Below, piece by piece: positions 1-64,000 of a stretch of 64,000 bases of DNA (its first letter is position 1; every line of letters starts with the position of its first letter). Location: contig CAUJGJ010000444.1 of assembly GCA_963170055.1 (NCBI GenBank), positions 4,313,118 through 4,377,117 on the forward strand, in the 5' to 3' direction. The notes under the pieces are model-generated. The model had not been told where the DNA came from and ran no database searches. It worked only from the letters and a program-made list of their open reading frames with translations. The position numbers were made by a program, and so were the translations under genes. The DNA is from Halisarca cf. caerulea. Its lineage: Eukaryota; Porifera; Demospongiae; Chondrillida; Halisarcidae.

Positions 1-641
1 TTGTACCACCAATTCTCCATCCTATGTAACACTCCAACAGCCTTGTATCTCAAACCAACATGTTGTTATATGTAGAGAAACCATATATAGTTTTACACAA
101 ATGACTCAGTAGGGTGGCCTATATGAACCTGAAAAGGAGAGCCATTGTAATCATTGAAGAGTATTAAGTCTCAAATACAAGCTGCCATGAATGATTTGTA
201 CATAAACAAGTTAAAAGCATATGCTTTTTACTTGTTTTGGCATAATGAACCTTTACTTGTTTTTGCACAAGTACCATATAAAATCATTCAAGATGGAAAA
301 AGGATGTAGGGATACATTGTTGATTTGTGAAAATGATACTGAAATAGGTAACAGGGAGAGACATGCATAGGGCTGAACAGGCAAAGGGAATTAGCATGTA
401 CAGGGCTAGACGGGGAAAGGGATTGACATGTACAGGGCTAGACGGGTATAGAACTAGACAGAGTTTGTTTGGACGGGGTGCAATGTGCAAATTTCTGCAT
501 CCTGCATCTGTGGGATGTTGGAGTTCGCATATCGACACAGGCCCAACCAAACTCTGTCTTGTGTCTGGATATAATGTGTTTGTCTCTTTAGTGTTCAGTG
601 TACCTCTCTACATGTGCTGCTTTTGTGAATCTTATTCACAG
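1..641. other. No gene recognised; upstream/intronic DNA of the DHHC gene
   Basis: I see no convincing exon here. The sequence ends in an acceptor (pyrimidine-rich stretch, then CACAG at 637-641) that opens the ankyrin exon, so at least its last part is the intron preceding that exon. Earlier exons of the gene (start codon, further ankyrin repeats) are probably to the left of the window. The only structure noted is the repetitive patch at about 363-570. Confidence 0.5.
363..570. repeat. Degenerate foldback/repetitive patch (CAGGGCTAGACGGG units)
   Basis: Three short near-repeats of a unit like ACAGGGCTAGACGGG lie at about 400-450. They are followed by an imperfect inverted repeat: GACAGAGTTTG near 458 against CAAACTCTGTC near 548. 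Similar GGGCTAGACGGGC wording recurs in the foldback at 7716-7932, so the two patches look like members of one non-autonomous repeat family. Nothing coding is recognised; open frames on both strands here are by-products of the inverted repeat. Confidence 0.45.
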
Positions 642-893
642 GACTAATACCTTACTACACATTGCTGTACAGAAAAAGAAAATTGCTACTGTTAATTATC
701 TCATAAGGCACGAGTATCAGCTGCTGCACATGTCCAATAAGAAAGGCAATTTACCACTGCATGAAGCTTGCAGTGTAGGTGATGAAAAAACAGCCATCTT
801 ACTATTAAGAACACTGGATACAGATATGTTGCACAGCACCAATAATGATGGACAAACTCCCCTTGATGTTTTACACACCTGTGATCATCCTAG
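642..893 (+). CDS. Ankyrin-repeat exon of the DHHC gene
   Basis: This exon encodes about 84 residues with recognisable ankyrin signatures: NTLLHIAVQ, then GNLPLHEAC about 33 residues later, then DGQTPLDVL, i.e. two full repeats plus the start of a third. It is bounded by CACAG at 637-641 and a donor GT at 894, ending in phase 2. In this family the ankyrin region faces the cytosol and binds substrates; the sequence says nothing about which substrate. Confidence 0.8.
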
Positions 894-2136
894 GTTTGTC
901 TGTATGTGGACAATATACTCTTTTTGAACTTAACACTATTGTGAATCGTTTTCTTGCTGTTTTAGGATATCAGAGATAAGAAAGAGTATAACCGCTCTGT
1001 CAAACCAGCGAAGGATGAGACTACTGGCCTTTTTTTCTTGGCTAGTACGCTTCTTTCTCCCAGGAATATCACTTGGTGTTGCTCCAGCTTCATACATGTA
1101 CTTGGGATTTCCCCTAAAGTACATTATGCCCATCATAGTAGTATTTGGTGGCTTTTTTCGACCTATTATGAATCACAGAATACCAAATGTGATGTTCAAC
1201 TGGCCTAATCCAGCACTACTTGGTGCTGTACTCTCTGGATATGTTCATACAGGGGTATGTGCCCTGTTTTTTTTCCTTAGTATCCTTTTACATAGTCATC
1301 ACAATTGTGTATACACATGTACATATGGGTATTATAATGTGTCTGTGAAGGTAAAGCTAAAGCCTATGTCGCTAAAGGCTTCACATCTGTTGAAATCACC
1401 TATAAACCCGGTAATTTACTTTCAGCTAATTGTGCTTAGGTAAAATCTAAAAAGCATGGCAATCAGTCAGATATCTGAGACTTTAGAATAACATTTCAAT
1501 TAGGAAAGATTTAATTTGGATGGAATGATTGAACCCCTTGAACTGTTCCTGCATATGGCCTGTATGTACCACATTGTTGAAGTTTGCAAGTCATATTTCT
1601 TAAGTGTTTTGGATGTCAACTGATTGTGTTTTAGTTTTTGTAATTGCATAAAGGATAGATTTTGTCTAGCAAGCAAGGCTGATAAACTATGGTAAATTAC
1701 TAATATTCATTTAGTGTGTCAAAGTGTACATTTTAAATGCCAGTAAGGTCCAGTTTGCCCTCAACAGCAATATATGCTACTTGGCAAGCGGCATACAAAA
1801 TCACAAGTCCCATTTTAACGTATGTCTGTCAGTTGGAATTCGAAAGTAGTATACTAAGATGCCAACCATACTGATGCATCCAGAATATTTGGAGTAGAAA
1901 TGTTGGCCTTCCTTGACATTCTTGATCATCTCGGTGGACTTCAGCAATTAGGTTGGTTAATAAAACAACTTCACTTCCCATACTATGATTACAGGTACGA
2001 TAATGATAATTGACTATTGCTGCTAGTATGCACATTGCAGTAGCCATTTTCTACACACTGCCCATTGTACATGTGCAAATCTGAATCCATTTGCGAGAAT
2101 AAAGTCCCATGAAACTTTTCGACAGCAGTGTGTGTC

Positions 2137-2191
<55 letters not shown>

Positions 2192-5100
2192 ATAGATAAG
2201 GTAAAACATTTCTTACTAATTGCGAACACAGTTCCAAACCTTGTGTGTGTGCATGCGTGCGTGCATGTGTGCGTGTGTGTAAATTTTGAGTATTTAAAGA
2301 ATGTTTTAGGCAGTTAGGGGCTTTCAATTATCAAAATGCCTGATTGTTTCCCAATTTATCTACACTTGTCTTGGTCACACTATTTAAGTACTGTGCTTTT
2401 ATTACCAGACAAAAGTTTGATTGTTGTGTTTCTTAATATGTCAAGATGAATGGACTATTATGTTCTGGTGGATGATCATGTTGCTAGTGGTGTCGTTCAG
2501 TCTGTTCCACAATTTTTGGTAAGTGTTTGTACGTATAAGCCTGTTTGACAGCTGCCTTGTTGCTAGAAATTTTGGTCAGTTGCCAATTTCACAACACTTT
2601 GGATTGTTTGCTATCTGTAGTAGCACACTCTTTGCAGTGTTGCATGTTCGTTATACATTATCCCATTGTTCTGTTACATAAAATGTGGTTCAATGAACTT
2701 TGATCTCAAATATGTTATATTGTAAATACGTTATGTACCTATTAGACCTCCTAGATACTTTGGTGTTCCATTGATTTAATTCTTCTCATTAGTACTACGT
2801 ACCTTTGTGCCAAATATGCAAACACAATTTTTGGTATGATAGGAAACTTCTCACTATGGACCCAGGTATAGCAAATGAAGGGAAATGCAAAGAAAATGGA
2901 GTTGAAATGGTGAGTATGGCTGTATGATCAAATCATGAAGTTCTTTATTATCATATTCTATGTAATGCCGTTTTGTATAACACTAATTGTCAAACTCCTC
3001 AGTGGTATTATGCCTAGAAAATTATCTGTGTGCCGGTTAAGGATATTGCAGTACTGTATACACGCTAATTTTTGCACGGTGTGTATTTCGCGATTGAAAA
3101 ACTTAGCTGTAATCTGTGATTTTATTTACGCGAATGGATCAGTTCCTGTTTTATATTAGACAAATGGACTATGTATCCAGCCAAATATTGGTGATTAAAG
3201 TTTTGTGAATGCAGGCTCATTTGCAAATTCGCAAAAATAAAGTCCTGCTACAATTGGTGCTTATCCGATATACTACCATGTTGAATGACATACAGTATGT
3301 GAGGAAAAATTTAGAAAATGTCTTCTTAATTTTTCTCACATATTGTACGTATGCCATTCAACATACATACATGTAGTTGATTTTTGTGCACCCTGTAAAC
3401 TAAGTAGGAAATGGGAAATGTAAAAACAAATGGCAATCTTACGATTTTGTATATAAATATTAATTATGCACTGAACCATACTTGTATGTGTATGGATTGT
3501 CACTTTAGTGCAAATGTCCTGAGTTGCAAAGGGTGTTTAAACATTTTCAGAAATTAATGTCTGCCTAGTATGCACTTTATGCAGCAGTAATGTGTGCCAG
3601 TAATGTTTCACTTTTGATTTTGAATTGCATTGCAGAACCTAGATTCCCCTTTTATTGTCTACCATTTTCAATAGCCCTGGAATATGTATATTTCCTCTCT
3701 GTTCAGTCCATTGTAGATGTAGCTGCTACACATCCACTGGAGACATTTTGCATGGACTGTGAAGTAAGAACTATTATCAAATTGTGCTTTGCCTGATTTA
3801 CTGTGTATGTATTTGTCTGGATTATTTAGCATTAATGTTTTAAAGTTAGTAGAACATGTAATTTGTAAGTATTATAATAGAAATTCTTTTTACTATTGTT
3901 TTAGCTGAAACACTTGTATGGTAGTTTTTGTAATAGAGTTAACGACAAATGGCGGCTAATCATAGAACCAAACAAATGTATAAATGACATGTGTAAGTGA
4001 GCGATGCTCATGTTTTTGATTACCATTCTTACATAGGACTAGTCAGTTCTCCTTGCGTGAGTCAGGGAGTAAAAATTATCTTTTGTTGTGTCTTCTGCTT
4101 GGATTTCACTAACCTTATATCAACATATGTATAAGGCTGACGAGGTGTATACACACTTTTGAAATGCACAAGACAAGCCATTTTTTGTGTATGAGGATTG
4201 TGCAAAAGTGAACTACAGAGTGCATCAATAAAGCCCTGGAAAGGTTTGGCATTTATTTGAGTCCTTCGAGAAGAGTCTATATGGACTCTCACAAACCAGC
4301 TGGTACTTTCCTTTATTATTGTTGTCCATGCCACTTGTATAATTTTGCAAATCCCTCAAAATCCACTCCCAAGAAGGTGTGGAATCGTGTCCCTCCAGAA
4401 CCAGTGAAGTGAAGCAGTTGCATGTTTTTGAACGGAAATGGTTTTGAAAAGTTGTGTCTCCTTCATTTGCACTAATGGAAGACCTGGAGTTTATTCTGTG
4501 TGGATTGTCTGCTGAGTTTGTGGAGGATTTGCAAGATGGTACATGCCAAAAATGGCACATCTTGCATTGTTTTGAAAGTATGGGCCTTGTATAACCATAT
4601 TCATTGTTGTGGTATTCCTTACAAAGCACCTTCCTAAGAAGGCAGGCATACAGTGTATATTATTAGTGGTCCCTACTTCTACTGGACTGTGACCCAACAA
4701 TAGGGGATTTTTCTACAGACTGTTTTTCTTCCTACAAATGAATGAATTGCATTCTGGCCTTGCCAGACCAGTCCAGGTAGTCCATCCAGCTGGACTCACC
4801 TACGTACGAAGTGCTGATGGGCGAAAAGGGATATGTGACATATATTTCGGCTAATTGGATAGTACTATCCCTGATTGAGAAACTAGTATTGCAGTGAGTT
4901 AGATGTCTATGGTTTCAGCAGCATTGTTCATATGTCTCTACAGTATCTTGGTAAAGATATTATTACTGAGTATTTTGTCCGGCTGGGATGCATTTCTTAA
5001 CTTGCCTACTGGATTTGGGAAGAATCTCATATTTAGCTAACACTGCTGTGTTTTGACCTAAGAAAATCCCACCAAGTGGATACTCTGAAGTGGTATTAGT

Positions 5101-8100
5101 ATTTCCTCTTATTTCACTCATAAATACTTGCGTTGAGGATCTAATTGGAAGGGGCAGAAAGCCTGATGTCTATCTTATGGAACAAATGTTTATTTGTCAC
5201 TGAGCTTAGTTAACTCTATATACCCAGTTTCTGGGGTGACCACACTAAGTTTAATCCCATAACCGGGTATAACTGCAACAAGAGACCACTTGGTTCCTTA
5301 TTGCAGTTATACCCCAACCCACATTAAGGAAAGGGTAATTGACCAATTAGACACAAAAGGTAGTCATTGCAAGAACAATCTAGCACACAGTATTGCTTCA
5401 TTTGGCAGCTGTCCTTAGATCGAGGTCGAGGATAGTTGTTCGAACTTCTAAAGTTGCATAGCTTGTTGTCAAGGTCTTTGGCATTTATAGCGGACGGGCC
5501 GGTCTTTTGCTGGAGCAACAGTGACAGCAGCGGTGGCTGCTGGATTAAGTGTGGGTTAGTTAACCTCTCGTAGCCAAAAACATATTTACTGTCGTGAAAA
5601 CGTTTGCTTATCGAATTCTTCCAAGTGTGAAAACTGTACACTTGATTATTCACAAATAGACTACTGTCCTTGTAGTGGCTTTTAGCAGCATCAAAAGAAT
5701 TCGGATTCTCGGAAGGCAGAAGCTCAGATCTCTGCTAAATCGCGGTAAGTTGATTCTCCATGAAATAATAGCCCCGGGCAGGGTATATAATAGTTATACA
5801 ATTGCATTTGCAGAGTGTGGATTGGACACACACTTTGACTTGGGTGCTATGCATTCTTGGGTTGATCTCGTGTGTATAATCCATGCTCCACAAATTGCCA
5901 TTGTATGTTTTGTAGTCCTGAACCCCTGCAAGAAAGAAGGTGGATATCTATTATCAGAAATGATGAATTCGGTAGCTCAATATGTGCTATTTTATGGATG
6001 AAGAACACTTTGTTTTGCAATGGGGATGTAATAGTTCACCCTTTCGGAAAGCCTAGGAGCTTTGGCTTTCAGTACATTTGGCATATTTGATGATGAGAGA
6101 TGCAGCAAGTTCTCCGTTGGATAGTGATGGAAAAGTGGTCAAACACGGGCTGCAAATTTCTGTAGATGTTGTCTGTATAAATGTCTGTGGCCATGTATCA
6201 AAGAAAACCAGCAATCACTAATATTATCATTAATATTGGGTTACACACATCCACGCATTAACACATCTGTCACAACGTGCACTGTAGTATTATACTGTAT
6301 ATCTTCTAATTTTATGTCAGTTGCTACCAACACTATCAGTTCACTTCTAAGTCCTGATGAAATGTGCTGTATTTTAATTATTGTCATAATCTCCAATCCT
6401 TCCGTCAGTGCTTACGTGTGTTAAAATCACTTGACCACATGATTTCCATGATGTCGTGAGTTATTTGTAGTGGTAGACAGGTACGACAATGATAAAGCAA
6501 TTGACTATAGCTATAAGTATAGTATTTCTTACTTTTTCCTGGTGGAAGAAGCTTTATTCCATACATTGGGTTCCTAAACCTCTTTAGAATATAGTATCGA
6601 AAGCCATGACATGAAAGCTGTAAGTGGCCATCTTGACATGTCTAATTATTTGTCAATATCTTCCAATTAATTGTCATGCTTGGAGAAAAGGTGATTTAAT
6701 TTCTATATGATCAAATTTCCCTGAACTTCTTTCGTATGAAAAATTAGAATATGCACAGTAATAACCACTTATGACCAGGCCCTTTACCTCACCTCAAACT
6801 CCCAGTGTCTAACATCCAATCGAGTACCACATTCCTTCCAGGTGTGAGGCAGCAAAGTTCAGTGGCCTGTGGGAATTTTAGATGACCTAGCAGTGCTTGT
6901 AACTGCACTCTTATGTAGCAAAATCACATTCATTGCTAGAGTTGGAGACTTGAATAGCACTCTGTGGCATGCAAGTTGAGTCTGTGCTTCAATCTTTGCT
7001 GCTGGTGAAACTCCATCCTGTGTGTATGGGCCACACAGGATAGACTCATATTCTTTTCTCTCTCTGCACCTCTTTTGACGGGTGAAATGCATGTCGGCCT
7101 CACTCACTTTCTCCTTCACCTATTCTGTGATCTGCATCAGCTCTAATCTCGATTTGATAAAGCAATTAGTTCATTGTAGCAGCACTGGCACAACAGAGGC
7201 TTCTTCTCCTTCCCACTGTGCAGTGAAATTCCCTTCGATTCTCCCAGTTGACAAGGCTTTCGTAACTGATCATATGTTAGGTAATCTTTGTTGCTATTTT
7301 TGGACGGCTACATAATCCAGCTTGGCGCTCACCACATGGTCAACAATGATCAACATCTGGATGAGCAGTGTGGGCTCAACGGTCTCACTGTTGGTCAATG
7401 TCCAGTTTATTATGAAAAATATCGTACCTCATGTACATAAACCAACCCAGATACTTCTAATAATAAGTACAGTGAAACTTGTTTAGTATGTTACAAGGAG
7501 ACACAGAATCAGTACTTATTATCAGAGGTACTTACTATCAGGGTTGGTTTATGTACATGAGGTATGCACAGGGACAGAATGAGGATTACTGACATTTATT
7601 ATCCAGGACTGTGTACTAAACCAGGCACTTACTATGCTAGTTCCACTGTACTGATTTTGTGTCCCCCTTTGGGGTACGTACTAAGTAAGTTCTCACTGCA
7701 GTGTTATTTGCTGTACAAGGCTAGACGGGCATAGAGATGGACACACATGGGCATAGGGCTAGGTATGCATGGGGCTAGACGGGCGTAGAGCTGGACGAAG
7801 TTTGGTAGGATTTGGTACGCACTACACCCAGTCCAACGAAACGCTATCTATATCTAGCTCTATGCCTGTTTATCTCATGCATGCCTTGCCCTATACCCAT
7901 CTAACCCTGTGTGTGTCCATCCCTATGCCTTGCACAAGAAACAAACACTATACCTTGTTTCAGTTTATTTTATACAAATTTACTTTATATGAGACATTGG
8001 TATTCACTGTATATGGTGATGTCCCACATTTACTCAATCTCCTTATTAACTATTTACTAATATATAAATGATTTCTCACAAATTGAAATTGAAACTGTCA

Positions 8101-8770
8101 AAATTGTCTGCTTTTTTATTTGCTAGATTGTTACTCCGGAAAAAACTAAGCATTGTCGGTTGTGTGGAACTTGCTGTAGAGGTTTTGATCATCACTGCAT
8201 GTGGCTAATGAGATGTGTTGGCTATGCTAACCACAGAAGATTCGTTGTATTTTGCTTTTTAATGGGACTTGACAACTTCCTGTTTGTTCTGTCTTCGTGC
8301 TACTGTAAGTTCCCCATACATGCATTGTACTGAAGGCTTCATTGCTATTGTTTATATCATGTAGATTTGGTGGCTACATCAGATGTACTTAGTGCAGAAG
8401 CGATGTGGAATGTGAGCATACACTGTACACAAAGTAGTACATGATGAATATCATGATCCTTTAATCCCTTTTCAATATTCTAAATGTCCAGAAAGCTGTG
8501 TCTGTGGATTTTTGGCTTACTTTCTTTATACTCTGTAATGTGCTCACGGGAATATTTGCTTGGCTGGTAAGTTCATATGCTTACTATCATAGTTGCAAGT
8601 GTTCCAAGTGTATTTACCTTGCATGGTTTATTGTATAGTGTGGTGTCCAGTGGTTGCATATCACATCATATTTTATCAATATAGAATTTTAGTGAACAAA
8701 TAGGGAATGTGTCGACCCTCAGGACCAAATATTTTAATTCTAAAGGAGAGATGGCTTATCAGAGAACAAG
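642..8770 (+). CDS. Ankyrin-repeat DHHC palmitoyltransferase, ZDHHC17/ZDHHC13-like (5' partial, multi-exon)
   Basis: Predicted exons: 642-893, 966-1257, 2446-2518, 2843-2909, 3707-3763, 8127-8304, 8365-8411, 8492-8566 and 8685-8770; phases are compatible throughout. Ankyrin repeats are followed by hydrophobic segments, a TMDPG motif (2843 exon), FCMDC (3707 exon), the Cys-rich DHHC core (8127 exon) and further transmembrane exons. This order is that of the HIP14/ZDHHC17 family: multipass Golgi/endomembrane S-acyltransferases that recruit substrates through ankyrin repeats. The join from 1257 to 2446 needs a weak donor (GTGCCC at 1258); the stronger GTATGT at 1255 breaks the frame. Upstream exons are missing from the window. 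The intron between 3763 and 8127 is 4.4 kb and full of repeat relics, unlike the short introns around it. The 3' end is uncertain (see 8961-9158). ZDHHC13 versus ZDHHC17 cannot be decided here. Confidence 0.82.
966..1257 (+). CDS. Transmembrane exon of the DHHC gene
   Basis: The exon follows TTTTAG at 960-965. It starts with a basic cytosolic stretch (RRMRLL) followed by several hydrophobic segments (for example [19 protein letters not shown] and [13 protein letters not shown]). This matches the first membrane hairpins that follow the ankyrin region in ZDHHC17-type enzymes. The 3' edge is ambiguous: 1254 has the better donor, but only 1257 keeps frame with the next recognisable exon at 2446-2518. 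Confidence 0.65.
2127..2187. repeat. (TG)n microsatellite in an intron
   Basis: This is an almost pure TG dinucleotide tract, followed at 2240-2280 by a degenerate TGCATGCGTGCG/TGTG stretch. It lies in the intron between the 1257 and 2446 exons. The long poly-Cys/Val and poly-Thr/His frames it opens on both strands are not genes. Confidence 0.95.
3278..3364. repeat. Short foldback element (inverted repeat)
   Basis: A stem begins ATGTTGAATG at 3278 and closes with CATTCAACAT at 3355-3364. Arms of about 35 bp are imperfectly complementary, including TATGTGAG and AAAAATT against AATTTTTCTCACATA, with a loop of about 16 bp. It sits in the intron between 2909 and 3707. It resembles a miniature inverted-repeat element (MITE) or the core of one; no target duplication could be fixed. 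Confidence 0.7.
4963..5180 (+). pseudogene. Decayed RecQ-type helicase fragment
   Basis: Read from about 4975, the frame gives [17 protein letters not shown], a motif I (Walker A) block very close to the intact helicase at 42,836 (GKDVFVGLPTGFGKT). About 75 nt further on, [11 protein letters not shown] matches motif Ia (LIISPLIAL in the intact gene) at the right distance. The reading frame changes between the two blocks, stops follow each, and the rest is not recognisable. This is probably a relic of a RecQ-bearing mobile element related to the one at 42,570, lying inside the DHHC intron; it could also come from another RecQ lineage. Confidence 0.6.
5265..5314. repeat. Perfect 14-bp hairpin
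   Basis: GGGTATAACTGCAA (5265-5278) and TTGCAGTTATACCC (5301-5314) are perfect reverse complements separated by 22 bp. It is probably the end or core of a small foldback element; no function is inferred. Confidence 0.7.
7426..7563. repeat. MITE-like foldback with 22-bp perfect terminal arms
   Basis: ACCTCATGTACATAAACCAACC (7426-7447) is exactly complementary to 7542-7563, and the inner parts are also partly complementary (AATAAGTAC against GTACTTATT). Just downstream (7641-7680), a further inverted copy of the internal CAGTGAAAC/GACACAGAATCAGTA segment appears, indicating nested or rearranged copies. It is non-coding and intronic. Confidence 0.75.
7716..7932. repeat. Degenerate foldback element
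   Basis: The left half (CAAGGCTAGACGGGCATAGAG at 7716, then ATGGACACACATGGGCATAGGG) is imperfectly complementary to the right half (CCCTATACCCATCTAACC, GTGTGTCCATCCCTATGCCTTG ending at 7932). The element is about 217 bp with no coding potential. Its units resemble those at 363-570. Confidence 0.6.
8127..8304 (+). CDS. DHHC catalytic exon of the palmitoyltransferase gene
   Basis: The exon opens after TGCTAG and encodes the Cys-rich core: [14 protein letters not shown], then [20 protein letters not shown], then a hydrophobic segment. The DHHC cysteine is the acyl-accepting residue of the family. The ligands C..C and H-C are present, but the usual HCPWxxNCVG reads [10 protein letters not shown] here, so the conserved Pro and Asn/Gly positions differ. 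The exon ends in phase 1 at donor GTAAGT (8305). Confidence 0.88.
8365..8770 (+). CDS. C-terminal membrane exons of the DHHC gene
   Basis: Three short exons, 8365-8411, 8492-8566 and 8685-8770, are separated by introns of 80 and 118 bp. The middle one encodes a clear transmembrane segment ([19 protein letters not shown]). The last contains [14 protein letters not shown], at the position where family members have the TTNE-type motif. All junctions are GT-AG and keep frame. Confidence 0.7.
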
Positions 8771-8960
8771 GTAAACTTTGCATTTGAAGATGTTATAGCT
8801 TGCGTGTTTCTGAGCAAAGTCATGTACGGAACAGACCATTAAAAGGTAACATTAATTTTGGTTTCTGATCCTCCCATTTTTTAAAGGATGATTAACGGTT
8901 CTCTTTTTGCATTTGCAGTTAAGGTTTTCTGTTATACTGTTATTATTTGTACGTGTCAGC

Positions 8961-9158
8961 GGTTATAAGAATGCTATTCCAGAAACACTTTGTCATCAAC
9001 CTCGTGTGATTATCTGGACGACCATGGATTGTGTTTTAGTTACCTACTTAGGTAATAATTCATCTCGCTATGACGGAAAATACTACATGGAGAAGTTGAG
9101 CAAGATTAGGAGAGAGGAGGGAGCAAAAGAAGAGCTCCATGCTGGAGGAAGAGTTTGA
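8961..9158 (+). CDS. Candidate terminal exon of the DHHC gene
   Basis: After the donor at 8771 two acceptors are possible. The pyrimidine-rich one ending at 8919 leads straight to a stop codon. The one ending at 8960 (GTGTCAG) extends the frame by about 66 residues to a TGA at 9156-9158, with a Lys/Glu-rich end. The tail has no similarity that I recognise to ZDHHC17 C-termini, and retroelement DNA begins nearby, so the original 3' end may have been disturbed. Confidence 0.3.
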   Translation, partial: GYKNAIPETLCHQPRVIIWTTMDCVLVTYLGNNSSRYDGKYYMEKLSKIRREEGAKEELHAGGRV

Positions 9159-10191
9159 ATCAAAACAAAAAGCAGCGTATGGACAGCCATTGTGAAAGAT
9201 CCTCACCCTACCACCCAGAAATGTGGAAAGAAAAGAAAAGAAGACAACACTTTATTTAAGTCTCCAGAGGTACCTCCACAACAGGAGAATATGTTTCTTG
9301 GCTCCTTCACTCCAGCTTTACCATGCAACCAAGGATACACAGAGTATCAAGGGTGACATGACGTCTGAATTGGTAGGAGCAGACGTTTCAAACAAGCAGG
9401 TGGCCCAGATCAACCCTGAGCTGCGGAGCTCAGAAAAGGAACCACCCTCATCGTCTACAGTCCTTGGTGATGTGAGTTCCTTCTTAAGCGCCTGTGACCA
9501 GGTTGCTGCCCAAGATGATTTTGTGTCCTTTAAGACTGAGGTACAGGAACAGCTTGGCAACATAACTGACTTGATGCAAACTATATTTTCAACAGGGGGA
9601 GCAATTGAAGTTGCTGTTTTAGGAATCTAAAACTCCCTATAATCCTGTGGACAGTCCAAGTCTTAGCCTATGATCTAATTGACACTTCCTATCATACCAT
9701 GATAAAACCACTGTGAGATATAGGTGTTGACACAGCTCTCAGAACTCCAGGTAGAGAATTTGATGATACAGCAATACCACAGCTATCATCTCTACCCCAC
9801 TACCCCACCAGCCGTTGAGACTGGTGGAGATTTACTTTCCATTTGTCTAACTACTTCACTGACTGCATGCAATCACACTAGTTTCAGAGTTGAGGAGATC
9901 TTAAATGACCAGAGGTTACTTCTGCGATTCAATTGGGGGATGAACTTGTGAAGAAGCTGTTTACCACAATTAACTTGCAACATCAACTCTAACTGGGAGA
10001 AAGGTACCCAATGCCCTCCAGTGAATTTGCTGCCACCAGAAGCTCGCTCCGTGAGTACATCGCCAGCCGATGTAAATATTTACACTTGAAAGGGATAAAG
10101 GCTAATGTAGAAAACATTAACTTTTGTATTTATTATTTATTTATTTTATTATTTATACATTATTCTGTACAGTATAAATTTGATTAGTTGG
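9159..10191 (+). other. Region between the DHHC gene and the gypsy element, with an unrecognised 90-codon frame
   Basis: An ATG at 9358 opens about 90 codons ending at 9630. They are acidic and Ser/Thr-rich, with a possible short helical segment (DDFVSFKTEVQEQLGNI). I do not recognise the protein; a piece of a gag-like gene from an older retroelement is possible given what follows. The stretch 9640-10,080 shows no coherent gene, and 10,110-10,165 is a low-complexity TTTATTA tract. Confidence 0.35.
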
Positions 10192-10255
10192 TGTACCATA
10201 CAGAGATTAACTGGTTGATGGACATATCCTGATTGTTATTAGGGTGTTGTAGTGT
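10192..10255 (+). repeat. Direct repeat at the 5' end of the gypsy element (LTR remnant?)
   Basis: It matches 14,086-14,149 with only a few differences and starts TGTACC. Similarity stops after TTGTAGTGT in both copies. At 64 bp it is too short for a normal gypsy LTR, so either the 5' LTR is internally deleted or this is only the conserved start of it. Confidence 0.6.
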
Positions 10256-10275
10256 GTGGAACGTCTGGACTTATT

Positions 10276-11256
10276 TATGGAGGCAAATGGCATCAGAGCG
10301 GAAGCAAAGAAAAGAACTGTTTTTCTAGCTTCAATTGGACCATCTCCATATAAGCTCTTGAGGAGTTTGTTAGCATCAGACAAGCCAGCGGAACTGAGTA
10401 TGGCACTCTGAGAGGGAAGTTGCAACAACATTACAGCCCTAAGCCCCCAGACATTATGCAGCGGTTCAAGTTCAATAGCAGAACAAGGAAAGCAGGAGAA
10501 TCGGTTGCGGAATACCTGTCACAATTGCGTGCACTTGCTGAGTACTGCAATTATGGAGAAAGCCTGGACATAATGTTACGGGACAGGTTTGTTTGTGGTA
10601 TCGAGAATAAGTCCATGCAACGTAAGATGTTAACCAAATCAGAGATCACACTGACAAGGGCTGTGGATATTACACTATCCATTGAAGCAGCTGAGAAAGA
10701 TACCCAAATGCTTGGAGAAGCTACTGTCCAAGTCCAGAAAATAATTAAAGTGAAGAGTTTTCCAAAGCAGTCATGTCCTAGTTCACAGCAAAGGCTGGGT
10801 CCAAAACGCGATTGCAACTGTTGTGGAGGGAAGGATCACAGTGCACAGCAATGTAAGTTCAAGGATGCTACCTGCCACCATTGCAAGAGAAAGGGACACA
10901 TTCGAAGGGCTTGCCGTTCTAGACTCCAAAGTTCGGAGGTACCAGGAGGCAAGGTGAAGCATCTGGAGGAGGATACCAATCTGACAACCACTACTACTGG
11001 TTTGGTAGTCCATGGTAATGTGGAGAATGAGTATGAGTTATTCAGGATTGAAAGCTCTATTCAGGGTCGTAAGCCGTATCAGGTGCAGTTAGCACTGAAT
11101 GGGAAGATAATCCCCATGGAGGTGGACACAGGAGCGTCTAGGACTGTGGTGTCAAAGAAAACTTATGAAGCCCAGTTTGCCAAGCTGGAAATGAAGAAAG
11201 CCAATATTGTCCTGAAGACATACAATGGAGACCCATTGAAGGTACTAGGATACTAG
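10276..11256 (+). pseudogene. Gypsy gag and protease (broken)
   Basis: The frame opens at an ATG at 10,276 and shifts near 10,400. It continues as a capsid-like helical region (residues such as IMQRFKFNSRTRK) and then two CCHC zinc knuckles: CNCCGGKDHSAQQC and CHHCKRKGHIRRAC. A retropepsin active-site motif follows (VDTGASRTVVS, around 11,120-11,155). A TAG at 11,254-11,256 interrupts the protease. The zinc knuckles would bind genomic RNA and the protease would process the polyprotein in an intact relative. Confidence 0.85.
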
Positions 11257-12843
11257 GAAATTGATGTTGAATGTAATGGTAAGACGACAACCTTGCCATT
11301 GCTTGTAGTTGATGGTGTTAGTCCTAGTCTCTTAGGTCGAGATTGGCTTGAGCACGTCTAGCTTGATTGGAGGCAGATTTTCAATTTGTCTGAAGAAGAC
11401 ACTATGCTGGAATCTATTTTAAAGAAATACCAGGAGGTTTTTAAATCTGAGTTAGGGAAGTTTTCTGGTTACAAAGCCAAGATTCGCATTGAGGAGAATT
11501 CCCAGCCACAGTTCTGTAGGGCCCGTCCGGTACCGTTAGCAATGAAGCCTCTGGTAGCAAAAGAGTTGGACAGGCTGGTGGAACAGGGAATCCTTGAGCC
11601 TGTGGAGTTTTCCGATTGGGTAGCTCCCATTGTTCCTGTTCTCAAATCCGACAAGTAGTCTGTTCAAATTTGTGGGGATTTTAGGAGAACTGTCAACCAA
11701 GTGGCAAAATTGGATCACTACCCTCTTCCGAAGACAGAAGATCTTCTTGCAACTCTTTCAGGAGGGAAGGTCTTTACCAAGTTAGATTTAAATCAGACCT
11801 ACCAGCAGGTTACCTTGGAAGAGGAATCCAGGAAACTGGTTACCATCAATACCCACAGAAGTTTGTTTCAGTATACCAGAATGCCTTTTGGTATTTCCTC
11901 TGCCCCAGGTATCTTTCAAAGGATTATGGAATCTCTGCTTCAAGGAATTCCTCATGTGGTGGTATACTTGGATGACATCCTAGTGGCAGGTGCTTCTAAA
12001 GAGGAACATTTGTAGCTGCTGGATGAAGTCCTCCAGAGGATACAGCGAGCCGGGCTAAGGCTGCAGAAGAAGAAGTGTTTGTTTTTAGCTTCTGAGGTTA
12101 CCTATTTGGGTTACCGCATTAGTGCAGATGGGATGCAGCCACTTGAAGACAAAGTAAAAGCAATTAAGGAAGCACCCACACCTACCAATGTACCAGAGTT
12201 AAAATCATACCTAGGTTTGTTATCATATTATGGGAAATTCCTTTCAAATCTATCACAGGTTTTAGCTCCACTATATCAACTCTTAAAGCATTCAAGCCCT
12301 TGGAAATGGACGGAAGAAGAGGATTGTACGTTCCAGAAATCAAAAGAAATGTTATCCTCTTCAAGCCTGCTAGTCCACTTTGATCCAAGGAAAGAGCTCA
12401 TTCTAGCTTGTGATGCATCATCACATGGCATTGGGGTAGTCCTGTCTCATCAGATGGAAGATGGGTCTGAAAGGCCTGTGGCTTATGCCTCACGCACCTT
12501 ATTGCTTGCCTGCATCTTCGGAGTCAAGAAATTCCATACATATTTATATGGAAGCCATTTCACCTTAGTGACAGACCATAAACCTCTTCTGAGCCTTTTT
12601 CAAGAGATGAAAGCCATACCTTCTCATGCTTCTGCTAAAATTCAAAGATGGGTGTTAACATTACCAGCTTATGACTACTCAGTGAAGTTTCGCTTGTCCT
12701 CAGCACATGCAAACGCAGACGCCTTAAGCCGATTGCCATTGGACAATGCACCCATTTCAGAAGTACCAATTCAGCCCGAGACGATTTTGATGATGGAGCA
12801 TTTGGAATCCTCACCTGTAAGTGCTTCTCAAGTTAGAGACTAA
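11257..12843 (+). pseudogene. Gypsy reverse transcriptase and RNase H (broken)
   Basis: It is in the same frame as gag/protease but interrupted by TAG at 11,359, 11,656 and 12,013 and TAA at 12,841. Recognisable blocks are the end of protease (LLGRDWL), the RT start (EQGILEPV), the first palm Asp (FTKLDLNQTYQQV), MPFGISSAPGIFQ, the catalytic YLDDIL, the connection (YLGLLSYYGKF) and RNase H (LACDASSHGIG, VTDHKPL, and NADALSRLP near the end). These are the polymerase and hybrid-degrading domains of a Ty3/gypsy pol. The catalytic residues are still visible, so decay is mainly by nonsense mutation. Confidence 0.9.
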
Positions 12844-13924
12844 CCGTCATCCTTTATTGTCTAGAATTATGCAGTTGTGAAGAGTGGCTGGCTGGACCAC
12901 TGTGATGAAGAGGAGTTGAAATCATTTTGGTATCGAAGAAAAGAGTTGTCAGTGCAAGATGGCTTCCTGCTCTGGGGAAGTAGAGTGGTGATTCCTCCCA
13001 CCCTGCAATGCAAAGTGCTATCACAGCTGCATGAGGGACATCCAGGTATTGTGAAAATAAAGTCACTGGGTCGTCTCTTTGCCTGGCGGCCAGGTTTTGA
13101 TCAAGACCTGGAAACAGTTGTTAAAACATGCTCCACTTGCCAACAGAGGAGGCCTGTTCCTCCTGTAGCACCATTGCACCTATGGGTCTGGCCATCAAGG
13201 CCATGGGCACGCATCCATGTGGATTTTGCAGGCCCCTTCCTGGGGTACCGTTTCTTTGTTCTGATCGGTGCTCACTCAGAGTGGATTGAATCTTTTCCAA
13301 TGTCAGCCACAACCTCGCTAGCAACTATTGGAAAGCTTTGTTCAGTTTTTGCACCGTTTGGTGTTCCGGAAATGATTGTGTCTGACAACGGTACAAACTT
13401 CACCAGTGAAGAGTTCAACAGCTTCTGTAAGCAAAACAGCATCCAGCATGTCACTACTGCGCCCTACCCCCCCCCCTTCTTCCAATGGGCTTGCTGAAAG
13501 GGCAGTGAGGATAGTCAAAGATGGATTATCCAAGATGACTACAGGTTCCATTTCGGATCGTTTAGCAAGATTGCTGTTCTCCTATTGCAACTCGCCTTTG
13601 GAGCTTACTTACTGTTCACCTGCAGAGTTATTGATAGGCAGACGCCTGCGTTCTCCATTAGATCTCCTCAAGCCAGATTTGGAACGGAGGGTTATGCAAA
13701 AGCAGGATCAGATGAAGAAGAACCACGATCTCGAGAAACGTTCTGAAATACAGTTTAAAGAGGGAGATCCTGTTTATACCAAGAACTTTGGCTCAGGACC
13801 AAAGTGGGTAGAGGGCACTGTGGTAGGTACCACTGGACCAGTCTCTGCCAATGTTAAAGTGCAGAACACAGACCAGATTTGGCATCGCCATTATGATCAA
13901 ATCCGGGAGAGATTACCAAGTTAA
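12844..13924 (+). pseudogene. Gypsy integrase (broken, frameshifted)
   Basis: A TAG at 12,862 precedes the domain. It shows the HHCC zinc module (LHEGHPGI ... CSTCQQ) and the first catalytic Asp (WARIHVDFAGP). The second lies in IVSDNGTNF, and the Glu in SNGLAERAV. The last block is in a different frame because of a run of C at about 13,467-13,477. A C-terminal GPY/F-like segment (GPKWVEGTVVG ... GPVSANV) follows, ending at 13,924. I see no chromodomain. An intact enzyme would insert the cDNA into the host chromosome. Confidence 0.87.
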
Positions 13925-14085
13925 CAGCATACTACTCCTGAGGATTCTAGCCAGCCAGCAACTCCTAGTCTGTCAGTTTCTATTGAATCAGCAACTGTCG
14001 TTGATACTGCACCTGCCAGAAGATACCCCAACCGAGACAGAAAACCTTCATCAAGACTTCACTATCAGAAGAAGGGAGGAGAAGA

Positions 14086-14149
14086 TGTACCATACAGAGA
14101 TTAACATGTTGATGGACATATCCTGATTGTTATTAGTGTGTTGTAGTGT
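14086..14149 (+). repeat. Direct repeat at the 3' end of the gypsy element (LTR start)
   Basis: It is the second copy of the 64-bp repeat at 10,192. The sequence beyond it (14,150-14,330, including a TATA-like CTATATAAATC near 14,193) may be the rest of a 3' LTR, but there is no second copy in the window to prove it. Confidence 0.55.
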
Positions 14150-14937
14150 TGAACTCTACAAGTAACAAACATTTTAGATTGTGTCATATTTGTCTATATA
14201 AATCAAGATTTTTAGTGACATTTCAGCTGGCTGTTCCCATTGTTATAATGCATGGTCTATGTACTTGATTCATGCATTATAAATATACAATACAATTATG
14301 ATAGTAAAAGTACTTGGGATAGTTTGTAAAAGATAATATCCAGTTGTTTCTCTATTTACTAAAATATCCTTTGGTATGACTTTTTTCAAGTGACTGATGT
14401 AGCAACAACATTTCAGCTTAAGAAATTACTATTGCTCCAAAGCTCCTCCTTGCATGTCGGCATTTGAGCAATTAACTAAGACTGGAAAGATTGCTTACAA
14501 AGCTAAATCTGAAAGGCCAAAACTGCTTTCTCGCAGAGAAGGTCGCTTAATCGAGAGAAAGAGTCTCCTGCTTCATGACTATACCAGCAATAAGAGTAGA
14601 ATTTCAGGAGTTTGTCGGGAAGAAGGTCTCTGTACCAACTGGGAGACTCTTGTTGAATGAAACAGGCCAGGATTTTTTTGGCAAATGGAGGACTGGCGCA
14701 AATGACCACCAACTTGGACTCTGCAGTGTACCAGGATTCCAGCAAAGCATTGCCAGTCCCCACACGCTGAGATCAGCGAGGCAGTGGTTTACTGCCCATA
14801 GTGCTTGCATGTGAAAGTATAATTGTGTGGTAAGTACTAAACACAAAATGCCTAAAGTACTGTCCACCACAGGGGCCTGAGCGAGCTCTGTACAATTGGT
14901 ATGACCATCAACATACTAACAATTGAGATGACTATAA
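14150..14937. other. No recognised gene; short unassigned frames
   Basis: It may include the rest of the gypsy 3' LTR. Two overlapping frames (ATG at 14,454 and ATG at 14,575) of about 70-80 codons show no domain that I know. I do not call a gene. Confidence 0.5.
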
Positions 14938-15539
14938 ACTGTTAAAAATTCAGTGTGAAGATCACACCAAATATGGTGTGAAACCTTTGCCTCTGTGAGC
15001 ACTCCATTTTAAGGGTGACTGTCACACCATCTATAGGTGTGTAATTCACTCTCAATAGAAGGAGTGACAATCACCCTATATTTGAGGGTCTCATTCCCTT
15101 TTCTATACGCATATTATTCACACAGGTTCTTGTTTTAATGTTATAAATTGAGAATAAAAGCAAATTTGACTAACAAACGTTTACATGCATAACAATATAT
15201 TAAATGTTTCAGACAAACTAAAAAGAGAGTACGTAGTCTAAAGAAGTTACTGTAATTGTTGGAATCTTTGGTACAGAAAAGTACACGTTTTTGGGTTCCA
15301 CTAGCCACATCTTGGTTCTTCTGTGGGAAAAATAACATAATAGTTTATATTCACATACACACTTTCATTTCAGGCATACTCCTTGTGTTAACATACACAC
15401 ATTTATTTCAAGCATACATCTTGTTTTCTCCTCTATAACACCTTCTTTGTGTGTGCATGTGTGCATGTGCATGCATGCACAAGCACCATTGCATAACAAA
15501 CAAAATACACATATGTACAGATTATGTGCGCGCGTGCTT

Positions 15540-15608
<69 letters not shown>

Positions 15609-16346
15609 GTACCTTTCTGGACTGGTAACTGTCATCAGTTTCATTAGATTCATTGGAATTATGATTACCATCACCATCCTTCATCTATCAGAAATACAAT
15701 AGCAACGACATAAAATCTCACACGACGACAAAACTAACATTAAATCAGATGAATAGTCATATTATACATTATATGAGTAAGAGCAATGAGTGAGGGTCCT
15801 AGCATCAGCAAGGTATAAGGCTTTAAAACAAGAAAACAAATTCTAGAGTATCATTTACTTTACTAGCGAAGTGTAACTCACCGAAGTTCGCCTCCACACA
15901 ACATAAACATCTCGAATGTGTATTAAATTCCCTCTTCAGTTGAAATTTCGTATATTACAATAAGGAATTCTAAGGAAAAATAAGGAACATGTATTATACA
16001 CCACGGTTTATACACTCAAGTTGTTTCCATAAACTTATGTCAGAGTGCAGTCTTGAATGATCTTCAAATGCAACCCAAGCTTTCCCTTTGACCAATAGCG
16101 TAGCGTCTAGCTATAGCGTCCGTGTAGAAAGCAACAGAAATCATCGCGAACGTCTTCTCCGAAGGCAAGCACTTTACACTAAACAGAGCATGCGCCTGGG
16201 AGTCATCACGTGCTAATGCGATTACGTAAGCACCACACTTATGTCAGCTTATGAATATAATTATGGCCTAGAATGGGAGTGACGCTCGCACCCTTCTTCT
16301 AGTGTGAACGACTTTTGGTGTGAACCTCACACCTCATTTTAACAGT
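14938..16346. mobile_element. 1.4-kb non-autonomous DNA element with inverted ends
   Basis: The left end (ACTGTTAAAAATTCAGTG, followed by TGAAGATCACACCAAA) and the right end read in reverse complement (ACTGTTAAAATGAGGTG, TGAGGTTCACACCAAAA) are related over about 34 bp. Further in, GGGTGACTGTCACACC-type words recur in the left end, suggesting subterminal repeats. The interior has no coding region and holds a CA microsatellite. The target duplication could not be fixed; TA or ATAA are possible. Confidence 0.55.
15541..15606. repeat. (CA)n microsatellite
   Basis: This is an uninterrupted CA tract of about 33 units inside the element at 14,938-16,346, preceded by TGTGCATG-type low-complexity DNA. 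Frames opened through it on both strands are artefacts. Confidence 0.97.
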
Positions 16347-17446
16347 GATAATTTTGCAGCATTTTAATAACAATACTGCTAGCAGATTGCATGTAACACA
16401 GCATTTACAGTCTATATACTGTATGGGAGGAAATTTTTGTGACTAATAAATTATATGGTTTTACATGGTTTAAAGGGATCCCAGTAATTATTGATCTGCA
16501 AACTTTAATGAAAAACAGCTTCTGTTGGGATCATGTCTGCTAGATCTTGTTGGTTCACTCTCGACAGATCGGCATTCTAACTATACCTATATGTTAAATG
16601 AATGAAAATGCAATTTCGTCCATTTAGCCAAGTGATCACTTCCAAACCAATGATTACCTTTGTTGCACAATCTGTAGCCACCAGAGACTACAATTTTTTT
16701 TATCCATGAAAATTTATGATCCCAAAAATTGGGCTAGCAGTGAAATATTGTAGCAGGAAACTTTCCCGATTTATGGTATATTGTGGGTAATCAGGAATTT
16801 CTCGTTTAGTGATTTTTCCCTAACCATTATAGCTCAGTTTGAGGACTTTGAGCAGATGTCCTTCGCCAGATATACTTTGAACAGACATTCTTCAGCAACA
16901 ATACCCTTTAACACAGGCTTTTAACTTATCTTGACCAATAGATTTCTTCATATGTCCGTAGCTGTCTACAGCTTCTATTGATTGCAGTGCTATATATTGC
17001 TTTCCCTCCAATACTCATGTTTTAATGATCTTCTGATTGAGTTATTTTTATGTTAGTGTATCTTTATTTTGCTATTATGTTCTGCACTACAGCATGACTA
17101 CATCACCATCATTGAGTGCAAGGTATGAAGCCACAAAGTTATTTTTTTTACACTATGATGATTGGTATCAACACAAGTTTGGAGCTCATGGTGGTCAATA
17201 TTGCAATGTGTAATTTATTCTGTAATATACTTAATTGCATGATGTGTATGTTCCATGTGAACCATAATTTTGTGTTATTTATAAATTTAAGACTGTTTTA
17301 TCATTAATGTACATAAAAGAATAAGTAATTTAAGTTAGAAACTCATGGGGGCTGCCACCCCACGCACTCGAATCACTTGCAAAGCGTTGGGCTGTATAAG
17401 TGCACAGCTAAACATTCATTGAACATACTATTTATTGTAACTGGAC
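16347..17446. other. Intergenic DNA, nothing recognised
   Basis: AT-rich unique-looking sequence lies between the non-autonomous element and the satellite boundary. No exon, RNA gene or repeat family was identified. A 63-codon open frame near 17,116 has no features of a gene. Confidence 0.5.
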
Positions 17447-17496
17447 GATTGTATTGAAAACAATTGCCATATTTGGCAATTGTTTTCAAAACAATC
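17447..17496. repeat. 50-bp near-perfect palindrome at the satellite boundary
   Basis: Two 23-bp arms (17,447-17,469 and 17,474-17,496) are complementary except at one position, around a 4-bp TATT loop. The core reads TTGAAAACAATTGCCA on the left. It ends about 10 bp before the first satellite monomer. It could be an end of a foldback element or a fragile hairpin at which the array begins. Confidence 0.85.
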
Positions 17497-20400
17497 CATA
17501 TAACTCATTCTTGCAATTTCATGCTATTCTTGACTTCTTATATGCATGATTCATGCATTAACAAAGTCATAAAACTTATAGCTGCGGTGATTTGACAAAT
17601 AAATTGTTTGTGTCAGAAATAGAAAATCGCAAATTTCTTTTCTAAGTTATTTGCAATTCTTGCAATTTCATGCTATTCTTGACTTCTTATGCATGATTCA
17701 TGCATTAACAAAGTCATAAAACTTACAGCTGTGGTGATTTGTCAAATAAATTGTCCTTGTAAGAAATAAACAATCGCAAATTTCTTTTCTAAGTTATTTG
17801 CATTTCTTGAAATTTCATGCTATTCTTGACTTCTTATGCATGATTCATGCATTAACAAAGTCATAAAACTTATAGCTGCGGTGATTTGTCAAATAAATTG
17901 TTGGTGTCAGAAATAAAAAATCGCAAATTTCTTTTCTAAGTTATTTGCAAATCTTGCAATTTCATGCTATTCTTGACTTCTTATGCATAATTCATGAATA
18001 AAAAAGTCATAAAACTTATAGCTGCTGTGATTTGTCAAATAAATTGTTGGTGTCACAAATAGAAAATAAAAAATTTCTTTTCTAAGTTATTTGCAATTCT
18101 TGCAATTTCATGCTATTCTTGACTTCTTATGCATGATTCATGCATTAACAAAGTCATAAAACTTATAGCTGCGGTGATTTGTCAAATAAATTGTCCTTGT
18201 AAGAAATAAAAAATCGCAAAATTCTTTTGTAAGTTATTTGCAAATCTTGCAATTTCATGCTATTCTTGACTTCTTATGCATGATTCATGCATTAACAAAG
18301 TCATAAAACTTATAGCTCGGTGATTTGTCAAATAAATTGTCCTTGTAAGAAATAAAAAATCGCAAATTTCTTTTGTAAGTTATTTGCAAATCTTGCAATT
18401 TCATGCTATTCTTGACTTCTTATGCATGATTCATGCATTAACAAAGTCATAAAACTTATAGCTGTGGTGATTTGACAAATAAAATCTTCGTGTCAGAAAT
18501 AGAAAATTGCAAATTTCTTTTGTAAGTTATTTGCAATTCTTGCAATTTCATGCTATAATTGACTTCTTATGCATGATTCATGCATTAACAAAGTCATAAA
18601 ACTTATAGGTGCGGTGATTTGTCAAATAAGTTGTTGGTGTCAGAAATAGAAAATCGCAAATTTCTTTTGTAAGTTATTTGCAATTCTTGCAATTTCATGC
18701 TATTCTTGACTTCTTATGCATGATTCATGCATTAACAAAGTCATAAAACTTATAGCTGCGGTGATTTGTCAAATAAATTGTCCTTGTAAAAAATAGAAAA
18801 TCGCAAATTTCTTTTCTAAGTTATCTGCAATTCTTGCAATTTCATGCTATTCTTGACTTCTTATGGATGATTCATGCATTAACAAAGTCATAAAACTTAT
18901 AGCTGCTGTGATTTTTCAAATAAATTGTCCATGTAAGAAAAAAAAATCGCAAATTTCTTTTGTAAGTTATTTGCAATTCTTGCAATTTCATGCTATTCTT
19001 GACTTCTTATGCATGATTCATGCATTAACAAAGTCATAAAACTTATAGCTGCGGTGATTTGTCAAATAAGTTGTTGGTGTCAGAAATAGAAAATCGCAAA
19101 TTTCTTTTCTAAGTTATTTGCAATTCTTGCAATTTCATGCTATTCTTGACTTCTTATGCATGATTCATGCATTAACAAAGTCATAAAACTTATAGCTGCG
19201 GTGATTTGTCAAATAAGTTGTTGGTGTCAAAAATAGAAAATCGCAAATTTCTTTTGTAAGTTATTAGCAATTCTTTCAATTTCATGCAATTCTTGACTTC
19301 TTATGCATGATTCATGCATTAACAAAGTCATAAAACTTATAGCTGCGGTGATTTGTCAAGTAAATTGTCCGTGTACGAAAAAAAAAATGGAAAATTTCTG
19401 TTCGAAGTTATTTGCAATTCTTGCAATTTCATGCTATTCTTGACTTCTTATGCATGATTCATGCATTAACAAAGTCATAACACTTATAGCTGCGGTGATT
19501 TGACAAATAAATTCTTCGTGTCAGAAAGAGAAAATCGTGAAATTCTTTTGTAAGTTATTTTCAATTCTTGCAATTTCATGCTATTCTTGACTTCTTATGC
19601 ATAATTCATGCATTAACAAAGTCATAAAACTTATAGCTGCTGTGATTTTTCAAATAAATTGTCCGTGTAAGAAAAAAAAATGGAAAATTTCTTTTCTAAG
19701 TTATTTGCAATTCTTGCAATTTCATGCTATTCTTAACTTCTTATGCATGATTCATGCATTAACAAAGTCATAAAAGTTATAGCTGCTGTGATTTTTCAAA
19801 TAAATTGTCCGTGTAAGAAAAAAAAATCGCAAATTTCTTTTTTAAGTTATTTGCAATTCTTTCAATTTCATGCTATTCTTGACTTCTTATGCATGATTCA
19901 TGCATTAACAAAGTCATAAAACTTATAGCTGCGGTGATTTGTCAAATAAGTTTTTGGTGTCAGAAATAGAAAATCGCAAATTTCTTTTGTAAGTTATTTG
20001 CAATTCTTGCAATTTCATGCTATTCTTGACTTCTTATGCATGATTCATGCATTAACAAAGTCATAAAACTCATAGCTGCTGTGATTTTTCAAATAAATTG
20101 TCCGTTTCATAAATAGAAAATCGCAAATTTCTTTTGTAAGTTATTTGCAATTCTTGCAATTTCATGCTATTCTTGACTTCTTATGCATGATTCATGCATG
20201 AAATAACTCATAAAACTTATATCTGCTTTGATTTTTCAATTAAATTGTCCGTGTCAGAAATAGAAAATCGCAAATTTCTTTTCTAAGTTATTTGCAATTC
20301 TTGCAATTTCATGCTATTCTTGACTTCTTATGCATGATTCATGCATTAACAAAGTCATAAAACTTATAGCTGCGGTGACTTGTCAAATAAGTTGTTGGTG

Positions 20401-20767
20401 TCAGAAATAGAAAATCGCAAATTTCTTTTGTATGTTATTTGCAATTCTTGCAATTTCATGCTATTCTTGACTTCTTATGCATGATTCATGCATTAACAAA
20501 GTCATAAAACTTATAGCTGCGGTGATTTGTCAAATAAGTTGTTGGTGTCAGAAATCGAAAATCGCTTATTTCTTTTGTAAGTTATTTGCAATTCTTGCAA
20601 TTTCATGCTATTCTTGACTCCTTATGCATGATTCATGCATTAACAAAGTCATAACACTTATAGCTGCGGTGATTTGACAAATAAATTCTTCGTGTCATAA
20701 AAAGAAAATCGCAAATTTCTTTTGTGAATTATTTGCAATTCTTTCAATTTCATGCTATTCTTGACTT

Positions 20768-23700
20768 CTTATGCATGATTCATGCATGAACAAAGTCATA
20801 AAACTTATAGCTGCGGTGATTTGACAAATAAGTTGTTGGTGTCAGAAATAGAAAATCGCAAATTTCTTTTCTAAGTTATTTGCAATTCTTGCAATTTCAT
20901 GCTATTCTTGACTTCTTATGCATGATTCATGCATTAACAAAGTCATAAAACTTATAGCTGCGGTGATTTGTCAAATAAGTTGTTGGTGTCAGAAATAGAA
21001 AATCGCAAATTTCTTTTCTAAGTTATTTGCAATTCTTGCAATTTCATGCTATTCTTGACTCCTTATGCATGATTCATGCATTAACAAAGTCATAAAACTT
21101 ATAGCTGCGGCGATTTGACAAATAAATTCTTCGTGTCAGAAAGAGAAAATCGCAAATTTCTTTTGTGAATTATTTGCAATTCTCGCAATTTCATGCTATT
21201 CTTGACTTCTTATGCATGATTCATGCATGAACAAACTCATAAAACTTATAGCTGCGGTGATTTGACAAATAAGTTGTTGGTGTCGGAAATAGAAAATCGC
21301 AAACTGCTTTTCTTAGTTATTTGCAATTCTTGCAATTTCATGCTATTCTTGACTTCTTATGCATGAATCATGCATTAAAACAGTCATAAAACTTATAGCT
21401 GCTGTCATTTTTCAAATAAGTTGTTGGTGTCAGAAATAGAAAATCGCAAATTTCTTTTGTAAGTTATTTGCAATTCTTGCAATTTCATGCTATTCTTGAC
21501 TCCTTATGCATGATTCATGCATTAACAAAGTCATAAAACTTATAGCTGCGGCGATTTGACAAATAAATTCTTCGTGTCAGAAAGAGAAAATCGCAAATTT
21601 CTTTTGTGAATTATTTGCAATTCTCGCAATTTCATGCTATTCTTGACTTCTTATGCATGATTCATGCATGAACAAACTCATAAAACTTATAGCTGCGGTG
21701 ATTTGACAAATAAGTTGTTGGTGTCGGAAATAGAAAATCGCAAACTGCTTTTCTTAGTTATTTGCAATTCTTGCAATTTCATGCTATTCTTGACTTCTTA
21801 TGCATGAATCATGCATTAAAACAGTCATAAAACTTATAGCTGCTGTCATTTTTCAAATAAGTTGTTGGTGTCAGAAATAGAAAATCGCTTATTTCTTTTG
21901 TAAGTTATTTGCAATTCTTGCAATTTCATGCTATTCTTTACTCCTTATGCATGATTCATGCATTAACAAAGTCATAACACTTATAGCTGCGGTGATTTGT
22001 CAAATAAGTTGTTGGTGTCAGAAATAGAAAATCGCAAATTTCTTTTGTAAGTTATTTGCAATTCTTGCAATTTCATGCTATTCTTGACTTCTTATGCATG
22101 ATTCATGCATTAACAAAGTCATAAAACTTATAGCTGCGGTGATTTGTCAAATAAGTTGTTGGTGTCAGAAATAGAAAATCGCAAATTTCTTTTCTAAGTT
22201 ATTTGCAATTCTTGCAATTTCATGCTATTCTTGACTCCTTGTGCATGATTCATACCTTAACAAAGTCATAAAACTTATAGCTGCGGTGATTTGTCAAATA
22301 AGTTGTTTGGTGTCAGAAATAGAAAATCACAAATTTCTTTTCTAAGTTATTTGCAATTCTTGTAATTTGATGCTATTCTTGACTTCTTATGCATGATTCA
22401 TGCATTAACAAAGTCATAAAACTTATAGCTGCGGTGATTTGTCAAATAAGTATTGGTGTCAGAAAAAGAAAATCGCAAATTTCTTTTGTAAGTTATTTGC
22501 AATTCTTGCAATTTCATGCTATTCTTGACTCCTTATGCATGATTCATACATTAACAAAGTCATAAAACTTATAGCTGCGGTGATTTGTCAAATAAATTGT
22601 CCGTGTAAGAAAAAAAAAATCGCAAATTTCTTTTCTAAGTTATTTGCAATTCTTGCAATTTCATGCTATTCTTGACTCCTTATGCATGATTCATGCATGA
22701 ACAAAGTCATAAAACTTATAGCTGCGGTGATTTGACAAATAAGTTGTTGGTGTCAGAAATAGAAAATCGCAAATTTCTTTTCTAAGTTATTTGCAATTCT
22801 TGCAATTTCATGCTATTCTTGACTTCTTATGCATGATTCATGCATTAACAAAGTCATAAAACTTATAGCTGCGGTGATTTGTCAAATAAGTTGTTGGTGT
22901 CAGAAATAGAAAATCGCAAATTTCTTTTCTAAGTTATTTGCAATTCTTGCAATTTCATGCTATTCTTGACTCCTTATGCATGATTCATGCATTAACAAAG
23001 TCATAAAACTTATAGCTGCGGCGATTTGACAAATAAATTCTTCGTGTCAGAAAGAGAAAATCGCAAATTTCTTTTGTGAATTATTTGCAATTCTCGCAAT
23101 TTCATGCTATTCTTGACTTCTTATGCATGATTCATGCATGAACAAACTCATAAAACTTATAGCTGCGGTGATTTGACAAATAAGTTGTTGGTGTCGGAAA
23201 TAGAAAATCGCAAACTGCTTTTCTTAGTTATTTGCAATTCTTGCAATTTCATGCTATTCTTGACTTCTTATGCATGAATCATGCATTAAAACAGTCATAA
23301 AACTTATAGCTGCTGTCATTTTTCAAATAAGTTGTTGGTGTCAGAAATAGAAAATCGCAAATTTCTTTTGTAAGTTATTTGCAATTCTTGCAATTTCATG
23401 CTATTCTTGACTCCTTATGCATGATTCATGCATTAACAAAGTCATAAAACTTATAGCTGCGGCGATTTGACAAATAAATTCTTCGTGTCAGAAAGAGAAA
23501 ATCGCAAATTTCTTTTGTGAATTATTTGCAATTCTCGCAATTTCATGCTATTCTTGACTTCTTATGCATGATTCATGCATGAACAAACTCATAAAACTTA
23601 TAGCTGCGGTGATTTGACAAATAAGTTGTTGGTGTCGGAAATAGAAAATCGCAAACTGCTTTTCTTAGTTATTTGCAATTCTTGCAATTTCATGCTATTC

Positions 23701-24589
23701 TTGACTTCTTATGCATGAATCATGCATTAAAACAGTCATAAAACTTATAGCTGCTGTCATTTTTCAAATAAGTTGTTGGTGTCAGAAATAGAAAATCGCT
23801 TATTTCTTTTGTAAGTTATTTGCAATTCTTGCAATTTCATGCTATTCTTTACTCCTTATGCATGATTCATGCATTAACAAAGTCATAACACTTATAGCTG
23901 CGGTGATTTGTCAAATAAGTTGTTGGTGTCAGAAATAGAAAATCGCAAATTTCTTTTGTAAGTTATTTGCAATTCTTGCAATTTCATGCTATTCTTGACT
24001 TCTTATGCATGATTCATGCATTAACAAAGTCATAAAACTTATAGCTGCGGTGATTTGTCAAATAAGTTGTTGGTGTCAGAAATAGAAAATCGCAAATTTC
24101 TTTTCTAAGTTATTTGCAATTCTTGCAATTTCATGCTATTCTTGACTCCTTGTGCATGATTCATACCTTAACAAAGTCATAAAACTTATAGCTGCGGTGA
24201 TTTGTCAAATAAGTTGTTTGGTGTCAGAAATAGAAAATCACAAATTTCTTTTCTAAGTTATTTGCAATTCTTGTAATTTGATGCTATTCTTGACTTCTTA
24301 TGCATGATTCATGCATTAACAAAGTCATAAAACTTATAGCTGCGGTGATTTGTCAAATAAGTATTGGTGTCAGAAAAAGAAAATCGCAAATTTCTTTTGT
24401 AAGTTATTTGCAATTCTTGCAATTTCATGCTATTCTTGACTCCTTATGCATGATTCATACATTAACAAAGTCATAAAACTTATAGCTGCGGTGATTTGTC
24501 AAATAAATTGTCCGTGTAAGAAAAAAAAAATCGCAAATTTCTTTTCTAAGTTATTTGCAATTCTTGCAATTTCATGCTATTCTTGACTC
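20768..24589 (+). repeat. Higher-order repeat: two tandem 1,911-bp (13-monomer) units
   Basis: Marker variants recur exactly 1,911 bp apart: CTCCTTATGC at 21,941/23,852, CTCCTTGTGC at 22,235/24,146, and the CTCC variant with CATACATTAAC at 22,529/24,440. 1,911 is 13 x 147. The units run about 20,768-22,678 and 22,679-24,589 and look essentially identical. Inside each unit a 441-bp (3-monomer) subunit is also duplicated, e.g. at 21,061 and 21,502. Confidence 0.9.
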
Positions 24590-26574
24590 CTTATGCATGA
24601 TTCATGCATTAACAAAGTCATAAAACTTATAGCTGCGGTGATTTGACAAATAAATTCTTCGTGTCAGAAAAAGAAAATCGTGAAATTCTTTTGTAAGTTA
24701 TTTGCAATTATTGCATTTTCATGCTATTCTTGACTTCTTATGCATGATTCATGCATTAACAAAGTCATAAAACTTATAGCTGCTGTGATTTTTCAAATAA
24801 ATTGTCCGTGTATAAAAAAAATAATCGCAAATTTCTTTTCTTAGTTATTTGCAATTCTTGCAATTTCATGCTATTCTTGACTTCTTATGCATGATTCATG
24901 CATTAACAAAGTCATAAAACTTATAGCTGCGGTGATTTGTCAAATAAGTTGTTGGTGTCAGAAATAGAAAATCGCAAATTTCTTTTGTAAGTTATTTGCA
25001 ATTCTTGCAATTTCATGCTATTCTTGACTCCTTATGCATGATTCATGCATTAACAAAGTCATAAAACTTATAGCTGCGGTGATTTGACAAATAAATTCTT
25101 CGTGTCAGAAAAAGAAAATCGTGAAATTCTTTTGTAAGTTATTTGCAATTATTGCAATTTCATGCTATTCTTGACTTCTTATGCATGATTCATGCATTAA
25201 CAAAGTCATAAAACTTATAGCTGCTGTGATTTTTCAAATAAATTGTCCGTGTATGAAAAAAATAATCGCAAATTTCTTTTCTTAGTTATTTGCAATTCTT
25301 GCAATTTCATGCTATTCTTGACTTCTTATGCATGATTCATGCATTAACAAAGTCATAAAACTTATAGCTGCGGTGATTTGTCAAATAAGTTGTTGGTGTC
25401 AGAAATAGAAAATCGCAAATTTCTTTTGTAAGTTATTTTCAATTCTTGCAATTTCATGCTATTCTTGACTCCTTCTGCATGATTCATACATTAACAAAGT
25501 CATAAAACTTATAGCTGCGGTGATTTGTCACGTAAGTTGTTGGTGTCAGAAATAGAAAATCGCAAATTTCTTATCTAAGTTATTTGCAATTCTTGCAATT
25601 TCATGCTATTCTTGACTCCTTATGCATGATTCATGCATTAACAAAGTCATAAAACTTATAGCTGCGGTGATTTGACAAATAAATTCTTCGTGTCAGAAAA
25701 AGAAAATCGTGAAATTCTTTTGTAAGTTATTTGCAATTATTGCAATTTCATGCTATTCTTGACTTCTTATGCATGATTCATGCATTAACAAAGTCATAAA
25801 ACTTATAGCTGCTGTGATTTTTCAAATAAATTGTCCGTGTATGAAAAAAATAATCGCAAATTTCTTTTCTTAGTTATTTGCAATTCTTGCAATTTCATGC
25901 TATTCTTGACTTCTTATGCATGATTCATGCATTAACAAAGTCATAAAACTTATAGCTGCGGTGATTTGTCAAATAAGTTGTTGGTGTCAGAAATAGAAAA
26001 TCGCAAATTTCTTTTGTAAGTTATTTGCAATTCTTGCAATTTCATGCTATTCTTGACTCCTTCTGCATGATTCATACATTAACAAAGTCATAAAACTTAT
26101 AGCCGCGGTGATTTGTCACGTAAGTTGTTGGTGTCAGAAATAGAAAATCGCAAATTTCTTATCTAAGTTATTTGCAATTCTTGCAATTTCATGCTATTCT
26201 TGACTCCTTATGCATGATTCATGCATTAACAAAGTCATAACACTTATAGCTGCGGTGATTTGACAAATAAATTCTTCGTGTCGGAAAGAGAAAATCGCAA
26301 ATTTCATTTGTGAATTATTTGCAATTCTCGCAATTTCATGCTATTGTTGACTTCTTATGCATGATTCATGCATGAACAAACTCATAAAACTTATAGCTGC
26401 GGTGATTTGACAAATAAGTTGTTTGGTGTCAGAAATAGAAAATCGCAAATTTCTTTTCTAAGTTATTTGCAATTCTTGCAATTTCATGCTATTCTTGACT
26501 TCTTATGCATGATTCATGCATTAACAAAGTCATAAAACTTATAGCTGCTGTGATTTTTCAAATAAATTGTCCGT

Positions 26575-29500
26575 GTAAGAAAAAAAAATCGCAAATTTCA
26601 GTTCTTAGTTATTTGCAATTCTTGTAATTTGATGCTATTCTTGACTTCTTATGCATGATTCATGCATTAACAAAGTCATAAAACTTATAGCTGCGGTGAT
26701 TTGTCAAATAAGTATTGGTGTCAGAAATAGAAAATCGCAAATTTCTTTTGTAAGTTATTTGCAATTCTTGCAATTTCATGCTATTCTTGACTCCTTATGC
26801 ATGATTCATACATTAACAAAGTCATAAAACTTATAGCTGCGGTGATTTGTCAAATAAATTGTCCGTGTAAGAAAAAAAAAATCGCAAATTTCTTTTCTAA
26901 GTTATTTGCAATTCTTGCAATTTCATGCTATTCTTGACTCCTTATGCATGATTCATGCATTAACAAAGTCATAAAACTTATAGCTGCGGTGATTTGACAA
27001 ATAAATTCTTCGTGTCAGAAAAAGAAAATCGTGAAATTCTTTTGTAAGTTATTTGCAATTATTGCAATTTCATGCTATTCTTGACTTCTTATGCATGATT
27101 CATGCATTAACAAAGTCATAAAACTTATAGCTGCTGTGATTTTTCAAATAAATTGTCCGTGTATGAAAAAAATAATCGCAAATTTCTTTTCTTAGTTATT
27201 TGCAATTCTTGCAATTTCATGCTATTCTTGACTTCTTATGCATGATTCATGCATTAACAAAGTCATAAAACTTATAGCTGCGGTGATTTGTCAAATAAGT
27301 TGTTGGTGTCAGAAATAGAAAATCGCAAATTTCTTTTGTAAGTTATTTGCAATTCTTGCAATTTCATGCTATTCTTGACTCCTTATGCATGATTCATGCA
27401 TTAACAAAGTCATAAAACTTATAGCTGCGGTGATTTGACAAATAAATTCTTCGTGTCAGAAAAAGAAAATCGTGAAATTCTTTTGTAAGTTATTTGCAAT
27501 TCTTGCAATTTCATGCTATTCTTGACTTCTTATGCATGATTCATGCATTAACAAAGTCATAAAACTTATAGCTGCTGTGATTTTTCAAATAAATTGTCCG
27601 TGTATGAAAAAAATAATCGCAAATTTCTTTTCTTAGTTATTTGCAATTCTTGCAATTTCATGCTATTCTTGACTTCTTATGCATGATTCATGCATTAACA
27701 AAGTCATAAAACTTATAGCTGCGGTGATTTGTCAAATAAATTGTTGGTGTCAGAAATAGAAAATCGCAAATTTCTTTTGTAAGTTATTTTCAATTCTTGC
27801 AATTTCATGCTATTCTTGACTCCTTCTGCATGATTCATACATTAAAAAAGTCATAAAACTTATAGCCGCGGTGATTTGTCACGTAAGTTGTTGGTGTCAG
27901 AAATAGAAAATCGCAAATTTCTTATCTAAGTTATTTGCAATTCTTGCAATTTCATGCTATTCTTGACTCCTTATGCATGATTCATGCATTAACAAAGTCA
28001 TAAAACTTATAGCTGCGGTGATTTGACAAATAAATTCTTCGTGTCAGAAAAAGAAAATCGTGAAATTCTTTTCTAAGTTATTTGCAATTATTGCAATTTC
28101 ATGCTATTCTTGACTTCTTATGCATGATTCATGCATTAACAAAGTCATAAAACTTATAGCTGCTGTGATTTTTCAAATAAATTGTCCGTGTAAGAAAAAA
28201 AAATCGCAAATTTCAGTTCTTAGTTATTTGCAATTCTTGTAATTTGATGCTATTCTTGACTTCTTATGCATGATTCATGCATTAACAAAGTCATAAAACT
28301 TATAGCTGCGGTGATTTGTCAAATAAGTATTGGTGTCAGAAATAGAAAATCGCTTATTTCTTTTGTAAGTTATTTGCAATTCTTGCAATTTCATGCTATT
28401 CTTGACTCCTTATGCATGATTCATACATTAACAAAGTCATAAAACTTATAGCTGCGGTGATTTGTCAAATAAATTGTCCGTGTAAGAAAAAAAATATCGC
28501 AAATTTCTTTTCTAAGTTATTTGCAATTCTTGCAATTTCATGCTATTCTTGACTCCTTATGCATGATTCATGCATTAACAAAGTCATAAAACTTATAGCT
28601 GCGGTGATTTGACAAATAAATTCTTCGTGTCAGAAAAAGAAAATCGTGAAATTCTTTTGTAAGTTATTTGCAATTATTGCAATTTCATGCTATTCTTGAC
28701 TTCTTATGCATGATTCATGCATTAACAAAGTCATAAAACTTATAGCTGCTGTGATTTTTCAAATAAATTGTCCGTGTATGAAAAAAATAATCGCAAATTT
28801 CTTTTCTTAGTTATTTGCAATTCTTGCAATTTCATGCTATTCTTGACTTCTTATGCATGATTCATGCATTAACAAAGTCATAAAACTTATAGCTGCGGTG
28901 ATTTGTCAAATAAGTTGTTGGTGTCAGAAATAGAAAATCGCAAATTTCTTTTGTAAGTTATTTGCAATTCTTGCAATTTCATGCTATTCTTGACTCCTTA
29001 TGCATGATTCATGCATTAACAAAGTCATAAAACTTATAGCTGCGGTGATTTGACAAATAAATTCTTCGTGTCAGAAAAAGAAAATCGTGAAATTCTTTTG
29101 TAAGTTATTTGCAATTCTTGCAATTTCATGCTATTCTTGACTTCTTATGCATGATTCATGCATTAACAAAGTCATAAAACTTATAGCTGCTGTGATTTTT
29201 CAAATAAATTGTCCGTGTATGAAAAAAATAATCGCAAATTTCTTTTCTTAGTTATTTGCAATTCTTGCAATTTCATGCTATTCTTGACTTCTTATGCATG
29301 ATTCATGCATTAACAAAGTCATAAAACTTATAGCTGCGGTGATTTGTCAAATAAGTTGTTGGTGTCAGAAATAGAAAATCGCAAATTTCTTTTGTAAGTT
29401 ATTTTCAATTCTTGCAATTTCATGCTATTCTTGACTCCTTCTGCATGATTCATACATTAACAAAGTCATAAAACTTATAGCCGCGGTGATTTGTCACGTA

Positions 29501-29804
29501 AGTTGTTGGTGTCAGAAATAGAAAATCGCAAATTTCTTATCTAAGTTATTTGCAATTCTTGCAATTTCATGCTATTCTTGACTCCTTATGCATGATTCAT
29601 GCATTAACAAAGTCATAAAACTTATAGCTGCGGTGATTTGACAAATAAATTCTTCGTGTCAGAAAAAGAAAATCGTGAAATTCTTTTCTAAGTTATTTGC
29701 AATTATTGCAATTTCATGCTATTCTTGACTTCTTATGCATGATTCATGCATTAACAAAGTCATAAAACTTATAGCTGCTGTGATTTTTCAAATAAATTGT
29801 CCGT
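26575..29804 (+). repeat. Higher-order repeat: two tandem units of about 1,615 bp (11 monomers)
   Basis: The rare block TTTCAGTTCTTAG with TTGTAATTTGATGC occurs at 26,599 and 28,214. The CTCC/CATACATTAAC variant falls at 26,791 and 28,406, both 1,615 bp apart. The repeat differs in length and composition from the 1,911-bp unit just upstream, so a separate amplification produced it. Confidence 0.8.
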
Positions 29805-32800
29805 GTATGAAAAAAATAATCGCAAATTTCTTTTCTTAGTTATTTGCAATTCTTGCAATTTCATGCTATTCTTGACTTCTTATGCATGATTCATGCATTA
29901 ACAAAGTCATAAAACTTATAGCTGCGGTGATTTGTCAAATAAGTTGTTGGTGTCAGAAATAGAAAATCGCAAATTTCTTTTGTAAGTTATTTGCAATTCT
30001 TGCAATTTCATGCTATTCTTGACTCCTTCTGCATGATTCATACATTAACAAAGTCATAAAACTTATAGCCGCGGTGATTTGTCACGTAAGTTGTTGGTGT
30101 CAGAAATAGAAAATCGCAAATTTCTTATCTAAGTTATTTGCAATTCTTGCAATTTCATGCTATTCTTGACTCCTTATGCATGATTCATGCATTAACAAAG
30201 TCATAACACTTATAGCTGCGGTGATTTGACAAATAAATTCTTCGTGTCGGAAGGAGAAAATCGCAAATTTCATTTGTGAATTATTTGCAATTCTCGCAAT
30301 TTCATGCTATTGTTGACTTCTTATGCATGATTCATGCATGAACAAACTCATAAAACTTATAGCTGCGGTGATTTGACAAATAAGTTGTTGGTGTCAGAAA
30401 TAGAAAATCGCAAATTTCTTTTGTAAGTTATTTGCAATTCTTGCAATTACATGCTATTCTTGACTTCTTATGCATGAATCATGCATTAACAAAGTCATAA
30501 AACTTATAGCTGCTGTGATTTTTCAAATAAATTTGTCCGTGTAAGAAAAAAAAAATCGCAAATTTCTTTTCTAAGTTATTTGCAATTCTTGCAATTTCAT
30601 GCTATTCTTGACTTCTTATGCATGATTCATGCATTAACAAAGTCATAAAACTTATAGCTGCGGTGATTTGTCAAATAAATTGTCCATTAAGAAAAAAAGA
30701 ATCGCAAATTTCTTTTCTAAGTTATTTTCAATACTTGCAATTTCATGCTATTCTTGACTTCTTATGCATGATTCATGCATTAACAAAGTCATAAAACTTA
30801 TAGCTGCGGTGATTTGTCAAATAATTTGTTGGTGTCAGAAATAGAAAATCGCAAATTTCTTTTGTAAGTTATTAGCAATTCTTGCAATTTCATGCTATTC
30901 TTCACTTCTTATGCATGATTCATGCATTAACAAAGTCATAAAACTTATAGCTGCTGTGATTTTTCAAATAAATTGTCCGTGTAAGAAAAAAAAAATCGCA
31001 AATTTCTTTTTTAAGCTATTTGCAATTCTTTCAATTTCATACTATTCTGGACTTCTTAAGCATGATTCATGCATTAACAAAGTCATAACACTTATAGCTG
31101 CGGTGATTTGTCAAATAAGTTGTTGGTGTCAGAAATAGAAAATCGCAAATTTCTTTTCTAAGTTATTTGCAATTCTTGCAATTTCATGCTATTCTTGACT
31201 CCTTATGCATGATTCATACATTAACAAAGTCATAAAACTTATAGCTGCGGTGATTTGTCAAATAAATTTTCTGTGTAAGAAAAAAAAATCGCAAATTTCT
31301 TTTCTAAGTTATTTGATATTCTTGCAATTTCATGCTATTCTTGACTTCTTATGCATGATTCATGCATTAACAAAGTCATAAAACTTATAGCTGCGGTGAT
31401 TTGTCAAATAAGTTGTTGGTGTCAGAAATAGAAAATCGCAAATTTCTTTTCTAAGTTATTTGCAATTCTTGCAATTTCATGCTATTCTTGACTTCTTATG
31501 CATAATTCATGCATTAACAAAGTCATAAAACTTATAGCTGCTGTGATTTTTCAAATAAATTGTCCGTGTAAGAAAAAAAATGGAAAATTTCTTTTCTAAG
31601 TTATTTGCAAGTCTTGCAATTTCATGCTATTCTTAACTTCTTATGCATGATTCATGCATTAACAAAGTCATAAAACTTATAGCTGCTGTGATTTTTCAAA
31701 TAAATTGTCCGTGTAAGAAAAAAAATCGCAAATTTCTTTTTTAAGTTATTTGCAATTCTTTCAATTTCATGCTATTCTTGACTTCTTATGCATGATTCAT
31801 GCATTAAGAAAGTCATAAAACTTATAGCTGCGGTGATTTGTCAAATAAGTTTTTGGTGTCAGAAATAGAAAATCGCAAATTTCTTTTGTAAGTTATTTGC
31901 AATTCTTGCAATTTCATGCTATTCTTGACTCCTTATGCATGATTCATGCATTAACAAAGTCATAACACTTATAGCTGCGGTGATTTGACAAATAAATTCT
32001 TCGTGTCATAAAGGGAAAATCGCAAATTTCTTTTGTGAATTATTTGCAATTCTTTCAATTTCATGCTATTCTTGACTTCTTATGCATGATTCATGCATGA
32101 ACAAAGTCAAAAAACTTATAGCTGCGGTGATTTGACAAATAAGTTGTTGGTGTCAGAAATAGAAAATCGCAAATTTCTTTTCTAAGTTATTTGCAATTCT
32201 TGCAATTTCATGCTATTCTTGACTTCTTATGCATGATTCATACATTAAAAAAGTCATAAAACTTATAGGTGCGGTGATTTGTCAAATAAATTGTCCGTGT
32301 AAGAAGAAAAAAATCGCAAATTTCTTTTCAAAGTTATTTGCAATTCTTGCAATTTAATGCTATTCTTGATTTCTTATGCATGATTCATGCATTAACAAAG
32401 TCATAAAACTTATAGCTGCGGTGATTTGTCAAATAAGTTGTTGGTGTCAGAAATAGAAAATCGCAAATTTCTTTTCTAAGTTATTTGCAATTCTTGCAAT
32501 TTCATGCTATTCTTGACTCCTTATGCATGATTCATGCATTAACAAAGTCATAAAACTAATAGCTGCGGTTATTTGACAAATAAATTCTTCGTGTCAGAAA
32601 GAGAAAATCGCAAATTTCTTTTGTGAATTATTTGCAATTCTCGCAATTTCATGCTATTCTTGACTTCTTATGCATCATTCATGCATGAACAAACTCATAA
32701 AACTTATAGCTGCGGTGATTTGACAAATAAGTTGTTGGTGTCGGAAATAGAAAATCGCAAACTGCTTTTCTTAGTTATTTGCAATTCTTGCAATTTCATG

Positions 32801-33149
32801 CTATTCTTGACTTCTTATGCATGAATCATGCATTAACAAAGTCATAAAACTTATAGCTGCTGTCATTTTTCAAATAAGTTGTTGGTGTCAGAAATAGAAA
32901 ATCGCTTATTTCTTTTGTAAGTTATTTGCAATTCTTGCAATTTCATGCTATTCTTGACTCCTTATGCATGATTCATGCATTAACAAAGTCATAACACTTA
33001 TAGCTGCGGTGATTTGTCAAATAAGTTGTTGGTGTCAGAAATAGAAAATCGCAAATTTCTTTTCTAAGTTATTTGCAATTCTTGCAATTTCATGCTATTC
33101 TTGACTTCTTATGCATGATTCATGCATTAACAAAGTCATAAAACTTATA

Positions 33150-36100
33150 GCTGCTGTTTATTTTTCAAATAAATTGTCCGTGTAAGTAAAAAAATCGCCA
33201 ATTTCAGTTCTTAGTTATTTGCAATTCTTGTAATTTGATGCTATTCTTTACTTCTTATGCATGATTCATGCATTAACAAAGTCATAAAACTTATAGCTGC
33301 GGTGATTTGTCAAATAAGTTGTTGGTGTCAGAAATAGAAAATCGCTTATTTCTTTTGTAAGTTATTTGCAATTCTTGCAATTTCATGCTATTCTTGACTT
33401 CTTATGCATGATTCATGCATTAACAAAGTCATAAAACTTATAGCTGCTGTGATTTTTCAAATAAATTGTCCGTTTCAGAAATAGAAAATCGCAAATTTCT
33501 TTTCTAAGTTATTTGCAATTCTTGCAATTTCATGCTATTCTTGACTTCTTATGCATGATTCATGCATTAACAAAGTCATAAAACTTATAGCTGCGGTGAT
33601 TTGTCAAATAAGTTGTTGGTGTCAGAAAAAGAAAATCGTGAAATTCTTTTCTAAGTTATTTGCAATTCTTGCAATTTCATGCTATTCTTGACTTCTTATG
33701 CATGATTCATGCATTAACAAAGTCATAAAACTTATAGCTGCTGTGATTTTTCAAATAAATTGTCCGTTTCAGAAATTGAAAATCGCAAATTTCTGTTCTA
33801 AGTTATTTGCAATTCTTGCAATTTCATGCTATTCTTGACTTCTTATGCATGATTCATGCATTAACAAAGTCATAAAACTTATAGCTGCTTTGATTTTTCA
33901 ATTAAATTGTTGGTGTCAGAAATAGAAAATCGCAAATTTCTTTTCTAAGTTATTTGCAATTCTTGCAATTTCATGCTATTCTTGACTTCTTATGCATGAT
34001 TCATGCATTAACAAAGTCATAAAACTTATACCTGCGGTGATTATTCAAATAAATTGTTGGTGTCAGAAATAGAAAATCGCAAATTTTTTTTCTAAGTTAT
34101 TTGCAATTCTTGCAATTTCATGCTATTCTTGACTTCTTATGCATGATTCATGCACTAACAAAGTCATAAAACTTATAGCTGCGGTGATTTGTCAAATAAA
34201 TTGTTGGTGTCAGAAATAGAAAATCGCAAATTTCTTTTGTAAGTTATTTGCAATTCTTGCAATTTCATGCTATTCTTGACTTCTTATGCATGATTCATGC
34301 ATTAACAAAGTCATAAAACTTATAGCTGCGGTGATTTGTCAAATAAGTTGTTGTTGTCAGAAATAGAAAATCGCAAATTTCTTTTCTAAATTATTTGCAA
34401 TTCTTGCAATTTCATGCTATTCTTGACTCCTTATGCATGATTCATGCATTAAGAAAGTCATAAAACTTATAGTTGCTTTGATTTTTCAATTAAATTGTCC
34501 GTGTCAGAAATAGAAAATCGCAAATTTCTTTTCTAAGTTATTTGCAATTCTTGCAATTTCATGCTATTCTTGACTTCTTATGCATGATTCATGCATTAAC
34601 AAAGTCATAAAACTTATAGCTGCGGTGATTTGTCAAATAAGTTGTTGTTGTCAGAAATAGAAAATCGCTAATTTCTTTTCTAAGTTATTTGCAATTCTTG
34701 CAATTTCATGCTATTCTTGACTTCTTATGCATGATTCATGCATTAACAAAGTCATAAAACTTATAGCTGCTTTGATTTTTCAATTAAATTGTCCGTGTCA
34801 GAAATAGAAAAATGCAAATTTCTTTTGTAAGTTATTTGCAATTCTTGCAATTTCATGCTATTCTTGACTTCTTATGCATGATTCATGCATTAACAAAGTC
34901 ATAACACTTATAGCTGCTTTGATTTTTCAATTAAATTGTCCGTGTCAGAAATAGAAAATCGCAAATTTCTTTTCTAAGTTATTTGCAATTCTTGCAATTT
35001 CATGCTATTCTTGACTTCTTATGCATGATTCATGCATTAACAAAGTCATAAAACTTATACCTGCGGTGATTATTCAAATAAATTGTTGGTGTCAGAAATA
35101 GAAAATCGCAAATTTTTTTTCTAAGTTATTTGCAATTCTTGCAATTTCATGCTATTCTTGACTCCTTATGCATGATTCATGCATTAAGAAAGTGATAAAA
35201 CTTATAGTTGCTTTGATTTTTCAATTAAATTGTCCGTGTCAGAAATAGAAAATCGCAAATTTCTTTTCTAAGTAATTTGCAATTCTTGCAATTTCATGCT
35301 ATTCTTGACTTCTTATGCATGATTCATGCATTAACAAAGTCATAAAACTTATAGCTGCTGTTTATTTTTCAAATAAATTGTCCGTGTAAGTAAAAAAATC
35401 GCCAATTTCAGTTCTTAGTTATTTGCAATTCTTGTAATTTGATGCTATTCTTTACTTCTTATGCATGATTCATGCATTAACAAAGTCATAAAACTTATAG
35501 CTGCGGTGATTTGTCAAATAAGTTGTTGGTGTCAGAAATAGAAAATCGCTTATTTCTTTTGTAAGTTATTTGCAATTCTTGCAATTTCATGCTATTCTTG
35601 ACTTCTTATGCATGATTCATGCATTAACAAAGTCATAAAACTTATAGCTGCTGTGATTTTTCAAATAAATTGTCCGTTTCAGAAATAGAAAATCGCAAAT
35701 TTCTTTTCTAAGTTATTTGCAATTCTTGCAATTTCATGCTATTCTTGACTACTTATGCATGATTCATGCATTAACAAAGTCATAAAACTTATAGCTGCGG
35801 TGATTTGTCAAATAAGTTGTTGGTGTCAGAAAAAGAAAATCGTGAAATTCTTTTCTAAGTTATTTGCAATTCTTGCAATTTCATGCTATTCTTGACTTCT
35901 TATGCATGATTCATGCATTAACAAAGTCATAAAACTTATAGCTGCTGTGATTTTTCAAATAAATTGTCCGTTTCAGAAATTGAAAATCGCAAATTTCTGT
36001 TCTAAGTTATTTGCAATTCTTGCAATTTCATGCTATTCTTGACTTCTTATGCATGATTCATGCATTAACAAAGTCATAAAACTTATACCTGCGGTGATTA

Positions 36101-37600
36101 TTCAAATAAATTGTTGGTGTCAGAAATAGAAAATCGCAAATTTTTTTTCTAAGTTATTTGCAATTCTTGCAATTTCATGCTATTCTTGTCTTCTTATGCA
36201 TGATTCATGCACTAACAAAGTCATAAAACTTATAGCTGCGGTGATTTGTCAAATAAATTGTTGGTGTCAGAAATAGAAAATCGCAAATTTCTTTTGTAAG
36301 TTATTTGCAATTCTTGCAATTTCATGCTATTCTTGACTTCTTATGCATGATTCATGCATTAACAAAGTCATAAAACTTATAGCTGCGGTGATTTGTCAAA
36401 TAAGTTGTTGTTGTCAGAAATAGAAAATCGCAAATTTCTTTTCTAAATTATTTGCAATTCTTGCAATTTCATGCTATTCTTGACTCCTTATGCATGATTC
36501 ATGCATTAAGAAAGTCATAAAACTTATAGTTGCTTTGATTTTTCAATTAAATTGTCCGTGTCAGAAATATAAAATCGCAAATTTCTTTTCTAAGTTATTT
36601 GCAATTCTTGCAATTTCATGCTATTCTTGACTTCTTATGCATGATTCATGCATTAACAAAGTCATAAAACTTATAGCTGCGGTGATTTGTCAAATAAGTT
36701 GTTGTTGTCAGAAATAGAAAATCGCAAATTTCTTTTCTAAGTTATTTGCAATTCTTGCAATTTCATGCTATTCTTGACTTCTTATGCATGATTCATGCAT
36801 TAACAAAGTCATAAAACTTATAGCTGCTTTGATTTTTCAATTAAATTGTCCGTGTCAGAAATAGAAAAATGCAAATTTCTTTTCTAAGTTATTTGCAATT
36901 CTTGCAATTTCATGCTATTCTTGACTTCTTATGTATGATTCATGCATTAACAAAGTCATAAAACTTATAGCTGCGGTGATTTGTCAAACAAATTGTTGGT
37001 GTCAGAAATAGAAAATCGCAAATTTTTTTTCTAAGTTATTTGCAATTCTTGCAATTTCATGCTATTCTTGACTTCTTATGCATGATTCATGCATTAACTA
37101 AGTCATAAAACTTATAGCTGCTTTGATTTTTCAATTAAATTGTCCGTGTCAGAAATAGAAAAATGCAAATTTCTTTTCTAAGTTATTTGCAATTTTTGCA
37201 ATTTCATGCTATTCTTGACTTCTTATGCATGATTCATGCATTAACAAAGTCATAACACTTATAGCTGCTTTGATTTTTCAATTAAATTGTCCGTGTCAGA
37301 AATAGAAAATCGCAAATTTCTTTTCTAAGTTATTTGCAATTCTTGCAATTTCATGCTATTCTTGACTTCTTATGCATGATTCATGCATTAACAAAGTCAT
37401 AAAACTTATACCTGCGGTGATTATTCAAATAAATTGTTGGTGTCAGAAATAGAAAATCGCAAATTTTTTTTCTAAGTTATTTGCAATTCTTGCAATTTCA
37501 TGCTATTCTTGACTCCTTATGCATGATTCATGCATTAAGAAAGTCATAAAACTTATAGTTGCTTTGATTTTTCAATTAAATTGTCCGTGTCAGAAATAGA
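33150..37600 (+). repeat. Higher-order repeat with a 15-monomer then 14-monomer offset
   Basis: The block with CAGTTCTTAG recurs at 33,205 and 35,410 (2,205 bp, 15 monomers). Further along, the variant TGCACTAAC recurs at 34,151 and 36,209 (2,058 bp, 14 monomers). The second copy has therefore lost one monomer around 36,070, as expected from unequal exchange. Confidence 0.75.
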
Positions 37601-38089
37601 AAATTGCAAATTTCTTTTCTAAGTAATTTGCAATTCTTGCAATTTCATGCTATTCTTGACTTCTTATGCATGATTCATGCATTAACAAAGTCATAAAACT
37701 TATAGCTGCGGTGATTTGTCAAATAAATTGTTGGTGTCAGAAATAGAAAATCGCAAATTTTTTTTCTAAGTTATTTGCAATTCTTGCAATTTCATGCTAT
37801 TCTTGACTTCTTATGCATGATTCATGCATTAACAAAGTCATAAAACTTATAGCTGCTGTGATTTTTCAAATAAATTGTCCGTTTCAGAAATAGAAAATCG
37901 CAAATTTCTTTTCTAAGTTATTTGCAATTCTTGCAATTTCATGCTATTCTTGACTTCTTATGCATGATTCATGCATTAACAAAGTCATAAAACTTATAGC
38001 TGCGGTGATTTGTCAAATAAGTTGCTGGTGTCAGAAATAGAAAATCGCAAATTTCTTTTCTAATTTATTTTCAATTCTTGCAATTTCAT

Positions 38090-41000
38090 GCTATTCTTGA
38101 CTCCTTATGCATTCATTCATGCATTAACAAAGTCATAACACTTATAGCTGCGGTGATTTGACAAATAAATTCTTCGTGTCATAAAGAGAAAATCGCAAAT
38201 TTCTTTTGTGAATTATTTGCAATTCTCACAATTTCATGCTATTCTTGACTTCTTATGCATGATTCATGCATTAACAAAGTCATAAAACTTATAGCTGCGG
38301 TGATTTTTCAAATTAGTTGTTGGTGTCAGAAATAGAAAATCGCAAATTTCTTTTGTAAGTTATTTGCAATTCTTGCAATTTTATGCTATTCTTGACTTCT
38401 TATGCATGATTCATGCATTAACAAAGTCATAAAACTTATAGCTGCGGTGATTTGTCAAATAAGTTGTTGGTGTCAGAAATAGAAAATCGCAAATTTCTCT
38501 TCTAAGTTATTTTCAATTCTTGCAATTTCATGCTATTCTTGACTCCTTATGCATTCATTCATGCATTAACAAAGTCATAACACTTATAGCTGCGGTGATT
38601 TGACAAATAAATTCTTCGTCTCAGAAAGAGAAAATCGCAAATTTCTTTTGTGAATTATTTGCAATTCTCGCAATTTCATGCTATTCTTGACTTCTTATGC
38701 ATGATTCAAGCATGAACAAACTCATAAAACTTATAGCTGCGGTGATTTGACAAATATGTTGTTGGTGTCAGAAATAGAAAATCGCAAATTTCTTTTCTAA
38801 GTTATTTGCAATTCTTGCAATTTCATGGTATTCTTGACTTCTTATGCATGATTCATGCATTAACAAAGTCATAAAACTTATAGCTGCTTTGATTTTTCAA
38901 TTAAATTGTCCGTGTCAGAAATAGAAAAATGCAAATTTCTTTTCTAAGTTATTTGCAATTCTTGCAATTTCATGCTATTCTTGACTTCTTATGCATGATT
39001 CATGCATTAACAAAGTCATAAAACTTATAGCTGCTTTGATTTTTCAATTAAATTGTCCGTGTCAGAAATAGAAAAATGCAAATTTCTTTTCTAAGTTATT
39101 TGCAATTCTTGCAATTTAATGCTATTCTTGACTTCTTATGCATGATTCATGCATTAACAAAGTCATAAAACTTATAGCTGCGGTGATTTGTCAAATAAGT
39201 TGTTGGTGTCAGAAATAGAAAATCGCAAATTTCTTTTCTAAGTTATTTGCAATTCTTGCAATTTCATGCTATTCTTGACTTCTTATGCATGATTCATGCA
39301 TTAACAAAGTCATAAAACTTATAGCTGCGGTGATTTGTCAAATTAGTTGTTGGTGTCAGAAATAGAAAATCGCAAATTTCTTTTGTAAGTTATTTGCAAT
39401 TCTTGCAATTTTATGCTATTCTTGACTTTTTATGCATGATTCATGCATTAACAAAGTCATAAAACTTATAGCTGCGGTGATTTGTCAAATAAGTTGTTGG
39501 TGTCAGAAATAGAAAATCGCAAATTTCTTTTCTAAGTTATTTTCAATTCTTGCAATTTCATGCTATTCTTGACTCCTTATGCATTCATTCATGCATTAAC
39601 AAAGTCATAACACTTATAGCTGCGGTGATTTGACAAATAAATTCTTCGTCTCAGAAAGAGAAAATCGCAAATTTCTTTTGTGAATTATTTGCAATTCTCG
39701 CAATTTCATGCTATTCTTGACTTCTTATGCATGATTCATGCATTAGCAAAGTCATAAAACTTATAGCTGCGGTGATTTGTCAAATTAGTTGTTGTTGTCA
39801 GAAATAGAAAATCGCAAATTTCTTTTGTAAGTTATTTGCAATTCTTGCAATTTCATGCTATTCTTGACTCCTTATGCATTCATTCATGCATTAACAAAGT
39901 CATAACACTTATAGCTGCGGTGATTTGACAAATAAATTCTTCGTCTCAGAAAGAGAAAATCGCAAATTTCTTTTGTGAATTATTTGCAATTCTCGCAATT
40001 TCATGCTATTCTTGACTTCTTATGCATGATTCATGCATTAACAAAGTCATAAAACTTACAGCTGCGGTGATTTGTCAAATAAGTTGTTGGTGTCAGAAAT
40101 GGAAAATCGCAAATTTCTTTTCTAAGTTATTTTCAATTCTTGCAATTTCATGCTATTCTTGACTCCTTATGCATTCATTCATGCATTAACAAAGTCATAA
40201 CACTTATAGCTGCGGTGATTTGACAAATAAATTCTTCGTCTCAGAAAGAGAAAATCGCAAATTTCTTTTGTGAATTATTTGCAATTCTCGCAATTTCATG
40301 CTATTCTTGACTTCTTATGCATGATTCATGCATTAGCAAAGTCATAAAACTTATAGCTGCGGTGATTTGTCAAATTAGTTGTTGGTGTCAGAAATAGAAA
40401 ATCGCAAATTTCTTTTGTAAGTTATTTGCAATTCTTGCAATTTTATGCTATTCTTGACTTCTTATGCATGATTCATGCATTAACAAAGTCATAAAACTTA
40501 TAGCTGCGGTGATTTGTCAAATAAGGTGTTGGTGTCAGAAATAGAAAATCGCAAATTTCTTTTCTAAGTTATTTTCAATTCTTGCAATTTCATGCTATTC
40601 TTGACTCCTTATGCATTCATTCATGCATTAACAAAGTCATAACACTTATAGCTGCGGTGATTTGACAAATAAATTCTTCGTCTCAGAAAGAGAAAATCGC
40701 AAATTTCTTTTGTGAATTATTTGCAATTCTCGCAATTTCATGCTATTCTTGACTTCTTATGCATGATTCATGCATTAGCAAAGTCATAAAACTTATAGCT
40801 GCGGTGATTTGTCAAATTAGTTGTTGGTGTCAGAAATAGAAAATCGCGAATTTCTTTTGTAAGTTATTTGCAATTCTTGCAATTTCATGCTATTCTTGAC
40901 TTCTTATGCATGATTCATGCATTAACAAAGTCATAAAACTTATAGCTGCGGTGATTTGTCAAATTAGTTGTTGGTGTCAGAAATAGAAAATCGCAAATTT

Positions 41001-41830
41001 CTTTTGTAAGTTATTTGCAATTCTTGCAATTTAATGCTATTCTTGACTTTTTATGCATGATTCATGCATTAACAAAGTCATAAAACTTACAGCTGCGGTG
41101 ATTTGTCAAATAAGTTGTTGGTGTCAGAAATAGAAAATCGCAAATTTCTTTTCTAAGTTATTTTCAATTCTTGCAATTTCATGCTATTCTTGACTCCTTA
41201 TGCATTCATTCATGCATTAACAAAGTCATAACACTTATAGCTGCGGTGATTTGACAAATAAATTCTTCGTCTCAGAAAGAGAAAATCGCAAATTTCTTTT
41301 GTGAATTATTTGCAATTCTCGCAATTTCATGCTATTCTTGACTTCTTATGCATGATTCATGCATGAACAAACTCATAAAATTTATAGCTGCGGTGATTTG
41401 ACAAATAAGTTGTTGGTGTCAGAAATAGAAAATCGCAAATTTCTTTTCTAAGTTATTTGAAATTCTTGCAATTTCATGCTATTCTTGACTTCTTATGCAT
41501 GATTCATGCATTAACAAAGTCATAAAACTTATAGCTGCGGTGATTTGTCAAATAAATTGTTGGTGTCAGAAATAGAAAATCGCAAATTTCTTTTGTAAGT
41601 TATTTGCAATTCTCGCAATTTCATGCTATTCTTGACTTCTTATGCATGATTCATGCATTAGCAAAGTCATAAAACTTATAGCTGCGGTGATTTGTCAAAT
41701 TAGTTGTTGGTGTCAGAAATCGAAAATCGCAAATTTCTTTTGTAAGTTATTTTCAATTCTTGCAATTTCATGCTATTCTTGACTCCTTATGCATTCATTC
41801 ATGCATTAACAAAGTCATAACACTTATAGC
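38090..41830 (+). repeat. Satellite subfamily with an altered dyad (ATGCATTCATTCATGCAT)
   Basis: Within this stretch about one monomer in every few carries CTCCTTATGCATTCATTCATGC instead of the usual dyad (e.g. 38,101, 38,545, 39,577, 39,867, 40,165, 40,610, 41,205, 41,789). It is linked to the CTTCGTCTCAG variant in the same monomer. The regular recurrence shows local spreading of a 3-4-monomer unit. Confidence 0.75.
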
Positions 41831-42560
41831 TGCGGTGATTTGACAAATAAATTCTTCGTCTCAGAAAGAGAAAATCACAAATTTCTTTTGTGAATTATTT
41901 GCAATTCTCGCAATTTCATGCTATTCTTGACTTCTTATGCATGATTCATGCATGAACAAACTCATAAAATTTATAGCTGCGGTGATTTGACAAATAAGTT
42001 GTTGGTGTCAGAAATAGAAAATCGCAAATTTCTTTTCTAAGTTATTTGAAATTCTTGCAATTTCATGCTATTCTTGACTTCTTATGCATGATTCATGCAT
42101 TAACAAAGTCATAAAACTTATAGCTGCGGTGATTTGTCAAATAAATTGTTGGTGTCAGAAATAGATAATCGCAAATTTCTTTTCTAAGTTATTTTCAATT
42201 CTTGCAATTTCATGCTATTCTTGACTTCTTATGCATGATTCATGCATTAACAAAGTCATAAAACTTATAGCTGCTTTGATTTTTCAATTAAATTGTCCGT
42301 GTCAGAAATAGAAAATCGCAAATTTCTTTTCTAAGTTATTTGCAATTCTTGCAATTTCATGCTATTCTTGACTTCTTATGCATGATTCATGCATTAAAAA
42401 AGTCATAAAACTTATAGCTGCGGTGATTTGTCAAATAAATTGTTGGTGTCAGAAATAGAAAATCGCAAATTTCTTTTGTAAGTCATTAGCAATTCTTGAA
42501 ATTTCATACTATTCTTGACTTCTTATGCATGATTCATGCATTAACAAAGTCATAAAGCTT

Positions 42561-42569
42561 ATAGCTGCG
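42561..42569. repeat. Target-site duplication, left copy (ATAGCTGCG)
   Basis: This is the last nine bases of satellite before the transposon. The same nine bases follow its right end at 48,771-48,779, where the satellite resumes in register (GTGATTTG). A second satellite copy without the insertion (50,824-50,832) has the nonamer only once. Confidence 0.92.
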
Positions 42570-42661
42570 TAGTCTCGGAACCAGACCCAACTTTTCTTAT
42601 GACGTCACTTCCTGCCGCCGTGAAAAGTTGGGTCTGGCAAGTATGGTGAGCAAAGTCGTTG
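42570..42661 (+). repeat. Left terminal inverted repeat, itself a hairpin with an ETS/CRE motif
   Basis: It is the reverse complement of 48,679-48,770 except for one base. Inside it, CCAGACCCAACTTTTC (42,581-42,596) and GAAAAGTTGGGTCTGG (42,622-42,637) form a perfect 16-bp stem with a 25-bp loop. The loop holds the palindromic CRE word TGACGTCA (42,600-42,607), joined on the minus strand to an ETS core as AGGAAGTGACGTCA (42,600-42,613). Likely roles are transposase binding and, on this side, promoter activity for the helicase. Confidence 0.93.
42600..42613 (-). promoter_or_regulatory. ETS/CRE composite site in the left TIR
   Basis: AGGAAGTGACGTCA on the minus strand combines an ETS core (GGAA) directly with a full CREB/ATF palindrome, a composite known from animal housekeeping promoters. 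It lies about 225 bp upstream of the helicase ATG. The mirror copy is at 48,727-48,740. Use by host factors is inference. Confidence 0.6.
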
Positions 42662-42835
42662 TAAAGCTAGGTTGCGTACGAGACCACATAATGATATTCA
42701 TACGCGCGTCGCGCACCGCATTATGATATTCATGCACACATTGCTGAATAAATTGGTAATGAATAATTATAAAGTGTAAAAGTTCAGCAACCATTGAGCC
42801 AGTTCAGATCGTTTTTTGTTGTACAACTCGCACGT
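42662..42835 (+). promoter_or_regulatory. Putative promoter/leader of the helicase gene
   Basis: This stretch lies between the left TIR and the helicase ATG. It contains two near-identical 15-mers (CATAATGATATTCAT at 42,687 and CATTATGATATTCAT at 42,719) separated by a CG-rich segment with GCGCGTCGCGC. A TATA-like TATAAAG at 42,768-42,774 lies 62 bp before the ATG. The word AAGTGTAAAAG at 42,772 recurs near the other end (48,637), suggesting subterminal binding sites. Confidence 0.45.
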
Positions 42836-44442
42836 ATGGACAAGTTGTCTTCAACAGTTGAAGAAGCATTCCAGTCATTAGTGGTTCCCTTTCCAAATCT
42901 GAAGACTCAGCAGAAGGATGCTGTTATGGCTTTCTTGCAGGGAAAGGATGTCTTTGTTGGCCTGCCAACAGGATTCGGCAAAACTATCATCCCTGCACTC
43001 CTTCCTGCCTGTTTGGACAACCTGCATGGAAAGGGGAGCATAGTACTGATTATCTCACCATTGATTGCATTGACAGTGGATCAATGCAAACGTTTTGTGG
43101 AAATGGGTTTGGAATGTGGTGCAGTGGGAGAGAGTGAAGACACAGATGCCAAAATACTAGATGGCACATTCCAGATAGTTTTGAGCAGCCCAGAAGCAAT
43201 ATTGATGAATGCGAAATACAGAAGCATGCTTCTGTCAGAACGGTATCAGAAAGGACTACGTGCCATTGTAATAGATGAGGCACATTCCATCTGCAAATGG
43301 TAAGAATTGTTATGCATTGAATCTAGAATTGTTTGTATGTGATAGGCCATGTACATGATGTACACATACTACTGCTTACTAGATTCTATTTCTGTCCGAC
43401 AATACACAGGGGTAAGGACTTCCGCCCTTGCTTTGGTCGCCTTGGAGAATTGAGATGTTTGGTGCCACCAAAGGTGAATCTGATAGCCATGACTGCTACA
43501 GCTAACAGGCGAACAAGGCTTACTGTTATGAAGAAGCTGATGATGGAGAGTGCACTTGTAGTGGATGTCTCGCCTGAGAAACCAAATATTTTTTTGGGCG
43601 TGGTGGGGGCAACTTCTGTAGAGAAGCTGGCAGATGACTTGTGTGCGGGCCTACACGAGCATGGGAAGCACTACCCAAAGACTTTAATCTTTTGTAAAAG
43701 GTCAGATAGCATCCACAGTTCATTGTCATAAAATAAGCAAAAAATTAAATTTTACCAACACTTGCACAGGTGTGACGACTGCGGCTACATATACTCGGCC
43801 ATTGAAAGAAAGATGGGAGACAAGTTCACCATTCCCAATGGCATAAGCTTGCCGTCCCCAGGTGAAAGGTAAGAACTTTACTGCCTAAAATGAACATTCA
43901 TACCATGCAGAGATTGTTCAAACCCACCACAGATTGGCCGAAATTTTTGTGTCACAGAATACACAAAAATTAAAGGAGGATGTTATAACCACATTCGTGC
44001 ACAACTCCACAGCAGCACGTGTAGTGATATGCACTGAGGCATTTGGGATGGGGCTTGATTGTCCAGGGATTGACCAGGTCATCCACTATGGCATACCTTC
44101 CACAGTGGAAGACTATATACAACATGTGGGAAGAGCTGGCAGGTCAGTATGTGAGCATGTACGTAATAGGTACATAAGTGTGTCAAGACACCTTTTACAT
44201 TTCTCAGATCAGGACAGCAAGCACGGGCAATCCTGTACCCAATACAGACAGCTGGGCACATCGACAAAGATATGAAAGTGTATGCAAAGAAGTTGGAACA
44301 AACCAGTACATGCAGGAGAGCCTTTCTGTACAAAGATTATCCTACGTCAACAAGCAAACCAACAAGTCCATGTCTGTGCTGTGATGTTTGCTTGTTGAAC
44401 TGCCAGTGTGGTGACTGTTTCAAACTAAATCGAATTTTGTAA
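42836..44442 (+). CDS. RecQ-family DEAH helicase of the transposon (5 exons, 432 aa)
   Basis: Exons 42,836-43,299, 43,410-43,700, 43,770-43,868, 43,933-44,142 and 44,208-44,442; introns of 110, 69, 64 and 65 bp, all phase 2. The start is the first ATG of the frame; the frame extends upstream only through non-ATG codons. RecQ motifs run in order: Gln motif (LKTQQKDAV), I GLPTGFGKT (residues 42-50), Ia IISPLIAL, II DEAH (147-150), WGKDFRP (155-161), III IAMTATA (180-186), IV TLIFCK (246-251), V ICTEAFGMGLD, VI QHVGRAGR (to 355). A Cys-rich end (CRRAF ... CLCCDVC ... CQCGDC) resembles the RecQ zinc-binding domain. Winged-helix and HRDC domains are absent, so this is a minimal 3'-5' helicase rather than a host BLM/WRN. 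Location inside the TIRs suggests a role in replication or repair during transposition (inference). Confidence 0.92.
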
Positions 44443-44788
44443 TCATCATTAGAATTGTAATGTGACTTTTACTGTGCAAAATGAAATGTGTATTAATAGA
44501 GTAAAGGAAAGCGGGTGTTCATGCATTAGACATAGAAAGCATGCATGGTTCACAAGTGGGATGACCTATAAGGATGGTGATAACTAGAAGCCCTGCAATA
44601 GAGAATTACATCATTTTGCGCCTCCTATAAGTCAGGTTGCTGCTAACTGGAAGACAGGAAGGTGAACCCCCCAAACCTATTAACAAGCCAAAGTGTCAAC
44701 TATTGGTGGTAAACCTTGTATGGTGACAAGCCAGCACAAAAGCAAATATTCACATACAGCACCTCAATTCAGCCTAGATATTACAGCA
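44443..44788 (+). other. Spacer between the two transposon genes
   Basis: This is 346 bp of AT-rich DNA with no open frame of note and no canonical AATAAA after the helicase stop. The open frame of the next gene extends upstream to 44,693 but only from a non-ATG codon. It probably contains the helicase terminator and the promoter of the second gene; no clear TATA box was seen. Confidence 0.5.
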
Positions 44789-47700
44789 ATGACAGAAGCA
44801 AAATGTGGAATATGCGGGATGCCAGAAAGCGACAGAAAGAAAAGGATACTTTTGAGGGGAAAAACAGGTGAAAGTCAGTGTGAAATTTTCCTTGAGTATG
44901 TTGCCAGCAAATGCACTGATGAATGGAGCGTCCAGGAAGTGAATAAGCGACTGAATGAACTACCACCACAAAAGGAGTATATGTGCTCAAAGTGCCAGGG
45001 TCTTGCGGGGAAATGGAAGGCATTACAGAAGCAATTGGCAGACAATGAACAGCTAATGCACAGCAGAGTGAAATCTCTGATGCAGGAAAGTCAGCAGCCC
45101 AGGCAAGATGAAGCGACCAGCAGTAAGAGACAGCCACTTCCACACAGCCTAGTTCCCAAGCGACTTAAGTGGGGGGATGGAGGGTCTCCTGAGTTAGTGG
45201 TGAGTTAAAACAGAGCACCAACATAGTGACATGGTCCACTGCAATAGTTGGCAAACTGTCTCACTACTATAATAGGTTTCAAAGGGTTATGCAAGGCCAG
45301 TACATACACACGTTACAGGCAAAACTGAGAAGGCAGCAATAAAACATTTAACTGGGAGCAACTACAGGGCCACGGCCAAGGATCTGATTAGTGACAATGA
45401 GAGTAGGAGAGCAGTACTGGAAATGGTTGGAAAGGAGATCCTAAATAAGGAAATTGGAAGCATTACCTCCTACAATAGTTTCACAGAGTTGCACACATCT
45501 AACATTGGACAGCGGTGCAATAACTTTTCATGGGAAACTTTGTGGACCAACATCCAGACCAATGCACCAATGCTCTCACTCCTACTGCAATACCTCACCC
45601 CACCACAAAAGACAGAGAGCCTCCTTCCTGTATTTTGCATGATCACGGCAATGCTCACCAAGGCCCGGAATCGCAGAGTGTGCTTTTTACAGGAAGTGAT
45701 CTCACTAATTTTACATGCCGGCCACACAAGTAGTGAGGTACACATGGAGTAGTATAAGTATAGTCTTTACACTGTATAATGAATATTGTACTCTCTCAGA
45801 CTCAGACAGCACTCTCGCAACTGATGATTACTGTCACACCACAAACATTGCGGAATGTGCTTGATGACATGGGCAAAGATTTTGATATCCAAGTCAGAAA
45901 GTGGAGCAACTGCCTTGCAGGCCTCCTAGAAGAACACTCACAGGTATGTATGCTTGCCACAGATACACTCTATGTATGACTTATACTAATCGTCCCTTCA
46001 TACGTATGTACAGGGAACTGAATTGAAGATGCTTGGAATCTACCAGAAGCACATCACAGGAGAGGCACCCAATGTCACAATTAACTCAACAAACTTGTCA
46101 CTGCTGGTAAGTAACACTCTGAATAATGAAAGTGCACAAATCACTACAATGAATTATGTGCACATTTATTATATTCTCAGAATGACACATGGATGGATGG
46201 TGAATTGGATGACCACAGTGTTGTAGCTGAGCACAACACTTCAACAATCCCAGTGAGTGTAATAAACCATTTGTGCAGGGCATGTGGAAAATGCAAACAA
46301 CTTTAAATTCTCACCGTTCAACATTGCAGATGGCAAGTTTGACTAAATCAAGTAGCACGCCTCAAATCCACAGCGATAGCCTGATGCTTGAGCTTCTCCA
46401 ACCACTGTCTTTCTCTCCGATCACACCAACACAGCCTATGGAAGTAAGTATATTATATACATTGAATGAAAGCTCGACAATACACATGTTGACATGCCAT
46501 CTACACACAGGTACACACAACCGATGCAGAGGAAACCATTGATTGGTATGGCTTCAAAATAGTTGGCGACAACCTGGACAAAAACATCCGCAGGTTTGAA
46601 GACAGCATTCACAGTAGTTGATCAGCATACACATACCTACTGTACACCCTTTAAATTTACAGGAGACACCAGACTATCGAGCATCAGACTCAATCGCTCC
46701 ACTGCTATCACAGTTATGCAGTGCGTGATAGAGTAGACGTAAGTAGCCTCAGCAACGAGGCACCAGGGGATGTTCGTTCAGTGGATCACCGGAAGTTCCT
46801 ACCGTCACAGGATACCATTGACTCCCTGGAGGAATCCCTTGCCATATATGTACAAAGGTTGGCACCCACATCCGTAATTATGCTAGCTAATACAAACCAT
46901 GTTAGTGACTATACTGATGTTACAACTTGGCAGGATACTAACCAAACATCCTATGTATAGCAAGGAGAGGGGATCTGTGGTGTGGAACATTCCTCATAGA
47001 CGGACAAGTGAGATTTCCCAGCAAAGCACTGTGGTCAGTACACTATATATAATTTCTCCTCCATGGAAATAGTGCTTTATTTGACTCTACAAACAGGTAC
47101 CTCTTGGTATAATCAACGCCAATGAGGCTTACACCAGTGAAATGATCACCATCCTGGAAGAACTCCACAAGTATGTTCCCCAGGTGGAACATACTGTGAC
47201 AGTGACAGCAGAGAGGTACACCAAGACCAAGTCTGTGACTATGGTGTACCCCATTCTTCTGGGTGGTGATCAGCTCAGCACAGCCCGAGCCAGATCAGCC
47301 AAAGCTGCTAAGAGGACAGAGACACCGTGTGCTGACAGACTGGATGGTCTTGTCCCTGTCTTTGAGGACTGGCATGCAAGAGTCACCCTACTTGCAGTAA
47401 GGCTATACACATAAGCGTGCATTACAACATTCCATTGACACCAGCATTGCATTTCCATACAGGTCATTTGGGCCAGGTTTTACAAGGCCACTTGGGCCAT
47501 CCCTGGCACCCTATTCCAACTGAGGAACCTACTGTACAGGTCCTCAGTGGGTCAGGATCCCTCCAAGAACGTGAATGCAGTGGAGGACTTTCTACAAGTC
47601 ACACTGCATTCTTACGTTATTGGTGCTGCAAAGCACATCATGGGGATCAAGGTGGGTGAGGAGCCAGAGAGTGTTACCCCGATTGAGGCCATTTCTAAGG

Positions 47701-48551
47701 AAATAGTGAAGAGATTTACTACACTTCAATGGTAAGATTTCATGTAGACTCGAATTGTTAGTAAAACATGCATTAAATATAGCTCTCACATGTACAGGAC
47801 TATGGCTGACACCTCAGATCAAAGTGGAAGTATTCTGTCACACACTAAGGAGCTGATGACCATGCTGCTACTTTGGTACCACTACCGAGATGTCTCCAGG
47901 GAGGGTGATGGTGACCGCCTCAATGCATTTATGCCAGTGCTTCTGAGTATATTCAAGAATGCAAAGAGGAAGAACTATAGCAAAGAGGTGGCCATCTTCA
48001 TCCTCCAGCATGAGTATTTACTGTCCCCGAGGATGAAGGAGCAATTGCTCTTCTGCAGAACAGTGAATACTCATGGGATCAAAGGTAGAAACATTCCGTG
48101 TGATTTACACATGGAGCACCTAAACAGGTTAGAATGCAGCCTCTGGCAATCACCTATAACAGCCCCCACCTATGCTTTCATAAGTTTTACAAATGCAGAA
48201 CACTACACTCACAAGGGTATGCCTTACCTTATACACAGGAACCTGAAGACATCGATGGGGGACTCTGGAGCCAACATCACCCCCGCTGTGATCCAGCGAT
48301 GTGGCAGAACGCTTCAGCCGCTTACGGATCTGGCCAGGAAGTTCCACCAGCCATCATCAGAGGTGCACTCCAAGGCCAAAGAAGAGCTGGACATGAACGT
48401 CGTCACCAACTGCCTGTTGGCCAATGGGGTTTTCAGCGATGAGGAAACCAAGATACCAAATCTTGAAAAACAGAAGACTTTTCTCGGTTCCCTTAATAAG
48501 AAAAACTTTGCTGCATGGCTACGAAAAACTCTCGAAGTTGAGGTTCATTGA
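44789..48551 (+). CDS. DUF6589-like protein with N-terminal Cys4 module; candidate transposase (13 exons, 961 aa)
   Basis: Exons: 44,789-45,199, 45,276-45,737, 45,800-45,943, 46,014-46,106, 46,181-46,252, 46,330-46,443, 46,511-46,593, 46,663-46,857, 46,934-47,033, 47,097-47,396, 47,463-47,731, 47,798-48,127, 48,239-48,551. Introns are 62-111 bp, all GT-AG, frame open throughout. Cys pairs at residues 6/9 (CGIC) and 66/69 (CSKC) suggest a ZAD-like zinc module, followed by a basic, Gln/Ser-rich linker. The C-terminal half matches my memory of DUF6589: WYGFKIVGDNLDKNIR, then LLGGDQL (615-618), DRLDGLVPVFEDWH (638-651), EGDGDRL, then IPCDLHMEHLNR (847-858). DUF6589 proteins are numerous in fungi and early animals; enzymatic activity is unproven as far as I know. 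Conserved acidic residues (D616, E648/D649, E854) could be a DDE-type site, which is inference. The start ATG was chosen because it directly precedes the Cys module. Confidence 0.88.
48128..48238 (+). other. Last intron of the DUF6589-like gene: 111 bp, in frame and stop-free
   Basis: The intron is 37 codons long, keeps frame and has no stop, so reading through would add 37 residues between HLNR and LKTSM. The splice sites (CAG|GT and ACACAG|G) and the continuity of the flanking conserved region favour splicing. A retained-intron isoform is possible. Confidence 0.7.
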
Positions 48552-48678
48552 AGCATAGATTGAAGAAAAATTAGATCAAGCGAATGTTTGCAACACGTGT
48601 GCATGACATCATAGAATTGTGGTTACACTCGCGTCTTAAAGTGTAAAAGGTTAATGTCGCGGAATTCAGCCGACACTG
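48552..48678 (+). other. 3' subterminal region of the transposon
   Basis: A short non-coding stretch between the stop codon and the right TIR. It includes AACACGTGTGCATGACATCA and AAGTGTAAAAGG, the latter shared with the left subterminal region. No canonical polyadenylation signal was found, so transcription may end within the TIR or the satellite. Confidence 0.5.
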
Positions 48679-48770
48679 CAACGACTTTGCTGACCATACT
48701 TGCCAGACCCAACTTTTCACGGCGGCAGGAAGTGACGTCATAAGAAAAGTTGGGTCTGGTTCCGAGACTA
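48679..48770 (-). repeat. Right terminal inverted repeat with hairpin and ETS/CRE motif
   Basis: It is the mirror of the left TIR with a single mismatch in 92 bp (GCTGACC here, GCTCACC expected). It contains the same 16-bp stem and, at 48,727-48,740, AGGAAGTGACGTCA on the + strand. It ends CCGAGACTA at 48,770. The close identity of the two ends supports a recent insertion or active maintenance. Confidence 0.93.
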
Positions 48771-48779
48771 ATAGCTGCG
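48771..48779. repeat. Target-site duplication, right copy (ATAGCTGCG)
   Basis: The nine bases directly after the right TIR repeat 42,561-42,569, and the satellite monomer then continues in register. Confidence 0.92.
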
Positions 48780-50823
48780 GTGATTTGTCAAATAAATTGT
48801 CCGTGTACGAAAAAAAAAATGGAAAATTTCTTTTCTAAGTTATTTGCAATTCTTGCAATTTCATGCTACTCTTGACTTCTTATGCATGATTCATGCATTA
48901 ACAAACTCATAAAACTTATAGCTGCGGTGATTTGTCAAATAAGTTGTTGGTGTCAGAAATAGAAAATCGCAAATTTCTTTTGTAAGTTATTTGCAATTCT
49001 TGCAATTTCATACTATTCTTGACTCCTTATGCATGATTCATACATTAACAAAGTCATAAAACTTATAGCTGCGGTGATTTGTCAAATAAATTGTCCGTGT
49101 AAGAAAAAAAAATCGCAAATTTCTTTTGTAAGTTATTTTCAATTCTTGCAATTTCATGCTATTCTTGACTTCTTATGCATGATTCATGCATTAACAAAGT
49201 CATAAAACTTATAGCTGCGGTGATTTTTCAAATAAATTGTCCATTAAGAAAAAAAGAATCGCAAATTTTTTTCTAAGTTATTAGCAATTCTTGCAATTTC
49301 ATGCTATTCTTGACTTCATATGCATGATTCATGCATTAACAAAGTCATAAAACTTATAGCTGCGGTGATTTGACAAATAAATTCTTCGTGTCAGAAAGAG
49401 AAAATCGCAAATTTCTTTTGTGAATTATTTGCAATTCTCGAAATTTCATGCTATTCTTGACTTCTTATGCATGATTCATGCATGAAAAAACTCATAAAAC
49501 TTATAGCTGCGGTGATTTGACAAATAAGTTGTTGGTGCCAGAAATAGAAAATCGCAAATTTCTTTTCTAAGTTATTTGCAATTCTTGCAATTTCATGCTA
49601 TTCTTGACTTCTTATGCATGATTCATGCATTAAAAAAGTCATAAAACTTATAGCTGCGGTGATTTGTCAAATAAATTGTTGGTGTAAGAAATAGAAAATC
49701 GCAAATTTCTTTTGTAAGTCATTAGCAATTCTTGAAATTTCATACTATTCTTGACTTCTTATGCATGATTCATGCATTAACAAAGTCATAAAACTTATAG
49801 CTGCGGTGATTTGACAAATAAATTCTTCGTGTCAGAAAGAGAAAATCGCAAATTTCTTTTGTGAATTATTTGCAATTCTCGAAATTTCATGCTATTCTTG
49901 ACTTCTTATGCATGATTCATGCATGAAAAAACTCATAAAACTTATAGCTGCGGTGATTTGACAAATAAGTTGTTGGTGCCAGAAATAGAAAATCGCAAAT
50001 TTCTTTTCTAAGTTATTTGCAATTCTTGCAATTTCATGCTATTCTTGACTTCTTATGCATGATTCATGCATTAAAAAAGTCATAAAACTTATAGCTGCGG
50101 TGATTTGTCAAATAAATTGTTGGTGTAAGAAATAGAAAATCGCAAATTTCTTTTGTAAGTCATTAGCAATTCTTGAAATTTCATACTATTCTTGACTTCT
50201 TATGCATGATTCATGCATTAACAAAGTCATAAAACTTATAGCTGCGGTGATTTTTCAAATAAATTGTCCATTAAGAAAAAAAGAATCGCAAATTTTTTTC
50301 TAAGTTATTAGCAATTCTTGCAATTTCATGCTATTCTTGACTTCATATGCATGATTCATGCATTAACAAAGTCATAAAACTTATAGCTGCGGTGATTTGA
50401 CAAATAAATTCTTCGTGTCAGAAAGAGAAAATCGCAAATTTCTTTTGTGAATTATTTGCAATTCTCGAAATTTCATGCTATTCTTGACTTCTTATGCATG
50501 ATTCATGCATGAAAAAACTCATAAAACTTATAGCTGCGGTGATTTGACAAATAAGTTGTTGGTGCCAGAAATAGAAAATCGCAAATTTCTTTTGTAAGTT
50601 ATTTGCAATTCTTGCAATTTCATGCTATTCTTGACTTCTTATGCATGATTCATGCATTAAAAAAGTCATAAAACTTATAGCTGCGGTGATTTGTCAAATA
50701 AATTGTTGGTGTCAGAAATAGAAAATCGCAAATTTCTTTTGTAAGTCATTAGCAATTCTTGAAATTTCATACTATTCTTGACTTCTTATGCATGATTCAT
50801 GCATTAACAAAGTCATAAAACTT

Positions 50824-50832
50824 ATAGCTGCG
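50824..50832. other. Paralogous empty site of the transposon insertion
   Basis: The surrounding satellite (about 50,656-51,115) matches the joined flanks of the transposon. On the left it carries the rare AGTCATTAGCAATTCTTGAAA with CATACTATTC; on the right, GTGTACGAAAAAAAAAATGG with CATGCTACTC. The nonamer ATAGCTGCG is present once and no insertion is there. After removing the element and one duplication, the two copies are about 2,053 bp (14 monomers) apart. Confidence 0.85.
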
Positions 50833-52289
50833 GTGATTTGTCAAATAAATTGTCCGTGTACGAAAAAAAAAATGGAAAATTTCTTTTCTAAGTTATTTGC
50901 AATTCTTGCAATTTCATGCTACTCTTGACTTCTTATGCATGATTCATGCATTAACAAAGTCATAAAACTTATAGCTGCGGTGATTTGTCAAATAAGTTGT
51001 TGGTGTCAGAAATAGAAAATCGCCAATTTCTTTTGTAAGTTATTTGCAATTCTTGCAATTTCATGCTATTCTTGACTCCTTATGCATGATTCATACATTA
51101 ACAAAGTCATAAAACTTATAGCTGCGGTGATTTGTCAAATAAGTTGTTGGTGTCAGAAATAGAAAATCGCAAATTTCTTTTCTAAGTTATTTTCAATTCT
51201 TGCAATTTCATGCTATTCTTGACTCCTTATGCATGATTCATACATTAACAAAGTCATAAAACTTATAGCTGCGGTGATTTGTCAAATAAATTGTCCATGT
51301 AAGAAAAAAAAATCGCAAATTTATTTTGTAAGTTATTTTCAATTCTTGCAATTTCATGCTATTCTTGACTTCTTATGCATGATTCATGCATTAACAAAGT
51401 CATAAAACTTATAGCTGCTGTGATTTTTCAAATAAATTGTCCGTGTAAGAAAAAAAATCGCAAATTTCTTTTTTAAGTTATTTGCAATTCTTTCAATTTA
51501 ATGCTATTCTTGACTTCTTATGCATGATTCATGCATTAACAAAGTCATAAAACTTATATCTGCGGTGATTTGTCAAATAAGTTGTTGGTGTCAGAAATAG
51601 AAAATCGCAAATTTCTTGTGTAAGTTATTTGCAATTCTTGCAATTTCATGCTATTCTTGACTCCCTATGCATGATTCATGCATTAACAAAGTCATAACAC
51701 TTATAGCTGCAGTGATTTCACAAATAAATTCTTCGTGTCATAAAGAGAAAATCGCAAATTTCTTTTGTGAATTATTTGCAATTCTCGAAATTTCATGCTA
51801 TTCTTCACTTCTTATGCATGATTCATGCATTAACAAAGTCATAAAACTTATAGCTGCGGTGATTTGACAAATAAATTGTTGGTGTCAGAAATAGAAAATC
51901 GCAAATTTCTTTTGTAAGTTATTTGCAATTCTTTCAATTTCATGCTATTCTTGACTTCTTATGCATGATTCATGCATTAACAAAGTCATAAAACTTATAG
52001 CTGCGGTGATTTTTCAAATAAAATGTTGGTGTCAGAAATAGAAAATCACAAATTTTTTTTCTAAGTTATTTGCAATTCTTGCAATTTCATGCTATTCTTG
52101 ACTTCTTATGCATGATTCATGCATTAACAAAGTCATAAAACTTATAGCTGCTGTGATATTTCAAATAAATTGTCCGTTTCAGAAATAGAAAATCGCAAAT
52201 TTCTTTTCTAAGTTATTTGCAATTCTTGCAATTTCATGCTATTCTTGACTTCTTATGCATGATTCATGCATTAACAAAGTCATAAAACT

Positions 52290-55200
52290 TATAGCTGCTG
52301 TGATTTTTCAAATAAATTGTCCGTTTCAGAAATAGAAAATCGCAAATTTCTTTTCTAAGTTATTTGCAATTCTTGCAATTTCATGCTATTCTTGACTTCT
52401 TATGCATGATTCATGCATTAACAAAGTCATAACACTTATAGCTGCGGTGATTTGTAAAATAAGTTGTTGGTGTCAGAAATAGAAAATCGCAAATTTCTTT
52501 TCTAAGTTATTTGCAATTCTTGCAATTTCATGCTATTCTTGACTCCCTATGCATGATTCATGCATTAACGAAGTCATAACACTTATAGCTGCAGTGATTT
52601 GACAAATAAATTCTTCGTGTCAAAAAGAGAAAATCGCAAATTTCTTTTGTGAATTATTTGCAATTCTCGAAATTTCATGCTATTCTTCACTTCTTATGCA
52701 TGATTCATGCATTAACAAAGTCATAAAACTTATAGCTGCGGTGATTTGGCAAATAAATTGCTGGTGTCAGAAATAGAAAATCGCAAATTTCTTTTGTAAG
52801 TTATTTGCAATTCTTGCAATTTCATGCTATTCTTGACTTCTTATGCATGATTCATGCATTAACAAAGTCATAAAACTTATAGCTGCGGTGATTTTTCAAA
52901 TAAATTGTCCATTAAGAAAAAAAGAATCGCAAATTTTTTTCTAAGTTATTTGCAATTCTTGCAATTTCATGCTATTCTTGACTTCTTATGCATGATTCAT
53001 GCATTAACAAAGTCATAAAACTTATAGCTGCGGTGATTTGTCAAATAAGTTGTTGGTGTCAGAAAGAGAAAATCGCAAATTTCTTTTCTAAGTTATTTGC
53101 AATTCTTGCAATTTCATGCTATTCTTGACTCCTTATGCATGATTCATGCATTAACAAAGTCATAAAACTTATAGCTGCGGTGATTTGTCAAATAAATTGT
53201 CCGTTTCAGAAATAGAAAATCGCAAATTTCTTTTCTAAGTTATTTGCAATTCTTGCAATTTCATGCTATTCTTGACTTCTTATGCATGATTCATGCATTA
53301 ACAAAGTCATAACACTTATAGCTGCGGTGATTTGTCAAATAAGTTGTTGGTGTCAGAAATAGAAAATCGCAATTTCTTTTCTAAGTTATTTGCAATTCTT
53401 GCAATTTCATGCTATTCTTGACTTCTTATGCATGATTCATGCATTAACAAAGTCATAAAACTTATAGCTGCGGTGATTTGTCAAATAAATTGTTGGTGTC
53501 AGAAATAGAAAATCACAAATTTTTTTTCTAAGTTATTTGCAAATCTTGCAATTTCATGCTATTCTTGACTTCTTATGCATGATTCATGCATGAACAAAGT
53601 CATAAAACTTATAGCTGCTGTGATTTTTCAAATAAATTGTCCGTTTCAGAAATAGAAAATCGCAAATTTCTTTTCTAAGTTATTTGCAATTCTTGCAATT
53701 TCATGCTATTCTTGACTTCTTATGCATGATTCATGCATTAACAAAGTCATAAAACTTATAGCTGCTTTGATTTTTCAATTAAATTGTCCGTGTCTGAAAT
53801 AGAAAATCGCAAATTTCTTTTGTAAGTTATTTGCAATTCTTGCAATTTCATGCTATTCTTGACTTCTTATGCATGATGCATGCATTAACAAAGTCATAAA
53901 ACTTATAGCTGCGGTGATTTGTCAAATAAGTTGTTGGTGTCAGAAATAGAAAATCGCAAATTTCTTTCCTAAGTTATTAGCAATTCTTGCAATTTCATGC
54001 TATTCTTGACTCCTTATGCATGATTCATGCATTAACAAAGTCATAAAACTTATAGCTGCGGTGATTTGACAAATAAAGTCTTCGTGTCAGAAAGAGAAAA
54101 TCGCAAATTTCTTTTGTGAATTATTTGCAATTCTCGAAATTTCATGCTATTGTTGACTTCTTATGCATGATTCATGCATGAACAAACTCATAAAACTTAT
54201 AGCTGCGGTGATTTGTCAAATGAGTTGTTGGTGTCAGAAATAGAAAATCGCAAATTTCTTTTGTAAGTTATTAGCAATTCTTGCAATTTCATGCTATTCT
54301 TGACTCCTTATGCATGATTCATGCATTAACAAAGTCATAAAACTTATAGCTGCGGTGATTTGACAAATAAATTGTTGGTGTCAGAAATAGAAAATCGTAA
54401 ATTTCTTTTGTAAGTTATTTGCAATTCTTTCAATTTCATGCTATTCTTGACTTCTTATGCATGATTCATGCATTAACAAAGTCATAAAACTTATAGCTGC
54501 GGTGATTTTTCAAATAAATTGTTGGTGTCAGAAATAGAAAATCGCAAATTTCTTTTCTAAGTTATTTGCAATTCTTGCAATTTCATGCTATTCTTGACTT
54601 CTTATGCATGATTCATGCATTAACAAAGTCATAAAACTTATAGCTGCTGTGATTTTTCAAATAAATTGTCCGTTTCAGAAATAGAAAATCGCAAATTTCT
54701 TTTCTAAGTTATTTGCAATTCTTGCAATTTCATGCTATTCTTGACTTCTTATGCATGATTCATGCATTAACAAAGTCATAACACTTATAGCTGCGGTGAT
54801 TTGTAAAATAAGTTGTTGGTGTCAGAAATAGAAAATCGCAAATTTCTTTTCTAAGTTATTTGCAATTCTTGCAATTTCATGCTATTCTTGACTCCCTATG
54901 CATGATTCATGCATTAACAAAGTCATAACACTTATAGCTGCAGTGATTTGACAAATAAATTCTTCGTGTCATAAAGAGAAAATCGCAAATTTCTTTTGTG
55001 AATTATTTGCAATTCTCGAAATTTCATGCTATTCTTCACTTCTTATGCATGATTCATGCATTAACAAAGTCATAAAACTTATAGCTGCGGTGATTTGGCA
55101 AATAAATTGCTGGTGTCAGAAATAGAAAATCGCAAATTTCTTTTGTAAGTTATTTGCAATTCTTTCAATTTCATGCTATTCTTGACTTCTTATGCATGAT

Positions 55201-56640
55201 TCATGCATTAACAAAGTCATAAAACTTATAGCTGCGGTGATTTTTCAAATAAATTGTCCATTAAGAAAAAAAGAATCGCAAATTTTTTTCTAAGTTATTT
55301 GCAATTCTTGCAATTTCATGCTATTCTTGACTTCTTATGCATGATTCATGCATTAACAAAGTCATAAAACTTATAGCTGCGGTGATTTGTCAAATAAGTT
55401 GTTGGTGTCAGAAAGAGAAAATCGCAAATTTCTTTTCTAAGTTATTTGCAATTCTTGCAATTTCATGCTATTCTTGACTTCTTATGCATGATTCATGCAT
55501 TAACAAAGTCATAAAACTTATAGCTGCGGTGATTTGTCAAATAAATTGTCCGTTTCAGAAATAGAAAATCGCAAATTTCTTTTCTAAGTTATTTGCAATT
55601 CTTGCAATTTCATGCTATTCTTGACTTCTTATGCATGATTCATGCATTAACAAAGTCATAACACTTATAGCTGCGGTGATTTGTCAAATAAGTTGTTGGT
55701 GTCAGAAATAGAAAATCGCAATTTCTTTTCTAAGTTATTTGCAATTCTTGCAATTTCATGCTATTCTTGACTTCTTATGCATGATTCATGCATTAACAAA
55801 GTCATAAAACTTATAGCTGCGGTGATTTGTCAAATAAATTGTTGGTGTCAGAAATAGAAAATCACAAATTTTTTTTCTAAGTTATTTGCAAATCTTGCAA
55901 TTTCATGCTATTCTTGACTTCTTATGCATGATTCATGCATTAACAAAGTCATAAAACTTATAGCTGCTGTGATTTTTCAAATAAATTGTCCGTTTCAGAA
56001 ATAGAAAATCGCAAATTTCTTTTCTAAGTTATTTGCAATTCTTGCAATTTCATGCTATTCTTGACTTCGTATGCATGATTCATGCATTAACAAAGTCATA
56101 AAACTTATAGCTGCTTTGATTTTTCAATTAAATTGTCCGTGTCTGAAATAGAAAATCGCAAATTTCTTTTGTAAGTTATTTGCAATTCTTGCAATTTCAT
56201 GCTATTCTTGACTTCTTATGCATGATGCATGCATTAACAAAGTCATAAAACTTATAGCTGCGGTAATTTGTCAAATAAGTTGTTGGTGTCAGAAATAGAA
56301 AATCGCAAATTTCTTTTCTAAGTTATTAGCAATTCTTGCAATTTCATGCTATTCTTGACTCCTTATGCATGATTCATGCATTAACAAAGTCATAAAACTT
56401 ATAGCTGCGGTGATTTGACAAATAAAGTCTTCGTGTCAGAAAGAGAAAATCGCAAATTTCTTTTGTGAATTATTTGCAATTCTCGAAATTTCATGCTATT
56501 GTTGACTTCTTATGCATGATTCATGCATGAACAAACTCATAAAACTTATAGCTGCGGTGATTTGTCAAATGAGTTGTTGGTGTCAGAAATAGAAAATCGC
56601 AAATTTCTTTTGTAAGTTATTAGCAATTCTTGCAATTTCA
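52290..56640 (+). repeat. Higher-order repeat: units of about 2,349 bp (16 monomers)
   Basis: Marker variants recur 2,349 bp apart: TTTGTAAAAT at 52,451/54,800, TGGCAAATAA at 52,747/55,096, GCATGATGCA at 53,871/56,220. The copies differ at several single positions (for example GCATGAAC near 53,590 against GCATTAAC near 55,939), so this duplication is older than the 2,499-bp one. Marker TGGCAAATAA reappears at 62,881, indicating a further partial copy near the window end. Confidence 0.82.
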
Positions 56641-59600
56641 TGCTATTCTTGACTCCTTATGCATGATTCATGCATTAACAAAGTCATAAAACTTATAGCT
56701 GCGGTGATTTGACAAATAAATTCTTCGTGTCAGAAAGAGAAAATCGCAAATTTCTTTTGTGAATTATTTGCAATTCTCGAAATTTCATGCTATTGTTGAC
56801 TTCTTATGCATGATTCATGCATGAACAAACTCATAAAACATATAGCTGCGGTGATTTGTCAAATGAGTTGTTGGTGTCAGAAATAGAAAATCGCAAATTT
56901 CTTTTGTAAGTTATTTGAAATTCTTGCAATTTCATGCTATTCTTGAGTCCTTTTGCATGATTCATGCATTAACAAAGTCATAACACTTATAGCTGCGGTG
57001 ATTTGACAAATAAATTCTTCGTGTCAGAAAGAGAAAATCGTGAAATTCTTTTGTAAGTTATTTGAAATTCTTGAAATTTCATGCTATTCTTGACTTCTTA
57101 TGCATGATTCATGCATTAACATAGTCATAAAACTTATAGCTGCGGTGATTTGACAAATTAATTGTTGGTGTTAGAAATAGAAAATCGCAAATTTCTTTTG
57201 TAAGTTATTTGCAATTCTTGCAATTTCATGCTATTCTTGACTTCTTATGCATGATTCATGCATTAACAAAGTCATAAAACTTATAGCTGCGGTGATTTGA
57301 CAAATAAATTGTTGGTGTCAGAAATAGAAAGTCGCAAATTTCTTTTCTAAGTTATTTGCAATTCTTTCAATTTCATGCTATTCTTGACTTCTTATGCATG
57401 ATTCATGCATTAACAAAGTCATAAAACTTATAGCTGCGGTGATTTGTCAAATAAGTTGTTGGTGTCAGAAATAGAAAATCACAAATTTTTTTTCTAAGTT
57501 ATTTGCAATTCTTGCAATTTCATGCTATTCTTGACTTCTTATGCATGATTCATGCATTAACAAAGTCATAAAACTTATAGCTGCTTTGATTTTTCAATTA
57601 AATTGTCCGTGTCTGAAATAGAAAATCGCAAATTTCTTTTGTAAGTTATTTGCAATTCTTGCAATTTCATGCTATTCTTGACTTCTTATGCATGATTCAT
57701 GCATTAACAAAGTCATAAAACTTATAGCTGCGGTGATTTGTCAAATAAGTTTTTGGTGTCAGAAATAGAAAATCGCAAATTTCTTTTCTAAGTTATTTTC
57801 AATTCTTGCAATTTCATGCTATTCTTGACTTCTTATGCATGATTCATGCATTAACAAAGTCATAAAACTTATAGCTGCGGTGATTTGTCAAATAAGTTGT
57901 TGGTGTCAGAAATAGAAAATCGCAAATTTCTTTTCTAAGTTATTAGCAATTCTTGCAATTTCATGCTATTCTTGACTCCTTATGCATGATTCATGCATTA
58001 ACAAAGTCATAAAACTTATAGCTGCGGTGATTTGACAAATAAAGTCTTCGTGTCAGAAAGAGAAAATCGCAAATTTCTTTTGTGAATTATTTGCAATTCT
58101 CGAAATTTCATGCTATTGTTGACTTCTTATGCATGATTCATGCATGAACAAACTCATAAAACTTATAGCTGCGGTGATTTGTCAAATGAGTTGTTGGTGT
58201 CAGAAATAGAAAATCGCAAATTTCTTTTGTAAGTTATTTGCAATTCTTGCAATTTCATGCTATTCTTGACTCCTTTTGCATGATTCATGCATTAACAAAG
58301 TCATAACACTTATAGCTGCGGTGATTTGACAAATAAATTCTTCGTGTCAGAAAGAGAAAATCGTGAAATTCTTTTGTAAATTATTTGAAATTCTTGCAAT
58401 TTCATGCTATTCTTGACTTCTTATGCATGATTCATGCATTAACAAAGTCATAAAACTTATAGCTGCTGTGATTTTTCAAATAAATTGTCCGTTTCAGAAA
58501 TAGAAAATCGCAAATTTCTTTTCTAAGTTATTTGCAATTCTTGCAATTTCATGCTATTCTTGACTTCGTATGCATGATTCATGCATTAACAAAGTCATAA
58601 AACTTATAGCTGCTTTGATTTTTCAATTAAATTGTCCGTGTCTGAAATAGAAAATCGCAAATTTCTTTTGTAAGTTATTTGCAATTCTTGCAATTTCATG
58701 CTATTCTTGACTTCTTATGCATGATGCATGCATTAACAAAGTCATAAAACTTATAGCTGCGGTAATTTGTCAAATAAGTTGTTGGTGTCAGAAATAGAAA
58801 ATCGCAAATTTCTTTTCTAAGTTATTAGCAATTCTTGCAATTTCATGCTATTCTTGACTCCTTATGCATGATTCATGCATTAACAAAGTCATAAAACTTA
58901 TAGCTGCGGTGATTTGACAAATAAAGTCTTCGTGTCAGAAAGAGAAAATCGCAAATTTCTTTTGTGAATTATTTGCAATTCTCGAAATTTCATGCTATTG
59001 TTGACTTCTTATGCATGATTCATGCATGAACAAACTCATAAAACTTATAGCTGCGGTGATTTGTCAAATGAGTTGTTGGTGTCAGAAATAGAAAATCGCA
59101 AATTTCTTTTGTAAGTTATTAGCAATTCTTGCAATTTCATGCTATTCTTGACTCCTTATGCATGATTCATGCATTAACAAAGTCATAAAACTTATAGCTG
59201 CGGTGATTTGACAAATAAATTCTTCGTGTCAGAAAGAGAAAATCGCAAATTTCTTTTGTGAATTATTTGCAATTCTCGAAATTTCATGCTATTGTTGACT
59301 TCTTATGCATGATTCATGCATGAACAAACTCATAAAACATATAGCTGCGGTGATTTGTCAAATGAGTTGTTGGTGTCAGAAATAGAAAATCGCAAATTTC
59401 TTTTGTAAGTTATTTGAAATTCTTGCAATTTCATGCTATTCTTGAGTCCTTTTGCATGATTCATGCATTAACAAAGTCATAACACTTATAGCTGCGGTGA
59501 TTTGACAAATAAATTCTTCGTGTCAGAAAGAGAAAATCGTGAAATTCTTTTGTAAGTTATTTGAAATTCTTGAAATTTCATGCTATTCTTGACTTCTTAT

Positions 59601-60894
59601 GCATGATTCATGCATTAACATAGTCATAAAACTTATAGCTGCGGTGATTTGACAAATTAATTGTTGGTGTTAGAAATAGAAAATCGCAAATTTCTTTTGT
59701 AAGTTATTTGCAATTCTTGCAATTTCATGCTATTCTTGACTTCTTATGCATGATTCATGCATTAACAAAGTCATAAAACTTATAGCTGCGGTGATTTGAC
59801 AAATAAATTGTTGGTGTCAGAAATAGAAAGTCGCAAATTTCTTTTCTAAGTTATTTGCAATTCTTTCAATTTCATGCTATTCTTGACTTCTTATGCATGA
59901 TTCATGCATTAACAAAGTCATAAAACTTATAGCTGCGGTGATTTGTCAAATAAGTTGTTGGTGTCAGAAATAGAAAATCACAAATTTTTTTTCTAAGTTA
60001 TTTGCAATTCTTGCAATTTCATGCTATTCTTGACTTCTTATGCATGATTCATGCATTAACAAAGTCATAAAACTTATAGCTGCTTTGATTTTTCAATTAA
60101 ATTGTCCGTGTCTGAAATAGAAAATCGCAAATTTCTTTTGTAAGTTATTTGCAATTCTTGCAATTTCATGCTATTCTTGACTTCTTATGCATGATTCATG
60201 CATTAACAAAGTCATAAAACTTATAGCTGCGGTGATTTGTCAAATAAGTTTTTGGTGTCAGAAATAGAAAATCGCAAATTTCTTTTCTAAGTTATTTTCA
60301 ATTCTTGCAATTTCATGCTATTCTTGACTTCTTATGCATGATTCATGCATTAACAAAGTCATAAAACTTATAGCTGCGGTGATTTGTCAAATAAGTTGTT
60401 GGTGTCAGAAATAGAAAATCGCAAATTTCTTTTCTAAGTTATTAGCAATTCTTGCAATTTCATGCTATTCTTGACTCCTTATGCATGATTCATGCATTAA
60501 CAAAGTCATAAAACTTATAGCTGCGGTGATTTGACAAATAAAGTCTTCGTGTCAGAAAGAGAAAATCGCAAATTTCTTTTGTGAATTATTTGCAATTCTC
60601 GAAATTTCATGCTATTGTTGACTTCTTATGCATGATTCATGCATGAACAAACTCATAAAACTTATAGCTGCGGTGATTTGTCAAATGAGTTGTTGGTGTC
60701 AGAAATAGAAAATCGCAAATTTCTTTTGTAAGTTATTTGCAATTCTTGCAATTTCATGCTATTCTTGACTCCTTTTGCATGATTCATGCATTAACAAAGT
60801 CATAACACTTATAGCTGCGGTGATTTGACAAATAAATTCTTCGTGTCAGAAAGAGAAAATCGTGAAATTCTTTTGTAAATTATTTGAAATTCTT
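55897..60894 (+). repeat. Higher-order repeat: two tandem 2,499-bp (17-monomer) units, near identical
   Basis: Markers fall exactly 2,499 bp apart: CGTATGC at 56,068/58,567, GCATGATGCA at 56,220/58,719, AAAACATATAG at 56,835/59,334, ATAGTCATAA at 57,121/59,620. 2,499 is 17 x 147. I noticed no differences between the units, so this is among the youngest duplications of the array. A partial third copy lacking at least one monomer follows from 60,895. Confidence 0.9.
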
Positions 60895-63800
60895 GCAATT
60901 TCATGCTATTCTTGACTTCTTATGCATGATTCATGCATTAACAAAGTCATAAAACTTATAGCTGCTTTGATTTTTAAATTAAATTGTCCGTGTCTGAAAT
61001 AGAAAATCGCAAATTTCTTTTGTAAGTTATTTGCAATTCTTGCAATTTCATGCTATTCTTGACTTCTTATGCATGATTCATGCATTAACAAAGTCATAAA
61101 ACTTATAGCTGCGGTGATTTGTCAAATAAGTTGTTGGTGTCAGAAATAGAAAATCGCAAATTTCTTTTCTAAGTTATTAGCAATTCTTGCAATTTCATGC
61201 TATTCTTGACTCCTTATGCATGATTCATGCATTAACAAAGTCATAAAACTTATAGCTGCGGTGATTTGACAAATAAAGTCTTCGTGTCAGAAAGAGAAAA
61301 TCGCAAATTTCTTTTGTGAATTATTTGCAATTCTCGAAATTTCATGCTATTTTTGACTTCTTATGCATGATTCATGCATGAACAAACTCATAAAACTTAT
61401 AGCTGCGGTGATTTGTCAAATGAGTTGTTGGTGTCAGAAATAGAAAATCGCAAATTTCTTTTGTAAGTTATTTGCAATTCTTGCAATTTCATGCTATTCT
61501 TGACTTCTTATGCATGATTCATGCATTAACAAAGTCATAAAACTTATAGCTGCGGTGATTTGTCAAATAGATTGTTGGTGTCAGAAATAGAAAATCGCAA
61601 ATTTTTTTTCTAAGTTATTTGCAATTCTTTCAATTTCATGCTATTCTTGACTTCTTATGCATGATTCATGCATTAACAAAGTCATAAAACTTATAGCTGC
61701 GGTGATATGATAAATAAATTGTTGGTGTCAGAAATAGAAAATCGCAAATTCCTTTTGTAAGTTATTTGCAATTCTTGCAATTTCATGCTATTCTTGACTT
61801 CTTATGCATGATTCATGCATTAACAAAGTCATAAAACTTATAGCTGCGGTGATTTTTCAAATAAATTGTCAGTGTAAGAAATAGAAAATCGCAAATTTCT
61901 TTTCTAAGTAATTTGCAATTCTTTCAATGTCATTCTATTCTTGACTTCTTATGCATGATTCATGCATTAACAAAGTCATAAAACTTATAGCTGCGGTGAT
62001 TTGTCAAATAAGTTGTTGGTGTCAGAAATAGAAAATCGCAAATTTCTTTTGTAAGTTATTAGCAATTCTTGCAATTTCATGCTATTCTTGACTTCTTATG
62101 CATGATTCATGCATTAACAAAGTCATAAAACTTATAGCTGCGGTGATTTGACAAATAAATTCTTCGTGTCAGAAAGAGAAAATCGTGAAATTCTTTTGTA
62201 AGTTATTTGCAATTCTTGCAATTTCATGCTATTCTTGACTTCTTATGCATGATTCATGCATTAACAAAGTCATAAAACTTATAGCTGCGGTGATTTGTCA
62301 AATAAGTTGTTGGTGTCAGAAATAGAAAATCGCAAATTTCTTGTGTAAGTTATTTGCAATTCTTGCAATTTCATGCTATTCTTGACTTCTTATGCATGAT
62401 TCATGCGTTAAGAAAGTCATAAAACTTATAGCTGCGGTGATATGATAAATAAATTGTTGGTGTCAGAAATAGAAAATCGCAAATTCCTTTTGTAAGTTAT
62501 TTGCAATTCTTGCAATTTCATGCTATTCTTGACTTCTGATGCATGATTCATGCATTAACAAAGTCATAAAACTTATAGCTGCGGTGATTTTTCAAATAAA
62601 TTGTCCATTAAAAAAAAAGAATCGCAAATTTTTTTTTAAGTTATTTGCAATTCTTGCAATTTCATGCTATTCTTGACTTCTTATGCATGATTCATGCATT
62701 AGCAAAGTCATGAAACTTATATCTGCGGTGATTTGTAAAATAAATTGTTGTTGTCAGAAATAGAAAATCGCAAATTTCTTTTGTGAATTATTTGCAATTC
62801 TCGAAATTTCATGCTATTCTTCACTTCTTATGCATGATTCATGCATTAACAAAGTCATAAAACTTATAGCTGCGGTGATTTGGCAAATAAATTGCTGGTG
62901 TCAGAAATAGAAAATCGCAAATTTCTTTTGTAAGTTATTTGCAATTCTTTCAATTTCATGCTATTCTTGACTTCTTATGCATGATTCATGCATTAACAAA
63001 GTCATAAAACTTATAGGTGCGGTGATTTTTCAAATAAATTGTCCATTAAGAAAAAAAGAATCGCAAATTTTTTTCTAAGTTATTTGCAATTCTTGCAATT
63101 TCATGCTATTCTTGACTTCTTATGCATGATTCATGCATTAACAAAGTCATAAAACTTATAGCTGCGGTGATTTGTCAAATAAGTTGTTGGTGTCAGAAAG
63201 AGAAAATCGCAAATTTCTTTTCTAAGTTATTTGCAATTCTTGCAATTTCATGCTATTCTTGACTTCTTATGCATGATTCATGCATTAACAAAGTCATAAA
63301 ACTTATAGCTGCGGTGATTTGTCAAATAAATTGTCCGTTTCAGAAATAGAAAATCGCAAATTTCTTTTCTAAGTTATTTGCAATTCTTGCAATTTCATGC
63401 TATTCTTGACTTCTTATGCATGATTCATGCATTAACAAAGTCATAAAACTTATAGCTGCGGTGATTTGTCAAATAAGTTGTTGGTGTCAGAAAGAGAAAA
63501 TCGCAAATTTCTTTTCTAAGTTATTTGCAATTCTTGCAATTTCATGCTATTCTTGACTTCTTATGCATGATTCATGCATTAACAAAGTCATAAAACTTAT
63601 AGCTGCGGTGATTTGTCAAATAAATTGTCCGTTTCAGAAATAGAAAATCGCAAATTTCTTTTCTAAGTTATTTGCAATTCTTGCAATTTCATGCTATTCT
63701 TGACTTCTTATGCATGATTCATGCATTAACAAAGTCATAACACTTATAGCTGCGGTGATTTGTCAAATAAGTTGTTGGTGTCAGAAATAGAAAATCGCAA

Positions 63801-64000
63801 TTTCTTTTCTAAGTTATTTGCAATTCTTGCAATTTCATGCTATTCTTGACTTCTTATGCATGATTCATGCATTAACAAAGTCATAAAACTTATAGCTGCG
63901 GTGATTTGTCAAATAAATTGTTGGTGTCAGAAATAGAAAATCACAAATTTTTTTTCTAAGTTATTTGCAAATCTTGCAATTTCATGCTATTCTTGACTTC

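Follow-up and report, generated by a model that had tools for sequence, protein, structure and literature searches.

In the genome of the sponge Halisarca cf. caerulea we found a 6201-bp unit that is a complete, possibly autonomous DNA transposon and very probably forms a new family of the AcademH lineage (Academ superfamily), a placement made by its features rather than by a direct sequence match. The unit pairs a RecQ-like helicase gene with a gene of the DUF6589 family, whose product is probably the transposase, and the same pair recurs in two diverged elements of this genome. The window, as we call the whole stretch of 64,000 nucleotides that was analysed, holds the unit at positions 42570-48770, between terminal inverted repeats (TIRs) of 92 nt that agree at 91 of 92 positions and within a 9-bp target site duplication (TSD).

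A transposon inserted in a satellite array

The features of the element and of its surroundings are as follows, in window coordinates.

17507..64000, no strand: satellite array hosting the element, a 147-bp tandem repeat in about 315 copies, reaching the window end
42561..42569, no strand: left copy of the TSD, 9 bp, ATAGCTGCG, from the sequence and the empty-site test
42570..42661, + strand: left TIR, 92 nt, with an internal palindrome, 1 mismatch in 92 against the right TIR
42836..44442, + strand: RecQ-like helicase gene, exons 42836-43299, 43410-43700, 43770-43868, 43933-44142 and 44208-44442, 432 aa
44789..48551, + strand: DUF6589 gene, probable transposase, 13 exons (44789-45199, 45276-45737, 45800-45943, 46014-46106, 46181-46252, 46330-46443, 46511-46593, 46663-46857, 46934-47033, 47097-47396, 47463-47731, 47798-48127, 48239-48551), 961 aa
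48679..48770, - strand: right TIR, 92 nt, 91/92 against the left TIR
48771..48779, no strand: right copy of the TSD, 9 bp, ATAGCTGCG, from the sequence and the empty-site test

Since the satellite array supplies its own empty site, both the insertion and the length of the duplication are fixed. When the two flanks were joined with a single 9-bp copy, 232 stretches of the array matched over the junction, 200 of them gapless and the best at 99.2%, whereas none of the 237 array matches was gapless in the control that retained both copies. With up to 3 mismatches allowed, the window contains just two occurrences of the 19 nt that open the TIR, where shuffling predicts none. Both gene models (432 and 961 aa) run without internal stops, and no further gene was recognised in the unit besides these two; scanning the window with Rfam and for tRNA genes gave no hits. 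A sequence-only reading of this DNA had described two TIRs, a 9-bp duplication and two intact, intron-rich genes in one 6.2-kb unit, and it was right in every particular.

The splice models of both genes were chosen by hand from open reading frames and family patterns, without transcripts, and all 16 of their introns are GT-AG. For the helicase, Pfam reports the domains DEAD (5.1e-23) and Helicase_C (2.2e-15), and reports neither RQC nor HRDC. The protein matches BLM over residues 20-365 (4.8e-35) and, at a score under the model's curated cut-off, TIGR00614 recQ_fam over residues 20-421 (7.4e-55, profile positions 10-401 of 470).

The 147-bp satellite may be centromeric or heterochromatic. Elsewhere in the window, positions 10354-13921 hold open reading frames that, judged by eye, resemble the gag-pol of a Gypsy-type LTR retrotransposon, with zinc knuckles and with reverse transcriptase/RNase H and integrase-like stretches. 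Moreover, 26 residues encoded at 4954-5031 share 50% identity with the helicase near its Walker A motif (E 0.002), and are perhaps a relic or part of another helicase-like gene.

Recurrence of the gene pair and of the element's ends

Searches of the 194-Mb genome gave at least 88 matches to the DUF6589 protein (48 of the 431 first-look candidates were scored), merging into at least 41 loci, and at least 139 matches to the helicase (97 of 448 first-look candidates scored), merging into at least 84 loci. Among the matches listed, a helicase lies within 8 kb of 29 of the 41 DUF6589 loci, compared with about 0.8% expected per locus if helicases were evenly spread; some of these paired loci repeat one another almost exactly on different contigs, and not all are independent. 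The helicase lies upstream of a DUF6589 gene of the same strand in 19 of the 29 and downstream of one in 4; the remaining pairs are convergent (6), and none is divergent. The other 12 of the 41 have no helicase within 8 kb among the matches listed, and one of them (C369:11579133) does have a helicase in its flank. For the helicase, 55 of the 84 loci have no DUF6589 gene within 8 kb among the matches listed, and these could represent RecQ genes of the host, elements that have decayed, or further transposons carrying RecQ.

Two elements that have diverged from the window element were read end to end. The one on contig C4 (L068, 692-8421) carries the helicase followed by the DUF6589 gene, the order seen in the window, and has an exact 9-bp TSD, ATCACACTC, on both sides. 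The one on contig C308 (2678982-2684869, 5888 bp) carries the two genes convergently, between TIRs of 76 nt (75/76), and has an exact 9-bp TSD, GGGCGATCG. The proposal that a single transposon carries its own helicase thus gains support from these two elements, and from the linkage at 29 of the 41 DUF6589 loci listed. As for its surroundings, the C308 element adjoins a stretch with TGACGTCA and AAAATGGCGG that resembles a host promoter (L071/L073 flank), and may thus have inserted where a gene begins. In a related element, L069, which lies near 1.54 Mb on C369, the DUF6589 gene contains roughly 3.9 kb of additional sequence (4914-8818) midway along its length.

The first 431 bp of the window element have 39 matches in the genome, its own two among them. 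Copies of the 5' part lie on C5 and C40 (about 90% identical) and at C412:6008 kb (86%), all with frame-shifting indels, and no DUF6589 half was found in their fetched surroundings (C412 being read to 6015 kb). The C412 copy may be interrupted, with matching helicase pieces about 13 kb further on. Of the five helicase-bearing loci from the first DNA search (L009, L010, L011, L028 and L031, of which L028 and L031 are diverged helicase loci), none showed a detectable DUF6589 half in the fetched stretches. We also inspected 18 short loci, and for 12 fold-back mini-elements among them both ends could be placed. An exact 9-bp TSD flanks 5 of the 12 (L012, L016, L017, L018 and L020, L016 and L017 being a single locus represented on two contigs), an 8/9 match flanks 2 (L007 and L013), and 5 (L014, L015, L019, L025 and L026) are without a clear 9-bp TSD.

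The DUF6589 protein and the placement of the element

Residues 505-895 of the DUF6589 protein match PF20231 (DUF6589; Pfam 5.8e-43), and members of this family matched no other Pfam family significantly. The sequence-only reading had suggested a profile comparison with known transposases, in which Pfam returned DUF6589 as the only significant match; PDB sequence searches with the protein and with a profile gave nothing meaningful, and neither resource linked the family to a known transposase. The name DUF6589 was absent from the full text of the openly licensed papers searched, where PF20231 occurred only in an optics paper. Relatives were found in no prokaryote genome, and among viral contigs there were none with the window protein and one (L070) with the alignment, which we rejected as a relative, its contig being phage-like and its match short and in a frame that differs from that of its long tail-like open reading frame.

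We aligned 18 DUF6589 loci, some of whose rows are close kin and do not stand for 18 independent lineages, and three candidate DDE residues emerged among the rows covering them: D452 (GDNxDK) in 15/15, D616 (GGDQL) in 15/16 and E854 (DLHMEH) in 18/18. In order and spacing they would fit a DDE triad in which a long insert precedes the glutamate. Eleven more acidic residues are at least 85% conserved in the same alignment (D455, D482, E568, D649, E699, D779, E783, D785, E811, D850 and D909). Apart from the helicase, DUF6589 is the sole protein recognised in the unit, which speaks for it as the transposase. The earlier suggestion that a DUF6589 lineage encodes a transposase is upheld as probable, given that the two genes occur together again in two diverged elements that have 9-bp TSDs and at 29 of the 41 DUF6589 loci listed.

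AcademH was reportedly described by Kojima in 2020 (Mob DNA 11:15). We favour this lineage over a new superfamily because a RecQ helicase together with a 9 or 10-bp TSD is what its description gives, and the window, C4 and C308 elements all have a RecQ-type helicase and an exact 9-bp TSD. In the passage we draw on, AcademH TSDs are 9 or 10 bp and those of AcademX 3 or 4 bp, a difference that 'seems related' to the encoded helicase or nuclease (PMC10045372, 2023), and a RecQ helicase in Academ is given as an earlier report in an excerpt of PMC3627910 (2013). A part of a fungal survey traces helicase domains to AcademH, KolobokH and Helitron (PMC10799480), and Academ is listed among the DDD/E superfamilies in a section of PMC9587614. 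The likeness to AcademH is one of description, namely of a TIR transposon that carries a helicase and makes a 9-bp TSD. If the transposase of Academ is DUF6589, AcademX would belong to one superfamily with the window element, from which it differs in having a nuclease instead of a helicase and a TSD of 3 or 4 bp (same passage of PMC10045372). The view that the element was undescribed, with no named superfamily having this pairing, is not supported in light of the excerpts of PMC3627910 and PMC10045372, and on these we also gave up the idea of a new superfamily as our principal interpretation; the match to a named superfamily, which the same view had taken as evidence against itself, is found in the features and not in a direct sequence match.

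A superfamily separate from Academ, with DUF6589 as an unrelated transposase that also acquired a RecQ helicase and makes 9-bp duplications, is unlikely. It would account for there being no direct link by sequence with any named transposase of Academ, and it is consistent with a family that has no other significant match in Pfam and whose name is missing from the openly licensed papers searched, but a second superfamily with both hallmarks of AcademH as described would be a coincidence. Other large eukaryotic DNA transposons with TIRs are Zisupton, KDZ and Plavaka, which are not known to carry a helicase; Zisupton has an 8-bp TSD, in contrast to the 9 bp seen here, and DUF6589 has no Pfam match to these groups.

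Kolobok elements duplicate TTAA, whereas the duplications found here are 9 bp long and varied in sequence, and on this ground we rejected a KolobokH identity, which we regard as highly improbable. KolobokH is likewise a DDD/E transposon with a RecQ helicase (excerpt of PMC9587614), and the helicase lying downstream in 4 and convergently in 6 of the 29 paired loci listed would be compatible with it; against it stand also its report from fungi only, in that same excerpt, and the Pfam match of our protein to DUF6589 only, the transposase family being unlike as judged by Pfam. Least probable of all, to the point of being negligible, is a chance capture of host genes between the repeats of another transposon. 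The 55 of 84 RecQ-like loci listed that have no DUF6589 gene within 8 kb, and the five helicase-bearing loci with no detectable DUF6589 half in the fetched stretches, could be seen in this light, but the same pair occurs in three diverged elements whose ends match and which each have a 9-bp TSD, and a helicase is linked to 29 of the 41 DUF6589 loci listed. We rejected chance capture on the strength of these independent complete elements.

Palindromic ends and a possible mode of transposition

The window, C4 and C308 elements all begin with TAGTCT, and each of their TIRs contains CCAGACCC...GGGTCTGG. This end pattern has 341 matches in the genome (173 and 168 on the two strands, palindromic mini-elements being counted twice), and the reversed pattern has none. 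In the left TIR of the window the palindrome has 16-nt arms at 42581-42596 and 42622-42637, with a loop that holds TGACGTCA. TIRs of several families (window 42570-42661, L068, L069 and L031) have such an internal palindrome with a core of CCAGACCC/GGGTCTGG, often with TGACGTCA in the loop, and the letters of the inner arms vary between families yet tend to remain complementary. Among the 100 end-pattern matches listed out of the 341, we set aside 42 with an opposite-strand partner within 20 nt, which are whole palindromic mini-elements. The remaining 58 rows gave 38 distinct inner-arm pairs, with 3.63 of 6 positions complementary compared with 2.11 after shuffling (0 of 2000 shuffles reach this), a figure that leans high in that some of the 58 rows may be mini-elements with an altered other end. 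For the 8 TIRs beside genes the values were 3.38 and 2.20 (3 of 2000 reach this), three TIRs driving the result. The covariation of the palindrome arms is suggestive only.

We hypothesise that the DUF6589 protein would act as a DDE-type transposase with an RNase H fold, binding the palindromic TIRs, cutting at the TAGTCT...AGACTA ends and joining the cut ends to the target with a 9-bp stagger between its strands. The RecQ-type helicase may help to open the ends or to resolve a branched transfer intermediate, perhaps via replication. Small fold-back elements that share these ends would be mobilised in trans. On the other hand, the DUF6589 and RecQ elements might form a distinct superfamily with a mechanism of its own, in which palindromic TIRs with co-changing arms are handled as extruded hairpins melted by the helicase and transposition is replicative rather than cut-and-paste, a possibility that we find quite doubtful.

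The placement in AcademH adds one new point, a probable role for the DUF6589 family as the AcademH transposase. The window copy, with its intact gene models and clean empty site, is suited to an excision or integration assay. According to the sequence-only reading, DUF6589-like proteins are common, as unknowns, in fungi and early animals. If DUF6589 is tied to AcademH-type elements, many genes now called 'uncharacterized', along with the RecQ-like genes adjoining them, would become mobile DNA.
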